64,000 nt of DNA from Methylocaldum marinum (GTDB lineage Bacteria > Pseudomonadota > Gammaproteobacteria > Methylococcales > Methylococcaceae), in the NCBI RefSeq assembly GCF_003584645.1, contig NZ_AP017928.1, positions 5,903,501 through 5,967,500 on the forward strand, in the 5' to 3' direction. Shown piece after piece: positions 1-64,000 of this stretch. Every line of letters begins with the position of its first letter. Positions within the stretch are counted from its first letter, which is position 1. The notes beneath the pieces were generated by a model. That model was not told the DNA's origin. It saw only the letters and a list, made by a program, of their open reading frames with translations, and did not search any database. A program made the translations under genes and the position numbers.

Positions 1-1
1 C

Positions 2-2032
2 CTGGTTCTGGCGTCGCAAGCCTCTTTCGCTACGGCTCCGGACGAAATAGACCCTCCTCTGCCGGCAGGCGAGGGGGGAAGAGGAACGTCCTCGGGGTCG
101 GCAGAAGAAGCGGCTGTTTCTGCCGCGCGCTCAGAAAATGATACCGATCCCGAAGCCGACCCGGAAACGAGTTCCGGCGCCGAATATCCCGACCCCTGGC
201 GGCAGCTTGCCCGCCTCGCCGGCTTCGCCGATCCCGAAGCCCTGTGGGACCGGCTGGTGGAAGAACGGCCGGACACCCCGGAACTGTTCGCGGCCATTGC
301 CGAACTGATGCAGGCCATTCGCGACGACGACCGCCTGCCGCGCCGCGACCGGATACGGGAAGCCTGGATGCGCAAGGAACTCCGCGCCGAACTGAGAGCG
401 GGCCGGGACCGCATCGCCGTCGTTTGCGGCGCTTTTCATGCCCCGGCCCTGCTGGATCTGCCGCCCGCCAAGCAGGATGCCGAACATCTGCGCGACCTGC
501 CGAAGACCAAGGTCGGCGCCACCTGGGTGCCCTGGACCTACGGCCGGCTGGCGCGCGCCAGCGGTTACGGAGCGGGGGTCGAATCGCCCGGCTGGTACGA
601 GCATCTGTGGCACAGGCACCCGGCCGGCACTGCCGCCTGGATGAGCCGGGCCGCTGTGGTATTCCGCGGTCACGATCTCGATATCGCGCCGGCCCACGCC
701 ATCGAAGCGACCCGCCTCGCCGAAACGCTCGCTGCCCTGCGCGGCCGCACCGAGCCCGGCCTTGCCGAAGTGACCGAAGCCATCCAGACCATCTACTGCT
801 ACGGTGATGCCTCGCCCTTGCGCCTGGTGGAGGAAAAACTCAGCGTCGGCGAGCACTTGGGCGCCGTGCCCGAGGAAGCCCCGGAACCGCCGTTGGCCGC
901 CGACCTGAGGCGCGAGCAGAAGCGGCTGCGGCTGCCGGCGGAAGCCTCCGAGCGGCAGCTCGATCTGGATTTACGCAAGGACAACGATCTCGCGCGCTCG
1001 CATTTGTTGCACCGGTTGAGCATTCTCGGCGTGGCGTGGGGCCGGTTGCAGGAAGCCGCCCGGTCGGGGCTCGGCACCTTTCACGAGTATTGGCGTCTGC
1101 GTTGGGAGCCCGAACTGGCGGTGAATCTGATCGAGGCGGGGCATTATGGCAACAGTGTCGTAAATGCTGCGGAGACCGCCCTGTACGAGCGCGCAGCGGC
1201 CTGTGAGAGCCTCCCGGAACTGGCCGCCATGCTGGAAGCAGCACTAAAAGCCGGGTTACCGATGGCGGTTCCGTCCCTGGCGGCGCGGCTGGACGCAGCT
1301 GCCGCCGTGAGCGACGACATCGGAGATCTGATGCAGGCCTATGCCCGGCTGGCCCCGGTGGCGAAATACGGTGACGTGCGCCGCACCGATAGCGGCGCAC
1401 TGCGGCTGACCTTGCGGCATTACCTGGAACGCATCTGCATCGGCCTGAGCCTCGCCGCCAGCGGTATCCAGGACGAAGCCGCGACGCAACTGCTGGACAG
1501 TCTGGTCGCCGTGGACCGGGCCGCTCACATCCTGGATGAGCACGGCGCCCTGGCCGACTGGCAGTCCGCACTGGTCAATCTCGCCGACCATTCCGCCGCG
1601 CATCCGCTGCTGCTCGGCCGCGCCACGCGCCTTCTGCTCGACCGGCGCTGCGTCTCCACGGAGGAAGCCGCCCGCCGCCTGGGACTGGCCTTGTCGCCCG
1701 GCGTAGCGGCACGGCAAGCCGCCTGGCTGGAGGGCTTCCTCGCCGAAAGCGGCTTGCTCCTCATCCATCAGCCGGAATTGCTGAGTCTTCTGGATGCCTG
1801 GGTATGCGGCCTGCGCGGAGAGGTATTCGATGACATCCTGCCGCTGCTGCGTCGCGCGTTCGCCAAGTTTGCCAAGCCCGAGCGGAAGCAGATCGGCCAG
1901 AAGCTCGCGGCGGAGCAGGACGCGGGAGCGGTGACCCGGACCGCCGGAAGCGCGGACCGAATCGATTGGGAACGGGGGCGGCGGGTATTGCCTACTGTGC
2001 GGTTGTTGTTTGGGGTGGAAGGGAGTGGATAG
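2..2032 (+). CDS. DUF5682 family protein, 5' end cut by window edge
   Basis: The reading frame is open from base 2, so the start lies outside the window; a GTG at 257 is only an internal candidate. The N-terminal visible part is a low-complexity Ala/Glu/Ser/Pro linker (to about base 165), followed by a segment with WRQLARLAGF and LWDRLVEER, typical of DUF5682 proteins, then a long Ala/Leu-rich helical region to the C-terminus. DUF5682 proteins usually sit beside MoxR AAA ATPases, DUF5691 and VWA proteins in modules thought to remodel protein complexes; the biochemical role is unknown. A VWA gene lies 2.8 kb downstream on the same strand, which supports the assignment, but unrelated genes lie between. 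A strong bidirectional hairpin follows the stop. Confidence 0.75.
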   Translation: MVLASQASFATAPDEIDPPLPAGEGGRGTSSGSAEEAAVSAARSENDTDPEADPETSSGAEYPDPWRQLARLAGFADPEALWDRLVEERPDTPELFAAIAELMQAIRDDDRLPRRDRIREAWMRKELRAELRAGRDRIAVVCGAFHAPALLDLPPAKQDAEHLRDLPKTKVGATWVPWTYGRLARASGYGAGVESPGWYEHLWHRHPAGTAAWMSRAAVVFRGHDLDIAPAHAIEATRLAETLAALRGRTEPGLAEVTEAIQTIYCYGDASPLRLVEEKLSVGEHLGAVPEEAPEPPLAADLRREQKRLRLPAEASERQLDLDLRKDNDLARSHLLHRLSILGVAWGRLQEAARSGLGTFHEYWRLRWEPELAVNLIEAGHYGNSVVNAAETALYERAAACESLPELAAMLEAALKAGLPMAVPSLAARLDAAAAVSDDIGDLMQAYARLAPVAKYGDVRRTDSGALRLTLRHYLERICIGLSLAASGIQDEAATQLLDSLVAVDRAAHILDEHGALADWQSALVNLADHSAAHPLLLGRATRLLLDRRCVSTEEAARRLGLALSPGVAARQAAWLEGFLAESGLLLIHQPELLSLLDAWVCGLRGEVFDDILPLLRRAFAKFAKPERKQIGQKLAAEQDAGAVTRTAGSADRIDWERGRRVLPTVRLLFGVEGSG

Positions 2033-2250
2033 GCGGTTCGGGTTGCCAAGAAGGTTTTGGAAGCAAAACGGGAACGCTGCCGATCGCCAGCCATACTTTA
2101 TTGTCTTTCAAGAACGTGGCATAGCGCCGCCGAGCCGGAAACGGGATTGAGCTCCCACGAAACGTAAAATACGGCTGCAGAATCCGGATTGCGGCTCCTT
2201 GAGGAGATGCATTCCAAGCGAGTATGAGGGGTGTTGAGGTCTCATGCCAG

Positions 2251-2278
2251 AAAAAAACCGCCACGAGGGCGGTTTTTT
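2251..2278. terminator. bidirectional intrinsic terminator
   Basis: An 11-bp perfect stem (AAAAAACCGCC / GGCGGTTTTTT) with a 4-base loop has an A-tract on one side and a T-tract on the other. It sits between the convergent DUF5682 gene and the PEP-CTERM gene, so it can end transcription from both sides. Confidence 0.85.
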
Positions 2279-2293
2279 CCGAGAGACGGAAGA

Positions 2294-2974
2294 TCAGGCT
2301 CTCCTGGACAGCCTGTACACCGGAACCAGCCCGGCCAAAATCATTGAGAGGGTCATCGGTTCGGGGATCGGCTGAGCGACCCCGACGCCGAAATCGGCCG
2401 CGTCGATGAAGTTGCCGACCGAGTCGTTGCCCCCGGCTGCCGAAACGGATACATAGGAGAACCGGACGGTGTTTCCGAGAGCCACGATGGGCGCTTCGCC
2501 GGCGCTGGTATAAAAACCCCAGGATTGATTGCCATCGGCATATTCCTTGGAGAACAACAGGCTGTCGTCCGCCGTTCCGAACACGCCGTCAAGGCCCAAA
2601 TCCGTAATATCCAGACGCAGCGTATCTATTCCTAGTCGGCCACGGTGGGCGAATTCGAAGCCGAGGATGCTTCCGGATGCGATGCCGTCGCTATCCTGAA
2701 AGAGCGTAGACACTAGATTGGCGTTGAGTTCCGCGAACTGAGTGCCCTCGTAGGCGGGAACACCGAGAACGCCATCGCTCCAGATTTCGATTACATTGTC
2801 AGCGGCGGTGGTGTTCCAGCCCGGAAGGGAAGCGGCATCTATAAAACTGACGTCGGGACTACCCGGCGTAAAGGATGGAGACTCGAAACCGCCGTTGATC
2901 AAACCGGCCTGTGCGCCCATCGGCAACAGCGTCAGAACAGCCGAAGCCAAAAGCAATTGTTTGGTCTTATTCAC
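2294..2974 (-). CDS. PEP-CTERM sorting domain protein
   Basis: This 226-residue protein has an N-terminal signal peptide (KTKQLLLASAVLTLLPMGAQA), then a secreted domain opening with LINGGFESP, an opening seen in many PEP-CTERM and DUF642-like proteins. The C-terminus is a canonical PEP-CTERM tail: the PEP motif in PIPEPMTLS, a hydrophobic segment and the basic end YRLSRRA. Such tails are recognised by exosortase at the inner membrane and mark proteins made for extracellular polysaccharide or biofilm matrix. An AT-rich intergenic region of nearly 780 bp precedes it. Its ligand or partner is not predictable. It lies between two genes that normally neighbour each other (DUF5682 and VWA), suggesting local insertion. 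Confidence 0.85.
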   Translation of the reverse strand: MNKTKQLLLASAVLTLLPMGAQAGLINGGFESPSFTPGSPDVSFIDAASLPGWNTTAADNVIEIWSDGVLGVPAYEGTQFAELNANLVSTLFQDSDGIASGSILGFEFAHRGRLGIDTLRLDITDLGLDGVFGTADDSLLFSKEYADGNQSWGFYTSAGEAPIVALGNTVRFSYVSVSAAGGNDSVGNFIDAADFGVGVAQPIPEPMTLSMILAGLVPVYRLSRRA

Positions 2975-3752
2975 AAGATTCTCCTGTTGGAATGCCGTAA
3001 GAACAGCCAGTCAAGAAAAATATTTTTGGGCTTGACGGCTACATTGTTCGCTGGGAAGGAAGTGCTTTTAAATGTAAAAGTTGGATTTAATCCAGCGAAT
3101 CAATTGTTTAGCAAGAAAAATTCCAACAAAATTGACCGTTTGATATCACGAACTTATAAAGTTTGATCGACAAGGTGTAAAAGTTTTTGACATCCCGCAA
3201 GTCGATCTAATGTTACTAAACCGGGCATTTAACATTACGATCAAAACGGTATCCAGGTTTTTTACTTGAAATACAAATGTATAGAAAAAGTATCGGAAAG
3301 CGCGGAAATGTAAAATTTATTGACGCTATTGAGATATAGCCCGTGTCGAATGCGCAAATCGAAGAAGCTTATCGTTCGGACGAAGACGTAGTTGGCATCA
3401 TTGAGTCATGACGGCATCGCTTCACGCCTAATTCACGGTTGGACCATTTTTGGAAACCTCGTCCATCGCTGATGAAAGTGGATTGAGCGTGGCTTTTCCG
3501 GCAAAACTCGAAAGTGTCCGAAAGGTACGTGCATTCGCCTCTTGGCTCTGCCGGCCGGGATCGATAATCTGTAGAGTACCGATCGCTTTCCGATGCCGAT
3601 CGGTCATCGTAAGAAGGTCTTCTGTTGGGGGTTAACAAGCGCAGGAAGCAATCTGCGCGCAGCGGCTACCGGATCGACAATTTTGAACCGAAGATTCCGG
3701 CTGCGGCCGAATTGGACATTAGGCAGGTTTTCATTTACTCGGAGGTAAAACG
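2975..3752. other. long AT-rich intergenic region between divergent genes
   Basis: No convincing gene is seen. Bases 3000-3340 are clearly more AT-rich than the surroundings. A possible sigma-70-like element on the plus strand (TTGACA at 3187, TAATGT at 3208) has a short 15-bp spacing and is weak. The region must hold the promoters of the PEP-CTERM gene (minus) and cytochrome P460 (plus). Confidence 0.5.
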
Positions 3753-4244
3753 ATGAAGAAACATATCGTCATCAGCCTGTCCATCGGGATTGGCCTTAAC
3801 CTGGTCCTGGCAGGTACTACATGGTCGGAGGAGGCTAAGGTCACGTATCCCGAGGGGTATCGGGACTGGACTCACGTAAAGTCGATGGTGATCCAGCCAG
3901 GACATTCGCTCTATGATTCCTTCGGCGGTATTCATCACATCTATGTCAATGACAAGGGCCGGAATGTCATGATTGAGGGCGGCAGCTATCCGGACGGGGC
4001 AGTACTGATATTCGATCTCCTCGAGGCGAAGAGCGAAAACAATGCGATTGTGGAAGGCAAGCGAAAAGTTCTCGGGGTAATGGAGAAGGATTCGAAGAAG
4101 TACAAGGATACCGGAGGCTGGGGTTTCGAGGGGTTCAAGGGTGATACCCGGGAAAGGGTGGTTACCGATGCGAAATCGGCGTGTTTTTCATGCCATGAAC
4201 CTCAGAAACAATCCGACTATGTTTTTAGCACCTACCGCAAGTAG
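3753..4244 (+). CDS. cytL: cytochrome P460 / cytochrome c'-beta family protein
   Basis: This 163-residue periplasmic haem protein has a signal peptide (about residues 1-25), the family motif YRDWTHVKSMVIQPGH, the GGIHHIYVNDKG segment and a single C-terminal haem c site, CFSCH, near residue 149. P460 enzymes of methanotrophs and nitrifiers oxidise hydroxylamine, dealing with the toxic by-product made when methane monooxygenase co-oxidises ammonia; the sister cytochrome c'-beta proteins bind NO instead. Which subtype this is depends on the haem-crosslinking lysine, which I cannot place with certainty without an alignment. A strong ribosome site (GGAGGT at 3741) sits 6 bases before the ATG. The gene appears monocistronic. 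The symbol is the one often used for the P460 gene and is tentative. Confidence 0.85.
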   Translation: MKKHIVISLSIGIGLNLVLAGTTWSEEAKVTYPEGYRDWTHVKSMVIQPGHSLYDSFGGIHHIYVNDKGRNVMIEGGSYPDGAVLIFDLLEAKSENNAIVEGKRKVLGVMEKDSKKYKDTGGWGFEGFKGDTRERVVTDAKSACFSCHEPQKQSDYVFSTYRK

Positions 4245-4344
4245 AAATCCGGCATCTATTTGGAAAATGCCTTTCCATCATCAGCACATTATGCCCGGGT
4301 TAAGCGATTATTAACGTCGGCATAGTCTTGACAGAGCGAGGGTA

Positions 4345-4422
4345 AGCCCGAATGGAGCGGAGCGGCTGCCGGAAGGATCCCGGCTTCGAGTGCCCCGGAT
4401 TTCAGTGAGTTCCATTCGGGCT
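4345..4422. repeat. REP-like palindromic element
   Basis: A 12-bp inverted repeat (AGCCCGAATGGA at 4345, TCCATTCGGGCT at 4411) encloses GC-rich sequence containing GCGGAGCGGC. It resembles the dispersed 'GTAGCCCGAATGGAGC' palindromes of many methylotroph genomes. It lies just after cytochrome P460 and could act as a transcript-end hairpin. Confidence 0.6.
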
Positions 4423-4493
4423 ACTTGCAACTATCATTAATGTACGAGTGTACAAACCTTGTAATTCCATCTGCCATTCGAGTGAACATTGAT

Positions 4494-4712
4494 CGTAGGA
4501 TGGGTAGAGCGAAGCGAAACCCATCGATGGCGGGTCAGCCCTTCGACGGAGCTCAGGACAGGCCCTTCGACTGGGCTCGGGACAGGCTCCGCGAAACCCA
4601 CTGATTCGAAGTTGCCCGGCGGCTTACGGCACATTCCCTGTGCGGAGCCGCAAGCGGTGCTCACGCGTGCCAATCGGCCTCGCCTTGCCGATTTGTCCAG
4701 GAGGGAGAGCGC
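4494..4712. repeat. composite of dispersed intergenic repeats
   Basis: Three common short repeats sit end to end: a palindrome around GGATGGGTAGAGCGAAGCGAAACCCATC; two copies of a CCCTTCGAC-GGCTC-GGACAGG unit; and the 'CACATTCCCTGTGCGGAGCCGCAAGCGG' type sequence (4630-4710), which recurs at 35.4, 53.7 and 61.4 kb. No gene is seen in 4245-4813. Confidence 0.65.
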
Positions 4713-4813
4713 TTATAGACCTTCCTGAATGTTTTGGTAGAAGAGAACGATTAGAAATTGGGCGAGAATCGAGGCGAGTGAGAAAGTAAGAACCAATACC
4801 GATCGAGCTGATA

Positions 4814-5962
4814 ATGAATGAGCCCATGGACACCAAAGAACGTTTCCGCCGCTGGCGACTCTTGCTGGGTGCGGATGAGGCCGACGGCATCGGCTGCAAC
4901 CTGGTCGAAGCGGACGTGGCCCGCGATCGCTGTCTCTCGGCGCTGTACGACTCCGAACGGCAGGGTGGGCTGGGCAGCTCGTCTCCCAATGTAGCGCGTT
5001 GGCTGGGCGATATCCGCGAATATTTTCCCACCAGCGTCGTGAGCGTCATGCAGTCGGACGCGCTAAATCGGCTGAAGCTCACCGAGATGCTATTGCAGCC
5101 GGAGACCCTCGCAAGCGTGCAGCCGGACATTCATCTGGTTGCAACGCTATTGAGCCTGAACGGCATCATGCCGGCCAAAACCAAGGCCACGGCTCGGCTA
5201 GTGGTGCGGAAACTGGTGGAAGATCTGGAGCGGCGCCTAGCCAATCCGCTGCGGCAGGCCGTGCAGGGGGCGCTGAACCGCAGCGCGCGCAACCGGCGCC
5301 CAAAGCATGCGGAAATCGACTGGCCACGCACCATTCGCGCCAACCTGCGTCACTACCAGCCGGAGTACCGCACCATCGTTCCGGAAAAGCGCATCGGATA
5401 CGGCCGCAAGGGTTCGGCCTTGAAGGACGTGATTCTGTGCGTGGATCAGAGCGGCTCGATGGCGGGCTCGGTGGTTTATTCCAGCATCATGGCGGCGGTG
5501 ATGGCCTCCATCCGCGCCGTGCACACCTCCATGGTCGTGTTCGACACCGCTGTCGTGGACCTTACGCCCCTGTTGGCCGATCCGGTGGACGTGCTGTTCG
5601 GAACCCAGCTCGGCGGCGGCACCGATATCGCCCAGGCGCTGAGCTACTGTCAGGCGCTGATCCGACGCCCGGCGGATACGGTGTTCGTCCTGATTACCGA
5701 TCTTTACGAGGGCGGAGCCCGCGAAGATATGCTGAAGCGCGTCGCCGCCATCGCGGCCAGCGGCTGTTCGATGATTTGCCTGTTAGCCTTGGACGATTCC
5801 GGAAAGCCCTCCTTCGATCATCAGAATGCAAAGGCTTTTGCGGATTTCGGAATTCCGACTTTCGCCTGCAGTCCAGACCGCTTTCCGGATCTCATGGCCG
5901 CAGCGCTGCAGAAACGGGATTTACGGCTCTGGGCGGAAGCCCATCAGCCGCGGGTTTCCTGA
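4814..5962 (+). CDS. VWA domain protein of a MoxR-type module
   Basis: This 382-residue protein has a helical N-terminal half and a C-terminal von Willebrand factor A domain (about residues 200-370). The metal-ion-dependent adhesion site is complete: DQSGSMAGS near residue 214, GGGTDI near 270 and the ITDLYEGG aspartate near 295. VWA proteins of this type are partners of MoxR AAA ATPases; with DUF5682 they form a conserved module of uncertain job, proposed to assemble or remodel metal-dependent complexes. The MoxR ATPase is not in the window. Start choice is uncertain: ATG 4814 and ATG 4826 are both in frame and neither has a strong ribosome site. Distance from DUF5682 (2.8 kb) is unusual. 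Confidence 0.85.
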   Translation: MNEPMDTKERFRRWRLLLGADEADGIGCNLVEADVARDRCLSALYDSERQGGLGSSSPNVARWLGDIREYFPTSVVSVMQSDALNRLKLTEMLLQPETLASVQPDIHLVATLLSLNGIMPAKTKATARLVVRKLVEDLERRLANPLRQAVQGALNRSARNRRPKHAEIDWPRTIRANLRHYQPEYRTIVPEKRIGYGRKGSALKDVILCVDQSGSMAGSVVYSSIMAAVMASIRAVHTSMVVFDTAVVDLTPLLADPVDVLFGTQLGGGTDIAQALSYCQALIRRPADTVFVLITDLYEGGAREDMLKRVAAIAASGCSMICLLALDDSGKPSFDHQNAKAFADFGIPTFACSPDRFPDLMAAALQKRDLRLWAEAHQPRVS

Positions 5963-6103
5963 GAATTGAATGCTGTTTGAAACTTTTTTTAATTCAAGTC
6001 GCCTAGAAAAAACCATCTACCGCAAACCGGCTTGAGTTGGGAATCCTTTCCCCACACGCTAAATCAGCCGCTATACGCGAGGCATGGGCTGATCGGCGCA
6101 AGT

Positions 6104-6412
6104 TCAATCCCGATTGGCAATCGCCTGTCTCTGCACCATCCGGATTCGTTCCGAAATTCCCAGCGGACTGAATTCGTAGGCGGCCTTAGCCTCGTCCAGA
6201 GCAACTTGAGCTGTGGCGGCTTCTTCCGCCGTCAGCGGCAAGCGGCCGGCAACGTGAGTGGCGTTAGGCACGGCGTTCAGAATGGCCGCCCGGTTGGGGT
6301 GCTCGTAGACCGGAATCAGCCGATCGGCCTCTTTTTTTCCATCAAGGCAGATGGCCATCCCGATGACTTCGACCTTGCGGCCGTCTGCTGTCGTTTTGAT
6401 TAAAGTAGCCAT
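6104..6412 (-). CDS. conserved small protein at the end of the isc-nif operon
   Basis: This 102-residue soluble protein of unknown function begins MATLIKTTADGRK. It has no signal peptide, membrane segment or cysteine cluster; the second half is helical and Ala/Glu-rich (PLTAEEAATAQVALDEAKA). It is the last gene of the long minus-strand operon, 50 bp after the FmdB-like gene, so it is probably co-expressed with the nitrogenase accessory genes. I do not recognise the family. Confidence 0.6.
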   Translation of the reverse strand: MATLIKTTADGRKVEVIGMAICLDGKKEADRLIPVYEHPNRAAILNAVPNATHVAGRLPLTAEEAATAQVALDEAKAAYEFSPLGISERIRMVQRQAIANRD

Positions 6413-6462
6413 GGCGGTTTAATCCTGATTTTGGAAATGCCCGTATCGGCGATGATGCATCG

Positions 6463-6699
6463 TTAAGACTTGATACGCGGTAGCTCGGACGGGGCAAAGT
6501 TGCTGAAATGGCCTTCCCGCGCTGCTTGTGCTCGAGCTTTCGCCAAAAAACCGGCCGTCTTGCCCTGGGGAGCAATGAGAGACGGCAGTTTTTCGAGCGC
6601 CGCGTTTCCGCACTCAGGACAGGACGGTACGGCAGAAAGACTAACCAGCAACTCGAAGGTTTTGTTACATTGCTTACAGTGAAAGTCGTATATCGGCAT
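6463..6699 (-). CDS. FmdB-family zinc ribbon protein
   Basis: This 78-residue protein starts MPIYDFHCKQC and has two CxxC pairs (CKQC at 8-11, CPEC at 27-30) forming the putative zinc ribbon of the FmdB/CxxC_CxxC_SSSS family. The family is named after a regulator linked to formamidase genes, but its actual role is not known; members often accompany nif or metal-handling genes. The start at 6699 gives the canonical MPIY N-terminus; the longer open frame upstream is not real. It lies 43 bp after bolA. Confidence 0.8.
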   Translation of the reverse strand: MPIYDFHCKQCNKTFELLVSLSAVPSCPECGNAALEKLPSLIAPQGKTAGFLAKARAQAAREGHFSNFAPSELPRIKS

Positions 6700-6742
6700 A
6701 GATCGATCTCTCGTCGTACAATCAAAAAACCATTTCGACGAC

Positions 6743-7015
6743 TTACTCCGTGGAAGTCGCCGAGCCCTCGGCTTTAGCGCTTTCCCGCTCCCACTCGGAA
6801 GGCGTGTAGACCTGCATGCTGATGGCGTGCAAGGCGCCGGTCGCCAAGGGATCTTTGACTGTCGCCAGTACCTTCTGCTGACGCTGGACCGGAGAAAGCC
6901 CTTCGAACGCCTCTGCGACCACCACCACCGAAAAGTTGCAGCCTTCGCCGTCAACCGTTAGTTGGCAGCCGGGGAGGCCGTTTTCGATAAAGCTACGAAC
7001 TTCGGCGATTTCCAT
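6743..7015 (-). CDS. BolA/IbaG family protein
   Basis: This 90-residue BolA-fold protein begins MEIAEVRSFIENGLPGC, with the conserved EGLSPVQRQQKV helix and LATGALHAISM segment containing the family's C-terminal histidine. BolA proteins form [2Fe-2S]-bridged heterodimers with CGFS monothiol glutaredoxins, and the CGFS glutaredoxin gene lies immediately upstream with only 2 bp between, so the pair is very likely co-translated. In this operon it probably helps deliver or sense Fe-S clusters during nitrogenase assembly. The short length and sequence favour the IbaG (YrbA) branch over classical BolA. Confidence 0.85.
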   Translation of the reverse strand: MEIAEVRSFIENGLPGCQLTVDGEGCNFSVVVVAEAFEGLSPVQRQQKVLATVKDPLATGALHAISMQVYTPSEWERESAKAEGSATSTE

Positions 7016-7017
7016 GG

Positions 7018-7350
7018 CTAGGTTTCCGCTTGCTTGCTGGCGACGGCTTTCTCCAGCATGGGCTTGAGTTCGCCCTTCTGGGCGATGTCCGCGACGATAT
7101 CGCTGCCACCGACAAGTTCGCCGCCTACGAACAGCTGAGGAAAGGTGGGCCAGGCCGAGATACTTGGCAGTTTCTCCCGAATCGACGGCGCCTGGAGAAT
7201 GTTGACGTAGGCAAAAGGGACTCCGGTGGACTGGAGCGCCGCTACTGCCTTGGCGGAAAAACCGCATTGCGGCATTTCGGGTACACCTTTCATGTACAGG
7301 AGGACCGGATGGTTGGCGATCTGTTCGCGTATGGTGTCTTCGATGCTCAT
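7018..7350 (-). CDS. grxD: monothiol glutaredoxin (CGFS type)
   Basis: This 110-residue Grx4-type protein carries the CGFS active site (PQCGFSAKAV, Cys29), WPTFPQLFVGGELVGG and the GGSD glutathione-binding motif. Monothiol glutaredoxins carry labile [2Fe-2S] clusters, usually with a BolA partner, which here is the next gene. ATG 7350 gives the family's normal length. The position inside an isc-nif operon suggests a nif-dedicated copy rather than the general GrxD. Confidence 0.92.
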   Translation of the reverse strand: MSIEDTIREQIANHPVLLYMKGVPEMPQCGFSAKAVAALQSTGVPFAYVNILQAPSIREKLPSISAWPTFPQLFVGGELVGGSDIVADIAQKGELKPMLEKAVASKQAET

Positions 7351-7403
7351 GAATGACCCTCGGTATATGGATTGGCTTACTTCGGCAAACCAGGTGCCGG
7401 AAA

Positions 7404-7712
7404 TCAAAGACCCGATGCGAAGCCCAGCAATTCGACGGTGACGTCTTCGGTCCCCAGAATCTTGGTTTGGCAAGCCAACCGGGATTTGGAGCCGACGCCA
7501 ACGATGGTGTCGAGTTTTGCGTTCTCGTCGGGCGTGATTTTGGTCAATCCCTTTCTGCCGGATTGAACAAAGATATGACAGCTGCCGCATTGGGCGTTGC
7601 CGCCGCACTTGTGCATGAGGTCGTCGCCGGCGGCGAGGATTGCATCCAAAAGTCTGATCCCCTCCTGGGCTACAACCGTTTTTCCGGATGGCATGATGGT
7701 CAGAGTCGACAT
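7404..7712 (-). CDS. [2Fe-2S] plant-type ferredoxin
   Basis: This 102-residue ferredoxin has the cluster motif CGGNAQCGSC (three Cys at about residues 36-44) and a fourth Cys in RLACQT near 81. It is a soluble one-electron carrier. In nif accessory operons such proteins are candidates for reductants of nitrogenase or cofactor assembly, but the redox partner cannot be read from sequence. It is distinct from the isc-type ferredoxin at 10225-10566. Confidence 0.88.
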   Translation of the reverse strand: MSTLTIMPSGKTVVAQEGIRLLDAILAAGDDLMHKCGGNAQCGSCHIFVQSGRKGLTKITPDENAKLDTIVGVGSKSRLACQTKILGTEDVTVELLGFASGL

Positions 7713-7796
7713 GTAGTTACCTCGTTGTGCTTTTTGTGGTCAAAAAATTCAATAAGTTATGGAAACAGGACGGGCCGGCTAAACATTCCTGACGGA

Positions 7797-8270
7797 TTAC
7801 GCTGCCGCGGCTCCGGCGGCAATAGCGCCTATCACGGAACCGCCGACGGTGTCGGCTGAATCCAGCTCCCGCAGTTTTCCGAGTATCTCCTCGCAGCCGC
7901 GGGAGTCACCTTGGCGCAAGCGGATAAACGCCAGTGCCTTGAGCGAGAACAGGTAAAAGTGCTGGGGGCTGTCGTGCCGCGTCCAGTCCGTGGTTTCCGG
8001 GGTGAGGCTGGCGTAGGATTCGGGAAACCCGCCAAGTCGCGCGGCGGTTTTCAACGCCGAACGTGCAGCTTCCTCGGCGTCCGCCAGCCGGCCCTTGTAG
8101 AAATAAAATTTGTAGAGCGAGAAATACACCGGCAGGGCTTCCGGAGCTTCTTGCCGCGCCTGCTGCAGCAACGCCTCCGCGCGCGCCGTATCGGAATAGG
8201 CACTCATGGCTTCTTCGAGCAGACCACCGACCTTGGGTGGCACGTCGCCGGCGAAAAACACTTCACGCAT
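7797..8270 (-). CDS. TPR-like helical protein of nif operons
   Basis: This 157-residue protein resembles tetratricopeptide repeats (SDTARAEALLQQARQEAPE, VYFSLYKFYFYKGRLADAEE, FYLFSLKALAFIRLRQGDS). It ends in a Gly/Ala-rich tail (GGSVIGAIAAGAAAA). Similar small TPR-like proteins occur in nif clusters of other gammaproteobacteria, beside nifW and ferredoxin genes; function unknown, probably protein-protein interaction. It lies 30 bp after the Shethna-type ferredoxin gene. Confidence 0.75.
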   Translation of the reverse strand: MREVFFAGDVPPKVGGLLEEAMSAYSDTARAEALLQQARQEAPEALPVYFSLYKFYFYKGRLADAEEAARSALKTAARLGGFPESYASLTPETTDWTRHDSPQHFYLFSLKALAFIRLRQGDSRGCEEILGKLRELDSADTVGGSVIGAIAAGAAAA

Positions 8271-8300
8271 GGCTGTTTCGCGCTCCTTTATCCGATTGCT

Positions 8301-8627
8301 TCAAGCCCAAACCGCGGCAGGTGCTTTCAGGCGTTCCACCGGTTCGCCCTTTTGCAGGTGCTCGCTGATGATTTCGCCCACGTCTTCCGGTTTGACCTTG
8401 GTGTACATCACAGCATCGGGATAAACGATCACGGTGGGACCGATGTCGCATGCACCGAGGCATCCGGTGCTGGTCAACGCGAATTTCCCATGGAGCTGTC
8501 CCTGCTCGAATTGCTGGGCAAAGGTTTGCAGCACCGCCGCACAGCCCAACTGCGCACAGGATCCCCGAGGATGTCCCGGTGGTCTGGATTGGGCACAGAC
8601 GAATACGTGTTTTTCGGGTTTAGCCAT
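8301..8627 (-). CDS. thioredoxin-like [2Fe-2S] ferredoxin, Shethna protein I type
   Basis: This 108-residue protein begins MAKPEKHVFVCAQSRPPGHPR and carries four conserved cysteines (VCAQ, GSCAQ, GCLGAC) in the arrangement of thioredoxin-fold ferredoxins. It closely resembles, as I recall it, the Azotobacter vinelandii FeSI (Shethna I) ferredoxin, a nif-cluster protein that binds a [2Fe-2S] cluster and associates with nitrogenase MoFe protein. It lies 36 bp after nifW, fitting that context. Confidence 0.9.
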   Translation of the reverse strand: MAKPEKHVFVCAQSRPPGHPRGSCAQLGCAAVLQTFAQQFEQGQLHGKFALTSTGCLGACDIGPTVIVYPDAVMYTKVKPEDVGEIISEHLQKGEPVERLKAPAAVWA

Positions 8628-8663
8628 ATTTATTCCTCGTAGGGAGATCGAAAGGATTCTTTC

Positions 8664-9026
8664 TTATTGGGTGCCAGGACTGCCCTTGGCGGCCCCTTTT
8701 TTGCGGGTTGAAAGGCTGGTTTTCATGCTTTCCAGCGAAATGCTCTTGCCGTCTTGCTCCTGAAAGACCTTGAACACCTTTTCTTGAGCCGCATTCGAAG
8801 TGATGAAATCGTCATGGGCGCGGGTCAGATATTCCTTGCAAATGTTCCAGGCCGACTCTTCATCCAGGTCATCGGGAATAGGCGATCTGGCGAGATATTG
8901 GTTAAAACGCTTCAGGATATGCAGGCGATTGACGTTTACGACTTCGGTTTGGTACGGAATGCCGAAAAAGTCGAAGAACTCCTCGGCTGCTGAGAAACCT
9001 TCTATTTGTTGCAGTAGCGGATTCAT
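8664..9026 (-). CDS. nifW: nitrogenase-stabilizing/protective protein NifW
   Basis: This 120-residue protein matches NifW: conserved [29 protein letters not shown] and the short helical C-terminus. NifW binds the MoFe protein and is implicated in its maturation and protection from oxygen. It starts 11 bp after the nifV stop. The last 20 residues are a Lys/Gly/Ser-rich tail ([15 protein letters not shown]) beyond the family core. Confidence 0.93.
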
Positions 9027-9037
9027 GAGATGCCTTC

Positions 9038-10228
9038 TTAAGGTTGATTTCGGATCGGAAGCGCATCGGGTAGGCCGGGCAGGCTGGGAATGGGTTCCGA
9101 CGCGGCCGTTTCCCGATAAAAACTCATAAGCTCGGCCGTGCTGGGTGCGCGCTTGGTCTGATTCGCATGCTGGCGAATCCGGCGCAGAAGCTGCGCTGCC
9201 GCGATTTCGCTCAATTCAATGCCGAGGTCGCGAAAGCGCTGAATGACGGCATGCGAGCCCGAGTGTTTGCCCAGCACCAGACGATGTTCGCGGCCAAGTT
9301 CCTTGGGGTTCACGCCCTGGTAGTTGAGTACGTTCTTCAGGAGCCCGTCGACGTGGATGCCCGCTTCATGGGTAAACACGGCTTCGCCGACGATACTCTT
9401 GTTAGGCGCCACCGGCCGTCCCGAGGCCTGAGCCACGAGTTCGGAAATCGCGCCGAACTGACTCACGTCGATGCCGGTGGGAAGCTGGTATAGCTGGTGC
9501 AGCGCCATGACCGTTTCCTCGAGGGCGGCGTTGCCGGCGCGCTCGCCGAGACCGTTGACAGTGGTGTTGACGTGACTGGCTCCCGCCTGGATTGCAACCA
9601 GAGTATTGGCGGTGGCGAGCCCGAAGTCGTTGTGGGCGTGCATTTCAAGCTCGAGATCCACGGCTTCGACGAGACGCCGGATACGCTCGAACGTGGATAT
9701 CGGGCAGAGCAGACCCAAGGTATCGGCAAAGCGCAAGCGCCGTGCTCCGGCCCGCTGGGCGGTATCGGCGATCCTGAGCAGAAAGTCGGGGTCCGCGCGG
9801 GAGGCGTCCTCGGCACCGACGCAGACTTCCATGCCCATATCCAGCGCGCGCGCGACGATGCGGCTCACGGTCGAGATAGCCCAGTCGCGATCGCGCCCGA
9901 GCTTATGGTGTAACTGGATATCGGAAACCGGAATCGACAAATTGACCAAATCGGCGCCACAGCCGCTCGCGGCCTCGAGGTCGACTTCGCACATACGGCT
10001 CCAGACCATGAGCCTGGACGGAAGGCCGAGCGCGCAAATAGCCGCGATGATTTCCCGTTCCTCCGGCCCCATGGTCGGAATACCGATTTCCATTTCGGGA
10101 ACGCCCGCCGCAGCCAGCGCCCGCGCTATAGCGAGCTTTTCCTCGGCATTGAAGGCCACTCCGGCGGTCTGCTCGCCGTCCCGGAGCGTAGTATCGTTGA
10201 TCACAACCTTGCCGGATGTCATCTTCAA
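9038..10228 (-). CDS. nifV: homocitrate synthase NifV
   Basis: This 396-residue enzyme condenses acetyl-CoA and 2-oxoglutarate to homocitrate, the organic ligand of the nitrogenase FeMo-cofactor. It has the HMGL-like TIM barrel: [17 protein letters not shown] at residue 10, the [13 protein letters not shown] metal-binding histidines near 200, [13 protein letters not shown], and the C-terminal LGKHSG motif. The length is normal for NifV and shorter than 2-isopropylmalate synthase, because the regulatory domain is absent. The start ATG overlaps the ferredoxin stop by 3 bases, so it is translationally coupled to the isc genes. Confidence 0.96.
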
Positions 10229-10566
10229 GCCTTCTTTTCTTTTGCCAGATTCCGGCTGTAGCGCGGAATTTCGATGGTGAGATCGGTCCCGGTCACGAAA
10301 GCCTGGCAGGCCAGCCTGGATTGGGGTTCAAGGCCCCACGCGCGATCCAGCATGTCTTCCTCGTTCTCGTCCGGGGTGTCCAGCGACGAATATCCTTCCC
10401 GAACGATGACATGGCAGGTGGAGCAGGCGCAGGCGTGTTCGCATGCGTGCTCGATTTCGATGCCGGCATCGAGCAGGGCCTCGCAGATGGTTTGACCTCT
10501 GCGGGCCTTTACTAAGGCGCCTTCCGGACAGATTTCGGCATGGGGCAGGACGGTAATGTTTGCCAT
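10225..10566 (-). CDS. fdx: ISC-type [2Fe-2S] ferredoxin
   Basis: This 113-residue adrenodoxin-like ferredoxin has the [17 protein letters not shown] cluster motif and the fourth Cys in RLACQA, plus the [12 protein letters not shown] acidic segment typical of Isc ferredoxin. It supplies electrons for cluster assembly on IscU with IscS. It follows hscA, the canonical order, and overlaps nifV. Confidence 0.95.
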
Positions 10567-10615
10567 GGTCAGGATCTCGCTCCGGCGTACCGATGAAACA
10601 GGCTCTCTCTCATGG

Positions 10616-12478
10616 TCATGCGTCCAGTTCCTCGAGTTTCTGTCCGGCCAGGGCCTTCCTGATACTATGGTCCATGCGTCGGCCGGCGAAATCGGTGCTC
10701 GCTTCGTTCAGCGCGTCGGCTGCCTTTTTGATGGCCTCCCAATCGGTGCCCTCGGCTGTTTCTCTAAGAATCTGCATACCCTTGGTGATAACCGCCAGTT
10801 CTTCGGCGGATAGAAGCTCGGAATCTTCCGCCAGAGCCGCCTCGGTGGCTTCGAGCAGCCGAAGCGCCTCGACTTTCTGTTCCCGAAGCCGTCTTGCCTC
10901 GATGTCTTCCTGAGCGTGCTTGTAGGAATCCTCGATCATTCGGGTGATATCCGCATCGTTCAGGCCGTAGGACGGCTTGACCTCGATTTTGGCTTCGACC
11001 CCGCTGGTCTGCTCGGCAGCCGACACGCTCAGGAGGCCGTCGGCGTCCACCTGGAAAGTCACCCGAACGCGGGCCGCGCCCGCAACCATCGGAGGAATGC
11101 CACGCAGTTCGAAACGGGCGAGGGAGCGGCATTCGCTGACCACTTCGCGTTCGCCCTGGACCACGTGGATACTCATGGCGGTTTGCCCATCCTTCCAAGT
11201 GGTGAATTCCTGTGCCCGCGCCAAGGGGAGGGTAGAGTTCCTCGGAATGATCTTTTCGGTGAGCCCGCCCATGGTTTCGATGCCGAGAGAGAGCGGAATT
11301 ACATCGAGCAGCAGCCAGTCGTCTTCGCCTCGGTTCCCGGCTAGTGCATTGGCCTGCAGGGCGGCGCCGATGGCCACGACTTTGTCCGGGTCGAGGTCGA
11401 CCAGCGGCTGCTGCTGAAAGAATTCGGCCACGGCCTTGCGGATGCAGGGCATGCGAGTCGCGCCGCCCACCAGGACAACGCCCTTGATCTCGGTCGTGGA
11501 GAGCCCCGCATCGCGGAGCGCCTTGCGTACCGGCGCCATGGTTCGTTTTACCAGGGCCTCGGTCAGGGCATCGAAAGCTTCCCGAGACAGGTTGGCTTTT
11601 ACCACAGTGCCGTTCGACAGCGGCGTGGAGATTTGCGCCGTAGGTTGATCGGATAGGTATTCCTTGGCGGCCCGCGCGGCGGTGAGCAGTCGGCGCGTAT
11701 CGCCCGCGGACGGAACCGGAATGCCGGTTTCCGCCAGCAGCCAGTCGAGAACGGCGCGGTCGAAATCGTCTCCGCCCAAGGCCGGGTCGCCGTTGGTAGC
11801 CAGTACCTCGAACACGCCGCGGGTAAGTTTGAGTATGGAAATGTCGAAAGTGCCTCCGCCGAGGTCGTACACCGCGTAAACGCCCTCGGCTGCTTGATCG
11901 AGACCGTAGGCTACCGCTGCGGCCGTCGGCTCGTTCAGCAAGCGGAACACTTCAAGGCCGGCCAATTTGGCGGCATCCTTGGTGGCCTGGCGCTGAGCGT
12001 CGTCGAAATAAGCGGGCACGGTGATTACCGCGCCGGCGATGTCGTCGCCCAAAACCCGGACTGCGCGGTCGCGCAGCGCCTTGAGAATCTCCGCCGAAAC
12101 CTGAACCGGGCTGACCGTGCCTATATGGGTTTCGAACTGGACCATGCCGGGCGTATCGGCAAAGCGATAAGGCGTGCCGTGGTTTTCCGGCAGGTCTTCA
12201 CGACCCCTCCCCATGAAACGCTTGACCGATACGAAAGTATTTTCCGGGTCGTCGTTTTGCCAGACCATGGCGTCATATCCGACATCCACGCTACGGTCGG
12301 CACCGTAGTGCACCACCGACGGCAGCAGAACGCGGCCCTGTTGATCTTCCAGCACTTCCGTGCGCTGATCTCGAATCGTGGCGACCAGCGAGTGGGTGGT
12401 GCCCAGGTCAATACCAACCGCAATGCGCTGCGGTTTAGAGGCTTTTACGCCGGGTTCGGAAATTTGCAGCAGCATCAT
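10616..12478 (-). CDS. hscA: Fe-S assembly chaperone HscA
   Basis: This 620-residue specialised Hsp70 (normal length) has the actin-like ATPase signature [13 protein letters not shown] at about 22-34, [32 protein letters not shown] and [11 protein letters not shown], then the beta-sandwich substrate domain and helical lid. HscA with HscB releases clusters from IscU by recognising its LPPVKIHC loop, which is intact here. The start overlaps the hscB stop by 4 bases. Confidence 0.96.
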
Positions 12479-13011
12479 TCCTCCAATTCGGTTTGGGCTT
12501 GATCGATATCTCGACCGAGCTTTTCGAGAAAGGCCAGCTGGCGGACCACGTCCGCCGCGGCGGGATGACGTTGCTCCACGTCAAGCAGCGTAGCGAGCGA
12601 GCTGAGCAGGCTGTCCATTTCCGATCGCAGGCGCGCCGAGAGCCTATCGAGGGCTTCCGGGCTGCGTAGAGCCATTGCCGACTGCAATTCCTCACGCCAC
12701 TCGATCTGTTCCAGCAGAAACTCTGCCGGCATCGCGGTATTGTCTTCTTCCCGTGTGTCGACACCGTGAATCCGGAGAAGATAGCGCGCCCGGTCCAGCG
12801 GGCGCTTCAAAGTGCTGTAAGCCTCGTTGGCCAGCGTTGCCCATTGCAGGAACAAACGCTTTTCGGTGTCGCTCAAATGCGCGGCCTTGTCGGGATGAAC
12901 ACGGGCTTGCATTTCCCGATATTGACGGTCGAGCTGATCCAGATCGAGCTGGAACAGCGGGGGCAGTTGGAACAACTCGAAAAAATTGCGTGTCGCCGCC
13001 GAGGTCATCAT
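12475..13011 (-). CDS. hscB: Fe-S co-chaperone HscB
   Basis: This 178-residue J-protein has an N-terminal J domain with HPDK ([14 protein letters not shown], about residues 33-46) and a C-terminal three-helix IscU-binding domain. It recruits IscU and stimulates HscA ATPase. I chose ATG 13011 rather than the longer open frame: it is preceded by an AAAGGTGTG ribosome site and gives the family N-terminus ([10 protein letters not shown]). It is coupled to hscA by a 4-base overlap. Confidence 0.95.
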
Positions 13012-13031
13012 CACACCTTTGGTTTTACGTT

Positions 13032-13355
13032 CTAAACATTGAAGCTCTCGCCGCAGCCGCACTCGGCCTTTACGTTCGGGTTATTGAACTTGAAACCTTC
13101 GTTCAAACCTTCACGCACGTAATCCAGTTCGGTTCCGTCGAGATAGGCCAAGCTTTTCGGGTCGACCAGAAGGGTGACGCCGAAACTCTCGAAAGAACAA
13201 TCTTCCGGAGCGAGGTCATCGACGAACTCCAGGGCGTAAGCGAGGCCTGAACACCCAGAGGTCTTGACGGCCACTCTGAGTCCCAGTCCCGTGCCGCGCG
13301 CGGCCAAGTGCTTTTGCACTTGGCGCGCGGCTTTTTCTGTCAAGGTTACTGCCAT
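13032..13355 (-). CDS. iscA: A-type Fe-S carrier IscA
   Basis: This 107-residue protein carries the three conserved A-type cysteines (SGCSGLAY near 34 and the ECGCGESF pair near 99-101). It binds iron or [2Fe-2S]/[4Fe-4S] clusters and passes them from IscU to targets. It is the second of two A-type genes in a row; this one matches IscA most closely ([21 protein letters not shown], full CGCGESF end). Confidence 0.94.
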
Positions 13356-13385
13356 AATCTGAACTCTCCTCGTATCGCGGAAGAA

Positions 13386-13778
13386 TTACTGGGATGAACA
13401 GCTAGAGCCGCCAACCGAGAACGAGCTGCCGCAGCTGCAGGTCGAAGAGGCGTTCGGATTCTTGATGACGAAGCGTGAGCCTTCCAGCCCTTCCTGATAA
13501 TCGATCTCGGCGCCGGCCAGATATTGCAGACTGGCGGGGTCGACCATGAGGGTCACCCCGTCCGTTTCGACCGTCGTGTCGTCTTCGGCGACGACTTCCT
13601 CGAACGAGAATCCGTACTGAAAGCCGGAGCAACCGCCACCCGAAACATAAACTCTGAGCTTCAGGTCCGGATTGCCTTCTTCGGCGATCAGTTCGCTGAC
13701 CTTGGCGGCGGCATTGTTGCTGAAGATGACCGGAGGAGCGGCAGGGGTCAGATCCTGAATTTCAACCACGGCATTCAT
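13386..13778 (-). CDS. second A-type Fe-S carrier (ErpA/NifIscA-like)
   Basis: This 130-residue A-type carrier has the conserved cysteines in [11 protein letters not shown] and CSCGSSF, with the ErpA-like N-terminus ([15 protein letters not shown]) and an unusual Ser/Cys-rich tail ending GGSSCSSQ. ErpA-type carriers deliver clusters to [4Fe-4S] enzymes. Its position between iscU and iscA, in a sigma-54-controlled operon, suggests it is dedicated to nitrogenase cluster supply. Whether it should be called ErpA or a nif-specific IscA is open. Confidence 0.88.
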
Positions 13779-13796
13779 GATGCTCTCCTGTAATAT

Positions 13797-14216
13797 TTAC
13801 GCAGCGGATTTACAGACGTCGTAACCGGCTTCGGACGTTTCGGTCTTCGACCGATAGTCGGTGACGGCGGCCTTGATCGCGTCCTCGGCGAGAACCGAGC
13901 AGTGGATCTTCACCGGCGGCAGAGCCAATGCTTCGGCGATTTCGGTGTTCTTGATGGCCAGTGCCTCTTCGACGGTCTTGCCCTTGACCCATTCGGTAAC
14001 CAGGGAGCTGGAAGCGATGGCCGAGCCGCAGCCGTAGGTTTTGAACTTCGCGTCTTCGATAACGCCTTCATCGTTGACCTTGATCTGCAGTTTCATCACG
14101 TCGCCGCAAGCGGGTGCGCCGACGACCCCGGTGCCCACACCGTCTTCCTCTTTCTCGAAGGAGCCTACGTTGCGGGGATTTTCGTAATGATCGATAACTT
14201 TTTCGTTGTACGCCAT
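13797..14216 (-). CDS. iscU: Fe-S scaffold protein IscU
   Basis: This 139-residue scaffold has all three cluster cysteines (APACGD Cys37, YGCGSA Cys63, KIHCSV Cys106) and the LPPVKIHC HscA-recognition motif. It builds [2Fe-2S]/[4Fe-4S] clusters with sulfur from IscS. The ATG at 14216 has a GGAG ribosome site 6 bases upstream and gives the canonical MAYNEKVIDHYENPRNVG N-terminus; a TTG four codons earlier is rejected. The C-terminus is slightly longer than E. coli IscU. Confidence 0.96.
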   Translation of the reverse strand: MAYNEKVIDHYENPRNVGSFEKEEDGVGTGVVGAPACGDVMKLQIKVNDEGVIEDAKFKTYGCGSAIASSSLVTEWVKGKTVEEALAIKNTEIAEALALPPVKIHCSVLAEDAIKAAVTDYRSKTETSEAGYDVCKSAA

Positions 14217-14253
14217 GGTGGTCTCCAATTGGTTGGTGATTGACGATATCCGC

Positions 14254-15471
14254 TTAATGCGCGGCGGCCCATTGAACTGAGTTGAGATCGATGCCTTCCT
14301 TGTACATCTCCCACAATGGAGAAAGGTCGCGCAGTCGATCGACTTTTTGCTTGATCAGGGAGATCGCGAAATCCACCTCGTCTTCAGTGGTGAACCGGCC
14401 GAGGGTAAACCGGATGGAACTGTGTGCAAGCTCGTCGCTGCGTCCCAGCGCCCGGAGAACGTAGGACGGTTCGAGGCTGGCCGAGGTACAGGCGGAACCG
14501 CTGGATACGGCGAGGTCTTTGAGCGCCATCATGAGGGATTCGCCTTCCACATAGTTGAAGCTGACGTTGAGGTTATGCGGGACCCGCTGTTCGATATCGC
14601 CGTTGATATAAACCTCTTCGATATCCTTCACGGCGCCCAGCAGTTTGTCGCGCAGCTTGCCGATACGCTTCATTTCTTCCGCCATATCCACGCGGGCGAG
14701 GCGGAAAGCTTCGCCCATGCCGACGATCTGATGAGTGGCCAGGGTGCCGGAGCGGAGCCCGCGCTCGTGGCCGCCGCCGTGCATCATCGCCTTGAGTCGT
14801 ACCCGCGGCTGACGTCGTACGAAGAGCGCTCCGATGCCCTTTGGGCCGTAGGTTTTGTGCGCCGAAAAGGACATCAGGTCCACCGGCAGCTTGGAAAGAT
14901 CGATTTCGACCTTGCCCGTGGACTGCGCTGCATCGACGTGGAAGATCACACCCTTTTCGCGGCAGATCGCGCCGATGGCGGCAATATCCTGGATTACGCC
15001 GATTTCGTTATTGACGTGCATCACGGACGCGACGATGGTGTCGGGACGAATCGCGGCGCGGAAAACATCGAGATCCAAAAGGCCGTTGGGGAGGGGGTCG
15101 AGGTAGGTGACTTCGAAGCCCTGGGCTTCCAATTCCCGCATGGTGTCCAGCACCGCTTTGTGCTCGGTCTTGACGGTGATGAGATGACGGCCTTTGGTCT
15201 GATAGAAATACGCTGCCCCTTTAATCGCCAGGTTATCCGACTCGGTCGCGCCGGAGGTCCAGACGATTTCCTTGGGATCGGCGTTGACCAGCTGGGCGAC
15301 TTCGGACCGTGCATCTTCCACGGCCTTTTCAGCGGTCCAGCCGAAGGCATGGGAGCGGCTGGCCGGGTTGCCGAACGCTTCGGTCAGGAAAGGAATCATC
15401 TTCTCCGCAACGCGCGGATCAACCGGGGTCGTCGCCGAATAGTCGAGATAAATCGGTAGTTTCATGGACAT
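14254..15471 (-). CDS. iscS: cysteine desulfurase IscS
   Basis: This 405-residue PLP enzyme converts cysteine to alanine and passes persulfide sulfur to IscU. It shows [19 protein letters not shown] at the N-terminus, the PLP lysine in [12 protein letters not shown], and the mobile catalytic-Cys loop [17 protein letters not shown]. The C-terminus ([13 protein letters not shown]) is IscS-type, not NifS-type. ATG 15471 is chosen because CGGAGAAACCA lies just upstream. It is the first gene of the isc-nif operon; no iscR is present, and control appears to pass to a sigma-54/NifA promoter at 15551-15566. Confidence 0.96.
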
Positions 15472-15496
15472 TGGTTTCTCCGGGTTCGCATTCAAC

Positions 15497-15531
15497 AAAA
15501 CCCGCGCCGCTCACCTCGAGCGGTGGGTTTT
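15497..15531 (-). promoter_or_regulatory. hairpin in the iscS 5' untranslated leader
   Basis: An imperfect inverted repeat (AAAACCC-CCGCT / AGCGG-GGGTTTT around a 7-base loop) lies between the predicted sigma-54 transcription start (about 15540) and iscS. Read on the minus strand, the hairpin ends in GGGTTTTGTTG, so it could stabilise the mRNA 5' end or attenuate transcription. Function is inferred only from structure. Confidence 0.45.
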
Positions 15532-15550
15532 GCCGGGTTACCTCGGATTA

Positions 15551-15566
15551 AGCAAGGCCCGTACCA
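15551..15566 (-). promoter_or_regulatory. sigma-54 promoter of the isc-nif operon
   Basis: On the minus strand the sequence TGGTACGGGCCTTGCT has the invariant GG-N10-GC spacing of -24/-12 promoters. It is the only such element seen upstream of iscS and predicts a start near 15540. A NifA-type site lies about 67 bp upstream. Confidence 0.8.
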
Positions 15567-15632
15567 ATGCAGGTTTCGCGCGTAAGCATTTGAGATATCG
15601 ACTAAAAATGCCTTGAGCTCGGCGTGGCGATT

Positions 15633-15648
15633 TGTCGGGTTTTCAACA
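15633..15648. promoter_or_regulatory. NifA upstream activator site (TGT-N10-ACA), iscS side
   Basis: TGTCGGGTTTTCAACA fits the NifA consensus TGT-N10-ACA exactly. It lies 67 bp from the sigma-54 element of iscS, inside the usual range for enhancer binding. Confidence 0.7.
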
Positions 15649-15816
15649 ATTTCGAGCGCAATGGTGCAATCCGGGGGGCCTGGGCCGACATTGCGGGGCC
15701 TGTTTCGCCGGTTGGGGCGAGGCGTCCGGACCGCGTTAACACGAGGGAGAAGGGGAAAATCCCGCTGTAGATATCGCTAAGGCCACGCGAAGGTGCCGCC
15801 GAGTGCCGGCAGGGTT

Positions 15817-15832
15817 TGTCACGTTCGCTACA
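15817..15832. promoter_or_regulatory. NifA upstream activator site, flavoprotein side
   Basis: TGTCACGTTCGCTACA fits TGT-N10-ACA and lies about 108 bp upstream of the sigma-54 element at 15941, a standard UAS distance. It lies about 250 bp from the iscS promoter, so it probably serves the plus-strand gene. Confidence 0.72.
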
Positions 15833-15940
15833 AAAACCTTCAAAACGCCCGGATTTCGTAATAAAGATAACAAGCGACCCGACGTCGTTCGGTAGTGAAA
15901 AAACCCTATATTTCGTGGGTTTTAGGCGAAAAATTATCAA

Positions 15941-15956
15941 TGGCATGGCTTCTGCT
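15941..15956 (+). promoter_or_regulatory. sigma-54 promoter of the Nfn-like flavoprotein gene
   Basis: TGGCATGGCTTCTGCT matches the -24/-12 consensus (GG-N10-GC, TGGCA and TGCT boxes). The predicted start is near 15967, 34 bases before the ATG. Confidence 0.85.
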
Positions 15957-16000
15957 TAATACGGACCAAAGACCGTACGAGTAGAGGGGTAAATGCGAAT

Positions 16001-19000
16001 ATGAATCTTACGCAGCGCTGCGCCACGGTCGGCGAGCCATACGCCCGACGCGATTTTACCTTGGGTATACCAGGCTTTGATTATCGGGATTTGTACGATC
16101 CCGATCGACTTAGAGCGCTTTACGAAGCGTTCGACCAGGCCCTGGAGGCGGACGACCCCGAGGTTTACCGCGCGTATGATGCTTGCCGCAAGGATACGGA
16201 AGGCAAACTCCCTGCCACAGAGCTCGCCGATGCGTTGCTCCGGACGGCGCCCTACCTCGGACGCTTCGTCGCGCGCCTCTTTAATGTGGAAGCGGAGCGC
16301 GAAGCCCAGCGATCCGCCGCGGCGCGCGAATTCGAAAGCGTGTTTACCTATAAGAATACGGTAGTCAAACGCGTCGGCCAGCGGTTTGACGCCGAAGCGC
16401 TGGCCAGCTTCGATCTGGAGAGTTTGACCTCGGCGCCTGAAGACTTGATTCGGGCGGTCCTGGGGACCGACACCGAGCTCGATCCCGAGCAGGCTCTGGC
16501 AACGGTTGCGGTTCGCCTGGATGCGCTGGCGAAGTATTACCAGGCGAAGGCCAAGGGCGACGCCGGTAGTTACGGTGGCGATGCCGAAGCGGATACGGCG
16601 GCATTGCGACAAAGCCTGCAGGCCGACCCGGCGGCCCGCGAACGTTTCGCGGCGGCACTGGCGGAAACCGATGGTTCGGCGTTCGTGCTCGGCCTGCTCG
16701 ATGTCGTGGAACGCTGGACTTACGCGGCCCTCAACCATCCGACGATCCGCGCCAAGGTTACCGACTGGGCGTCGCTGAAACAGCCGGAACGCATCGCTTA
16801 TGAACGTCTGGTCGAGTGCCACGCGGAACCGAGACAGGGTTTCGAGGTGTTGGCGGGTCCCCTGGATAAGCGTCGCCGGCGCGACGGATTTGCGCTGACC
16901 GACCTCAGAGCCACCGAACGCGAATCGAACTATGAAGTGGATCGCTGCGTTCTCTGTCACGTGCGCAACAACGATTACTGCTCCAAGGGACAGCGCACCA
17001 AGGAGGGCGGATTCCGCCACAATCCGCTCGACGTAACCCAGATCGGCTGCCCGCTGGAAGAGCGCATTTCCGAAGCCTTCGCGCTGAAGCGGGAGGGAGA
17101 CAATATCGCCGCCCTGGCCATGATCGTCGCCGACAACCCCATGGCGCCCGGCACCGGCCATCGAATCTGCAACGAATGCATGAAGGCCTGCGTGTTTCAG
17201 CGTGTCACCGAGCCGGTCAACATTCCGCAAGTCGAGACCAATATTCTCACCGATGTGCTGTTCATGCCTTACGGCTTCGAGATCTACAGCCTGCTGACCC
17301 GCTGGAACCCGTTGAACCTCAAGCGCCCCTATGCCTTGCCTTACAACGGGAAGAAGGTGCTGGTCGTGGGTTTGGGACCGGCCGGCTACACGCTCGCCCA
17401 CTTCCTTCTCAACGAAGGGTTCGGCGTGGTTGCCATCGACGCTCTGAAGATCGAGCCTTTGCCTGAAGAACTTACCGGAAAGGACGCGGGGCTTCCCGAG
17501 GCGGTGGACGATTTCCACATGCTGTACGAAGACCTGGATAAGCGCGTTCTGATGGGCTTCGGCGGTGTTGCGGAGTACGGCATTACCGTGCGCTGGGACA
17601 AGAATTTCCTCAAGGTGATTTACCTGACCCTGGCGCGGCGCCGGAATTTCAGCATGTACGGCGGCGTTCGGCTGGGCAGCACGCTGAGCATAGACGACGC
17701 CTGGACACTGGGTTTCGATCATATCGCGATCGCCAGCGGTGCCGGCAAGCCGACCATGATCGGCCTCGAGAACAACCTCGCCCGCGGTATCCGCAAGGCT
17801 TCGGATTTTCTCATGGCCTTGCAATTGTCGGGGGCGGCGAAACAGTCCTCGCTCTCCAATCTTCAAGTGCGGTTGCCGGCCGGCGTGATCGGCGGCGGCC
17901 TCACCGCCACCGACGCGGTAACGGAACTACTGGCGTATTACCCGGTGCAGGTGGAGAAGACTCTCGATCGTTACGAACGGCTCGTCGCCCGCTACGGAGA
18001 AACCCAGGTACGCTCACGTTTCGACGGCGAGGAACTGTCCATATTGGACGAATTTCTCACCCACGGCCGAGCGATACGTGCCGAGCGCTGGCGCGCCGAG
18101 GCACAGGGAGAAACACCCGATTTCGAGCCGCTCATCCGACAGTGGGGCGGGGTGACGTTGTTCTACCGCAAGGGCATGAACGATTCGCCGGCCTATCGCC
18201 AGAACCATGAAGAAATCATCAAGGCGATGGAAGAAGGTCTGGTATTCGCCGAAGGTATGAATCCGAAAGAGGCGATCACCGACGATTACGGCTATCTGCA
18301 GGCCGTGCGTTTCGAAAAACTGGTGAAGCGCGACGACGGCCGCTGGGTCGACGCCGGCGAACAGCCCATCGTGCCTTTGCGAACCCTCCTGGTCGCCGCC
18401 GGTACGTCGCCGAACACGATCTACGAAAACGAATTTCCGGGCACCTTCAAGCTCGACGGCAATTTCTTCCAGCGCTTCGAACCCGCATGGAACGAAGGCG
18501 GTTCGCCCCAAATGGAGCCCAAGAACGGCTGGGGCATGCCGAAAGAACTGGTCCCGGCGCCGTTTACCTCCTACGGGAATGACGGGAAATACATTACTTA
18601 CTACGGCGATAACCATCCGGTTTATGCCGGCAACGTGGTCAAGGCCATGGCCAGTGCCAAGGACGGATATCCCTACGTGGTCAAGCTGTTCGAAAAGGAT
18701 CTGGAGCGGCTCGACGAGGCGGCGCAGCCCGAGCGTGATGCGGAACTCGCAACGTTTCAATCGCAACTGGACGAACAGCTCACGGCCGAGGTCGTGGAGG
18801 TCAAGCGACTGACGCCGACCATCGTCGAAATCACGATAAAGGCGCCCATGGCGGCGCGGAAATTTCAGCCTGGCCAGTTTTACCGGGTGCAGAATTTCGA
18901 GTCCTACGCGCCGCGGCTCGACGGCACTTCACTGGCAACGGAAGGCATCGCGCTCACCGGTGCCTGGGTGGATCGGGAAAAAGGTCTGGTCGGCGTGATC

Positions 19001-19762
19001 GCCTTGGAAATGGGGACGTCCTCGCGCCTGTGCGCCACCTGGAAACCGGGTGATCCCGTCGTATTGATGGGACCCACCGGTGCGCCCACCGAGATACCCC
19101 GGGGCGAAACAGTGCTCCTGCTGGGAGGCGGTCTCGGCAATGCCGTGCTGTTCTCCATAGGCAAGGCTCTTCGCGAGAACGGCAATCGGGTCCTGTATTT
19201 TGCCGGCTACCGTAGCGCCCGGGACCTCTTCAAGGTCAAGGAGATCGAGGATGCCTCCGACGTCATCGTGTGGTCCGTCGACAAGACCAAGGGCGCGAGT
19301 CCCATTGCCACCACGCGGCCGCAGGACAAATCCTTCGTCGGCAACATCGTGGAGGCGATGGTGGCTTACGGCAGCGGTGAACTGGGAGATATTCCCATTC
19401 CGCTCAAAGACGCCGATCGCATCATCGCGATCGGTTCGGACCGCATGATGTCCGCCGTGAAAGCGGCGCGGTTCGGGGCGCTGCAGCCTTATCTGAAGGA
19501 AAACCACGTAGCGATAGGCTCCATCAACTCACCCATGCAATGCATGATGAAAGGCGTGTGTGCCCAGTGCATGTGCAAGCAGAAGGATCCCGAGACCGGC
19601 AAGGAGCGCTTCGTTTACACCTGCTTCAATCAGGATCAGGACCTCGACCAGGTCGATTTCCCGCACCTGAATGCGCGGCTGCGCCAAAACACGACCTTGG
19701 AGAAAGTGTCCAATCTATGGCTCGACTATTTGTTCGAGAGCTACCCCATGTCGGGTGATTGA
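16001..19762 (+). CDS. giant Nfn-like FAD/NAD(P) oxidoreductase, GltD-type fused to FNR-type module
   Basis: This 1253-residue multidomain flavoprotein has: an N-terminal helical domain (about 1-300) of unknown family; a cysteine-rich Fe-S region with CVLCHVRNNDYC near 314 and CNECMKAC near 390; a GltD/NfnB-like FAD-NAD(P) domain starting VLVVGLGPAGYTLAH near 453; then from about 920 a ferredoxin-reductase-like domain (FQPGQFYRVQNF, LLLGGGLGNAVLF) ending in a [2Fe-2S] cysteine cluster (CMMKGVCAQCMC near 1181). The order NfnB-then-NfnA in one chain suggests NAD(P)H-driven, possibly bifurcating, ferredoxin reduction. A sigma-54 promoter and NifA site precede it, so it is probably an electron donor system for nitrogenase. 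The partner acceptor is not shown. Confidence 0.85.
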   Translation: MNLTQRCATVGEPYARRDFTLGIPGFDYRDLYDPDRLRALYEAFDQALEADDPEVYRAYDACRKDTEGKLPATELADALLRTAPYLGRFVARLFNVEAEREAQRSAAAREFESVFTYKNTVVKRVGQRFDAEALASFDLESLTSAPEDLIRAVLGTDTELDPEQALATVAVRLDALAKYYQAKAKGDAGSYGGDAEADTAALRQSLQADPAARERFAAALAETDGSAFVLGLLDVVERWTYAALNHPTIRAKVTDWASLKQPERIAYERLVECHAEPRQGFEVLAGPLDKRRRRDGFALTDLRATERESNYEVDRCVLCHVRNNDYCSKGQRTKEGGFRHNPLDVTQIGCPLEERISEAFALKREGDNIAALAMIVADNPMAPGTGHRICNECMKACVFQRVTEPVNIPQVETNILTDVLFMPYGFEIYSLLTRWNPLNLKRPYALPYNGKKVLVVGLGPAGYTLAHFLLNEGFGVVAIDALKIEPLPEELTGKDAGLPEAVDDFHMLYEDLDKRVLMGFGGVAEYGITVRWDKNFLKVIYLTLARRRNFSMYGGVRLGSTLSIDDAWTLGFDHIAIASGAGKPTMIGLENNLARGIRKASDFLMALQLSGAAKQSSLSNLQVRLPAGVIGGGLTATDAVTELLAYYPVQVEKTLDRYERLVARYGETQVRSRFDGEELSILDEFLTHGRAIRAERWRAEAQGETPDFEPLIRQWGGVTLFYRKGMNDSPAYRQNHEEIIKAMEEGLVFAEGMNPKEAITDDYGYLQAVRFEKLVKRDDGRWVDAGEQPIVPLRTLLVAAGTSPNTIYENEFPGTFKLDGNFFQRFEPAWNEGGSPQMEPKNGWGMPKELVPAPFTSYGNDGKYITYYGDNHPVYAGNVVKAMASAKDGYPYVVKLFEKDLERLDEAAQPERDAELATFQSQLDEQLTAEVVEVKRLTPTIVEITIKAPMAARKFQPGQFYRVQNFESYAPRLDGTSLATEGIALTGAWVDREKGLVGVIALEMGTSSRLCATWKPGDPVVLMGPTGAPTEIPRGETVLLLGGGLGNAVLFSIGKALRENGNRVLYFAGYRSARDLFKVKEIEDASDVIVWSVDKTKGASPIATTRPQDKSFVGNIVEAMVAYGSGELGDIPIPLKDADRIIAIGSDRMMSAVKAARFGALQPYLKENHVAIGSINSPMQCMMKGVCAQCMCKQKDPETGKERFVYTCFNQDQDLDQVDFPHLNARLRQNTTLEKVSNLWLDYLFESYPMSGD

Positions 19763-19794
19763 AGCGGCAAGAGACAAAGAGATTGAGGCAACTC

Positions 19795-20067
19795 ATGTAC
19801 ATCTGTATCTGCAAAGCGGTCACGGAAAGCCAAATTTGCGAAGCGATACGCTCGGGGGCTTGCACGCGCAAGGACATCTCCGCCTGTCTCAAGGCAGGCA
19901 CGGCTTGCGGCAAATGCAATCCCGAGATCCGTAACCTTCTGCGGTCGGTCCGATCGGAAAACGGTGGTGTCACGGCGGTTCGGGCGAATGAGGCGGCTGT
20001 TTACGGAAATAGGGCCGGAGGGAACGGGAGCTTCGCGACTGGCAATTGCCAAGTCGGATTTCGGTAA
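19795..20067 (+). CDS. BFD-like [2Fe-2S] protein
   Basis: This 90-residue protein starts MYICICKAVTESQI and has the four cysteines of bacterioferritin-associated ferredoxin-like domains (CICK, SGACT..ACLKAGTACGKC). The Bfd domain fills residues 1-55; the C-terminal 35 residues are Gly/Asn-rich and extra. ATG 19795 is preceded by GAGGCA. It starts 32 bp after the flavoprotein stop, so both are probably one NifA-controlled operon. It may be a small electron carrier or serve iron release from bacterioferritin. Confidence 0.85.
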   Translation: MYICICKAVTESQICEAIRSGACTRKDISACLKAGTACGKCNPEIRNLLRSVRSENGGVTAVRANEAAVYGNRAGGNGSFATGNCQVGFR

Positions 20068-20348
20068 GAACGGAGTGAATGTTCCGGGGATGACTACGAC
20101 CGGTTGAACGAGCACCGCCCAAGAATCGAGAAAGGTTTGGTATTCGCCATGTTTTGCCGCGGAACGGTTGTTAGGTCGCTGTTTCGCGGTTTTTTTTTGT
20201 CAGCATAAGCCGATTTGTATTGTTTCCATAGAAAGGCGTTATGCTAAAAACATGAAGCGATTATTTCCTAAAAGTGGTTGAAAATAGCCAACACAATCCC
20301 GAAGTTTTGGTTATGATTATTTCCGTAATTTAAATTATGGTGGTGGTT

Positions 20349-20555
20349 ATGCATATTTTGTTGCTTCTTGGGATAGTCCCATTCGTTCTACTGTTTGCGG
20401 CAATAAGCTTCTTCGTCTTGATGCTGGTGGCATCTGCCGTGGTCGAATTCCCGCTGATCGTGCTGCCCTTGATTCTCGGTGTAGGTCTCTGGAAAGCGCG
20501 CAAGATGCTGCCGAATTCGAGCAAGAAGCAGAACACCTTATGCGAGCAGATGTAA
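20349..20555 (+). CDS. small two-helix membrane protein
   Basis: A 68-residue very hydrophobic protein has two predicted membrane segments (ILLLLGIVPFVLLFAAISFF and the FPLIVLPLILGVGLW stretch) and a basic C-terminus (KARKMLPNSSKKQ). ATG 20349 is chosen because GGTGGT precedes it closely; ATG 20337 is in frame but lacks a ribosome site. A strong terminator 25 bp after the stop supports a real short transcription unit. Family not recognised. Confidence 0.55.
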   Translation: MHILLLLGIVPFVLLFAAISFFVLMLVASAVVEFPLIVLPLILGVGLWKARKMLPNSSKKQNTLCEQM

Positions 20556-20579
20556 GCTTTCGGTCGCGCTCGACCTTGG

Positions 20580-20616
20580 ACAAATCCCAGTCCTTTCGGC
20601 TGGGATTTGTTGTTTT
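20580..20616 (+). terminator. intrinsic terminator
   Basis: An 11-bp stem (ACAAATCCCAG / CTGGGATTTGT) with a 9-base loop is followed by TGTTTT on the plus strand. It closes the small membrane protein transcript. Confidence 0.85.
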
Positions 20617-20636
20617 AGCGACTCGAAAAAAGCTGT

Positions 20637-20652
20637 TGTAGCATTTCAAACA
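20637..20652. promoter_or_regulatory. NifA upstream activator site, DUF364 operon
   Basis: TGTAGCATTTCAAACA fits TGT-N10-ACA. It is only 44 bp from the sigma-54 element, closer than the usual distance, so its use is less certain. Confidence 0.55.
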
Positions 20653-20696
20653 TGCGAGAAAGACGTGTGTTTATTTCAGAATCAATAAGATAAAAA

Positions 20697-20712
20697 TGGC
20701 ATTGCCATTGCT
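20697..20712 (+). promoter_or_regulatory. sigma-54 promoter of the DUF364 operon
   Basis: TGGCATTGCCATTGCT has GG-N10-GC spacing and a good -12 box. The predicted start is near 20723. It shows that the ATG at 20696 cannot be the gene start. Confidence 0.8.
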
Positions 20713-20878
20713 TGATCGATGCTGGATCAACGCCTACGAGACGGAGCATGATATCGCGCGAAAAACCCAAAACTCGTTTTCAGATACCCGCTGCCCCGGA
20801 CAGCGGCAAGCGGAACGCCGGAACGACGTCTTGCGCAGGCGTCCGTCCACGTCTCGGTTGAATCTTGGAGTATCCCTC

Positions 20879-21256
20879 ATGGAAACGATCGAACCGATGG
20901 TACAAGCCCATCTCGCTTTGGGCGAAACGATTTGCGCGCGGCTGATCTCGGAAATTTACGAGCTTGGATTCCTGCCCGAACAAATCGCCATGAAGCCGGT
21001 TTATAGTGAAGCCAGCTTCGAAGCCAGCCGCGATCCTTTCAGCGGAAAAGACACCTTATGCGCTTACTGGCGCAGTCCCAAAGGACATCGGGTCGGTGAA
21101 ATGAAATTCCACGCCGACGGAACCTTCTTCGCAGAATACGACGTCGTTCTGCCGCATCCGAAAGACCTGCGCTGGTTCGTGGAAGGTGTGGTGGCTTGGG
21201 GGCGCGAAGACGTCATCAAATCGGAAGCCAAACTGTTACCCGCGCTCGGCGAGTAA
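20879..21256 (+). CDS. conserved protein of unknown function, nif-regulated
   Basis: This 125-residue soluble protein begins METIEPMVQAHLALGETICARLI. A mixed alpha/beta fold is likely (helical N-terminus, then CAYWRSPKGHRVGEMKFHADGTFFAEYDV strands). ATG 20879 is preceded by TTGGAG at good spacing; the longer frame runs into the promoter. It is the first gene of a sigma-54 operon with the DUF364 gene. I do not recognise the family; it may be a chaperone-like or metal-related nif accessory protein. Confidence 0.7.
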   Translation: METIEPMVQAHLALGETICARLISEIYELGFLPEQIAMKPVYSEASFEASRDPFSGKDTLCAYWRSPKGHRVGEMKFHADGTFFAEYDVVLPHPKDLRWFVEGVVAWGREDVIKSEAKLLPALGE

Positions 21257-21418
21257 AATCGTCCGGGATGACCGGTAGGTTCCGGGTCCGGTATGATCCC
21301 CGAATCCGTTTCCCGGAAGTCTTATTCCCTTTCATGGGCCGACGCCGGCGGTTTCAGATGATGCCCGGCAGGTGCCGCCTGTGCCGGCGGACACCGTAGC
21401 GGGCGTAATGGGCACACC

Positions 21419-22393
21419 ATGAGCGATCCATACGAAATCTACGACTTATTACAGGATTATGCCGCGGGACCGGCTCACGTGCGGGAGGTCTTGATCGGCC
21501 TGGTGTGGACCTATTGCGAAGCGGAATCCCTTGGATTGGCGATGAGCCCGGGGGTACCCACCCGGACCCTGCCATGGGCCGGCACGCTGAGCGGAAAATC
21601 CATCACCGAACTCGCCGCCTGGGTGCGCGACTTCGACCCTTACCGCGCCACGATCGGCATGGCGGCCGTTAACGCCGGTATCAATCGCCAGCAGCTTCCG
21701 GCCCCCGGCGTTACACTCATGCCCCGGCCTGAAAGCGGAAATAATCTTGCCGTTTTCGAACACTTCCTGCCCGAAATAAAAGGGCGACGCGTGGGCGTTA
21801 TCGGCCGTTATCCGGGGCTTGACCGATTTGCCGTCGAGCACGGGCTGGATCTGACCATATTGGAGCGCCAGCCGGCGGCGGGCGATTTCCCCGACGCAGC
21901 CTGCGAGTATCTACTGCCCGGGGCGGAGTGGGTATTCATCACCGCGACATCGATACCCAACAAGACTTTCCCGCGCTTGGCCGAATTGTCCCGCAATGCC
22001 GTCAGCGTGCTGATGGGGCCGACCACGCCCTGGCTGCCCGATTTATACCATTTCGGCATCGATTATCTTGCCGGCGTAGAAATTTCGGACAGCGAGGCTC
22101 TTCGCCGAACCGTGGCCGAAGGCGGCGGCGTGAGGATCTTCGATACCGGCGTACGTTACCGCATTGCGGCGCTCACGCCGAATGCCGCACAGGATTGGAC
22201 GCGGCAGCTCATTGCAAGCACGGTTCAGGAAAAGGAAGGTCTCAAACGCGATATGGCGGCCTGGTACGACGCGGGCAATTCCCGGCGTTTTCCCCATTAT
22301 GATCGTCTTGAGGCCGCCAATACCCGCTTGTCGAGGCTGGATACCTGTTTCAAGCGACTCTGGGACGAACATCACGGAACAGGCGCGTCATAG
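21419..22393 (+). CDS. DUF364 / DUF4213 putative heavy-metal chelation protein
   Basis: This 324-residue protein has an N-terminal DUF4213-like part and a central DUF364 domain (RRVGVIGRYPGLDRFA, the EWVFITATSIPNKTFPRL segment, VLMGPTTPWLPDLYHFGIDYLAGVEI). DUF364 proteins have an enolase-N-like plus Rossmann-like fold with a suspected metal-chelating cleft and are found near nif and molybdenum genes. The C-terminal about 60 residues are an additional helical, charged segment. Co-regulation with nif suggests a role in molybdenum or iron handling; no reaction has been established. Confidence 0.85.
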   Translation: MSDPYEIYDLLQDYAAGPAHVREVLIGLVWTYCEAESLGLAMSPGVPTRTLPWAGTLSGKSITELAAWVRDFDPYRATIGMAAVNAGINRQQLPAPGVTLMPRPESGNNLAVFEHFLPEIKGRRVGVIGRYPGLDRFAVEHGLDLTILERQPAAGDFPDAACEYLLPGAEWVFITATSIPNKTFPRLAELSRNAVSVLMGPTTPWLPDLYHFGIDYLAGVEISDSEALRRTVAEGGGVRIFDTGVRYRIAALTPNAAQDWTRQLIASTVQEKEGLKRDMAAWYDAGNSRRFPHYDRLEAANTRLSRLDTCFKRLWDEHHGTGAS

Positions 22394-23082
22394 GAAGCGG
22401 TTCGGAAGCCATTTCCGCCTCAGTCCGCAGCGCCGCGCCATCCGACCGGGCAGCCTGCACCCGGATACATCCAAGTACCGCTCATAAGCTTATTCCCTCC
22501 GAATTTGTCGGAATTTTCCACCACGACATTTGCCGTACGATTTCTGAGAAATTCACTTTCCAAACCGGGATTCCTCGGTTCCCGACAATCCGCCTTTCCA
22601 CCGAAGCGCGGCGCTTTACGCGTACGAATGTCGGCCAGACCGTAATACTTTTGCGACCGAGCTGATGTGTTGGGATTATCTCATTTACTCATGGTCAAGA
22701 AAGTAAAGCCACAAGAGCTCCCTCCCCCTCTGGGAGAGGGTTGGGGTGAGGGCGATTCGAATAGGACTTTACTTTCTTTACGTGCTGTAAGAACAAAGAC
22801 CTACGCTATTTGGTTCAATAATGACCGGGCTTCGGTTTCGACAAGTGAATACTAGACTGGGCAATTTTTGTTCTTGGGTTTAATCTGTAAACTTCCCGGA
22901 TATTTCGTAAGGGATTCGATACTCCGAGTCCGCGGCTCACGGCGAGAATGTCCGGGAAATAAAGGCATGAAACATAACAAACCGTCCGGTCCGGGCGGCG
23001 ACTTTTTTCAGCGGCGACCGTATGCCGAAACGTGCCGGTCCGGAAATAACATAAGCAACAATTAAGATGGGAGGAGGTAATC
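22394..23082. other. intergenic region with a MITE-like repeat
   Basis: No gene is seen. Bases 22697-22778 hold a short inverted-repeat element (annotated separately). The last 100 bases contain GC-rich inverted sequence (CCGGTCCGGGCGG) and an excellent ribosome site, GGGAGGAGGT, for the gene at 23083; no sigma-54 element was found there. Confidence 0.5.
22697..22778. repeat. 82-bp MITE-like element with 12-bp terminal inverted repeats
   Basis: AAGAAAGTAAAG at the left end is exactly inverted as CTTTACTTTCTT at the right end. The interior carries the dispersed CTCTGGGAGAGGGTTGGGGTGAGGG hairpin. A longer copy with the same ends is at 35332-35566 and a half copy at about 61430-61502. Confidence 0.7.
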
Positions 23083-23580
23083 GTGAAGCAATCCGAGCTG
23101 AGTGAGTTCTTTCAAAGTCTGGCGGGCGACGAGTTTCGGCTGGCATTGATCGTCGCCGCCGCGGTCGTCGTGCTGTCAATCATTGTCATCGTGTACTTGC
23201 TTCTCCGGAAAAGCGAAAAACGCGGCAGCGTTGCGGAAGACGGGGCGGCCGATGTTCCGGAGGTTCCGGCCAACGCGAAGTCTTCGGAGCCATCGCCGAA
23301 GGCATCCGCGAACACAATGCGGATGGCTGTTCCGAAGGCCTCGGTGGCAATACCCCCGCGTCTTGCCATTCCCGAAGATTCGGTGCTCAGGCGGCATTAC
23401 ATGAGTCACGTCAGATACATGATCGAGACGATTACTTTTCCGTGCCCGACCGATTGCATGCTGCGCCGTCATTACGAGCATCTGATCAGCAGCCGGCTAG
23501 AGGATTGCCTGAGCGACGAGGCGCAAATGAACAGGTTGATTTCGAGTTACGAGGAACATAGGCGGAATGGCGGGAGCTAG
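23083..23580 (+). CDS. single-pass membrane protein with cytoplasmic helical domain
   Basis: This 165-residue protein has a membrane segment at about 18-41 (LALIVAAAVVVLSIIVIVYLLL), a Pro/Ala-rich linker, and a C-terminal domain with two similar units, SVLRRHYMSHVRYMIE and CMLRRHYEHLISSRLE. The start is GTG 23083, fixed by the strong GGGAGGAGGT site 7 bases upstream. Family not recognised. It lies between the DUF364 operon and convergent nifA, so a nif link is possible but unproven. Confidence 0.7.
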   Translation: MKQSELSEFFQSLAGDEFRLALIVAAAVVVLSIIVIVYLLLRKSEKRGSVAEDGAADVPEVPANAKSSEPSPKASANTMRMAVPKASVAIPPRLAIPEDSVLRRHYMSHVRYMIETITFPCPTDCMLRRHYEHLISSRLEDCLSDEAQMNRLISSYEEHRRNGGS

Positions 23581-23582
23581 AG

Positions 23583-23700
23583 AAACCCCGCGAGTCGGCA
23601 AAGGATTGCCGACCTACAAATGCTCGCAAGGTCGGGAATCCTTCCCAATCGCAAACGGCGTCTTCGGGAGCGTCGAAGCCGCCCTTCCCATCGTATCCTG
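23583..23700. repeat. dispersed palindromic repeats, including one unit of the 36-kb tandem repeat
   Basis: GTCGGCAAAGGATTGCCGACCTAC at 23595 belongs to the palindrome family amplified at 27.8-28.1 kb and present at 30.67 and 58.4 kb. Bases 23640-23690 (CAATCGCAAACGGCGTCTTC type) are an inverted single copy of the 42-bp unit that is tandemly repeated at 35989-36215. Confidence 0.65.
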
Positions 23701-23799
23701 AGCCGAGCCGAAGGGGTAGGCGCTGCTGGCCCAATAGCCTGCGGCCGTTCCGGCGCGCTGTAAACCGGTCGAGCCAGGCGCGCAATCGGCCAAATCCGC

Positions 23800-25350
23800 C
23801 TAAATCCGCTTCATCTTGATGTTGAGCGTCCGTACCCGGTAGGCGATCTGCCGGGGTGTCATATTCAGCAGGCGGGCAGCCTTGGCTTGCACCCAGCCGG
23901 TCTGCTCGAGCGCAGCGATGACCTGCTCTCTTTCATCCATTCCGTCGAGATTGAACTCCGGCTTTTTGACGACAGGCCCGGCAACCGAAATGTCATCGTC
24001 CTCCATGCCGGTCATGGCGATGACGTCGCGATCGATGATCCCGTCCGGGCTCATGATGGCCGCCCGTTCCAGGCAGTTTTCCAGTTCCCTGACGTTGCCC
24101 GGCCAGTCGTGGCGCATCAGGAGCCGGATGGCGCTTTCCTTGATGATCAGCGGTCTGCCGCCCTGTTGCCGGGAGATACGCTTGAGCAGGAAGTCCGCGA
24201 GATCCGGAATGTCCTCCAGCCGCTCCCGCAGCGCCGGCATGAATATCGGCATCACGTTGAGGCGGTAGTAGAGGTCTTCCCGAAACCGGCCGGACTCGAC
24301 TTCCTCTTCCAGGTTGCGGTTGGTGGCGGCGATGATGCGCACCTGCACCTTGAGCGTCTGGGTACCGCCGACCCGGTCGAATTCCCCTTCCTGGATGATG
24401 CGAAGGAGCTTGGCCTGGAACGTAGGCGAGGTTTCACCGATCTCGTCCAGAAAGATCGTGCCGTGGTTGGCGAGTTCGAAGCGCCCCTTGCGCTGGTTGA
24501 TGGCCCCGGAAAACGCGCCTTTCTCGTGGCCGAATAGCTCCGATTCCAGCAGGTTGTCCGGGAGGGCCGCGCAATTGAGCTTGACGAAAGGGCCGCCGGC
24601 GCAGGCCGAGTTGTAATGAATGGCGTTGGCGATCGCCTCCTTGCCGGTACCGGATTCGCCGCGAATCAGCACCGTCGTGTTCCACTTCGCGACCTGCCTG
24701 ACCAACTCGAAAACCCGCAGCATGGCCGCGGTGCGTCCGACGATATTGTCGAAACCGTAATTCCGGCGGAGGCTTTGTTTCAATTGGTCGCGCTCGGCAA
24801 CCAGATCGAGCTGCTTCTGTTCCATGATGCGCAGAAGGCCGACGCTTTGCGCGGTCAGGTTGGCGACCATTTCCAAAAACCGGGCGCGCGTGTCGAGCAG
24901 TTTCGCGTCCGCGGGCTGGGCCGCCAATACACCGACCACTTCATCATCGTCATCGTCATCGTCTTCGCCGGTGCGGATCGGCGATCCGATGAACGGCAGG
25001 GCCGGATCGTACAGGCCCAGCTTGCCCACAAACCGGGGATCGTCGGCGATGCGCTCCACGACGATGGTGCGGCCTGCGTCGAGAATCGTGCCGATCAGGC
25101 CCTCGCCCGGCTCGTAGCGGACCGGCCTGCCGGCCTCGACGCCGTCTTTGCCCAACATGGCACACACCGCCAGAGCATCGCCGTCTTGCTCCCTGAGCGC
25201 CAGCATTCCGCAGCGCATGTCGGCGCACTCCTGCAAAATTTCCAAGATGGCTTCCAGTTTCGCTCTCAGCTCCAAGGGTCGGTTGAGCACCTGGCTCACC
25301 TGATAGAGAGCTTCCAGTTCGCGCTCAATCAATTGAGTACGGTCATCCAT
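23800..25350 (-). CDS. nifA: nitrogen fixation transcriptional activator NifA
   Basis: This 516-residue sigma-54 enhancer-binding protein has an N-terminal GAF domain (about 25-175), a central AAA+ domain with Walker A GESGTGKE (231-238), the sigma-54-contact loop GAFSGA (278-283) and Walker B TIFLDEIGE (298-306), and a C-terminal Fis-type helix-turn-helix (WVQAKAARLLNMTPRQIAYRV) that would read TGT-N10-ACA sites. The loop has Ser in place of the usual Thr of GAFTGA. An uninterrupted Asp run (EDDDDDDDE, about 129-137) interrupts the GAF domain. It overlaps nifL by 8 bases, so NifL and NifA are co-translated. Confidence 0.96.
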   Translation of the reverse strand: MDDRTQLIERELEALYQVSQVLNRPLELRAKLEAILEILQECADMRCGMLALREQDGDALAVCAMLGKDGVEAGRPVRYEPGEGLIGTILDAGRTIVVERIADDPRFVGKLGLYDPALPFIGSPIRTGEDDDDDDDEVVGVLAAQPADAKLLDTRARFLEMVANLTAQSVGLLRIMEQKQLDLVAERDQLKQSLRRNYGFDNIVGRTAAMLRVFELVRQVAKWNTTVLIRGESGTGKEAIANAIHYNSACAGGPFVKLNCAALPDNLLESELFGHEKGAFSGAINQRKGRFELANHGTIFLDEIGETSPTFQAKLLRIIQEGEFDRVGGTQTLKVQVRIIAATNRNLEEEVESGRFREDLYYRLNVMPIFMPALRERLEDIPDLADFLLKRISRQQGGRPLIIKESAIRLLMRHDWPGNVRELENCLERAAIMSPDGIIDRDVIAMTGMEDDDISVAGPVVKKPEFNLDGMDEREQVIAALEQTGWVQAKAARLLNMTPRQIAYRVRTLNIKMKRI

Positions 25351-26938
25351 GATCGGAAACCTTTTCCGGGATAAATATCGTGTTGTGGATATTGAACTGG
25401 ATACGCACTCGGCATCCCTCGCGATAGTTCGGATCGATCCGTATCAGACCAAGGTGTTGATTGATGACTTCCTGGGCCATGGTCAAACCGGTACCGGAAT
25501 GACCCCCGTGGCCGTCGTTCTTGGTGGAGAAAAATGGCTCGAAGACCTTGACGCGCAACTCGTCCGGAATGCCCGGACCGGTATCCTCGATGGAAACGTG
25601 CAGCAAGTGCTGGTCGCACCAGGTCGAGATGCGCAGTTCGCGGGTCACGATGCCGCTCTGATTCATCGCCTCGATGGCATTTTCGATGATTTGCTTGAAC
25701 ATGGTGCGCAGGTGGCTTTCCCGGCCCATCAAGGCGGGCAGAACCGGGGTCGGTTTCCAGTCGACGACGATACCGCAGGCGAGAAGCCGCTCGGTCAGCA
25801 GCACGATGGTTTCATGCAGCAACTGGTTCAGATTGACCGGCGTCATGGCCGAGTTATTGTGTTCCGGTATGCACCTTTTCATTAAGGCCACCGAATGTTC
25901 GCCGGCGGATCGAATCTGATCCAGAATGTCGACCAGTGAAACACTGCGCGCATCCAGCCCCCGCCGCGTCAACATGGTCTTGGCCGCCTTGAGCAGATTG
26001 ATCGGACCCTGAATATGGTGAATGGCGCCGGAGAGCGTTTCGCGCAAGCGCTGAATTTTTTCTTCTTCCGCCATCAGCGCCTTGAGTGCATTAATGCGAA
26101 TCTCCTCGGCCTGCCTTTTCTGCTGGGTGATGTCGGTCATGGTCAGTAGCAGATAGGTTTGGGCGTTTTCGTTGAAGAACGCCTCGACGCGGTCGTCTTC
26201 CAGGCAGAACCAGCTCCCGGCGCAGGCATACCAGCGCGGTGCGTAGTGTCCGCCGCGGTCGAATCGGACCTCGCGATTGTGAAAGCCGGATTTCCGTTGT
26301 TTCATTCGCTCCCACTCTTCCGCCATATCGTCCCGTAGGATATCGATGAACGTCCGTGCAGGGTCCACGAGGCCGAGATCGCCCGACAAGGTCTTGTACA
26401 TCTGGTTGTCCAGCACCACGTTGTCGGCTTCATCCAAAAGGACGGTCGCAACCGGAATCGAGTCGACCACCGTCTCGATCAGCACTTTTTGCTGAGTGAC
26501 CTGCTGCTCCAGCCGGTACATCTCGGTGATGTCCCGGTGCATGCCGATGTAATGGGTGGTCTCGTTCCGCTCGCTCAAAATCGGCGCGATGGTCAGGTCG
26601 GCCAGGTAGCGCCGGCCGTCCTTGTGGCGGTTGAGCAGATAGCCGTGCCAGGTCTGCTGCGACTGGATACGGCGCCAAAGCTCCTCGTATACGGATTTCG
26701 GCGTGTTCTTGTCGGACAGCATGGATTCATTGCGGCCGATGCTCTCTTCTGGTGCATACCCCGTAACCCGCGTGAAAGCTTTGTTCACATACAGGATATT
26801 GGCCTTGCCATCCGTGATCGAGATCGCCACCGGAGCTTGCTCCACGGTTTCCGCGAATAGAGCAAGCATACCGTTTTCAACGGGCAAGGCCTCTCCGGGC
26901 GGCTTTGATGCCGGCTTATCGGTAGGATGTTTGGACAC
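25343..26938 (-). CDS. nifL: NifA antagonist, redox/nitrogen sensor NifL
   Basis: This 531-residue sensor has PAS1 (about 24-140; flavin-binding in the family), PAS2 (about 140-260), a helical H-like region (IHHIQGPINLLKAAKTML) and a C-terminal GHKL nucleotide-binding domain (IIENAIEAMNQSG, EDTGPGIPDELR, GHSGTGLTMAQEV). NifL sequesters NifA when oxygen or fixed nitrogen is present. A GTG at 26980 gives a longer frame but lies inside the sigma-54 promoter. The GTG at 26938, preceded by AAAGAGG, is chosen; its protein would begin (M)SKHPTDKPAS. Confidence 0.95.
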   Translation of the reverse strand: MSKHPTDKPASKPPGEALPVENGMLALFAETVEQAPVAISITDGKANILYVNKAFTRVTGYAPEESIGRNESMLSDKNTPKSVYEELWRRIQSQQTWHGYLLNRHKDGRRYLADLTIAPILSERNETTHYIGMHRDITEMYRLEQQVTQQKVLIETVVDSIPVATVLLDEADNVVLDNQMYKTLSGDLGLVDPARTFIDILRDDMAEEWERMKQRKSGFHNREVRFDRGGHYAPRWYACAGSWFCLEDDRVEAFFNENAQTYLLLTMTDITQQKRQAEEIRINALKALMAEEEKIQRLRETLSGAIHHIQGPINLLKAAKTMLTRRGLDARSVSLVDILDQIRSAGEHSVALMKRCIPEHNNSAMTPVNLNQLLHETIVLLTERLLACGIVVDWKPTPVLPALMGRESHLRTMFKQIIENAIEAMNQSGIVTRELRISTWCDQHLLHVSIEDTGPGIPDELRVKVFEPFFSTKNDGHGGHSGTGLTMAQEVINQHLGLIRIDPNYREGCRVRIQFNIHNTIFIPEKVSDHG

Positions 26939-26970
26939 GAGAGCCTCTTTGGTGCATTTTTGGTTGGTCG

Positions 26971-26986
26971 AGCAAGACACATGCCA
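26971..26986 (-). promoter_or_regulatory. sigma-54 promoter of nifLA
   Basis: On the minus strand TGGCATGTGTCTTGCT is a near-consensus -24/-12 element with GG-N10-GC spacing. The predicted start is near 26960, giving a 22-base leader before the GTG of nifL. It implies that nifLA is itself under sigma-54 control, possibly autogenous. Confidence 0.85.
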
Positions 26987-27072
26987 TGTGCCGGGGTTCG
27001 TCCCGAGAGCCTTGCTGGTTTTTGGGTTGCGCGCTTAACGCGGTCAATGCTTCGAAGTTTTCTGCACCGTTT

Positions 27073-27088
27073 TGTCGCAAATGCGACA
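27073..27088. promoter_or_regulatory. NifA upstream activator site, nifL side
   Basis: TGTCGCAAATGCGACA is a perfect TGT-N10-ACA palindrome (TTTTGTCGCA / TGCGACAAAA). It is 86 bp upstream of the nifL -24 box. Confidence 0.8.
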
Positions 27089-27337
27089 AAAGAGGGCATG
27101 GACTCCGCGAGTACAGCGTCTGCGTCGCGCGTACTCCCTCCGGTACTTTGCTCGAAATTCCGCATCTGCACAACCGAGACAAGCGGTTGGCTCGCATCTT
27201 CTGTGCCGCTCAAAATGCCGTCCTTATGGCGCCCAGGCCCCGCGGGAGCGGGTTGGGGCGGAAGGAAGCCGCCGCATGGGCGGGTTCAAACAGGCGCCTT
27301 TGGCGGACGGTCACGCCGTGTGATATCCCGTGCTTTT

Positions 27338-27353
27338 TGTCGAAAAGCCGACA
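27338..27353. promoter_or_regulatory. NifA upstream activator site, small-peptide side
   Basis: TGTCGAAAAGCCGACA fits TGT-N10-ACA and lies 97 bp upstream of the sigma-54 element at 27451. Confidence 0.78.
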
Positions 27354-27450
27354 AATTAGGGCGAGCCTGTAAGCATCCCGGCGCCGATTCACGCGACGAC
27401 CTTATCCGTATATTTATTGAAATCAATGATTTATGGTTATTGCGCGAAGG

Positions 27451-27466
27451 TGGCGCGGGGATTGCA
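27451..27466 (+). promoter_or_regulatory. sigma-54 promoter of the 53-residue peptide gene
   Basis: TGGCGCGGGGATTGCA has GG-N10-GC spacing. The predicted start near 27477 leaves a 176-base leader before the ATG at 27653. The -24 box has G for A in TGGCA. Confidence 0.72.
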
Positions 27467-27652
27467 GCGAGCTTAAGCGAAGACGCAACGCCAACCGAAG
27501 GGAGTTCTTCCGGGACGTTCGGACAGCCGCAAGGTGCAGCGGCGTAAGCGACGAAACGGAAACTCATCCTCCGGCATGCGGGGCGGCGCGGAGCCTGAAC
27601 GGATCCCGTGCAAGCCAGGCCGCCTTTAACCCCTAACAGAGAGGCCAACATC

Positions 27653-27814
27653 ATGAACAGCGAATCGACTACCAAAGTAGAGTCCAATCCGACGGAAATC
27701 TCCCGTTCCCAGGTCGAACACACCGAGGAAACGGCCAAATCCGACGAGTATCCGTTCTACATCGTCCCGAGACCCCCGATCCCGGGCAAGACCGCCTGGA
27801 GCATTGCGGGCTAG
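27653..27814 (+). CDS. 53-residue nif-regulated small protein
   Basis: A short acidic protein: the N-terminal 35 residues are Ser/Thr/Glu-rich and probably disordered, followed by a compact motif, YPFYIVPRPPIPGKTAW. There is no signal peptide or cysteine. ATG 27653 is preceded by GAGAGG. Its only visible promoter is sigma-54 with an upstream NifA site, divergent from nifLA, so it is probably made during nitrogen fixation. Function unknown; it could be a nitrogenase-binding or regulatory peptide. No family recognised. Confidence 0.65.
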   Translation: MNSESTTKVESNPTEISRSQVEHTEETAKSDEYPFYIVPRPPIPGKTAWSIAG

Positions 27815-27829
27815 CGGCGCGGCCTCAGA

Positions 27830-28126
27830 CGCCGGACCCGGCCGCGATGTCGGGAAAGGATTCCCGACCTACAGGACGCCTCAGTTGTAGGTCGGCAATC
27901 CCTTGCCGACGCAGACGCCGGATCGGGCTGTGCCGTCGGGAAAGGATTCCCGACCTACAGGACGCCTCAGTCGTAGGTCGGCAATCCCTTGCCGACGCAG
28001 ACGCCGGATCGGGCTGTGCCGTCGGGAAAGGATTCCCGACCTACAGGGCGCCTCAGTCGTAGGTCGGCAATCCCTTGCCGACGCAGACGCCGGATCGGGC
28101 CGCGACGTCGGGAAAGGATTCCCGAC
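27830..28126. repeat. 86-bp tandem repeat, about 3.4 copies
   Basis: Copies start at 27849, 27935, 28021 and 28107 (period exactly 86). Each unit contains two palindromes, GTCGGGAAAGGATTCCCGAC and GTCGGCAATCCCTTGCCGAC. The array runs into the 3' end of the second cas2 and supplies its last codons. Confidence 0.9.
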
Positions 28127-28472
28127 CTTGCGAGCGGCTGTACCGAGGCATGAAAACCCTACCGCCGCAACCTAAGTAAATCCTGACCTTTTCCATCAGC
28201 AGCACGCCTTCCGGAAAGAGTTGGAGTCCCAGGCTGACCGTTTCCGGCCGGCTCGGCAGGGGATAGATCCTGACGTCGTCGGCGCGCCTGTCGATGCGGT
28301 GCATCAGTCCGGCAATGATGCGGGCGAGTTGCTTGGCCGTCGCCTGCGCCGCGAATACCGAATATTGCACCGGAATGCCGTGCTCCCGAAGAAAGCGATG
28401 AACCCGGCCCAGGCGCTTGGGATCGGCGATGTCGTAACAGACCAGATAGCTTTGCGCTCGTCCCTGCGCCAT
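28053..28472 (-). CDS. cas2: second Cas2-like protein with repeat-derived tail
   Basis: This 139-residue Cas2-fold protein has the ferredoxin-like start SYLVCYDIADPKRLGRVHRFL (metal Asp near 14) and VQYSVFAAQATAKQLARI. The core ends near residue 95 (LFPEGVLLM); the last 45 residues continue into the 86-bp tandem repeat, suggesting the original stop was lost. The ATG overlaps the stop of the Cas1-like gene by one base pattern ATGA. It differs strongly from the Cas2 at 30185, so it is not a recent copy. Cas2 normally bridges two Cas1 dimers during spacer integration. Confidence 0.85.
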   Translation of the reverse strand: MAQGRAQSYLVCYDIADPKRLGRVHRFLREHGIPVQYSVFAAQATAKQLARIIAGLMHRIDRRADDVRIYPLPSRPETVSLGLQLFPEGVLLMEKVRIYLGCGGRVFMPRYSRSQGRESFPDVAARSGVCVGKGLPTYD

Positions 28473-29239
28473 CACCCTATCTCCAGCAGCCAGCCGTGCA
28501 GCCGGCCGAGCAGTCCACGAATCAGACGCTCCGTGCGTTCTCGCCGGGCCTCGAAAAAGCCGACAATTTCAAGACGGTCGGGAATATCCAGCCGATCGTC
28601 ACGGAGCCGGTCTTCGAGCCAGGCCAGCCGCGCCAGCTGAAAATCCCAGAACACAATCGAACTCAGGCCGGTTACCGGATCGAGTTCGCCCATACGCTCC
28701 GATTCGGTGGTGATCCCGACATCGGCCAAATGCCGGGTCACCAGGGTCGTCAGCAGGCCGAAAACTTCACCGCCGATACGATCGTAAACCGTAAGCTGAC
28801 CCATGGCTCTCGCGCCTTCCCGGAACAGACGGCGCAACGCCTTCGCCGACGGCGGGCGGTCGAAAGCGAGGCCGGTGCGGCGGATCACGCTGCGCACCGC
28901 CATGCGCTCCATGGCCCCGATCCATTGCAGATACAAATCCCGCCAATCCGGACGCAGCAGAAAATCCAGAAAGCGCTGGCGAAGCTCGCTGCGTTCTCCG
29001 GGTTTTCCCGCCACTCTTGCCAAGACCGCACCTTCGTCGTCGATAAAACTGACCGTAATGCGGTTTTCCGCGCAGGCCAGCAGGGCATCGATCGTCCAGT
29101 CGATATGCACCGCCGAGACCACGTGCGAAATGCGCTGCAGCGGGAACCAGCGTTCCGCGGCGCCGGAACGGGTAACGCGCAGGGCAGGGCCGTCGAGCTT
29201 GACCGCCGTTCCCGAACCTTGCAGATAGAGGGGTTTCAC
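28472..29239 (-). CDS. Cas1 paralogue without the catalytic residues
   Basis: This 255-residue protein has a Cas1-like N-terminal beta domain (LYLQGSGTAVKLDGPALRV, PLQRISHVVSAVHIDWTIDALL, ITVSFIDDEGAVLARV) and a helical C-terminal domain. The stretch GELDPVTGLSSIVFWDF aligns with GLDPYVGFFHEPAYYRE of the active Cas1 next door, with Ser194 in place of the metal-binding His. I see no counterpart of the EGAAAAAYF glutamate motif. GTG 29239 overlaps the cas1 stop (GTGA). It is probably a structural partner in the adaptation complex or a degenerate Cas1; which is unknown. Confidence 0.8.
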   Translation of the reverse strand: MKPLYLQGSGTAVKLDGPALRVTRSGAAERWFPLQRISHVVSAVHIDWTIDALLACAENRITVSFIDDEGAVLARVAGKPGERSELRQRFLDFLLRPDWRDLYLQWIGAMERMAVRSVIRRTGLAFDRPPSAKALRRLFREGARAMGQLTVYDRIGGEVFGLLTTLVTRHLADVGITTESERMGELDPVTGLSSIVFWDFQLARLAWLEDRLRDDRLDIPDRLEIVGFFEARRERTERLIRGLLGRLHGWLLEIG

Positions 29240-30177
29240 GGCGCCTCCCCGGTCAGGCGGCGCGCGATCAACAGGCTGTAGCGCCGCAACAGCGCGCGCA
29301 GAGGGCGAGCGAAGCACTCGTAGCGGCCATAAAAAATTTCCCGGCCATTCTTTTTCAAAAGACACCGGTCGGCCTCGGTTGCAAACGAATCGCCGCGCAG
29401 CGCCCGATCGGCGAACAGGCGCCAGACCCAGCGGTCCGCTCTCGGCCGCAGCGGTTCGATCAAATCCGCCGCCAGTGACTCACGGTAATACGCCGGTTCG
29501 TGAAAGAAGCCGACATACGGATCCAGTCCCGCGGCATGACAGGCGTTGACGGCCTCGAAATGGAGCAGCGTGTAAGTGAGCGACAGGGCCGCGTTGACCG
29601 GGTCCTTCGGTGGCCGGCGATTGCGTCCGGTAAAGCCGAGACCGGCCGGAAAGAGCTGAGTATATGCCGCGAAATAAGCCGCCGCAGCCGCGCCTTCGAT
29701 GCCCTGCAGCCGTTCCAGCCGCTGCGAGCCCTCGATGCTTGCCAAGGCGCGTTCGAGGCGAGCGATCCCGTCCGTGAGCGGTTTGCGGCAATCGGGCCGG
29801 ACCGGGAGAGCCGACCGCAGCAGCCGCGCTTGAGCCTTCAATTTGAGCGCCACCAGCCGGCGCGCCCAAGGCAGGCGAAAGTCGTCATCATGGTGCCACC
29901 GGTATTGCGCGATGCGCCTGGCGGTATCGCCATGTCCGGTTCCATGCAGAATCGCCGCCGTACGCCCCTGCCGGCCGCTCAGGACCAGAAGGCCGATGCC
30001 TTCCTCGGCGAGCAGACCCAGCACCCCGGTGCTGAGCGTCGCCTGGCCGCGGACCACGACCCGCTCGATGACGTTCAGGGGAATCGTAGCGCTCCGGCTG
30101 CCGGCTTCATAAAGGCAGAGATGCCGGCCCTCGCGGCGCAATTCGATGTCTTTTCTATCCAGGTAAAGCGTGCCCAT
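29236..30177 (-). CDS. cas1: CRISPR adaptation endonuclease Cas1
   Basis: This 313-residue integrase inserts new spacers at the leader-proximal repeat. The metal-binding residues are intact: Glu161 (LQGIEGAAAAAYF), His226 (LDPYVGFFHEP) and Asp238/Glu241 (SLAADLIEPLRP). The N-terminal beta domain starts GTLYLDRKDIELRREG. ATG 30177 is preceded by GAGGATCGA. It starts 7 bp after cas2 and overlaps the Cas1 paralogue. Confidence 0.95.
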   Translation of the reverse strand: MGTLYLDRKDIELRREGRHLCLYEAGSRSATIPLNVIERVVVRGQATLSTGVLGLLAEEGIGLLVLSGRQGRTAAILHGTGHGDTARRIAQYRWHHDDDFRLPWARRLVALKLKAQARLLRSALPVRPDCRKPLTDGIARLERALASIEGSQRLERLQGIEGAAAAAYFAAYTQLFPAGLGFTGRNRRPPKDPVNAALSLTYTLLHFEAVNACHAAGLDPYVGFFHEPAYYRESLAADLIEPLRPRADRWVWRLFADRALRGDSFATEADRCLLKKNGREIFYGRYECFARPLRALLRRYSLLIARRLTGEAP

Positions 30178-30184
30178 TCGATCC

Positions 30185-30469
30185 TCAGCCGACGTAGAAG
30201 AATTCCGGGTCCGCCGGCGGGACCGCAATGCCGAGCACGCGAACCTTCATCCGGGGATCCAGCCGCAAGAGCAGAAAGCGGTCGGCTTCCTCGTCGATCA
30301 CGTCCTTGATCTCGTCGATCAATTGACGCTTCTCGGCCATGGTCAGGAAACACTCGAAAACCGATTTCTGCCCGCCGGTGGAATAGTTGCGCAGCACGAA
30401 AAGAGCCTTGCGCAGGCGGGCATCGTCCGAGATGTCGTAGGCGGCGATGTAAAGCGACCGTTTGCTCAT
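30185..30469 (-). CDS. cas2: CRISPR adaptation protein Cas2
   Basis: This 94-residue canonical Cas2 has a ferredoxin-like fold with SLYIAAYDISDDARLRKALFV (Asp near 10), the STGGQKSVFECFLT strand, and DEEADRFLLLRLD. ATG 30469 gives the normal family length; the longer open frame includes repeats. It is the first gene of the four-gene adaptation operon. No other cas gene is fused to it. Confidence 0.93.
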   Translation of the reverse strand: MSKRSLYIAAYDISDDARLRKALFVLRNYSTGGQKSVFECFLTMAEKRQLIDEIKDVIDEEADRFLLLRLDPRMKVRVLGIAVPPADPEFFYVG

Positions 30470-30549
30470 GGCCGCTACTGTAATGTCGCGCGGAAAGGAG
30501 GGGGCGTCTCGCAAGCTTGCGGGCGGGCGGCCGATTAGCGGGGCGGGGA

Positions 30550-30700
30550 GCGGCGCCTCGTAGGATGCGGTGAGGTACGAGCCGCATCGTTCGAGTTGCT
30601 TCGACCATTGACAATAGTATCCATAGGTCGACCATCCTTTGCCGGCGACGATGGTTGATCGACGCTCCATGTCGGAAAAGGATTTCCGACCTACGAATTC
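30550..30700. repeat. dispersed palindromic repeats upstream of cas2
   Basis: GTAGGATGCGGTGAGGTACGAGCCGCATC (30559-30590) belongs to the GGTGCGGTGAGG palindrome family, and GTCGGAAAAGGATTTCCGACCTAC (30671-30694) to the GTCGGNAAGGATT palindrome family. Confidence 0.65.
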
Positions 30701-30713
30701 GTTGGAATTGAGT

Positions 30714-30836
30714 TGGCTAAACCCTTCCTTATCAGGTCTCGACTCAACGACTGGCGTCTAAAACAACTTTATATTCAAAAGTTTGTAATGTGTTTTGCAG
30801 AAAAATTGGCTTGCTGAAAAGTTAGCATCGGGCGAT
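30714..30836 (-). CRISPR. solo CRISPR leader with one degenerate repeat
   Basis: Bases 30714-30749 match the 36-nt repeat of the arrays with several substitutions (core CCCTTCCTTATCAGGTCTCGA). Bases 30750-30836 match the leader next to both large arrays (GTCTAAAACA, GCAGAAAAATTGGCTTGC, AAAAGTTAGC). No further repeat follows. Orientation (minus) is as in the arrays. It may be the stump of a third array, adjacent to the cas2-cas1 operon. Confidence 0.75.
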
Positions 30837-31988
30837 TCAACCAATCCATCGGCGCAATTTATCTTTCAAGGTTTTCAATTCCGTACCGGCGCAAGTTGTA
30901 ATCCGGTAGGCACTGGCGCGTTCCTGAATCGCGCGGGATAGCGGTTGATAACTGACCAGCATGGCTCTGGCCTGGAGACCGCCCAGGAGGTTGGAAAGCG
31001 CTTCGAGCCGGTAAATCGCGTCGGCGCCTGCGCCGCCGGTTTCGCGTTCGCCGTTGAAACGGCGGGTTTTGCACTCGATGACGTACAGCCGGTTTTCCGC
31101 GAGAAAAGCGACGTCCAACTCGTTGTGAATCGGCTCCCCGCCGTTTTGCCGCACGACTTCCAGCCCTCGGCCGATGTCCTGTATCGCCCTGAGTTCGCCC
31201 TTGAGGCTCTGGACCGCGCTGTACACGTACTGCTCCAGCCATCCGCCATTGGCAAAAAAGCGGGCGTCCGCGTCGGCGAAAAGAAGGCGTCCGTGCTTCT
31301 TCATGACCAGCTGCTCGGTTTCGAACCAGCCGAGCAGGGCCTTGAATTCTTCGCGCTCGAGTTGGCCCGGACCGAGTTCATCCGAGATCGGCGGCTCGCG
31401 CCCTTCCGCCGACATTGCCGCCCAATTCAGGGTTCCAAGGGCGCCTTGATATCGATCAATGTGCCGGACGAGCCCTTCGGCCAGCATCCGCAAGCGCTCG
31501 GGCATGCCGAAATGCGCGGGCCGTTCGCCCAGTTGGGCGCCATGGGCCTGGAAAAAAGCCTTGAGCTTGATGCGATTGGCGAGTTCCCGAGAATGCCGGT
31601 TGGCGGGATGCATCCAGATCAGACGGTCCTGTTCGGGATGTACGTAAAAGATGGGCAGATCGGCGGTGCGGAACACCTCATAGGCCGCGATAGCCATGGG
31701 CTTGGTTCCCCCGGTGACGTTCAGCGCGAGGTTCTCGTGTTCGTGTTCGGCCACGAAGGTCAGCAGCCGTTCGCGTAGGGCCTCGATGTCGTAGGCATTG
31801 TCGATCGCGACTTGGCTCACCGAAACGCCGGCCGGCAGCAGAACCGCCTTGAGCCAATCGGCCCGCTGCGCCATGTCGGGACTCACCAGCATGACGATAT
31901 GCCTGGGCTTGATGTCGGGATCGAGTACCGGAGTGATGTTCGGCGTCGGTTGTCCGGATACGAGAATCACATGAATATCTATAGCCAT
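30837..31988 (-). CDS. card1: Card1/Can2-type CARF nuclease (DUF1887)
   Basis: This 383-residue cyclic-oligoadenylate effector has an N-terminal CARF domain (HVILVSGQPTPNITP start; ligand loop VTGGTKPM at 91-98), a linker with helical domain, and a C-terminal PD-(D/E)xK nuclease with Glu290, Asp292 (NELDVAF), Glu305 and Lys307 (VIECKTRR). DUF1887 proteins of this architecture are activated by cA4 and nick or degrade DNA and/or RNA after type III target recognition. The gene ends directly beside the solo leader and follows cad1 by 278 bp of repeats. Confidence 0.9.
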   Translation of the reverse strand: MAIDIHVILVSGQPTPNITPVLDPDIKPRHIVMLVSPDMAQRADWLKAVLLPAGVSVSQVAIDNAYDIEALRERLLTFVAEHEHENLALNVTGGTKPMAIAAYEVFRTADLPIFYVHPEQDRLIWMHPANRHSRELANRIKLKAFFQAHGAQLGERPAHFGMPERLRMLAEGLVRHIDRYQGALGTLNWAAMSAEGREPPISDELGPGQLEREEFKALLGWFETEQLVMKKHGRLLFADADARFFANGGWLEQYVYSAVQSLKGELRAIQDIGRGLEVVRQNGGEPIHNELDVAFLAENRLYVIECKTRRFNGERETGGAGADAIYRLEALSNLLGGLQARAMLVSYQPLSRAIQERASAYRITTCAGTELKTLKDKLRRWIG

Positions 31989-32029
31989 AATACAGTTCTT
32001 TTCAAAAACACGATCTCGTGCAATGCGGA

Positions 32030-32266
32030 TCCAACGATGCGGTTCCCTCCGGTCACCACATCCTACGTCGTAGGGTGTGGCGAGAAACGAACCGCACCGA
32101 TCGGCCGCGCCAGATGCGGTTCCCTCCGGTCACCACATCCTACATCGTAGGGTGTGGCGAGAAACGAACCGCACCGATCGGCCGCGCCAGATGCGGTTCC
32201 CTCCGGTCACCACATCCTACATCGTAGGGTGCGGTGAGGAACGAACCGCACCGATCACGCCGCGAT
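32030..32266. repeat. 77-bp tandem repeat (GGTGCGGTGAGG palindrome family), three copies
   Basis: Units starting near 32035, 32112 and 32189 contain GATGCGGTTCCCTCCGGTC and TCGTAGGGTGTGGCGAG with inverted CCGCACC. It fills the gap between cad1 and card1; related units are at 30.5, 35.9, 36.2, 46.8, 48.2, 50.8, 55.1-55.4 and 58.4-58.7 kb. Confidence 0.85.
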
Positions 32267-34375
32267 TCAACCCCCAAACCGATCGAGCACCTGCCGGTAT
32301 ATCGAATCGTCCACCCGTTTCAGCAGGGTTTCCTTTTCCTGGCTCGGCAGGAATGCGTGGACGAACGCTTGCTTGATCATGGCCAAGGCGTCCCAGCAAC
32401 TGAGTTTGTCGTCGCCGACCATGCGCGCGGCGGTCAGGTATTCGCCGGTCAGCGTGGTGCGGCTGATGCCGGGGTTGTCCGTGCACAGCGTTAGCGGGAG
32501 TCCCGCCTGCCAGAGTTTCCAGAGTGGGTATTCGCGGCAGTCCGCCGTTTCCGGGTACGCCGGATCGCGGTAACCCACGACCTCCCTATTCGAACTGGGG
32601 CAAAGCTCCAGGCAGATGCTCCTGTCGCGGAAGCGCTGGGCGAGTCGGGCGTGATCGCCGATGGTCAGGCCGTGGCCGATCCGGTCGGCATGGAGATGGT
32701 AGGCCGCTTTCCAGATTTGTTCCGCGGTTTCGCCCTCGCCGGCATGGATGGTCAGCGGCAGGCAGATTTCGAAGGCACGGGCGAAGGCATTCGCGGCATC
32801 GGGAGGCAGCGCTTGTGTCTCGTCGCCCGCCATGTCGAGCCCGACCACGAAATCCGGCAGGCGCTCCTTCGCCCGAACCGCCAGGTCGATCACCTCGGGA
32901 AGCCTATCGTGTTGGCGCCGGTCGGCGATGAGTATGAACCGGAACAAGGGTCGCGGACCGTGCGGCAAGCTTGCCGCGGCGGCTTGCAAGGCGGCGGCCA
33001 GATGCTCCAGGAACAGCAGTCCGTCGCCGTATTTGTGCGGACTCCCGCGCAGCTCGACATAGGCCAAGCCCTCGGCCCGGGCCTGGCGCACGAGACAATC
33101 CGCGTACGGCTCGATCGCGGCGGTATGCGACAGGATCGCCGAGCCGGACAGTTCGCCCGGCCGCTCGTAGGCCGCGAAGCCGAGCGGATGACGCGATTTG
33201 AGCGCGACCCGCGGTTCGGTGGCGTCGAACAGGTTGCCGGTCAGCCGGTCGGGGTCGGCATGGACGAGCAGGGCGGCGGTCCAATGCGGCCTCGGGATGT
33301 CGGGTGCGGTCAATCGTTTCGGCCAGTCCGAGGGCCAGAGGGTTTGTTCCAGCAGCGGCGCGACATGGTCGAGCGCGCGCCCGCGCGCGGAAGCATTCAA
33401 GGCTTCCCAAACCGCGAGGCCGGCCGTGCGCTGGTCGTCGAGATCGAGACAGCCGCCGATGTGCCGGTGCAAGTCCGCCTTGGGCAGCGTTCGAAGCCAG
33501 TCGGCCAGATCCGGATTCAACGCCCGCGTCCGCAAGGTTTCGATGACGCGCGGGGGCAGCCGATAAACGCTGCGCCAGTTCTCGTGGTGTTCAGCCTCGC
33601 CGAGGGCTCTCAGATAATTGCCGAGCAACTGGCTCCCGGCCGCTTCGCGCCTTCGGATTTCATCGCAAAGCGAGGGGCCTTCCGTGTGTTCCCAGGGCAG
33701 CGGCGCGCCGGGTTCGGCCAGAGGTAAGGGAAAACCGCGACTAGAAACCGCGCCGCGGCCATCGAGTTCGACATCCAGCAGCTCGCTGCGCCGACCGACT
33801 CCCGCCACCAGCGGTACCACCGTGGGGACGATCTCGGCCGGCAGCTCGCGGGTGAAAAATTCGACGGTCGGTTCCCTAAGCAGTTTCGGCAACGGCTCTT
33901 GGCCGACCACATGAATCAGCGCGTCGCAGCCAAGCACGGAACCCGCCCATTGCAGATCGGCGCTCATGGTCTTGCGCCCTCCGGCCAGCGAAAATACGAC
34001 CTGGCCGTCTCCAGCGCGCTCATGCGCCAGAAGGCAAAGGCGCAACAGCACTTCGCGGAACCGCTCGCACTCGACCTGGCTGGCGAGCTGGTTGGTTCCT
34101 TCGGCCTGCCAGATCCGGAGCGTTGGCGGGTGTTCCAACCGAGCGTGCCAATCGAGCAATGCCGCGATACCTTCCTCGGGTTTTTCGCCCTGCGTGGTGC
34201 AGACCCAGATTTCATCCGGTGCTTCGAGCCGATGCTCGTCGCGTTGGCCGTCGAAGTCGGCGCGTTGAGGATGGCGGCGGTAGAGCGGCAAGCGGTCCGG
34301 GGCGAGAAAGCCGTAGACTTCGGGAATCACCGCCCACGACGCGCCCAGCGTGCACAGAAGAATGTTCGTTTTCAT
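32267..34375 (-). CDS. cad1: Cad1/CAAD: CARF-fused adenosine deaminase
   Basis: This 702-residue protein has an N-terminal CARF domain (ILLCTLGASWAVIPEVYGF; ligand loop SLAGGRKTMS around 129-138), a middle region to about 290, and a C-terminal adenosine deaminase domain with all metal and catalytic residues: His303 and His305 (DLHRHIGG), His544 and Glu547 (IHAGEGE), His568 (RIGHGL) and Asp633 (CTDNPG). Proteins of this class convert ATP to ITP when cA4 or cA6 binds, starving the infected cell of ATP. ATG 34375 overlaps the Nudix stop (ATGA), so the two are coupled. Confidence 0.92.
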   Translation of the reverse strand: MKTNILLCTLGASWAVIPEVYGFLAPDRLPLYRRHPQRADFDGQRDEHRLEAPDEIWVCTTQGEKPEEGIAALLDWHARLEHPPTLRIWQAEGTNQLASQVECERFREVLLRLCLLAHERAGDGQVVFSLAGGRKTMSADLQWAGSVLGCDALIHVVGQEPLPKLLREPTVEFFTRELPAEIVPTVVPLVAGVGRRSELLDVELDGRGAVSSRGFPLPLAEPGAPLPWEHTEGPSLCDEIRRREAAGSQLLGNYLRALGEAEHHENWRSVYRLPPRVIETLRTRALNPDLADWLRTLPKADLHRHIGGCLDLDDQRTAGLAVWEALNASARGRALDHVAPLLEQTLWPSDWPKRLTAPDIPRPHWTAALLVHADPDRLTGNLFDATEPRVALKSRHPLGFAAYERPGELSGSAILSHTAAIEPYADCLVRQARAEGLAYVELRGSPHKYGDGLLFLEHLAAALQAAAASLPHGPRPLFRFILIADRRQHDRLPEVIDLAVRAKERLPDFVVGLDMAGDETQALPPDAANAFARAFEICLPLTIHAGEGETAEQIWKAAYHLHADRIGHGLTIGDHARLAQRFRDRSICLELCPSSNREVVGYRDPAYPETADCREYPLWKLWQAGLPLTLCTDNPGISRTTLTGEYLTAARMVGDDKLSCWDALAMIKQAFVHAFLPSQEKETLLKRVDDSIYRQVLDRFGG

Positions 34376-34956
34376 GCGGAATTGCGAATCAGAAAATCGG
34401 CGGCGAGCCGGCTCCACAACTCGAAGCGCGGATCGTCCGCGATCCGCTCGGCCGGGACGAAGCCGATGCCTTTCAATCCCTGGCCTTCCACCGGTCGTGG
34501 CGGTTCATCCTCGGACCAGGACAAGACGTAAAGCAAACCAATATGCACCCGTCCGACCGCCGAGAGTCCTTCGTAAATCCAGGCGGCCGGTTCCGGGACG
34601 GCGATGTCCGACCGCAACTGAAGCTCCTCCCGCAACTCGCGGCGAAGTGCCCGTTCGGCCATGGCCCCGATCGATTCCGCCGCGTCCGCTTCATCGACAT
34701 GCCCGCCGACGCCGGCGCTGAGCCCGTCCCGCAGCCGGGCATCGCCGCCGTTTCGCGCATAGCACCAGATGTCACGCGAGCGACTTCGGAGCAGCGCGTA
34801 CGGAATGATTTGCAGAAAGCGCTCGTCGGTTTCGGCTTCGGAACGCGGCCGCCAGGCCCATTCGCCGGAGCAGGGCCGGTCGGACAGACGCCAGGCACCG
34901 GTTTCCGGCAAGGGTGGCCATGCGGCGCGGGGAACGACCAGGATGCGCTCGCTCAA
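34372..34956 (-). CDS. Nudix hydrolase partner of Cad1
   Basis: This 194-residue protein has the Nudix box in its middle (GGHVDEADAAESIGAMAERA then LRRELREELQL, catalytic Glu110/111). A TTG start at 34956 is inferred: it overlaps the csx16 stop (TTGA) and has GGAGGGG upstream; no suitable ATG exists. CRISPR-linked Nudix enzymes encoded next to Cad1/CAAD hydrolyse ITP to IMP, making ATP loss irreversible. The gene order csx16-nudix-cad1 with two overlaps strongly suggests the same job here. Confidence 0.85.
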   Translation of the reverse strand: MSERILVVPRAAWPPLPETGAWRLSDRPCSGEWAWRPRSEAETDERFLQIIPYALLRSRSRDIWCYARNGGDARLRDGLSAGVGGHVDEADAAESIGAMAERALRRELREELQLRSDIAVPEPAAWIYEGLSAVGRVHIGLLYVLSWSEDEPPRPVEGQGLKGIGFVPAERIADDPRFELWSRLAADFLIRNSA

Positions 34957-35258
34957 GGGGTTTCCCCTCCGGCCTCGACCACTCGATATTCGACGATGCG
35001 GGCGCCGAAACGCCGGAGATCCTCGGCCGACAGCTCGCGCCCCCGCCATTCCGGCGGTATTTCCAGGGCCAGATGAAAATAACGCGCGCCGAGCGCGCAC
35101 ACCTCCGCCGCCAAATGGACGGGCAGGGTGCCGATCACGCAATCCCCGGCTTTCACCTCCGCGATGTCCATGTGCGCCAATTGCCGGTCGACGGCAATTC
35201 CGCTCTCGCGCGCCCATTCGACGGCGCCGGGATGACGGGTTACGAAATATGTCGTCAT
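34953..35258 (-). CDS. csx16: Csx16 family ring nuclease
   Basis: This 101-residue protein starts MTTYFVTRHPGAVEWARESG and continues with GDCVIGTLPVHLAAEVCALGARYFHL, the Csx16 signature. Csx16 proteins occur only in type III CRISPR loci and act as ring nucleases that degrade cyclic oligoadenylates, switching effectors off. ATG 35258 is chosen as the conserved start. It is first in the csx16-nudix-cad1 operon, so the off-switch is made with the effector. Confidence 0.88.
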   Translation of the reverse strand: MTTYFVTRHPGAVEWARESGIAVDRQLAHMDIAEVKAGDCVIGTLPVHLAAEVCALGARYFHLALEIPPEWRGRELSAEDLRRFGARIVEYRVVEAGGETP

Positions 35259-35331
35259 AGGTAATACATGCTCAGTGGGAATATCCAATGAGTTCGGTCT
35301 TATTCATTGTTTCATTGATTTACTAATGGTC

Positions 35332-35566
35332 AAGAAAGTAAAGTCGCAAGAGCTCCCTCTCCGTCCGGGACAAATCGGCAGGGCGAGTCGCAACGCGACG
35401 AGCGGGCAGGCCAGGGATGGGCTGCCCCGGACTCGCCAGCGAAGCGGGACAGCGTAGCGTGGCGAGGCCGGTTTGCACGCGCGAGCGCCGCTTGCGGCTC
35501 CGCACAGGGAATGTGCGGAGTGATTGGGTTGGGGTGAGGGCGATTCGAATAGGACTTTATTTTCTT
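35332..35566. repeat. expanded MITE-like element
   Basis: It has the same 12-bp ends as the element at 22697-22778 (AAGAAAGTAAAG at 35332; CTTTATTTTCTT at 35555, one mismatch) but carries an inserted GCCGCTTGCGGCTCCGCACAGGG-type repeat. No gene is seen in 35259-35985; bases 35595-35710 hold an inverted CACCTCGAAAA / TTTTCGAGGTG pair and CTTCGA-type repeats. Confidence 0.7.
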
Positions 35567-35988
35567 TTCGCACAGCAATAACCCTTAGAGGGCACCTCGA
35601 AAAACCTGTTCCGTTCATGCTTCGATGAGCTCGGCACGAACGGAACATATTGATTTTCATAGCTCCGTTCGCACTGAGCTTGTCGAAGTGCGGGGTTTTC
35701 GAGGTGCCTTAGAGGGCATGCCGAGAAACAAGCGTATCTTTCGCGAACGATGCCCGTCCTGAGCCCGGTCGAAGGGCCTGTCCCGAATCCGGTCGAAGAC
35801 CGGTTCCCTGAAGTCAACGCATCCGCATCCCGCCGCTTTGAATACTCCCCGGCTTTCGGCTTTTTTCATGTGCTTTCCCGTGGAAGGCTTTTCGTTATGC
35901 GGTCTCGGTTCAAATCCGCCACGACCGGCAGACCGTAGGATGCGGTGAGGCACGAACCGCATCTTTCGAGTTTCGACGTTCCCGAAGG

Positions 35989-36215
35989 CACTGTTTGCGA
36001 TTGGAAGGGTGGCTCCGGTGCTCCCGGAGACACCGTTTGCGATTGGAAGGGTGGCTCCGGTGCTCCCGGAGACACCGTTTGCGATTGGAAGGGTGGCTCC
36101 GGTGCTCCAGGAGACACCGTTTGCGATTGGAAGGGTGGCTTCGGCGCTCCCGAAGACACCGTTTGCGATTGGAAGGGTGGCTTCGGCGCTCCCGAAGACA
36201 CCGTTTGCGATTGGA
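35989..36215. repeat. 42-bp tandem repeat, about 5.4 copies
   Basis: Units begin CACCGTTTGCGATTGGAAGG at 36031, 36073, 36115, 36157 and 36199 (first variant unit at 35989). The period is a multiple of three, so several frames stay open on both strands. The second and third full units differ from the last ones at a few positions (CTCCGGTGCTC versus TTCGGCGCTC). It abuts the trailer end of array 1. Confidence 0.9.
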
Positions 36216-36292
36216 GACGCATCGGTCGAGAACGGGAACGATGCGGTTCCCTCCGGTCACCGCATCCTACGGCTTTTTTATTCATGTTCTTT

Positions 36293-37020
36293 ATGGATAC
36301 CCCTTCTTTATCAGGTCTCGATTCAAACCATCTTCTCAGACCGGGAGCATGAGCGTGCTGTGTCTTAATCCCTTCTTTATCAGGTCTCGATTCAAACGCC
36401 CTGTTGTGCTGGCAGCACGGCAAAGCATCCGTCTTAATCCCTTCTTTATCAGGTCTCGATTCAAACCGAAAGCTAGCGCAGACAGCTAGAACGAATAGTG
36501 TCTTAATCCCTTCTTTATCAGGTCTCGATTCAAACCCATCCGGAAGTCTAAGAGCCCAATGGCCAAGGAGTCTTAATCCCTTCTTTATCAGGTCTCGATT
36601 CAAACGCAATGTGGGAAGGAACATAACCGGAAACGGTTTGTCTTAATCCCTTCTTTATCAGGTCTCGATTCAAACGGTATGGCGAACGTGAATAGCATTG
36701 CAGGGCTCCGTCTTAATCCCTTCTTTATCAGGTCTCGATTCAAACCAACGGTGCGATGTACCTGGCCCCCGCGATCAGTCTTAATCCCTTCTTTATCAGG
36801 TCTCGATTCAAACCCGGAAGGGCGATGAATACGCCCTCCAGACTTCGGTCTTAATCCCTTCTTTATCAGGTCTCGATTCAAACGTGGCGGTATTGGGGTA
36901 TGTTGACGCATGGTTGGTCTTAATCCCTTCTTTATCAGGTCTCGATTCAAACAAGAAAAATATTGGTTTTCGAACGGTTTCCATGTCTTAATCCCTTCTT
37001 TATCAGGTCTCGATTCAAAC
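36293..37020 (-). CRISPR. CRISPR array 1: 11 repeats, 10 spacers
   Basis: The 36-nt repeats read GTCTTAATCCCTTC...GATTCAAAC on the plus strand. The lowest-coordinate repeat (36293-36328) is degenerate at its first bases, and an AT-rich leader shared with array 2 lies beyond the last repeat at 37020. Both point to transcription on the minus strand, giving crRNA 5' handles ATTAAGAC. Spacers are about 33-38 nt. The repeat is identical to array 2. Confidence 0.97.
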
Positions 37021-37112
37021 GGCTTGTGTCTAAAACACCTCCATATTCAATAGTTTACAAAGGGGGTTGCAGAAAAATCGGCTTGCCGAAAAGTTAGCGT
37101 CGAGCGACGGCG
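37021..37112 (-). promoter_or_regulatory. leader of CRISPR array 1
   Basis: AT-rich sequence conserved with 53457-53545 and 30750-30832 (GTGTCTAAAACACCTCCATA, TTACAAAGGGGGTTG, GAAAAGTTAGCG). It contains the array promoter and the integration anchor by inference. Confidence 0.8.
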
Positions 37113-37124
37113 ATTTTCGGAGCG

Positions 37125-37607
37125 TCATGCGGGCAACTCGACACGGGTCGGAAATTCGGGCGCCAGGGTGCTGTGTTCGAGCCGGGCGTGGTTGTTGTAG
37201 AACAGCATTTCGCCGTCTTCCCGGCACACCCAGAATTCGCGCGCGCCACGGGCGAAATAAAGTTCCTTCTTTTCCTCCGTTTCGGCCCGGCCGTTTGACG
37301 GCGAAAGCACTTCGACCACGATTTCAGGGGCTTCCGGGGAAGGATTGGCCAAACCGCGGTGGGCGAAAAACTCCGCGCTGGCCCAAACCGCGTCGGCCAC
37401 TTTTACGCCCTCGGAGGTTTGTACGCTGCACTCGGACAATACCCGTCCGTGGGGAAGATGTTGCCTCAGCAGGTTCAAAATCTCGCCTTGGAGCCGGGAA
37501 CGTTTGTCGGTGGCCGGACTCATGACGATATGCCCCCAGCGGTCGGTTTCGAATTTGAAGGGAAGGTCCTTGAATAACGGGTTATCGCAGATGTCTTGCC
37601 AGTTCAT
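37125..37607 (-). CDS. Uma2 family endonuclease-fold protein (DUF820)
   Basis: This 160-residue protein has a PD-(D/E)xK-like Uma2 core: VKVADAVWASAEFF, APEIVVEVLSPSNGRAETEEKKELYF and GAREFWVCREDGEM. Asp, Glu and Lys of the fold are present (ADAV, EVLSPS, KKELYF). Uma2 proteins are very widespread, especially in cyanobacteria, and their role is unknown. ATG 37607 has GGAGA upstream. It lies between csm5 and the array 1 leader; a direct CRISPR function is not established. Confidence 0.85.
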   Translation of the reverse strand: MNWQDICDNPLFKDLPFKFETDRWGHIVMSPATDKRSRLQGEILNLLRQHLPHGRVLSECSVQTSEGVKVADAVWASAEFFAHRGLANPSPEAPEIVVEVLSPSNGRAETEEKKELYFARGAREFWVCREDGEMLFYNNHARLEHSTLAPEFPTRVELPA

Positions 37608-37660
37608 GACGTGTTCTCCGCTGACGGAAGAATCCGATAAATAGAATCGGTGCAAGCTCA

Positions 37661-39331
37661 TCATGGCGCCATGAGACTGCGCAAGAGTTTTTTGCGCTTG
37701 CCGTCGTCCTTGCGGATGCCGAGCCAGTCGAATATCTCGACGGCTACGGGGTGCAAGGCCTGGCGGTCGGATTCGTCCCAATTCGCCGTCTCCTGGATCA
37801 GATTTCGTAAGCGGTCGTACAACTGGCTGCCGGGACCTTTGCCCTTATTGCCGGCAGTCATTTCGCCACGCAGGGTTTCGGTCCTCTGCTGGTTTTCCGA
37901 CATGGCCGCGAGACGGGCGGCTTGGGCTTCCGCTTTTGCGGTCTCTTCGGCGGCTTGCCGCCGCGCGTCGGCTTCGGCTCGGGAGCGTTCGGCCCGCAGC
38001 CGCTCGGCCTCGGATTTCCGCTTTTGTTCCTGTTCCAGTCGATCGTAGGCCGCTTGCGCGGTGCGCCGGAGGAAGGCGTGCGTTTCACGCAGGCCGGCAT
38101 CGTCGAGTTCAACCAGTATCCAGCCGAAGGGGAGCATGGCGCCCGTCTGGTCTTTGGCATCGGCGGCAAGCCATAGCGTGGTTGCGTGGTCAAGATATTT
38201 GGGCGGTTGACCTTGCTTCTGCATGATTTCGATACAGCGCACGCTGTCTAACGTGGTGTGCTCAGCCCCCGAGTGCTTGCCAATACGGAGGAGAAATATT
38301 TGTCCGCGATTTCGCGCTTCCTTTAGTTCGCCGGACAGTAGCTTTCTCAAAGAGTTGATCCAATCAGTATCGGCGTACTGCAGGTCTTGCAGCGCGTCGA
38401 GTTCGTTGTGCAAACGTGGGAAATAGTAGTCGTTACAGACTTCGGCTAGGTCCGAGACGCTCTCGAAGGGAAGCTTGTTTTGCCAGCGACTCAATTCCCT
38501 GCTCGACAGAAGGGTCAATTCCGTTTGAAAGCTGCGACTGCGATGGGCGCCCAGGCACTCAAGCAAGGTGTATAAATCCCGCTCTTCGGCCATTGACTTT
38601 TTCTTTGAGCGTCCTTTCTTTCGATTGACCGCATATCTGATTTCCAGTCCATCCAATCCGTCCGGATGGTGATATGGCGCATCTCCGATCTTGAGCAGTC
38701 GTAAAGGGTCTTCGGTGACATGACTGTATTTCAGTAACTTACCTGGAACATCCCGGCCTGTCAGCCGTAGATTGCGCTGAACGTTCCGTTTCGCCGCACG
38801 CTGATCCGTTGCGTTTTCATAGCTATGGACGGCGTCGTTCACTGCCTTCTTTAGGTGATCGGCGTACTGCCGGTCCTTTTTCAGACATGTGTCCAGAATC
38901 GCGGTCCGTATTGCCCCTTTGAGGCTACTGCCTGGAATGTAAGGTCGTTGTGTGTGGAGGTTGAAGGTATTGCGCTGGATTGCAAGTTTGTTCGTATCTT
39001 TTTTTCCTTCAATGCTGTCTCGATAGAATCCCTCCAAGGCGGGCGAAACCGGCATGGCATGTTGCGCATAAGTCTTGAGTAACGCGCGTTTGTCGTGGAT
39101 GAACTTTTGCATCCGACGGATGGCGGCCTGACCTTCGCGAATTTCCGCCAATTTAGCAAGCTCATGTAGCTCCGCTGGTTTCAATGCTTCCAACAACTGC
39201 AACTCCCCGAAATAGTGCAGGTAACCCTCGTCGATGACGTAATTGGTGGGGTAATAATCTTCGCCGCTGCCGATGTGCACCGGGGTGAGCGTCGAGATGT
39301 AAACGGTTTGGGTGTTTAAGAAAGAACTCAC
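37661..39331 (-). CDS. csm5: type III-A effector subunit Csm5, enlarged
   Basis: This 556-residue RAMP protein has the glycine-rich and PGSSLKGAIRTAIL motifs of Csm5, which caps the crRNA 3' end of the Csm complex. Most Csm5 proteins are 350-400 residues; this one has an added charged coiled coil (EQEQKRKSEAERLRAERSRA, about 450-500) and a C-terminal helical domain (ESDRQALHPVAVEIFDWLG). GTG 39331 overlaps the csm4 stop and follows GGAGGAAGCACA, so it is chosen over the longer frame. It is the last csm gene. Confidence 0.92.
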   Translation of the reverse strand: MSSFLNTQTVYISTLTPVHIGSGEDYYPTNYVIDEGYLHYFGELQLLEALKPAELHELAKLAEIREGQAAIRRMQKFIHDKRALLKTYAQHAMPVSPALEGFYRDSIEGKKDTNKLAIQRNTFNLHTQRPYIPGSSLKGAIRTAILDTCLKKDRQYADHLKKAVNDAVHSYENATDQRAAKRNVQRNLRLTGRDVPGKLLKYSHVTEDPLRLLKIGDAPYHHPDGLDGLEIRYAVNRKKGRSKKKSMAEERDLYTLLECLGAHRSRSFQTELTLLSSRELSRWQNKLPFESVSDLAEVCNDYYFPRLHNELDALQDLQYADTDWINSLRKLLSGELKEARNRGQIFLLRIGKHSGAEHTTLDSVRCIEIMQKQGQPPKYLDHATTLWLAADAKDQTGAMLPFGWILVELDDAGLRETHAFLRRTAQAAYDRLEQEQKRKSEAERLRAERSRAEADARRQAAEETAKAEAQAARLAAMSENQQRTETLRGEMTAGNKGKGPGSQLYDRLRNLIQETANWDESDRQALHPVAVEIFDWLGIRKDDGKRKKLLRSLMAP

Positions 39332-40299
39332 TGTGCTTCCTCCCATTGCACGCCGAAGACCGGGGCGTAGCCTTGATGGACCGCGGTGCCGATCGCTTTG
39401 GAAACGCCGCCGATGCCCCGTCCCGTGATACGGGCGGAGGGCTCGAAGATCGCGGGTGTGAGGATGGCGAAACTGTCGGCCGTCAACACCGGGTTCTTGA
39501 ACGGCTTCCCGCCGAGCACGGCGCGGTCGCCGTGGCGGCCGAAGCGGGTGAAGGTTTCGTAGTAACAACGCTCGGCTTTCCATTGCTGCCCTTGGGGAGC
39601 GCTGGGCGCCAGGGTCAGCCAGGCGTTCGGGGCGGCAGGACGTGGCGGGTCATAAGGCGCCGCTTTCAGAACCTCGAGCTTGCCGAGTCCGCTGGAGGCG
39701 TCCTTGCCGTAGCCCTGCTGGCCTACGGCCATGAGAGCTTCACTCAGGTTCTCAAGCGTGAAGTCGAGGCGGTTTTCATCCAGCGCCGCGTAAATCGACA
39801 AACGCACCTCGGGGTGATACCAGGTCAGCGCCCGATCGTACGGCGCGAACCCGGTTTCACCGGCCCCGGTGGTGCCGGTCAGTCGGTTCAGGCTGTTGTG
39901 AGTGCGGTTTTCGTGGCGGAGAAACGGCCCCTTCAGTTGCAGCCGGTCCATCATGTCGGCTTCGCTCAGTGCTTCCTGCCCCCAGGCGCCGACCGGCTTC
40001 GTCAACACGTCCTCCGGCAGCCAGCGCCGGGCCTTGATCTGCTTGCGTTCCCTGGGGTTTTCCGTATCGAGACCGAGCAGATGCGGAGGGGCGGCGGGGC
40101 GAGCTAGGAAACCCTCCGGCACGGGGTCCGAAAGCACCAGGAACGGCCGGAAATCGGTGTAGCCTTGCAGGAGTTCGATCAGCCTGGCTTCGCCCCAAAG
40201 ATTACGGATCGCCCAGCAGCACTGGCCGAACAGGGTGTCGCCCTTGAGCGGCGTGGCGAAGGCGGTTCCGGGATGTATCAGAATGCGGTAAAGCTTCAC
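39328..40299 (-). CDS. csm4: type III-A effector subunit Csm4
   Basis: This 323-residue RAMP protein (Cas5-like) binds the crRNA 5' handle and Cas10. It starts MKLYRILIHPGTAFATPLKGDTLFG, with the glycine-rich GQQGYGKDASSGLGKLEV and a C-terminal GRGIGGVSKAIGTAVHQGYAP. It is coupled to csm5 by a 4-base overlap and follows the antitoxin-like gene by one base. Confidence 0.94.
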   Translation of the reverse strand: MKLYRILIHPGTAFATPLKGDTLFGQCCWAIRNLWGEARLIELLQGYTDFRPFLVLSDPVPEGFLARPAAPPHLLGLDTENPRERKQIKARRWLPEDVLTKPVGAWGQEALSEADMMDRLQLKGPFLRHENRTHNSLNRLTGTTGAGETGFAPYDRALTWYHPEVRLSIYAALDENRLDFTLENLSEALMAVGQQGYGKDASSGLGKLEVLKAAPYDPPRPAAPNAWLTLAPSAPQGQQWKAERCYYETFTRFGRHGDRAVLGGKPFKNPVLTADSFAILTPAIFEPSARITGRGIGGVSKAIGTAVHQGYAPVFGVQWEEAQ

Positions 40300-40300
40300 G

Positions 40301-40510
40301 TCAAGTCTCCCAGTGTTCCCGCGTGAGCGGATCGCCTTCCCAAGCTCCGGCCGTCGCTTCGAAGAAGCCGACAGGCCAGCCGTGGCCGTCCTTTTCCACG
40401 GGACCTTCTTCCAACGGACGAAAAGTGATTTCTACGCGCTTGTGCCGAAATTCCGATGGCACGGGGACGGTTTCCGGCGCAGCGTCGATGATTTGACGGA
40501 CGGTGTTCAT
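40301..40510 (-). CDS. antitoxin-like small protein inside the csm operon
   Basis: This 69-residue protein begins MNTVRQIIDAAPETVPVPSE; a 'WPVGFFEATAGAWEGDPLTRE' end is typical of small VapB-type or DUF2281-like antitoxins. ATG 40510 is preceded by GGAGG at 8 bases. It sits between csm3 (16 bp) and csm4 (1 bp) in one transcript, and no PIN or other toxin gene is next to it. It could be a stranded antitoxin or a recruited regulator or addiction element of the Csm operon. Confidence 0.7.
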   Translation of the reverse strand: MNTVRQIIDAAPETVPVPSEFRHKRVEITFRPLEEGPVEKDGHGWPVGFFEATAGAWEGDPLTREHWET

Positions 40511-40526
40511 TCGGATCGCCTCCAAT

Positions 40527-41243
40527 TCAAAACAGCGTTTCGGGTAAATCGAATGCCTGCCCGTTGAGCGTTAGACCGTCGAATTCAATCTTGCCATACC
40601 CTCGCGAACCGGACCCGCCGATGCCGTCGAGCGTCAGCATTTTGAGGCCGATTTTCACCAGGTCCAGCAGGTCGGTATCGTTTTCGTCCAGCACCTTCAG
40701 GTTAAGCCTGAAGGTGAATTTCGCTCCCGCCGGAACACGCTCCGTTTGGCGGGGATTATCGGCCACGCCGGTGATGCGGTTGATGCTGTTTTCGCTCTTG
40801 GCTTCGGTGTAGAGATAGTTATTGTCACGAACGAATTGCCGATGTTCCTCGGTCAGATTGCAGTCCCAGAACGCCATGCGGGTCGGGCCGTATTTTTCCG
40901 CCGCGTCTCCGGCGTCGCCGGAAATGCCGAAAAGACGGATGATGGCTTCGGCATCTCGGCGCTGACGCTCGTTCATATCCTTCAAATGGTCCACGGAAAC
41001 CGGCTTGCCCGGATTGCCTTTCTTGTCCTTGCAAAGCGCGACAATACCCGCGCGCCATTCCAGCAGGCTGCGCATCTTGCCCTTGAGGCTGGAGCCGGGA
41101 ATGTAGGGTTCCTGGGTATAGGGATGCTTGATGACAGGGTTGTCCATCCCGCCGATGTGCATTTCTTCGTTGCCGGCGCCAATGCGTAGGCCGGTCAGGA
41201 GTTTGATTTCGCCGCTGATCTGGTTGATGGCTTTGAGTTGCAT
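40527..41243 (-). CDS. csm3: type III-A backbone ribonuclease Csm3
   Basis: This 238-residue RAMP (Cas7 family) forms the filament and cuts target RNA every six bases. The catalytic Asp34 is present (IGGMDNPVIKHPYT), as are PGSSLKGKMRSLLEW and the C-terminal GIGGSGSRGYGKIEF glycine-rich loop. Length is normal for the family. Confidence 0.96.
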   Translation of the reverse strand: MQLKAINQISGEIKLLTGLRIGAGNEEMHIGGMDNPVIKHPYTQEPYIPGSSLKGKMRSLLEWRAGIVALCKDKKGNPGKPVSVDHLKDMNERQRRDAEAIIRLFGISGDAGDAAEKYGPTRMAFWDCNLTEEHRQFVRDNNYLYTEAKSENSINRITGVADNPRQTERVPAGAKFTFRLNLKVLDENDTDLLDLVKIGLKMLTLDGIGGSGSRGYGKIEFDGLTLNGQAFDLPETLF

Positions 41244-41259
41244 GAGCGTTTCCCCGGGT

Positions 41260-41352
41260 TATTTCGGACCGTATAGCTTGTAGAAACTTGCGATCAATGG
41301 GATTGTCGGGCGGTCGCGTCTTGGTATTTCGGACCGTATAGCTTGTAGAAAC
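41260..41352. repeat. 28-bp direct repeat at the end of csm2
   Basis: TATTTCGGACCGTATAGCTT and following bases occur at 41260-41287 and 41325-41352. The second copy encodes the csm2 end (FYKLYGPK); the first lies past the stop, encoding the same residues in an open frame. This is a partial 3' duplication of csm2, or the sign that the stop at 41294 is a frameshifted end. Confidence 0.8.
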
Positions 41353-41818
41353 CCATGAAGGCTTCCATGAACAATTTGAAGTTCTTGAATGCTTCGGGCT
41401 TGTCCGGTTCGAGCTGACGCAAGCCATGCCGCAGTAACGTCAGAAAATTCTGGTCTATCAGTTCGCGGGACTCCGCATAGGCCGCCTTGGCGTTGAGCAT
41501 CTTGATGAGCGGCAGGTATTGGGTGCCGTAAATCCTGATTCGCTCGTCCTCCTTCAGCTGGCGTATCCGCTGGTCCCACATGACAATCTCGTCGTAGAAG
41601 CGGCGGAGCTGGGTGGATTTGTTCTTGTCTCTCTTGCTGGCTTTTGCCGATTTCGCGATTTCCTCGGCCGCGCGTTCGGCGGTCGCGTCGAACAAGTCTC
41701 CGTTCGGGTTCGCGACGTCGATCTGCTTCAGGATTTCTTCCAGTTCCCTTGACGGCCCCCTATCCTGATTTTGTCTGCCGCCGCTCTGCTGCGGCCTGCT
41801 TTTGTCGTAATAGCTCAT
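41294..41818 (-). CDS. csm2: type III-A small subunit Csm2
   Basis: This 174-residue helical protein has the Csm2 core (STQLRRFYDEIVMWDQRIRQL, LIKMLNAKAAYAESRELID, GLRQLEPDKPEAFKNFKLFMEAFMGFYK). It has a long polar N-terminal extension (about 1-35). It forms the inner filament of the Csm complex. The last ten residues follow a duplicated 28-bp stretch, so the natural end could be slightly different. Confidence 0.92.
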   Translation of the reverse strand: MSYYDKSRPQQSGGRQNQDRGPSRELEEILKQIDVANPNGDLFDATAERAAEEIAKSAKASKRDKNKSTQLRRFYDEIVMWDQRIRQLKEDERIRIYGTQYLPLIKMLNAKAAYAESRELIDQNFLTLLRHGLRQLEPDKPEAFKNFKLFMEAFMGFYKLYGPKYQDATARQSH

Positions 41819-41830
41819 GGGTTCCCCCCT

Positions 41831-44494
41831 TTAGTCACGTTGTTGATACAGATACAAATGCAGGGCGATCTTGTAAGCCGCCCCGTATTGACGTATGCCG
41901 GATTCGATTTCGGCGATAATTCGGTTGTGCATGGCGTTTTGCTCTTCGGCGCTCTGTTTCCTTTCGCTTTTCACCATGCGCCATGTCCGGTAATACAGAA
42001 AAGAGCGCCACCGGGCCTTGGCCGGGTCCGTCGCCATGCCTTCGGCCAGATCCGCCAGCCCGAGCAAGCCGTACAGATAGGCGGTCGAAAGCCGGTATTC
42101 CCCCGCCAACCCGGCCAGCCGTTCATAACATCCCCATAGGGCGTCCATCTCGTCCCAGCCCACGGTTTGTCCGAAGCAGGTGAGGGCGTTTTTGCCCGGT
42201 ATTTCTTCGTCGCCGCGGCGGTGCTTCTTGGCGTCTTCCAATGCATCCTCGCTGCCTTCGGCAAGGTAATGGATAGGCACCGCCGGCTTGGTCACGGCGA
42301 GGCCGGCCGAGAAATGGAGTTCCGGGTTTTCCGCGACGTAGCGCCCGAATTGCCGACGCATCCGATGCGCCAGCTCCACCTGGCTTTTCCAAGGGCCGAT
42401 CAGGAAAAAATCGTCGCCTCCGGCGAACACGGTGTAGCTGTTCCGGTATTCCGTACGGCACAGCCACGGCAGGTAGACGGCGAAGAAATTGTTCACCTGC
42501 CGAGATAGTGCCGCCATCTTGGCGAAGGTCGGCTGCTTCAGTCCTCGCTGGAAAATGGCGCCGAGGTCGTCGATGTCGCCTTTTAGGGTATGCAGCGCCG
42601 TCACGCCGCGAAATTCCCGGCGTTCGTCCAGGTCTTCGCAGGCGATGTGGTGGAGGGTTTTCAGATCGCCGGCGGCAGGATCGTCCTCGTCTTTCAGGTT
42701 GTTCTGAATTCGGTCGTAACGCGGATCTTTCCATTCCAGGTCTTCGAATACCGGCACGTAGCCGCGAATGTTGCGCCGGGCATAGCCGTTCCAAAGCGGC
42801 CGGGCGGGGTTCGGATCGGGCAGCGAAAAATCGAACAGTCGCCGGATATTGCCGTTCTTGACTTCCGCGCCGAAGCGCCCGGATGCCTCCTCGTTGCCGG
42901 TGAAGTGCACGTAATAGTCGAAGATCGGCAGGTCCAGCGTGCGGTTGTCCTGCAGCTTCGCGATGCTGAGGATCAGCCTTTCGCACTTCACCAGCAATTC
43001 GCCGGCTTTGATCTGGTCCGCCGCGAGCCGGCTGAGCCGAACGCCGTTCCTCTCGACTTCGGCCGGGGCGCGGTCGTTTACGGCGCAAGCACCCCACTCG
43101 TTATTGAAACCGTCAAGATAGTTTTCGAACACGGGGTTCAGATCGCCCCCGCCGCACAAATCGAAATGCCTGTATTTCGCCCGCTCCAGATTCCGATGCA
43201 GCTTCTTCATGAGCGCGGCAAAGCGGCTTTCGCCTTCCTTCCCGCCGAGAAAGTCGTTGCAGCAGGCCGGTTCGAAAGCTAGGCCGAGTCCGGCTTCTCC
43301 GTAGCTGTGTTTCAAGAACCACGTGTCGAAAGTTTTCTGGACTTCGGCGAGACGGGTTCTGGTTTCATCGGTATTGGGCGCGACGATGAGGAACTTTCCG
43401 GCAGCGTTGGTTATCTGGCTGGTGGAGGGCAATTGCAACTCGTCCAGCACCTTGAGCGCCGCGCATTCGGTAATCAGCGAAACATAGAACGAACGGCCGC
43501 GCAGCAACTTGGCGGCGTTCTTCTTGGTCTCGCCGCCGCCGGCGAAGATGAATTTCTGGATGCCGAAGAAATCGCCCTGTATCAGCAGAAATTTCGGTTC
43601 GTCCCAATCGTCCCGGCCGCGCAGCCGCGCCAGGCGTTCGGCGGGGTCGTGGCCTTGATCGGCGTGATAGCGCCATAGCGCCACGGCCAGGGCTGCCGTG
43701 GTCTTGGAATGATCGTACAGCGGCACTTCCGGCTTGACGTTGAAAGCCGTGGCTGAGGGAATGGCATGGGTGTAGGTCTGCCAGAGGGTATCGAAATGAT
43801 CCAGCCACAAGGGCAAACTGTGGCGGTGAGATTCGGGTATGGCTCCAAGGCTCTTCATGAAGCCGTCCCAGAGACCGGCATATTCCCGTTGCGCCGCGGC
43901 ATCGTTATCCGGTTCGCTAGTCTCGCGCTTTTCCGGAAACAGGCTTTCGGGACTGAGGGGGCGCAACGGATAGCGATAGGCGAATCGGTCCGGGGAGTCC
44001 GATTCCAGCCGGATTTGCTCGAACAATGTCAGCAGCCGCGCCTGGTAATGGTTCTTGCCGGTGGAGGTCTTTTCCTCGGCTCGGTTGTAGTTCTCGAATT
44101 GCTCCCGCTCGAAGCCGGAGGCTACTCGGTCGGCGGTGGCGATGATCCATTGCAGGAAGGTTTGCGGCCGGTGATGCTTTGCGGCGGCGTTGACCAGCGA
44201 GTCGTCCACGTCGCGGGATTTCCAGTCGGCGAACGGCGCCATGGCCCATCCCTTGAGCGGCGGCAAGCCTTCGTTCTCCAGCCAGTCCACCGCGAGGGCG
44301 GTATAGGCCGCATGTTTGTGGCTGTACCAGAACCCTCCGCCCGGCCTTTCGTGGCGCGGGCAATAGAGTTGCAGGTGGGTTTCCAGCACGGTGTCATCGA
44401 CATGCGGCGAAGCACGCTCCGCGAATTTCCCCAAGTCGTGCAGAAACGCTGCCAGGGCCACGCGGGCCGAGGCTTCCAGTCGTTCGGAATTCAT
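41831..44494 (-). CDS. cas10: Cas10/Csm1, type III-A signature subunit
   Basis: This 887-residue multidomain enzyme has: an N-terminal HD nuclease with His19-Asp20 (FLHDLGKF) and a further conserved site KHHRPQT; a first palm domain; zinc and helical parts; a second palm with the cyclase motif GGDD at 692-695 (FAGGDDFFLIG); and a C-terminal helical domain. Intact HD and GGDD imply both ssDNA cleavage and synthesis of cyclic oligoadenylates. ATG 44494 is preceded by AGAGGAGACC; a GTG at 44518 is rejected. It starts 17 bp after the CARF gene stop. Confidence 0.97.
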   Translation of the reverse strand: MNSERLEASARVALAAFLHDLGKFAERASPHVDDTVLETHLQLYCPRHERPGGGFWYSHKHAAYTALAVDWLENEGLPPLKGWAMAPFADWKSRDVDDSLVNAAAKHHRPQTFLQWIIATADRVASGFEREQFENYNRAEEKTSTGKNHYQARLLTLFEQIRLESDSPDRFAYRYPLRPLSPESLFPEKRETSEPDNDAAAQREYAGLWDGFMKSLGAIPESHRHSLPLWLDHFDTLWQTYTHAIPSATAFNVKPEVPLYDHSKTTAALAVALWRYHADQGHDPAERLARLRGRDDWDEPKFLLIQGDFFGIQKFIFAGGGETKKNAAKLLRGRSFYVSLITECAALKVLDELQLPSTSQITNAAGKFLIVAPNTDETRTRLAEVQKTFDTWFLKHSYGEAGLGLAFEPACCNDFLGGKEGESRFAALMKKLHRNLERAKYRHFDLCGGGDLNPVFENYLDGFNNEWGACAVNDRAPAEVERNGVRLSRLAADQIKAGELLVKCERLILSIAKLQDNRTLDLPIFDYYVHFTGNEEASGRFGAEVKNGNIRRLFDFSLPDPNPARPLWNGYARRNIRGYVPVFEDLEWKDPRYDRIQNNLKDEDDPAAGDLKTLHHIACEDLDERREFRGVTALHTLKGDIDDLGAIFQRGLKQPTFAKMAALSRQVNNFFAVYLPWLCRTEYRNSYTVFAGGDDFFLIGPWKSQVELAHRMRRQFGRYVAENPELHFSAGLAVTKPAVPIHYLAEGSEDALEDAKKHRRGDEEIPGKNALTCFGQTVGWDEMDALWGCYERLAGLAGEYRLSTAYLYGLLGLADLAEGMATDPAKARWRSFLYYRTWRMVKSERKQSAEEQNAMHNRIIAEIESGIRQYGAAYKIALHLYLYQQRD

Positions 44495-44510
44495 CCGGGT
44501 CTCCTCTGAA

Positions 44511-45629
44511 TCAATCACAAAATCCGATCTGATGGGCCGACAGGCTCAGGCCGTACGCCGTTCTGGGGCGTCGACCGAAACCTTTGATCTGATAAGCGGC
44601 GGCCCCCGCTCCCAAAGCATCCCGCAGCATCCGGTTCACCCGGCTCTTGCGCCGCTCGAAATAATTCTTGTCCATGCCGTAGCGGAGCCCATCCACCACG
44701 CGGTCGTCGTCGCCGAGTTCGCCGATGATGGCGCGGTATTCCCGGCGATAGTCTTCGGCGTAGGCCCGGTTCGGATAGTCCGGCAGCGAGGGCGACGGAC
44801 ACGGAATCGGTTCGAGGCTTTGTTGCGCTCGCCGGGCGAGCCAGGCGTAGAAGGCCAGTTCGGCGGGCGGAAAGGGAACGGCGATGCCGCCGGCGGTTAC
44901 GGTACGCGCGGAGAGATCGATGTCGAGGCGCGCGGGGCCCAGGGCCGTTTGGGCGGCGCGCACGGTCGCCGAGAAACTGCTGCGGCCTTTGAGCAGCGCC
45001 TCGGGCAGGCCGTGGCGGAGGCGCACGAAGGGGATGTCGGCCAGGGTCACGGCGGCGTTCCGGGTGTCGAGCGGCTTCTGATCGGGCGGCGAGGCGTAGA
45101 TCACGTGGGAATACGGCGTGGGGTAGAAAAAGCCGGGGTGCGACTCGAACGGCGCGTCGACCAGGACGTGGGAGAGACGGTCCTGCGGGCGTCCGTACAG
45201 CGAGAGGGCATAGCCGGCGAAGAACCCGAGGGTTTTCCGGCCGCCGGCGAGCGACACGTGCAACTGGGTGTCGTCGTCCTCGGTGAGGCGGCGCACCCAT
45301 TCGGTAATGCCGTCCGCGGCCGCGGTGTTGTCCGCGCCGCTGCGGATATCGGTCAGGGAATGTCCGCCGCCGTCGGTCAGGGTGTGCAGGCTGTCCGCGC
45401 CGAACCGGATCGGCGGCAGCCGGTAGTCCTTGAGCAATCGGTGAAACCAGCCCGGCTCATCGCTGAACAGCATCAGGCGCGCCCGCTCCACGCCTTCCGC
45501 GGTGGAGAGGACGTGGATCTCGGTCGGCAGCGACTCGGGGTCGTCCTGCCACAGGGCAAACAGGGTTTCGGTCACGACTTGAGGCGTCAAGCCGGTGATG
45601 ACGAGCAAGATTCTGCGGGAGTGGGTCAT
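44511..45629 (-). CDS. NE0113-family CARF protein (TIGR02584), probable cOA sensor or effector
   Basis: This 372-residue protein has an N-terminal CARF domain of the NE0113 family (RRILLVITGLTPQVVTETLFAL; ligand loop VSLAGGRKTLGFF around 126-137). The C-terminal half (about 220-372) is helical and ends KNYFERRKSRVNRMLRDALG and RTAYGLSLSAHQI. I see no canonical HEPN R-x4-6-H motif, so RNase activity is not predicted from sequence. It immediately precedes cas10. Family members are sometimes labelled Csm6-like or ring nucleases; which applies here is open. Confidence 0.85.
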   Translation of the reverse strand: MTHSRRILLVITGLTPQVVTETLFALWQDDPESLPTEIHVLSTAEGVERARLMLFSDEPGWFHRLLKDYRLPPIRFGADSLHTLTDGGGHSLTDIRSGADNTAAADGITEWVRRLTEDDDTQLHVSLAGGRKTLGFFAGYALSLYGRPQDRLSHVLVDAPFESHPGFFYPTPYSHVIYASPPDQKPLDTRNAAVTLADIPFVRLRHGLPEALLKGRSSFSATVRAAQTALGPARLDIDLSARTVTAGGIAVPFPPAELAFYAWLARRAQQSLEPIPCPSPSLPDYPNRAYAEDYRREYRAIIGELGDDDRVVDGLRYGMDKNYFERRKSRVNRMLRDALGAGAAAYQIKGFGRRPRTAYGLSLSAHQIGFCD

Positions 45630-45703
45630 TCGGGTTTCGGTTGGGTGAACGGTCTAGCCGCCGTCCCTGGCGTTCCTGTTCTTCGGGCTACAGTGTTCCG
45701 CCG

Positions 45704-46666
45704 TCAGACGTCGGCCGGGGTGTCCGGCAAGCTTGCGGCGCGAATCCGGTAGCGGCCGAGCCCGAGGGTGGCGCCCTTGCCCACGTGGGTCCATTGGCCG
45801 AGCCAGAGATAGGGCCAGAAGGGCTCGACGTCCTCGCCGCGCAGTTCGAAGCGGCCGAGCAGTCCGCCCATTTGCATGGTGGTTTGTTGGCGCGAGGAAT
45901 AGCGGGTCCAGTCGTGCCAGTGGAGCGCGGGCTCATGCACGGGCACGGTTCGCGAGCCGTGGGCGAGGGCGGCGAAGTCGGCCTCCAGCGGCGTATCGGC
46001 GTGGAAATAGCTCAGCATGGACAACCGCCGCAGCAAATGGCCGAACAGATCGCCGAAACCGAACTGCGCGGGTGTGACCAGGTGGTCCTCCCGTTTCAGT
46101 CGCAACGGGGTTTCGAGGCGGATTTCGAAACGCTCGGGGAGGGCGGGTATGGGCGGCGTCCGGGCGGGTGTCAGCCGCAGGGGCTGGCCGGGTTCGTAGA
46201 CGGTCTGATGTTCCGTTGCCTCGGCCTGCTCCACCTTGATCAGTTCGAAGGCTTGCGACGCGCGGCCGAGGCCCGCTTTGCCGGCCTGATCCAAGGCGTG
46301 GATGAAATAAGGGAGATGGCGGTCGGCGCGTCCGAACAGGGTCAGCCCGAGGCGGTAGGGCGAGCCGTCGCTTCGCGGATCGATGCGCAGCGCGAAGGGG
46401 TGGGGCGCCGTGGTGTAGCGGCGCATTTTTTCGCTGTCGGGCGGCGGCGGGGTTTCGAACACGTAGGGGAAGACGCAGCTCCGGTACAAAAGACAGGACG
46501 GACATGACGTTCCCCGCACCACGCACACGGCGCGCTTGAGCGCATGGCCGAGGGCGCCGCGCCAGGCGGAACCGGCGTAGGCGGGAAGGCGGAGCGGCTC
46601 GGTGGTTTCGAAATGGCAGCGGAACACTGCCAGGGGCAACGATGGACGTGGGTGAGCGAAGGACAT
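45704..46666 (-). CDS. cas6: crRNA processing endoribonuclease Cas6
   Basis: This 320-residue protein has the Cas6 C-terminal signature with the glycine-rich loop (GGLLGRFELRGEDVEPFWPY then GKGATLGLGRYRI). The N-terminal half has LPLAVFRCHFETTEPLRLPAYAG and a cysteine group (CPSCLLYRSCVFPYVFE). It cuts the repeat transcript of the two arrays. ATG 46666 is chosen by family start; the longer frame covers dispersed repeats. An 82-bp upstream block is shared with the cam1 operon. Confidence 0.93.
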   Translation of the reverse strand: MSFAHPRPSLPLAVFRCHFETTEPLRLPAYAGSAWRGALGHALKRAVCVVRGTSCPSCLLYRSCVFPYVFETPPPPDSEKMRRYTTAPHPFALRIDPRSDGSPYRLGLTLFGRADRHLPYFIHALDQAGKAGLGRASQAFELIKVEQAEATEHQTVYEPGQPLRLTPARTPPIPALPERFEIRLETPLRLKREDHLVTPAQFGFGDLFGHLLRRLSMLSYFHADTPLEADFAALAHGSRTVPVHEPALHWHDWTRYSSRQQTTMQMGGLLGRFELRGEDVEPFWPYLWLGQWTHVGKGATLGLGRYRIRAASLPDTPADV

Positions 46667-46982
46667 GAGGCTTCTTGTTTTTGTTGCGGGGCGTTCATTA
46701 CATACCGAGAGCAAGTTTAGAAAAGAATCGGCAAGCTTGCGAAGTCTTGGAACGATGCCTGTCCTGAGCGGTGAATGATGCGGTTCCTTCGTCACCGCAT
46801 CCTACGAGGTCTCGATTCGAACTGAAGACCACCGGCAGAGAATAGACGAAGGAACCCGTCTTATTCATCCGGCCCTTAAATACCCTATTGATTCCGTTCG
46901 GGCTGAGCTTGTCGAAGCCCCAAGCCGAGTGCCTTTCGACAAGCTCAGGGCGAACGTTATTTTGGGCCGGGTCAATAATGCT
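46667..46982. repeat. intergenic repeats upstream of cas6 and left end of tandem duplication
   Basis: Bases 46667-46745 resemble 54727-54808 upstream of the Cam1 operon. From 46751 the sequence is the start of a 1.44-kb duplicated unit (copy at 48237). It also carries a GATGCGGTTCC / GCATCCTAC palindrome and a GTTCGGGCTGAGCTTGTCGAAG repeat. Confidence 0.75.
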
Positions 46983-47780
46983 TTAGGGCTGGATCAGCAA
47001 GCCCCGGGGCAGGGTAGGGTGTTCCGCCGTGACCGCGAGTCCCCGGCGCAGGCCGAGATTGGCCAAGGCGACGGCGTGATCGCAGATGAATTCCTCGTCG
47101 GTGTTCCGGGCCTCGCCGCGGGCGTAACTCTGATAGATTTTCAGTTGCGCGGCCAGTCCCTCGTTGAAGCGGGCCGCGTCCCGCTCCAGGATGCCGGACA
47201 GAGCCGTGACGAGCGAGTGGTAGTTCCGGTCCGCCGCGCTTTTGGGCGGTTTGCGGGCGTAATCGTCGAACTGCGCCTGCAGCCGCTGGCGGGCGTCTTC
47301 GAGGCGGTCCCGCACGGTGAAGGCCAGGGCATTGACATAGCGGTTGACATCGAGGCCGAGGCTGAAGCCGTCGGGGCGATCACGATACCCGCGTCCCAGT
47401 TCGACGGCGAGATCGAAATCGGCGGCCATCAGGGCGAAATTCAGGCCGTCGATGGCGATGGTTTCGCTTACGGCGCTGAGGTCGGCTTTTTCCCCCTGAT
47501 AATCGGGGTCCGTTTCGTCGTAGGCCATGCGGAAGCTTTTCAGGATGTGGCGGGCGGCATTGGCGAACTCGGCCCGGACCTCGGCGATCGGGTCGCCGTT
47601 CAGGAACTTGGCGCGGGCGAGGGAAGCGTGATCTCCCGCAACCGCCGTGTGAACGCATTGCAAGGACACACCATGTTTTTCATGAAACCCTTCCCTGTTC
47701 AACCGCCAGGTCCGTTCAATTTGGTAGCGGGCATTGTTCAGCCAATGATCGATCTGCTGCTGTTCCGGTGTGTTGCTCAT
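46983..47780 (-). CDS. Imm49 family immunity protein, copy 1
   Basis: This 265-residue helical protein has the Imm49-type end DEEFICDHAVALANLGLRRGL. It is coupled by an ATGA overlap to the upstream toxin module and probably neutralises it. Residues 48-100 and 207-265 are nearly identical to copy 2 (48469-49269), while residues 15-47 and 101-205 differ strongly, as expected when immunity proteins diversify against variant toxins. Confidence 0.82.
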   Translation of the reverse strand: MSNTPEQQQIDHWLNNARYQIERTWRLNREGFHEKHGVSLQCVHTAVAGDHASLARAKFLNGDPIAEVRAEFANAARHILKSFRMAYDETDPDYQGEKADLSAVSETIAIDGLNFALMAADFDLAVELGRGYRDRPDGFSLGLDVNRYVNALAFTVRDRLEDARQRLQAQFDDYARKPPKSAADRNYHSLVTALSGILERDAARFNEGLAAQLKIYQSYARGEARNTDEEFICDHAVALANLGLRRGLAVTAEHPTLPRGLLIQP

Positions 47781-48172
47781 TTGAACGCCTCTCCGATTAC
47801 CTGTTTCAGTTCGTTGAAGTTTTCCAGCTCGAATTCGTCCAGGGTTTGGGTGATATTGCCTCTGTGGTCGCGTTCGAACACGCGCACCCGGCCGGTGTCG
47901 GTATTGGTGTGAACGGAGATGTGCTGTTTGTCGCCGCCCAATTCGTCAATCTCGCCCCACAGATCGATCTCCTCCGCCGTGTACGGTCCGCCCTGGCGGT
48001 CGGAAGGGAGGCCGACCTTCCGGGCCTTGTCGCGGGTCATCAACTGGGCTCGGACGAGGTTCTTGTCACGCGAGCCCTGCCGGTTCCCGTTGATATCCAG
48101 CGCCACCGACGTGCTGTCCCGGTTGTTGCCCTTGGCCTCCCACTCGGCCAGCCGGCCGTCCTTCTTCGTCAT
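47777..48172 (-). CDS. orphan toxin C-terminal module
   Basis: This 131-residue protein is nearly the same as the last 131 residues of the full toxin (MTKKDGRLAEWEAKGNN ... LKQVIGEAFK). It lacks the whole N-terminal region, and homology breaks at a dispersed repeat near 48192. Orphan C-terminal modules with their own immunity gene are common downstream of polymorphic toxins and can recombine into them. The ATG (48172) is conserved inside the full toxin. Residues that differ from the full toxin (VALDINGNRQGSRDKN versus VALDTKRNRQGSREKN) may set specificity. Confidence 0.78.
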   Translation of the reverse strand: MTKKDGRLAEWEAKGNNRDSTSVALDINGNRQGSRDKNLVRAQLMTRDKARKVGLPSDRQGGPYTAEEIDLWGEIDELGGDKQHISVHTNTDTGRVRVFERDHRGNITQTLDEFELENFNELKQVIGEAFK

Positions 48173-48236
48173 GTCGTCCGGGCCGTGGTAGCCCGTAGGG
48201 TGCGGTGAGGCGCGAACCGCACCGATGGCGCCGGCG

Positions 48237-49681
48237 AACGGTGCCTGTCCTGAGCGGTGAATGATGCGGTTCCTTCGTCACCGCATCCTACGAGGTCTCG
48301 ATTCGAACTGAAGACCACCGGCAGAGAATAGACGAAGGAACCCGTCTTATTCATCCGGCCCTTAAATACCCTATTGATTCCGTTCGGGCCGAGCTTGTCG
48401 AAGCCCCAAGCCGAGTGCCTTTCGACAAGCTCAGGGCGAACGTTATTTTGGGCCGGGTCAATAATGCTTTAGGGCTGGATCAGCAAGCCCCGGGGCAGGG
48501 TAGGGTGTTCCGCCGTGACCGCGAGTCCCCGGCGCAGGCCGAGATTGGCCAAGGCGACGGCGTGATCGCAGATGAATTCCTCGTCGGTGTTCCGGGCCTC
48601 GCCGCGGGCGTAACTCTGATAGATTTTCAGTTGCGCGGCCAGTCCCTCGTTGAAGCGGGCTTCGTTCGTGTCCGCAATGCCGGATAGAGCCGTGCTCAAG
48701 GTGAAGTAGTTCTTGCGATAATCGTTGCGCTTGGATGGCTTGGCCGCATACGCATCGATCTGAGCCGACAACAGCCCGCGGGCCTGCGGCAGGTCGTCGA
48801 GTACGACGGATTTGAGGGCGTGGGCGTAGCGGTTGACTTCGATGTCCATTCGAACGCCATCCGGTCGGTCGCGAAACCACCCGGCCAGTTCGGCGGCCAG
48901 GTCGAAGTCGGCCGCCATCAGGGCGAAATTGAAGCCGTCGATGGCCATCAATTCACTCACTTCGGTCCAGTCGGCTTTTTCCCCCTGATAATCGGGGTCC
49001 GTTTCGTCGTAGGCCATGCGGAAGCTTTTCAGGATGTGGCGGGCGGCATTGGCGAACTCGGCCCGGACCTCGGCGATCGGGTCGCCGTTCAGGAACTTGG
49101 CGCGGGCGAGGGAAGCATAAAGCATGGCCGTGCCCGTGTGAACACTCTCGATTGAAATGTTTTCCGCTTCGTAGAAACCGCTTTTGAAGTCTTCCTCCGT
49201 CTGCGTCAGTCCGTCTCTTGCCACCTTTAGCCAATGATCGATCTGCTGCTGTTCCGGTGTGTTGCTCATTTGAACGCCTCTCCGATTACCTGTTTCAGTT
49301 CGTTGAAGTTTTCCAGCTCGAATTCGTCCAGGGTTTGGGCGATGTTGCCGTCCGCATCGCGTTCGAACACGCGCACCCGGCCGGTGTTGGTGTTGGTGTG
49401 GACGGAGATGTGCTGTTTGTTGCCGCCCAAGTCCCTAACTTCCCCCCACAAATCAATCTCCTCCGCCGTGTACGGTCCGCCCTGGCGGTCGGAAGGGAGG
49501 CCGACCTTCCGGGCCTTGTCGCGGGTCATCAACTGAGCTCGACGCAGGTTCTTTTCGCGCGAGCCCTGCCGGTTCCTTTTCGTGTCCAGCGCCACCGACG
49601 TGCTGTCCTGGTTGTTGCCCTTGGCCTCCCACTCGGCCAGCCGGCCGTCCTTCTTCGTCATGTCGTCCGGGCCGTGGTAGC
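48237..49681. repeat. tandem duplication, copy 2 of toxin-immunity unit
   Basis: See copy 1. Its toxin-side end merges into the intact full-length toxin gene, so copy 2 is probably the parent. Confidence 0.9.
48469..49269 (-). CDS. Imm49 family immunity protein, copy 2
   Basis: This 266-residue paralogue of the 46983 gene has the same N-terminal MSNTPEQQQIDHWL and identical C-terminal 58 residues, with a divergent middle. It overlaps the full-length toxin stop by ATGA and so is its cognate antidote. Confidence 0.82.
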   Translation of the reverse strand: MSNTPEQQQIDHWLKVARDGLTQTEEDFKSGFYEAENISIESVHTGTAMLYASLARAKFLNGDPIAEVRAEFANAARHILKSFRMAYDETDPDYQGEKADWTEVSELMAIDGFNFALMAADFDLAAELAGWFRDRPDGVRMDIEVNRYAHALKSVVLDDLPQARGLLSAQIDAYAAKPSKRNDYRKNYFTLSTALSGIADTNEARFNEGLAAQLKIYQSYARGEARNTDEEFICDHAVALANLGLRRGLAVTAEHPTLPRGLLIQP

Positions 49682-50549
49682 GGTCCACGTAGCGCGGGTC
49701 GGAGCGGTGTCCCAGCCGGCGCTTGGCTTGCTCCAGCCCGGCCTTGCCCAGCGCCTCGGGCGCCGAGCGGGTGTTGTGGGTCAGGATCTGCTTGAGATCG
49801 GCCGCGAATTCGTCCGGGTGGCGCACCACCGAGCGGAACCGGGTGGCCAGGGCCATGGCGGCGGACAGCATCGCGCCCGCGCCGGCCGAGTCGCGGACCA
49901 CGCGCGCCCCGTCGGCCTCGCCGTCGCCGACCGGGGGCAGCAGGTCCCGCCCGTCCGTCTCGTAGCGCTGCCGGACCGCGCCGGGACCAAGGGTTTCGCC
50001 GGTGGCCCGGTCCCTGAACGCCACGATGTTCCGCTCCGCCAGCCATTCGGCATTCATCGCCGCGTTGGCCTTGGCGAAGCGATTGCCCAGTTCCTTCGCC
50101 CCGCCCACCGCCTTGTCCCACCACGACCCCGGGGCCGAGCCCCGGCGCGCGGGCGTCTCGTTCAAGCGGCGGAGGATGTCTTCCAGGCGCCGGCGGAGGA
50201 TCGGAAGCTCCGTCATAGAAAGGTTGCTCACCCAGCGGCCTCGATCCGCGGATTCGCCGTCCGCTTGCCAGCGGACCACCGGCGCAAAGGGCCGCTTACC
50301 GGATTCATGGACCAGGAAAACTTCCCCGTAGTCGATCTCGTCCAGCAACAGGTCGAGAGTTGCCGGATCCCAGTGCGGCGGGGGATCGAGATCGTCGAAC
50401 AGGTCGGCCAGCACGTCGTCGAGGTCCCAGATGCCGTCCGGCTCGTCGTCATCGAGGAACGCCCATTCGACGTCCGAACGGGCAAAGAAGGGATGCTCGA
50501 TGTTCGGCAGGTCCGACCATTCGAGGTCCTCGGGGCGTTTCAGTCTCAT
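49266..50549 (-). CDS. polymorphic toxin with C-terminal putative nuclease module
   Basis: This 427-residue protein has an acidic N-terminal region (about 1-150, SDVEWAFLDDDEPDGIWDLDD), a middle helical part, and a C-terminal module (about 275-427) beginning YVDRYHGPDDMTKKDGRLAE. The EWEAKG segment after an upstream Asp pair resembles the D...ExK of restriction-like nucleases; this is inference. No signal peptide or VgrG/PAAR/Rhs domain is seen, so the export route is unknown. Downstream Imm49 gene and duplicated module support a toxin role. ATG 50549 has GAGAGGG upstream. Confidence 0.75.
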   Translation of the reverse strand: MRLKRPEDLEWSDLPNIEHPFFARSDVEWAFLDDDEPDGIWDLDDVLADLFDDLDPPPHWDPATLDLLLDEIDYGEVFLVHESGKRPFAPVVRWQADGESADRGRWVSNLSMTELPILRRRLEDILRRLNETPARRGSAPGSWWDKAVGGAKELGNRFAKANAAMNAEWLAERNIVAFRDRATGETLGPGAVRQRYETDGRDLLPPVGDGEADGARVVRDSAGAGAMLSAAMALATRFRSVVRHPDEFAADLKQILTHNTRSAPEALGKAGLEQAKRRLGHRSDPRYVDRYHGPDDMTKKDGRLAEWEAKGNNQDSTSVALDTKRNRQGSREKNLRRAQLMTRDKARKVGLPSDRQGGPYTAEEIDLWGEVRDLGGNKQHISVHTNTNTGRVRVFERDADGNIAQTLDEFELENFNELKQVIGEAFK

Positions 50550-50893
50550 CGTGATTTTTCCCTCTCAGAATTGACACGCGCAGCGGATGATGCCTCAACG
50601 CCGGGCCGGTGAAAACCGCAACAAGGACCGCCGCGTCATTGAGGCATGTCATTTCTTTGGTTGGGTGAGGCGCGACGACCCGGCGCGTGATTCGGTGTGC
50701 TCGGCAGCGGCGAATGATGCGGGCCGCTTTGCTCACCACAGCCTACGGCCCGTAGGGTGCGGTGAGGCACGAACCGCACCGATGGCGTTCTCGAACGATG
50801 TCTGTCCCGCGCCCGTAGAAGGGCGGTTTCCTTCGTTCGTCGCAATCTACGGTTTTTCCCCTCGGTGTTTGACGAAATGCCAGGTTTTTTCCC
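50550..50893. repeat. dispersed repeats before CRISPR array 2
   Basis: Two GGTGCGGTGAGG-family palindromes (around 50745-50790 and 50820-50850). No gene is seen. Confidence 0.6.
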
Positions 50894-52058
50894 GATTGGG
50901 TCCCTTCTTTATCAGGTCTCGATTCAAACCCAAAAACTCTCGGTGATCCGGGCCATCTTGCAGGCGTCTTAATCCCTTCTTTATCAGGTCTCGATTCAAA
51001 CGTCCGGAAGCTTTGAAAAGAGTTCGGGAAAGGGTGTCTTAATCCCTTCTTTATCAGGTCTCGATTCAAACGAAAGATGGCCGAAAACTACAAACCGAAG
51101 CGAATGTCTTAATCCCTTCTTTATCAGGTCTCGATTCAAACGAAAACCGGTTCCTCAAGGCCGAGTTGGAAGAGTCTTAATCCCTTCTTTATCAGGTCTC
51201 GATTCAAACATTACCCTAGTAAACACCTTCCACAACACGTCGGTGTCTTAATCCCTTCTTTATCAGGTCTCGATTCAAACATATTGAAACGCGAACGGCG
51301 TTCGGCCCGGCAGGGTCTTAATCCCTTCTTTATCAGGTCTCGATTCAAACGCTGGTTTTTTGCGACACTTTGATAGAAGACGAAGTCTTAATCCCTTCTT
51401 TATCAGGTCTCGATTCAAACACGACACCATCGAAGAAGCCCGCGCCGCGATTACGTCTTAATCCCTTCTTTATCAGGTCTCGATTCAAACAAGACCAGTA
51501 CGTTGATGTCGATCAGATCGAGATGTCTTAATCCCTTCTTTATCAGGTCTCGATTCAAACTTCGGGACGGTTTCCGAAGCGTTCCGTTACTTTTGGTCTT
51601 AATCCCTTCTTTATCAGGTCTCGATTCAAACGGCAGTCTATGATGAATAAATCTTTACCCAACGTCTTAATCCCTTCTTTATCAGGTCTCGATTCAAACC
51701 CAAAAACTCAGGGATTGAGTACAAAGTTTTTGGTCTTAATCCCTTCTTTATCAGGTCTCGATTCAAACATGCCATGATCAAGAATTTCCTCGGCTCTGGG
51801 CCGTCTTAATCCCTTCTTTATCAGGTCTCGATTCAAACGCCCGGTGTGCGGGGAGCGGTTTGAGGGATATGTCTTAATCCCTTCTTTATCAGGTCTCGAT
51901 TCAAACTTCAAGGGTAAGGTTAAGACGATGGAGTATGCAGGTCTTAATCCCTTCTTTATCAGGTCTCGATTCAAACTTCGGGACGGTTTCCGAAGCGTTC
52001 CGTTACTTTTGGTCTTAATCCCTTCTTTATCAGGTCTCGATTCAAACTGAGCTGGTAA

Positions 52059-52066
52059 AAAATGTT
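52059..52066. repeat. left target-site duplication AAAATGTT
   Basis: The same 8 bases occur at 53112-53119, directly outside the other end of the insertion sequence. Joining the flanks restores a 34-nt spacer, normal for this array. Confidence 0.9.
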
Positions 52067-53111
52067 CCTGATTAGCGATGAACTTCAGCTAAGCGAAGTT
52101 GCCACTCGGGGCGAGGTGGAGTGAATACGGCAGCGTGCGCTAGCCGGCGAAGCAGCGTTTTGAGATCGAAACGCCGATTGAAACGGTATTGGAACTCGGC
52201 CAGATACCGCTTGGCGTATTTCTCGAATTTGAACGCGTGATAGGTACCGGAAATCGCGGTCTTCAGGTTACTCAACAACGTGTTAACCCAACGAAACTCA
52301 GGATGTTGTGCCGACTGCCGCCCAGAGCCCAGAATCAGGCATTCGTGGCGAGCGACGACGTGCTGCAAGCTCCGAAACCCGCTCAAACCATCGGTGAGTG
52401 CATAAGTCGACGGAGCTAAGGCGCGTTGAGCCCACTCCGCAATCGCCTGCTGGGTGAACGGCAGGGGATCGATACGCACAAATAACGGACGTCCGTCATC
52501 CGTGGTTTGCACCGCCATCACGAAGGCGACTTTGTTTTCCGACCCTCGTCCCCGTTTCCCCGAGCGCTCACCGCCCAGGTAAGCATCATCGATCTCGACC
52601 CGCCCGCTCAATTGCCGATCCGCCTCTCGCTCCGCCATCACCTGGATCAACTTGTGCTTTATCAGCCAGGCGGTGCGATAACACACTCCGAGATGACGCA
52701 TCAACTCCAAGGCTGAGACATTGTTCTTGGCCTGGGTTAGGAGATACATCGCCAGAAACCAGGTGGTGAGCGGCAGCTTGGTCGCTTCGAAGAGCGTCCC
52801 GGCGGTTAACGTCGTTTGCTTTCGGCAGTGTCCGCATTGCCAGTAGGTTCGCTCATTTCGTTTGAATACCGTATGCCGTGCCTCGCCACAGGCTGGGCAA
52901 CGGAAACCGTCCGGCCACCGCAGAGCTTGTAAGGCCGCTTCGCACTGTGCTTCGGTGCCGTATTGGGTCAGAAACTCGGCCAACGACAATCCCTTTTGAA
53001 ATTGCACTTGGTTCATTGACATGGGACACCTCTCTTGTGATCGATGTCCATAGTCTAAAGCCTATACTCGCTCACCACGTGAGCCTGTGCTGAACTTTCT
53101 CGCTAATCAGG
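52067..53111 (-). mobile_element. IS1595-family insertion sequence, 1045 bp, in a CRISPR spacer
   Basis: The ends are inverted: CCTGATTAGCGA at 52067 and its inverse TCGCTAATCAGG ending at 53111, with further partial match inward (TTCAGC). An 8-bp duplication flanks it, as is usual for the IS1595 family. It carries one transposase gene, intact. Confidence 0.92.
52072..53022 (-). CDS. IS1595-family transposase
   Basis: This 316-residue transposase has an N-terminal zinc ribbon (CPACGEARHTVFKRNERTYW then CGHCRKQ), a helical part, and the ISXO2-like DDE domain with EIDDAYLGGERSGKRGRG and the NTLLSNLKTAISGTYHAF region. No frameshift or internal stop, so the element may still be active. The stop lies 5 bp inside the left end of the element. 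Confidence 0.95.
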   Translation of the reverse strand: MSMNQVQFQKGLSLAEFLTQYGTEAQCEAALQALRWPDGFRCPACGEARHTVFKRNERTYWQCGHCRKQTTLTAGTLFEATKLPLTTWFLAMYLLTQAKNNVSALELMRHLGVCYRTAWLIKHKLIQVMAEREADRQLSGRVEIDDAYLGGERSGKRGRGSENKVAFVMAVQTTDDGRPLFVRIDPLPFTQQAIAEWAQRALAPSTYALTDGLSGFRSLQHVVARHECLILGSGRQSAQHPEFRWVNTLLSNLKTAISGTYHAFKFEKYAKRYLAEFQYRFNRRFDLKTLLRRLAHAAVFTPPRPEWQLRLAEVHR

Positions 53112-53119
53112 AAAATGTT
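53112..53119. repeat. right target-site duplication AAAATGTT
   Basis: Matches 52059-52066 exactly. Confidence 0.9.
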
Positions 53120-53456
53120 ACTGCTGGTTCTTGTGTCTTAATCCCTTCTTTATCAGGTCTCGATTCAAACGGGTATGAAAGTTTCTATATCCCCGACGAG
53201 GTCTCGTCTTAATCCCTTCTTTATCAGGTCTCGATTCAAACCTTCAAATCTTTCCCGGTTACGTTCGTTCAAGTGCGTCTTAATCCCTTCTTTATCAGGT
53301 CTCGATTCAAACCGAGCCGACCGAGGGAACCAAGGTCTCACCCCGGCAGGTCTTAATCCCTTCTTTATCAGGTCTCGATTCAAACTGGCGCGTGAAGTGG
53401 TACTGCGGCCTGGCTCTGTTGTCTTAATCCCTTCTTTATCAGGTCTCGATTCAAAC

Positions 53457-53545
53457 GGTTCGTGTCTAAAACACCTCCATATTCAATGGCTTACAAAGGG
53501 GGTTGTAGAAAAATCCGTTCACCGAAAAGTTAGCGTTGCGATCCG
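53457..53545 (-). promoter_or_regulatory. leader of CRISPR array 2
   Basis: Conserved with 37021-37108: GTGTCTAAAACACCTCCATA, TTACAAAGGGGGTTG, GAAAAGTTAGCG. It lies at the newest-spacer end of array 2. Confidence 0.8.
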
Positions 53546-53619
53546 GGTTTACGGCGCGTTCAAAAAAACGGGCCGCCGCATTCTAAGTGTACACGGCTTT
53601 TGCCATGCTGCCACCGTTA

Positions 53620-53866
53620 AGGAAGCTCTGACTAAGTGTCCAATTGGGAGAAGCGACCTGTGCAACCGCTTGATCCAGCAGGCCCTCACCCAAGCCGATC
53701 ACTCCGCACATTCCCTTTGCGGAGCCGCAAGCGGCGCTCACGCGTGCACCCGTTCGCCGGGAGCGAACGGGAACGTGCGAAGCACGGCCCGAAGGGCGAG
53801 CCTCAGGGATGAAGCGAGTCAATCGGCAGTCGTGCCGATTTGTCCCAGAGGGAGAGGGTTTATTCA
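53620..53866. repeat. composite dispersed repeat after array 2
   Basis: Contains CACTCCGCACATTCCCTTTG, GGAGCCGCAAGCGGCGCTCA and CAGAGGGAGAGGG pieces shared with 4.6, 35.4 and 61.4-61.6 kb (inverted there). No gene is seen in 53546-53939. Confidence 0.7.
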
Positions 53867-53939
53867 GCGCTTCCCGCCGTCGCGGGGTCGGTGTCGCCCG
53901 GCCTAAAGTGAAATTCGCCGGGACGCAGACTTGCATCCG

Positions 53940-54560
53940 TCACTCCGGCCTGGAAATGCAGTGGATGCGGGCGCTGAGGGGATGGGGCTTTTGTAGCTTG
54001 TCGTCGTAGCGGGAGGCCAGGTAGAGCGTGCTGACTCCCGCTTCCTCGGCGGCCATGAACGCGCCCAGGCTCATGGGCGTCTTGCCGCCGGTGATGTCGA
54101 TGGCGCAATGAAAGCTCCCTGCCGCCCGTATCCGGTTGAGCAGCGCTCGGGTGCATTCGCGGGTTTCCGCCGGGTCGTCGGGGTTGTCCACCCGGACGAT
54201 GCCGTGGCTCCTGATACCCATCGCCTCGGCCTCTCGCAGGATGGTCTCGGCATGGTTTTGCGACTGTCCGCTGGCGATCAGTCCAATGTGTTCCGGCCTG
54301 AGCCGCCGCAGGACGAGGATCGGTAGTTCGGCCTTGCTGACGGTGAAGATCAGCCCGTCCCAGCGTTCGTCCGCCGCGAGATCGTCGCCGACATTGGGAA
54401 AACGGTTGCGTAAGAACCAGCGCCTGAGGATGTCGGGCTTGAGCATTGCGAAGAGGAGTCCGCCGAACCAGGTCACGCCCATGGCGACCCCGAAAAGAAT
54501 GCCGATCTGGTCGATGATGCGCCAGACGGATTCGCTCCAGCCGAAGAGATTGGGGGTCAT
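53940..54560 (-). CDS. cam1: Cam1-like membrane CARF effector
   Basis: This 206-residue protein has one N-terminal membrane helix (about 12-40, IIDQIGILFGVAMGVTWFGG), a short basic cytoplasmic linker (KPDILRRWFLRNRF), and a C-terminal CARF domain (DGLIFTVSKAELPILVLRRL; ligand loop DITGGKTPMSLG at 155-166). Cam1 proteins have this size and order; cA4 binding to the CARF domains makes the membrane pore depolarise the cell. ATG 54560 has GGAGG 6 bases upstream and overlaps the stop of a 30-codon frame. Confidence 0.85.
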   Translation of the reverse strand: MTPNLFGWSESVWRIIDQIGILFGVAMGVTWFGGLLFAMLKPDILRRWFLRNRFPNVGDDLAADERWDGLIFTVSKAELPILVLRRLRPEHIGLIASGQSQNHAETILREAEAMGIRSHGIVRVDNPDDPAETRECTRALLNRIRAAGSFHCAIDITGGKTPMSLGAFMAAEEAGVSTLYLASRYDDKLQKPHPLSARIHCISRPE

Positions 54561-54649
54561 GCCGGGCCTCCGCCGCCATCCGTTCCTCCGTCTTCGACCC
54601 GGGAGCCGGCTACCCGGTACTCGGCGACTTGCGTATCGAGCCGTCTCAT
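54557..54649 (-). CDS. 30-residue coupled leader frame before cam1
   Basis: A short frame (MRRLDTQVAEYRVAGSRVED...) starts at ATG 54649, has AGGGA upstream, and ends in an ATGA overlap with cam1. Its own ATG overlaps the stop of a preceding 27-codon frame (54646-54729). The chain suggests translational coupling; protein function is doubtful. Confidence 0.4.
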   Translation of the reverse strand: MRRLDTQVAEYRVAGSRVEDGGTDGGGGPA

Positions 54650-54729
54650 GTGTTCTTTCCCTGTTCATCTTTGAAACGGTATCGGGATACCGCCGTTGGC
54701 CGTGTTGGTAAGCGGGAGGCCGGTGTCAT
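54646..54729 (-). CDS. 27-residue leader frame, first of the cam1 chain
   Basis: It starts at ATG 54729 (MTPASRLPTRPTAVSRYRFK...) and ends in ATGA. The sequence upstream of this ATG is homologous to the sequence upstream of cas6, with the two ATGs aligned. Confidence 0.35.
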   Translation of the reverse strand: MTPASRLPTRPTAVSRYRFKDEQGKNT

Positions 54730-54808
54730 GGGCTTTCTTGTTCTTGTTGTGGGGCGTTCAGTAAATCTCGAACGCCGAGTTTAGAGAGGCTTGGCAAGCT
54801 TGCGGGAT
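54727..54808 (-). promoter_or_regulatory. upstream block shared with cas6
   Basis: Corresponds to 46664-46745 (AACGCCCC-CAACAA-AACAAGAA before the ATG, and GCAAGCTTGCC further up). It is probably the promoter and leader of the cam1 transcript, copied from or to cas6. Confidence 0.6.
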
Positions 54809-55074
54809 TCAAGGGGCGCCATTCGTCCTTTTCCGTCTTGGGGAACCCGGGTTTGCCGGATGAGCCGGTGCAGAGGGAAAACTTGCCGGTGAACGATCTT
54901 CAAGATGAGTTCTCGAGGACCGCAGAGCCGGCGGAGAACAAGGAGTCACTGCCGTAGCTCGGAGCAATAATCGCCCGGGTTGATAATCTGGAACTCCATT
55001 CCGGCAATACCGGGCAGTTGGCACTTAAAGATATCGAAAAAAATTCCGATCATTCGCAAGTTCTTGTGCGGAGC

Positions 55075-55460
55075 TTGAACGATGCCCGTCCCGAGCCGGG
55101 TCGAAGGGCGGTTCGCTTCGCTCACCGTATCCTATGCTTGTAGGGTGCGGTGAGGGACGAACCGCACCGATCGCATCCTCGAACGATGCGGTTCCCTCCG
55201 GTCACCACATCCTACGCTTGTAGGGTGCGGTGAGGGACGAACCGCACCGATCGGCCGCGCCTGATGCGGTTCGCTTCGCTCACCACATCCTACGCCGTAG
55301 GGTGCGGCGAGGCACGACAAACCGGCAGGATAGCCGGTTTGCACGGCGCCCGTAGGGTGCCGGACCAGGATGGTCCGGCATGAGCCGCACCGGTCGCGTT
55401 CTCGAACGATGCCTGTCCTGAACTCGGTCGAAGGGCGGTTCGCTTCGCTCACCACATCCA
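55075..55460. repeat. cluster of GGTGCGGTGAGG-family palindromes
   Basis: Several units (CGTAGGGTGCGGTGAGGGAC with inverted CCGCACC, then GATGCGGTTCGCTTCGCTC) occur in series, ending 12 bp before the acnA stop. Bases 54809-55074 hold no feature I can identify. Confidence 0.75.
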
Positions 55461-55471
55461 GCGGGCTCTGC

Positions 55472-58705
<3,234 letters not shown>

Positions 58706-58710
58706 GCGGC

Positions 58711-60141
58711 TCATCCCTTGATGCAGGCCATGGGCGTGACCTGGGCGACCAGGCGCGCGAGGCCGGCTCGATCGGCGGCTATCACGACGTCGTGGACGTC
58801 TTTGTAGGCGCCCGGCGCTTCTTCGGCGACTCCGCGCCAGGACGGGCTGCGTACGATGATGCCGCGTGCGGCGAGTTCGTCGACCACTTCCCGTCCGCCC
58901 CAGGTCCGCACGGCCTGGTGGCGGCTCATGGCGCGCCCGGCCCCGTGGCAGGCGGAGGCGAAGGATAGGGTTTCGCCGCTCGCGGTGCCGGCCAGGATGT
59001 AGGACGCCGTTCCCATGGAACCGCCGATCAGGACCGGCTGTCCGCTCTCGCGAAATGCTTTCGGCAGATCGGGATGGCCCGGCCCGAAAGCGCGCGTTGC
59101 GCCCTTGCGATGCACGTAGACCTGCCTTTTTCGGCCGTGTACCAGATGTTCTTCCACTTTACAGGTGTTGTGCGAAACATCGTAAAGCAGATCGAGCCGG
59201 GCATCCGGCAGGATTTCCGCGAACACCCTGCGGGTCAGGTGGGTGATGATCTGCCGGTTCGCCAGCGCGCAGTTGATCGCGGCGCACATCGCGCCGAGGT
59301 AGTCCCGGCCTACCGGCGAGTCGATCGGGGCGCAAGCCAGTTCCCGGTCGGGCAGGACGATGCCGTGTTGCACCGCGGCTGCCTGCATGCGCTTGAGATA
59401 ATCGGTTCCGATCTGATGGCCCAGGCCCCGCGAGCCGCAATGGATGGTGACCATCACGTCTCCGCTCGCCAGGCCGAACGACGCGGCGATGGCCGCATCG
59501 TAGATTTCGCCGACTTCCTGGATTTCGAGGTAATGGTTGCCGGAGCCCAGGGTTCCCATTTCCGGCCGCTGTCGTTCCTTGGCGTGTACCGATACCGCTT
59601 CCGGTTCAGCGCCCGCCATCCGGCCGCGCTCTTCGATTCGCTCGAGATCTTCGGAACGCCCGTAACCTTGGCGAACCGCCCACTCGGCGCCGCCGCGCAG
59701 CATCTCTTCCATTTGCGCGTGGTCTAGCCGGATATGGCCGCGGCTGCCGACGCCGACCGGTACGGTGGCGTACAGCGCATCGGCGAGGGTTTTCTTGAGC
59801 GGGTCGATCTGTTCCCGTTTGAGTCCGGTGTGCAGGGTTCTCACCCCGCAAGAGATGTCGAAGCCGACGCCGCCGGCCGAAACGACCCCGCCCTGTTCGG
59901 GGGCGAACGCGGCCACGCCGCCGATCGGGAAGCCGTAGCCCCAGTGCGCGTCGGGCATGGCGTAGCATGCGCCGACGATGCCCGGGAGCATGGTGACGTT
60001 AACCGCCTGCTCTCTGACTTTTTCATCCATCTCGCCGAGCAGAATTTCGTCGGCATAGATGATGACCGGTACCCGCATGCCGTCCACCGGTTCGATGCGC
60101 CAGGCAAATTCGGATAGCCGCGTCAGGCGATTGATATCCAT
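58711..60141 (-). CDS. rtcB: RNA-splicing ligase RtcB
   Basis: This 476-residue Mn-dependent ligase joins RNA 2',3'-cyclic phosphate (or 3'-phosphate) to 5'-OH ends via GMP. Motifs: [31 protein letters not shown] (metal Cys), GTLGSGNHYLEI, HCGSRGLGHQIG and the C-terminal SACHGAGRAMSR containing the guanylylated His. ATG 60141 has GAGAGGA upstream. It follows the archease gene, and the two stops and starts are 19 bp apart. Confidence 0.96.
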   Translation of the reverse strand: MDINRLTRLSEFAWRIEPVDGMRVPVIIYADEILLGEMDEKVREQAVNVTMLPGIVGACYAMPDAHWGYGFPIGGVAAFAPEQGGVVSAGGVGFDISCGVRTLHTGLKREQIDPLKKTLADALYATVPVGVGSRGHIRLDHAQMEEMLRGGAEWAVRQGYGRSEDLERIEERGRMAGAEPEAVSVHAKERQRPEMGTLGSGNHYLEIQEVGEIYDAAIAASFGLASGDVMVTIHCGSRGLGHQIGTDYLKRMQAAAVQHGIVLPDRELACAPIDSPVGRDYLGAMCAAINCALANRQIITHLTRRVFAEILPDARLDLLYDVSHNTCKVEEHLVHGRKRQVYVHRKGATRAFGPGHPDLPKAFRESGQPVLIGGSMGTASYILAGTASGETLSFASACHGAGRAMSRHQAVRTWGGREVVDELAARGIIVRSPSWRGVAEEAPGAYKDVHDVVIAADRAGLARLVAQVTPMACIKG

Positions 60142-60160
60142 CGTCGATCCTCTCTTCGAT

Positions 60161-60616
60161 TCAAACATCCACGATACATTGCGCTATCCAAAGGCCGTTT
60201 TCATTCCGATGGACCTTCAGTTCGGTATAGGTTGCGCCTTTGACTTCCACCGCCGGGCGGTGGCGTTCCCGTTGGACGGGGTCGCCCCAGGCGGTGGCGT
60301 GCAGGGCGGTACCGTCGATGCGCACGTCGAACCGGCCGAACACCATCTGCCTGACAGCCATTTCGTAAACGAGCGCATTCAGCCAGTCGACCAATAAGGA
60401 TTCGATGTCGGGCGCCTCACAACGGATTTCGACCGGCGTTGCCGTGTCGATTTGCGCGGGATCGCAGATCACGGCATTCAGCGCCTGGGCGGCGTGGGCA
60501 AAGGCTTCTTCGAGGGTCGTCCCGTAGCCGCGCACACCCATGTCGGCCATATGGGGAAAATGTTCCCAGCGAGGCGTATGCGTATCGGGTATCGGGTGGC
60601 CGGGTTCGCTGCTCAT
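60161..60616 (-). CDS. archease, RtcB activator
   Basis: This 151-residue archease has the WEHFPHMADMGVRGYG start with the metal-binding His/Asp, TLEEAFAHAAQALNAVI, the DIESLLVDWLNALVYEM helix and the C-terminal metal Asp of IAQCIVDV. It speeds RtcB guanylylation and turnover. ATG 60616 with AGAGG upstream is chosen. It is the first gene of an archease-rtcB operon. Confidence 0.93.
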   Translation of the reverse strand: MSSEPGHPIPDTHTPRWEHFPHMADMGVRGYGTTLEEAFAHAAQALNAVICDPAQIDTATPVEIRCEAPDIESLLVDWLNALVYEMAVRQMVFGRFDVRIDGTALHATAWGDPVQRERHRPAVEVKGATYTELKVHRNENGLWIAQCIVDV

Positions 60617-60944
60617 GACGGCCTCTTTGTCGGGATTCGGGCTCGGTGATCGTATTTCATAAAGCGGCGTAGGGATGGACGTTCCAAGGTGTTCGTCAGC
60701 CATGGAAACGCGGGGTCTGTTTATCCCGGGATCGGCTTGGACGGTGCCCCACCTATACTCGGACCAGCGGGTGAGGCGGAATTATCCGGGAGTTTCCGGT
60801 TGTGCGTGGCGCCTAAAAGCCGGGAGATCCCCTGCGCCACGACAACTCGGAAACGCTTCGCTAGCGCGCGCACCGACGGCGTTGCGGCTCCGATCACGAG
60901 AGCGCTCCTTCGCCGTTCGGAGGACCGCGTGCACGGGTTGTCGG
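60617..60944. other. intergenic region without recognised features
   Basis: It holds the archease promoter by position. No repeat, terminator or gene is recognised. Confidence 0.4.
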
Positions 60945-61253
60945 TCAGCCGTGTCCCATCTGTTTCGGCCCCTTGAGCTTCTTGATGAAGTCATCGATGT
61001 GCATGGCCGGCAGGGTTATGGGAATGACCGAGCCCCGCGATCCCAAATCGACCGCCAGGTGGGCGGCGGTTTCATTGTCGGGTGCTTCTATGATGGTCAG
61101 GAAATCGTGTGCGCCCAGGAGGGCGTATTGGGTCAGGACTTTGCAACCGAACTGCTCGATCTCCTTGTTCACTTCCACGATGCGGTCGGGATTCTTGTGC
61201 AGGGTTTGGCGGCCTTCCGAGGTTAGGGTTGTCAACAACACATAAGTGGCCAT
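60945..61253 (-). CDS. GYD domain protein
   Basis: This 102-residue protein has a ferredoxin-like GYD fold (ATYVLLTTLTSEGRQTLHKN, the YALLGAHDFLTIIEAPD segment in place of the GYD tripeptide region, and AVDLGSRGSVIPITLPA). The family is uncharacterised but common. ATG 61253 has a strong AAGGAGG site. Monocistronic. Confidence 0.88.
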   Translation of the reverse strand: MATYVLLTTLTSEGRQTLHKNPDRIVEVNKEIEQFGCKVLTQYALLGAHDFLTIIEAPDNETAAHLAVDLGSRGSVIPITLPAMHIDDFIKKLKGPKQMGHG

Positions 61254-61379
61254 CGTATACCTCCTTTTCCGGAGATTGGAAAATCCGGAGCATTTCGCTC
61301 CGGGGCTCATCCGGTTTGATCGTTTTTGCCGTGCCTAGATTCCAGCCTATGTCCTTCATATTCCATTCGGTGCTTCGCA

Positions 61380-61600
61380 CGCTCCCGTTCGCTCCCGGCG
61401 AACGGGTGCACGCGTGAGCGCCGCTTGCGGCTCCGCACAGGGGAGGTGCGGAGTGATTGGGCTAGGGTGAGGGCGATTCGAACAGGGCTTTACTTTCTTT
61501 ACGCACAGTAAGTCGCCCATTCGGAGAAGCGATCAGGACAACTGATTGATCCAAAAGACCCTCACCCAAGCCTTTCCCAGAGGGAGAGGGCTTTTTGAAA
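61380..61600. repeat. composite dispersed repeat before rpoD stop
   Basis: It carries the inverted GAGCGCCGCTTGCGGCTCCG unit, the right half of the MITE-like element (CTTTACTTTCTT near 61490-61501) and a CAGAGGGAGAGGG piece. No gene is seen in 61254-61618. Confidence 0.7.
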
Positions 61601-61618
61601 GATTCCTTGAACGGCTGC

Positions 61619-63418
<1,800 letters not shown>

Positions 63419-63499
63419 CAACTGGTTTGTCGTAATAGGCATTTGGTTAACGTTGGTTTTGGTTTTTTTATGGAAATCATCGAGAAAACCGGTGAACAT

Positions 63500-64000
63500 C
63501 GATCGCTGTCTGTAAATCCGGTGTCGCTATGCTGGATTCGGGTTCCGCGTCTGAAGACCTTTTCGGAATATCTCGACGGGTGAGCGTTTCGGCTTGACTC
63601 GGTTAGCTGGTAATTAAGACGAGAATAATCGCCGTATTTTTGCTTTCTCGAAGAGATCGGGAGGTCTTTACACGACCGGCGTAACAAGATGTTAGAGAGG
63701 ATCGCTTTTTAGAAGTTCTATCGGTTTTTCAATGCAGTAGACTGCCCCGTGGGCTTGAAGTTCCGTATCCGGCCGGCGCGTTCGAAGCGTTGATTCCGGT
63801 GCGGCGCGGCAACGGAGAATTCCGGACGAGGTCTAATTTTGGGTCTCTCGCCAAATCGCACGGCTGAGTTTTCGCCGGCTGGGCTGACCGTCCTAAAAAC
63901 GGCAGTCGAACGATGAATACGAGCGGAAAAGCCCATGAATTCCAACCGTCTTCTTTTCTCCCGATTCCACGGATTAGGTACAGCCGCTGCATGCCAGGTT
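63500..64000. other. region upstream of rpoD, no gene recognised
   Basis: It must contain the rpoD promoter. Short open frames here have no recognisable family or ribosome site. The usual upstream neighbour dnaG is not visible within the window. Confidence 0.4.

Follow-up and report, generated by a model that had tools for sequence, protein, structure and literature searches.

The window analyzed here, a 64,000-nucleotide stretch of the genome of the methanotroph Methylocaldum marinum, contains a tightly packed CRISPR adaptation operon, cas2b-cas1-cas1L-cas2a, on the minus strand (28053-30469), adjoined by a type III-A system (Table 1). The initial annotation had described a cas2, a cas1, a cas1-like and a cas2-like gene in this order with overlaps or a 7-bp gap, and the layout is borne out: the four open reading frames lie on one strand, 7 bp separate cas2b from cas1, which overlaps cas1L by 4 bp, and cas1L in turn overlaps cas2a by 1 or 4 bases depending on whether the latter starts at ATG 28472 or GTG 28475. 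The neighborhood qualifies as type III-A by the presence of Cas10/Csm1 and Csm2 through Csm5, all five over the cut-offs of their TIGR models, and includes a CARF-adenosine deaminase that we take to be Cad1-type.

Table 1. Features of the adaptation operon and its surroundings, in positions of the window.
Feature	Position	Strand	Basis and remarks
cas2a	28053..28472	-	last operon gene; ATG 28472 or GTG 28475 to 28053; PF09827 2.9e-16
cas1L	28472..29239	-	GTG 29239 to 28472, 255 aa; Cas1 paralogue without metal site; PF01867 2.4e-10; PADLOC PDLC01185
cas1	29236..30177	-	ATG 30177 to 29236, 313 aa; active-site-complete integrase; PF01867 2.8e-77
cas2b	30185..30469	-	ATG 30469 to 30185, 94 aa; first operon gene, second Cas2 paralogue; PF09827 3.2e-13
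Degenerate lone CRISPR repeat and leader copy	30698..30835	-	just upstream of cas2b; families D2 and D8, 81% to array leader
Card1-type CARF-PDDEXK nuclease	30837..31988	-	PF09002 1.1e-32, PF23400 6.5e-18
CARF-adenosine deaminase	32267..34417	-	PDLC01908 CARF_ADA 1.2e-245
Csx16	34953..35288	-	PF09652 6.8e-39
CRISPR array	36293..37020	-	11 repeats of 36 nt, spacers 32-34 nt
Array leader, proximal part	37018..37107	-	repeat family D8 and alignment
Csm5-type RAMP	37661..39583	-	TIGR01899 8.7e-19; ORF as listed, N-terminal part overlaps csm4
Csm4	39328..40299	-	TIGR01903 2e-24
Csm3	40527..41243	-	TIGR02582 1.3e-65
Csm2	41294..41818	-	TIGR01870 9.1e-13
Cas10/Csm1	41831..44518	-	TIGR02578 1.5e-207
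NE0113-type CRISPR ring nuclease (Csm6 in NCBIfam)	44511..45629	-	TIGR02584 1.7e-66
Cas6-like	45704..46795	-	TIGR01877 0.0019, below curated cut-off
Further array(s), same repeat	50891..53461	- (inferred from repeat)	22 copies, 1.1-kb interruption

The first of the two Cas1 proteins carries E161, H226, D238 and E241, invariant in all 53 aligned relatives, with H226 presumably the metal-binding histidine by its motif, and the dN/dS of cas1 is 0.05-0.15 in 8 comparisons. The second, Cas1L, is a Cas1 homologue and, from its residues, not a Cas1 endonuclease. Its PF01867 match is confined to residues 46-162 of the 297-aa open reading frame, and profile-profile alignment identifies this N-terminal beta domain as that of Cas1 (hhalign P 97.5%, E 5.7e-12), in agreement with the earlier claim that the beta domain is kept. 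No equivalent of the E/H/D/E metal-site set occurs in any of 57 Cas1L sequences, which likewise upholds the claim that the catalytic residues are missing. The proposed pairing of LDPVTG in Cas1L (with S194) and LDPYVG in Cas1 (with H226) does not hold, since the relatives of Cas1L do not conserve LDPVTG and the profile-profile alignment sets the LDP of Cas1 against a different segment; the difference is better stated as the absence of the entire metal site than as a single His-to-Ser replacement.

Over its C-terminal half, Cas1L shows no more than a weak relationship to Cas1 (hhalign E 0.007-0.008, probability about 5%), and in a joint alignment of Cas1 and Cas1L this half is plainly misaligned. 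A structural model computed from a 4-row alignment is confident over about residues 1-70 and has a mean pLDDT of 57.8. An ordinary Cas1 modeled as a control at equal alignment depth is as low (mean 54.5), so that pLDDT cannot separate Cas1L from authentic Cas1. Foldseek gave 536 matches, and the 50 that were listed are all Cas1, Cas1-Cas2-complex or casposase entries, matched locally only (TM-scores 0.21-0.39). The N-terminal domain is thus Cas1 by both profile and local fold match.

The two Cas2 proteins both score above the PF09827 cut-off and fall into separate clades, one of Cas2a (99/96) and one of Cas2b (100/98). Cas2b of M. marinum ends in FYVG, and across 55 rows the tail is FYVG or YYVG in 40 and aromatic-Tyr-x-Gly in 51, with 4 different. 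The tail of Cas2a in this host is unlike that of its relatives, because the 3' end of cas2a enters an 86-bp tandem repeat (repeats D3/D5, 27819-28128); the Cas2a of congeners is 104 aa long.

To assess how widely the operon is distributed, we analyzed related genomes and found the four-gene module to be kept by methane-oxidizing bacteria and a few relatives. Cas1L is present in 52 of 311 genomes of the host's order (Methylococcales) and in 6 of 78 of a second order, and the order cas2b-cas1-cas1L-cas2a is complete in 51 of 61 Cas1L loci, so other genomes do keep the gene pair intact; of the remaining ten loci, six are truncated where the contig stops, three are without some of the genes, and one has the genes in permuted order. 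A four-gene set conserved across dozens of genomes cannot be a chance arrangement. Tight coupling of cas1 and cas1L is not universal, since a dozen loci have 68-333 bp or another gene between them, and no fusion of any two of the four proteins was found among 68 loci. Searches for Cas1L outside chromosomes found none in plasmids, 18 pattern matches in viral contigs of which none was confirmed, and one weak partial match in phages (E 0.07).

Comparison with ordinary systems ties Cas1L to the second Cas2. We defined group A as the module with Cas1L and group B as an ordinary cas1-cas2 pair with a closely related Cas1. All 48 Cas1 matches of at least 380 bits in the host's order have cas1L in the same operon, and the next-best 13 (335-371 bits) are all plain cas1-cas2 pairs with neither cas1L nor cas2b. 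Presence of Cas1L and Cas2b is therefore nearly all-or-none, and the two behave as one package. One genome (G539, locus L141) has an intact cas1L and no cas1 found at E 1e-20, and another (G485, locus L162) has cas2b and a truncated cas1 and is without cas1L. In a careful Cas1 tree group B is nested inside group A (99/97); an alternative tree that keeps group A as a single clade is not rejected, however (AU p 0.18). Whether group B arose by loss or preserves the ancestral arrangement, Cas1L and Cas2b change in concert. In a descriptive, post hoc comparison, the group A-conserved Cas1 positions R8, K276, R279, E287 and I304 are switched in group B, and seven positions are fixed in group B and rare in group A, five of them within residues 1-79.

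Arrays near the Cas1L module reach 85 repeats, and in Methylocaldum sp. 14B repeat arrays lie about 0.9-1.1 kb upstream of cas2b. Among roughly 1200 spacers, none is shared between loci, close relatives included, and these arrays could also owe spacers to other Cas1 genes that the genomes carry. The spacers of one 85-repeat array had no matches in phage records. Spacers are about 34 nt long in group A vs about 33 nt in group B; with a difference of no more than about one nt, no clear effect of Cas1L on the length of spacers is seen.

In known Cas1-Cas2 complexes, a Cas2 dimer carries four copies of one Cas1, of which one in each pair performs the chemistry and the other is structural. The explanation that best accommodates the module, and that we consider probable from the sequence comparisons, is a heteromeric CRISPR integrase with Cas1L in the non-catalytic Cas1 position and a Cas2a-Cas2b bridge. 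The structural Cas1 position would here have been given its own gene, cas1L, whose product most likely pairs with the active Cas1, and two Cas1-Cas1L dimers would be bridged by a Cas2a-Cas2b heterodimer. Cas2b may act as the adaptor that creates a place for Cas1L, perhaps by way of its conserved C-terminal tail, and the benefit could be a built-in difference between subunits or ends. The hetero-Cas1/hetero-Cas2 integrase put forward in the initial annotation gains support from the co-occurrence of Cas1L with a second Cas2; pairing, stoichiometry and a role at the PAM end or in asymmetry remain predictions. When distances were compared by partial correlation on alignments trimmed to one size, Cas1-Cas1L (0.39) and Cas2a-Cas2b (0.38) ranked highest, with overlapping intervals. 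Weighing against the heteromeric reading are the weak relationship and low-confidence model of the C-terminal half of Cas1L, the absence of a clear effect on spacer length, the incomplete sets of genomes G539 and G485, and the loci in which cas1 and cas1L are not tightly coupled. A more specific and rather speculative extension, which we hold to be unlikely as it stands, is that new spacers are oriented by the complex itself, which would need neither Cas4 nor a trimmer nuclease nor a PAM, the Cas2a-Cas2b pair breaking the two-fold symmetry and the dead subunits fixing which Cas1 acts first.

Cas1L could alternatively act from outside the integrase core as an accessory or regulatory factor, for example by guiding Cas1-Cas2 to the leader, selecting or protecting prespacers, or damping integration, with the beta domain serving only as a docking surface. 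Such a role would suit the far-diverged C-terminal domain and the near-neutral median pI of Cas1L (6.9 vs 9.8 for Cas1), and the module can evidently do without Cas1L, since the nine group B arrays that passed filtering look ordinary. We nevertheless regard it as rather unlikely: Cas1L comes and goes with a core subunit, Cas2b, and the family-wide retention of the beta domain is more in keeping with a place in the core than with a loosely attached factor. It is quite unlikely, in our estimate, that the C-terminal half is not Cas1 at all and that a beta domain has been fused to an unrelated helical domain with its own function. The beta domain alone is confidently Cas1, pLDDT is under 60 outside it, and D199 is acidic (Asp or Glu) in 95% of Cas1L; however, the weak C-terminal match runs collinear with Cas1 across 102 columns and scores better than each of five shuffles (E 0.24-0.85), and the authentic Cas1 control gave equally low confidence.

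The operon order, which sets each Cas1 beside one Cas2, would also be compatible with two separate complexes, cas2b-cas1 and cas1L-cas2a, the second being a non-integrating decoy or DNA-binding complex. This is very doubtful, as the partner Cas2 of group B Cas1 groups with Cas2a (89/82, not strong) rather than with Cas2b, so that Cas2a probably does not serve Cas1L exclusively, and as Cas2a-Cas2b is one of the two top-ranking correlations. It is extremely improbable that Cas1L is a decaying copy about to be lost. Loci L141, L144 and L146 are degenerate, yet decay of the family as a whole is refuted by purifying selection on cas1L (dN/dS 0.07-0.20 in 11 comparisons, far from the neutral values that would have counted against a functional paralogue), by 57 frames longer than 200 aa kept down to about 20-25% identity, and by hosts in two orders. 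If the heteromeric integrase is correct, division of the roles between two genes would make each role mutable separately and expose the features of a structural subunit, and the module could test how type III systems orient new spacers, with the ordinary two-gene set of group B as a ready natural control.

The closest catalogued relative is the PADLOC profile PDLC01185, "Cas1, diverged variant, second in the loci", which is the best PADLOC match of Cas1L (7e-12) and matches ten of ten diverse members (best 1.2e-19), as ordinary Cas1 profiles also do; most of the matches shown span the N-terminal half only. The two are alike in position, second after cas1, but PDLC01185 is a bare profile with a one-line description, silent on the second Cas2, the missing catalytic site and function. 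In a search of openly available main texts, some of whose queries were swamped by Cas13-like words, we recognized no paper describing a catalytically dead Cas1 paralogue together with an additional Cas2, and none on the function of PDLC01185. The canonical integrase is described as four Cas1 and two Cas2 (PMC9048733). The Cas1L module shares with it an active Cas1, the Cas2 families and adjacent arrays, and differs in that Cas1 and Cas2 are each encoded twice and that one Cas1 is without an active site; the Cas1-Cas2 integrases in the accounts drawn on here use copies of one Cas1 in catalytic and structural roles alike. RT-Cas1-Cas2 modules occur, as the Cas1L module does, in a type III context, though no RT gene was noticed at the present locus. 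In the RT-Cas1 study, one polypeptide fills both the catalytic and the non-catalytic Cas1 roles, and the C-terminal segment of Cas2 contacts the non-catalytic Cas1b (PMC8102632). Both roles are thus united within one complex there, whereas here they would fall to two genes. In Cas4-Cas1-Cas2 systems, Cas4 makes prespacer handling asymmetric; to our knowledge, type III systems are mostly without Cas4. An exonuclease is described as giving asymmetry of prespacer handling in the Cas2-DEDDh trimmer-integrase (PMC10284694). The source of asymmetry in those systems is therefore Cas4 or an exonuclease, whereas in the Cas1L module it may possibly be the subunits themselves.

The four ORFs of the adaptation operon lie at the coordinates proposed in the initial annotation, all on the minus strand, with the gene for Cas1L, the 255-aa Cas1 paralogue, third in transcription order and that for the second Cas2, Cas2b, first. 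A type III-A system surrounds them, with Cas10/Csm1, Csm2, Csm3, Csm4 and Csm5 recognized by family profile matches; a ring nuclease also matches, and Cas6 matches weakly. Profiles further identify Card1, Csx16 and a CARF-adenosine deaminase near the operon. Among the close relatives, the named ones comprise Methylocaldum sp. 14B and two MAGs, one filed under Methyloversatilis universalis and one under Methylococcaceae. Directly upstream of cas2b, a leader copy is followed by one decayed repeat (30698-30835), and in Methylocaldum sp. 14B (L021) repeats are still present upstream of cas2b; the leader may have been kept as a promoter for the adaptation genes. An ORF (34372-35217) that lies between Csx16 and the CARF-deaminase, with a sub-threshold NUDIX match (0.0031) and 68-83% identity in three congeners, is possibly a type III accessory. 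Elsewhere in the window, a segment of ~1.49 kb is duplicated (46750-49656) with two paralogous ORFs of ~265 aa, and tandem 86-bp repeats containing a GTCGGGAAAGGATTCCCGAC palindrome stand in place of the normal cas2a 3' end (27819-28128).

Adaptation genes and CRISPR repeats of the window
Feature	Coordinates	Strand	Order in transcription	Description
cas2b	30469-30185	minus	1st	PF09827-type Cas2, above Pfam cut-off
cas1	30177-29236	minus	2nd	above Pfam cut-off
cas1L	29239-28472	minus	3rd	PF01867 above cut-off, N-terminal part only
cas2a	28472-28053	minus	4th	Cas2, above Pfam cut-off
CRISPR array	36293-37020			11 repeats
Further copies of the same repeat	50891-53461			22 copies

In profile-profile comparison the beta domain of Cas1L matches Cas1 with P 97.5% (E 5.7e-12), and the C-terminal part is collinear with Cas1 over 102 columns at E 0.007-0.008 and a probability of ~5%; five column shuffles of the same C-terminal comparison gave E 0.24-0.85. 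An AlphaFold2 model of Cas1L from four sequences is confident for about residues 1-70 only (mean pLDDT 57.8), which is no argument against a Cas1 fold since a genuine Cas1 modelled at equal alignment depth reaches just 54.5. The 50 Foldseek matches listed, of 536, are all to entries for Cas1 (3god among them), Cas1-Cas2 complexes or casposases; because their TM-scores are 0.21-0.39 with rmsd > 11, the match is local to the beta domain rather than to the whole model. The metal-site residues E161, H226, D238 and E241 (numbered on the window Cas1) are invariant in all 53 operon Cas1 proteins longer than 250 aa, and the alignment of 57 Cas1L proteins longer than 200 aa contains no equivalent set. 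The equation of LDPVTG in Cas1L with LDPYVG in Cas1, made in the initial annotation, had to be abandoned, as LDPVTG is missing in other families and the profile alignment puts the Cas1 LDP elsewhere. Judging from the alignment, the best conserved positions of Cas1L, such as Y5, L20, P33, R36, C56, G70, W106, W198 and L251, look structural. Since D16, D98 and D199 are Asp or Glu in at least 95% of the proteins, some different chemistry is conceivable.

Cas1L matches at E < 1e-30 occur in 52 of the 311 Methylococcales genomes, and G538 holds one additional, broken copy. Across a phylum sample, 26 of 398 genomes match with E no higher than 0.001, a count affected by ordinary Cas1, which the Cas1L profile also picks up. 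Fourteen places from 13 of these genomes were inspected; eight are ordinary Cas1 and six are Cas1L (loci L068-L073), all of the latter in a single other order (6/78 genomes: G112, G132, G144, G176, G216 and G224). The other matched genomes of that order have ordinary Cas1, with Cas2 following in G326, G335, G148 and G232 and the contig stopping there in G314. All four genes stand in the order cas2b-cas1-cas1L-cas2a in 51 of the 61 Cas1L loci examined, from 59 genomes, and the gene pair singled out by the initial annotation is thus intact in other genomes. The 51 include L022, with the cas1 frame broken near residue 277; L031, where a cas6-like gene stands between cas2b and cas1 (7629-8655); and L120, L121 and L143, where cas1 and cas1L are separated by a histidine-kinase-like ORF of ~265 aa, both labels being readings of the sequence by eye. 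A contig end interrupts six loci (L024, L073, L112, L116, and L147 and L167 of one genome), cas1 precedes cas2b in L128, and genes are missing in L141, L144 and L146. In most of the 14 nearer loci, adjacent genes overlap or are a few bases apart; cas1-cas1L spacing is 68-333 bp in others. L141 retains an intact cas1L, cas2b and part of cas2a; no cas1 was found in its genome (G539) at E 1e-20.

The presence of Cas1L and Cas2b is nearly all-or-none. A Cas1-profile search of the order returned 48 matches at or above 380 bits (47 genomes; one match is a broken frame in G003), and every one of them shares its operon with cas1L (group A). The next 13 matches, at 335-371 bits, all belong to a two-gene cas1-cas2 set (group B), and neither cas1L nor cas2b was found at any of these 13. 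Weaker still are core-clade Cas1 fragments, three of them at degraded Cas1L loci or next to contig ends (G005, G476 and G484) and a further one in G476 (L163) terminating with its contig. The exception, G485 (L162, 6082-6889), is degenerate: cas2b is present, cas1 is truncated and interrupted by a stop codon, and cas1L is missing. In a Cas2 tree from a short alignment, Cas2a and Cas2b each form one clade and group B Cas2 joins Cas2a (support 89/82). Group B is nested inside group A in the Cas1 tree (support 99/97), which would mean that cas1L and cas2b were lost together; the AU test does not reject a tree in which group A forms one clade (p 0.18). Cas2b is 94 aa long in 44 of 55 rows and ends in aromatic-Tyr-x-Gly in 51 of 55, an ending found in 0 of 13 group B Cas2 proteins. 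Where all four genes occur, both Cas2 proteins are basic, with median pI values of 9.5 and 9.3; for the lone group B Cas2 the median is 6.7. Among 48 complete sets, Cas1-Cas1L ranks first in partial correlation of log distances (0.56), a measure that favours longer proteins because their distances are cleaner; when each protein is reduced to 85 sampled columns, Cas1-Cas1L (0.39) and Cas2a-Cas2b (0.38) are the top two of six pairs, the others lying at 0.25-0.35 with overlapping intervals. Rate co-variation thus lends weak support to a pairing of Cas1 with Cas1L and of Cas2a with Cas2b.

Neutral evolution of the paralogue, raised earlier as grounds for doubt, is not what the NG86 dN/dS values indicate: for cas1L, the six pairs formed by the window and three congeners give 0.125-0.199, and five comparisons elsewhere give 0.068-0.204. 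Values for cas1 are 0.111-0.120 among congeners (three comparisons, without L022) and 0.049-0.149 in five elsewhere, and for cas2a 0.142-0.359 among congeners, the maximum being the window against L022. The arrays close to the module have up to 85 repeats, and their spacers are ~33-35 nt long. After a length and variety filter, the group A and B loci give 1220 spacers, 1208 of them different, and no spacer recurs from one locus to another; even L029, L133 and L134, which lie near one another in the Cas1 tree and have 18, 46 and 62 spacers, have none in common. This absence of sharing points to quick spacer turnover, to which other Cas1 genes in the same genomes could contribute. Of the 39 group A loci that span 10 kb or more, 22 have a relative of the window's Csm, Card1, Cad1 or Csx16 within the stretch fetched, and 6 have Csm genes proper, so these stretches show the effector type for part of the group A loci.

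The most likely working of this gene set is that the non-catalytic "wall" position of Cas1 would have been split off as a gene of its own, Cas1L, and that the second Cas2, Cas2b, would be required to seat it. If the "wall" position were a separate gene, its product would be expected to lack the active site and to retain the beta domain, as Cas1L does. In an RT-Cas1 complex (PMC8102632), the Cas2 C-terminal segment contacts the non-catalytic Cas1b, and by analogy the tail of Cas2b may be the seat for Cas1L. Among open-licence full texts, searched with queries partly swamped by other words, we found no paper that describes Cas1L, the loss of its active site, the Cas2 that accompanies it or what it does. 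The paralogue had earlier been spotted by profile makers, since PADLOC holds PDLC01185, the best match of the window Cas1L in that collection. At 1e-10 this profile has matches in 4 of 398 genomes of the phylum, all among the known ones, and in none of 14 control genomes; it matches all 10 Cas1L members tested. Its label is "Cas1, diverged variant, second in the loci", and Cas1L agrees with it by profile match and by its place after cas1.
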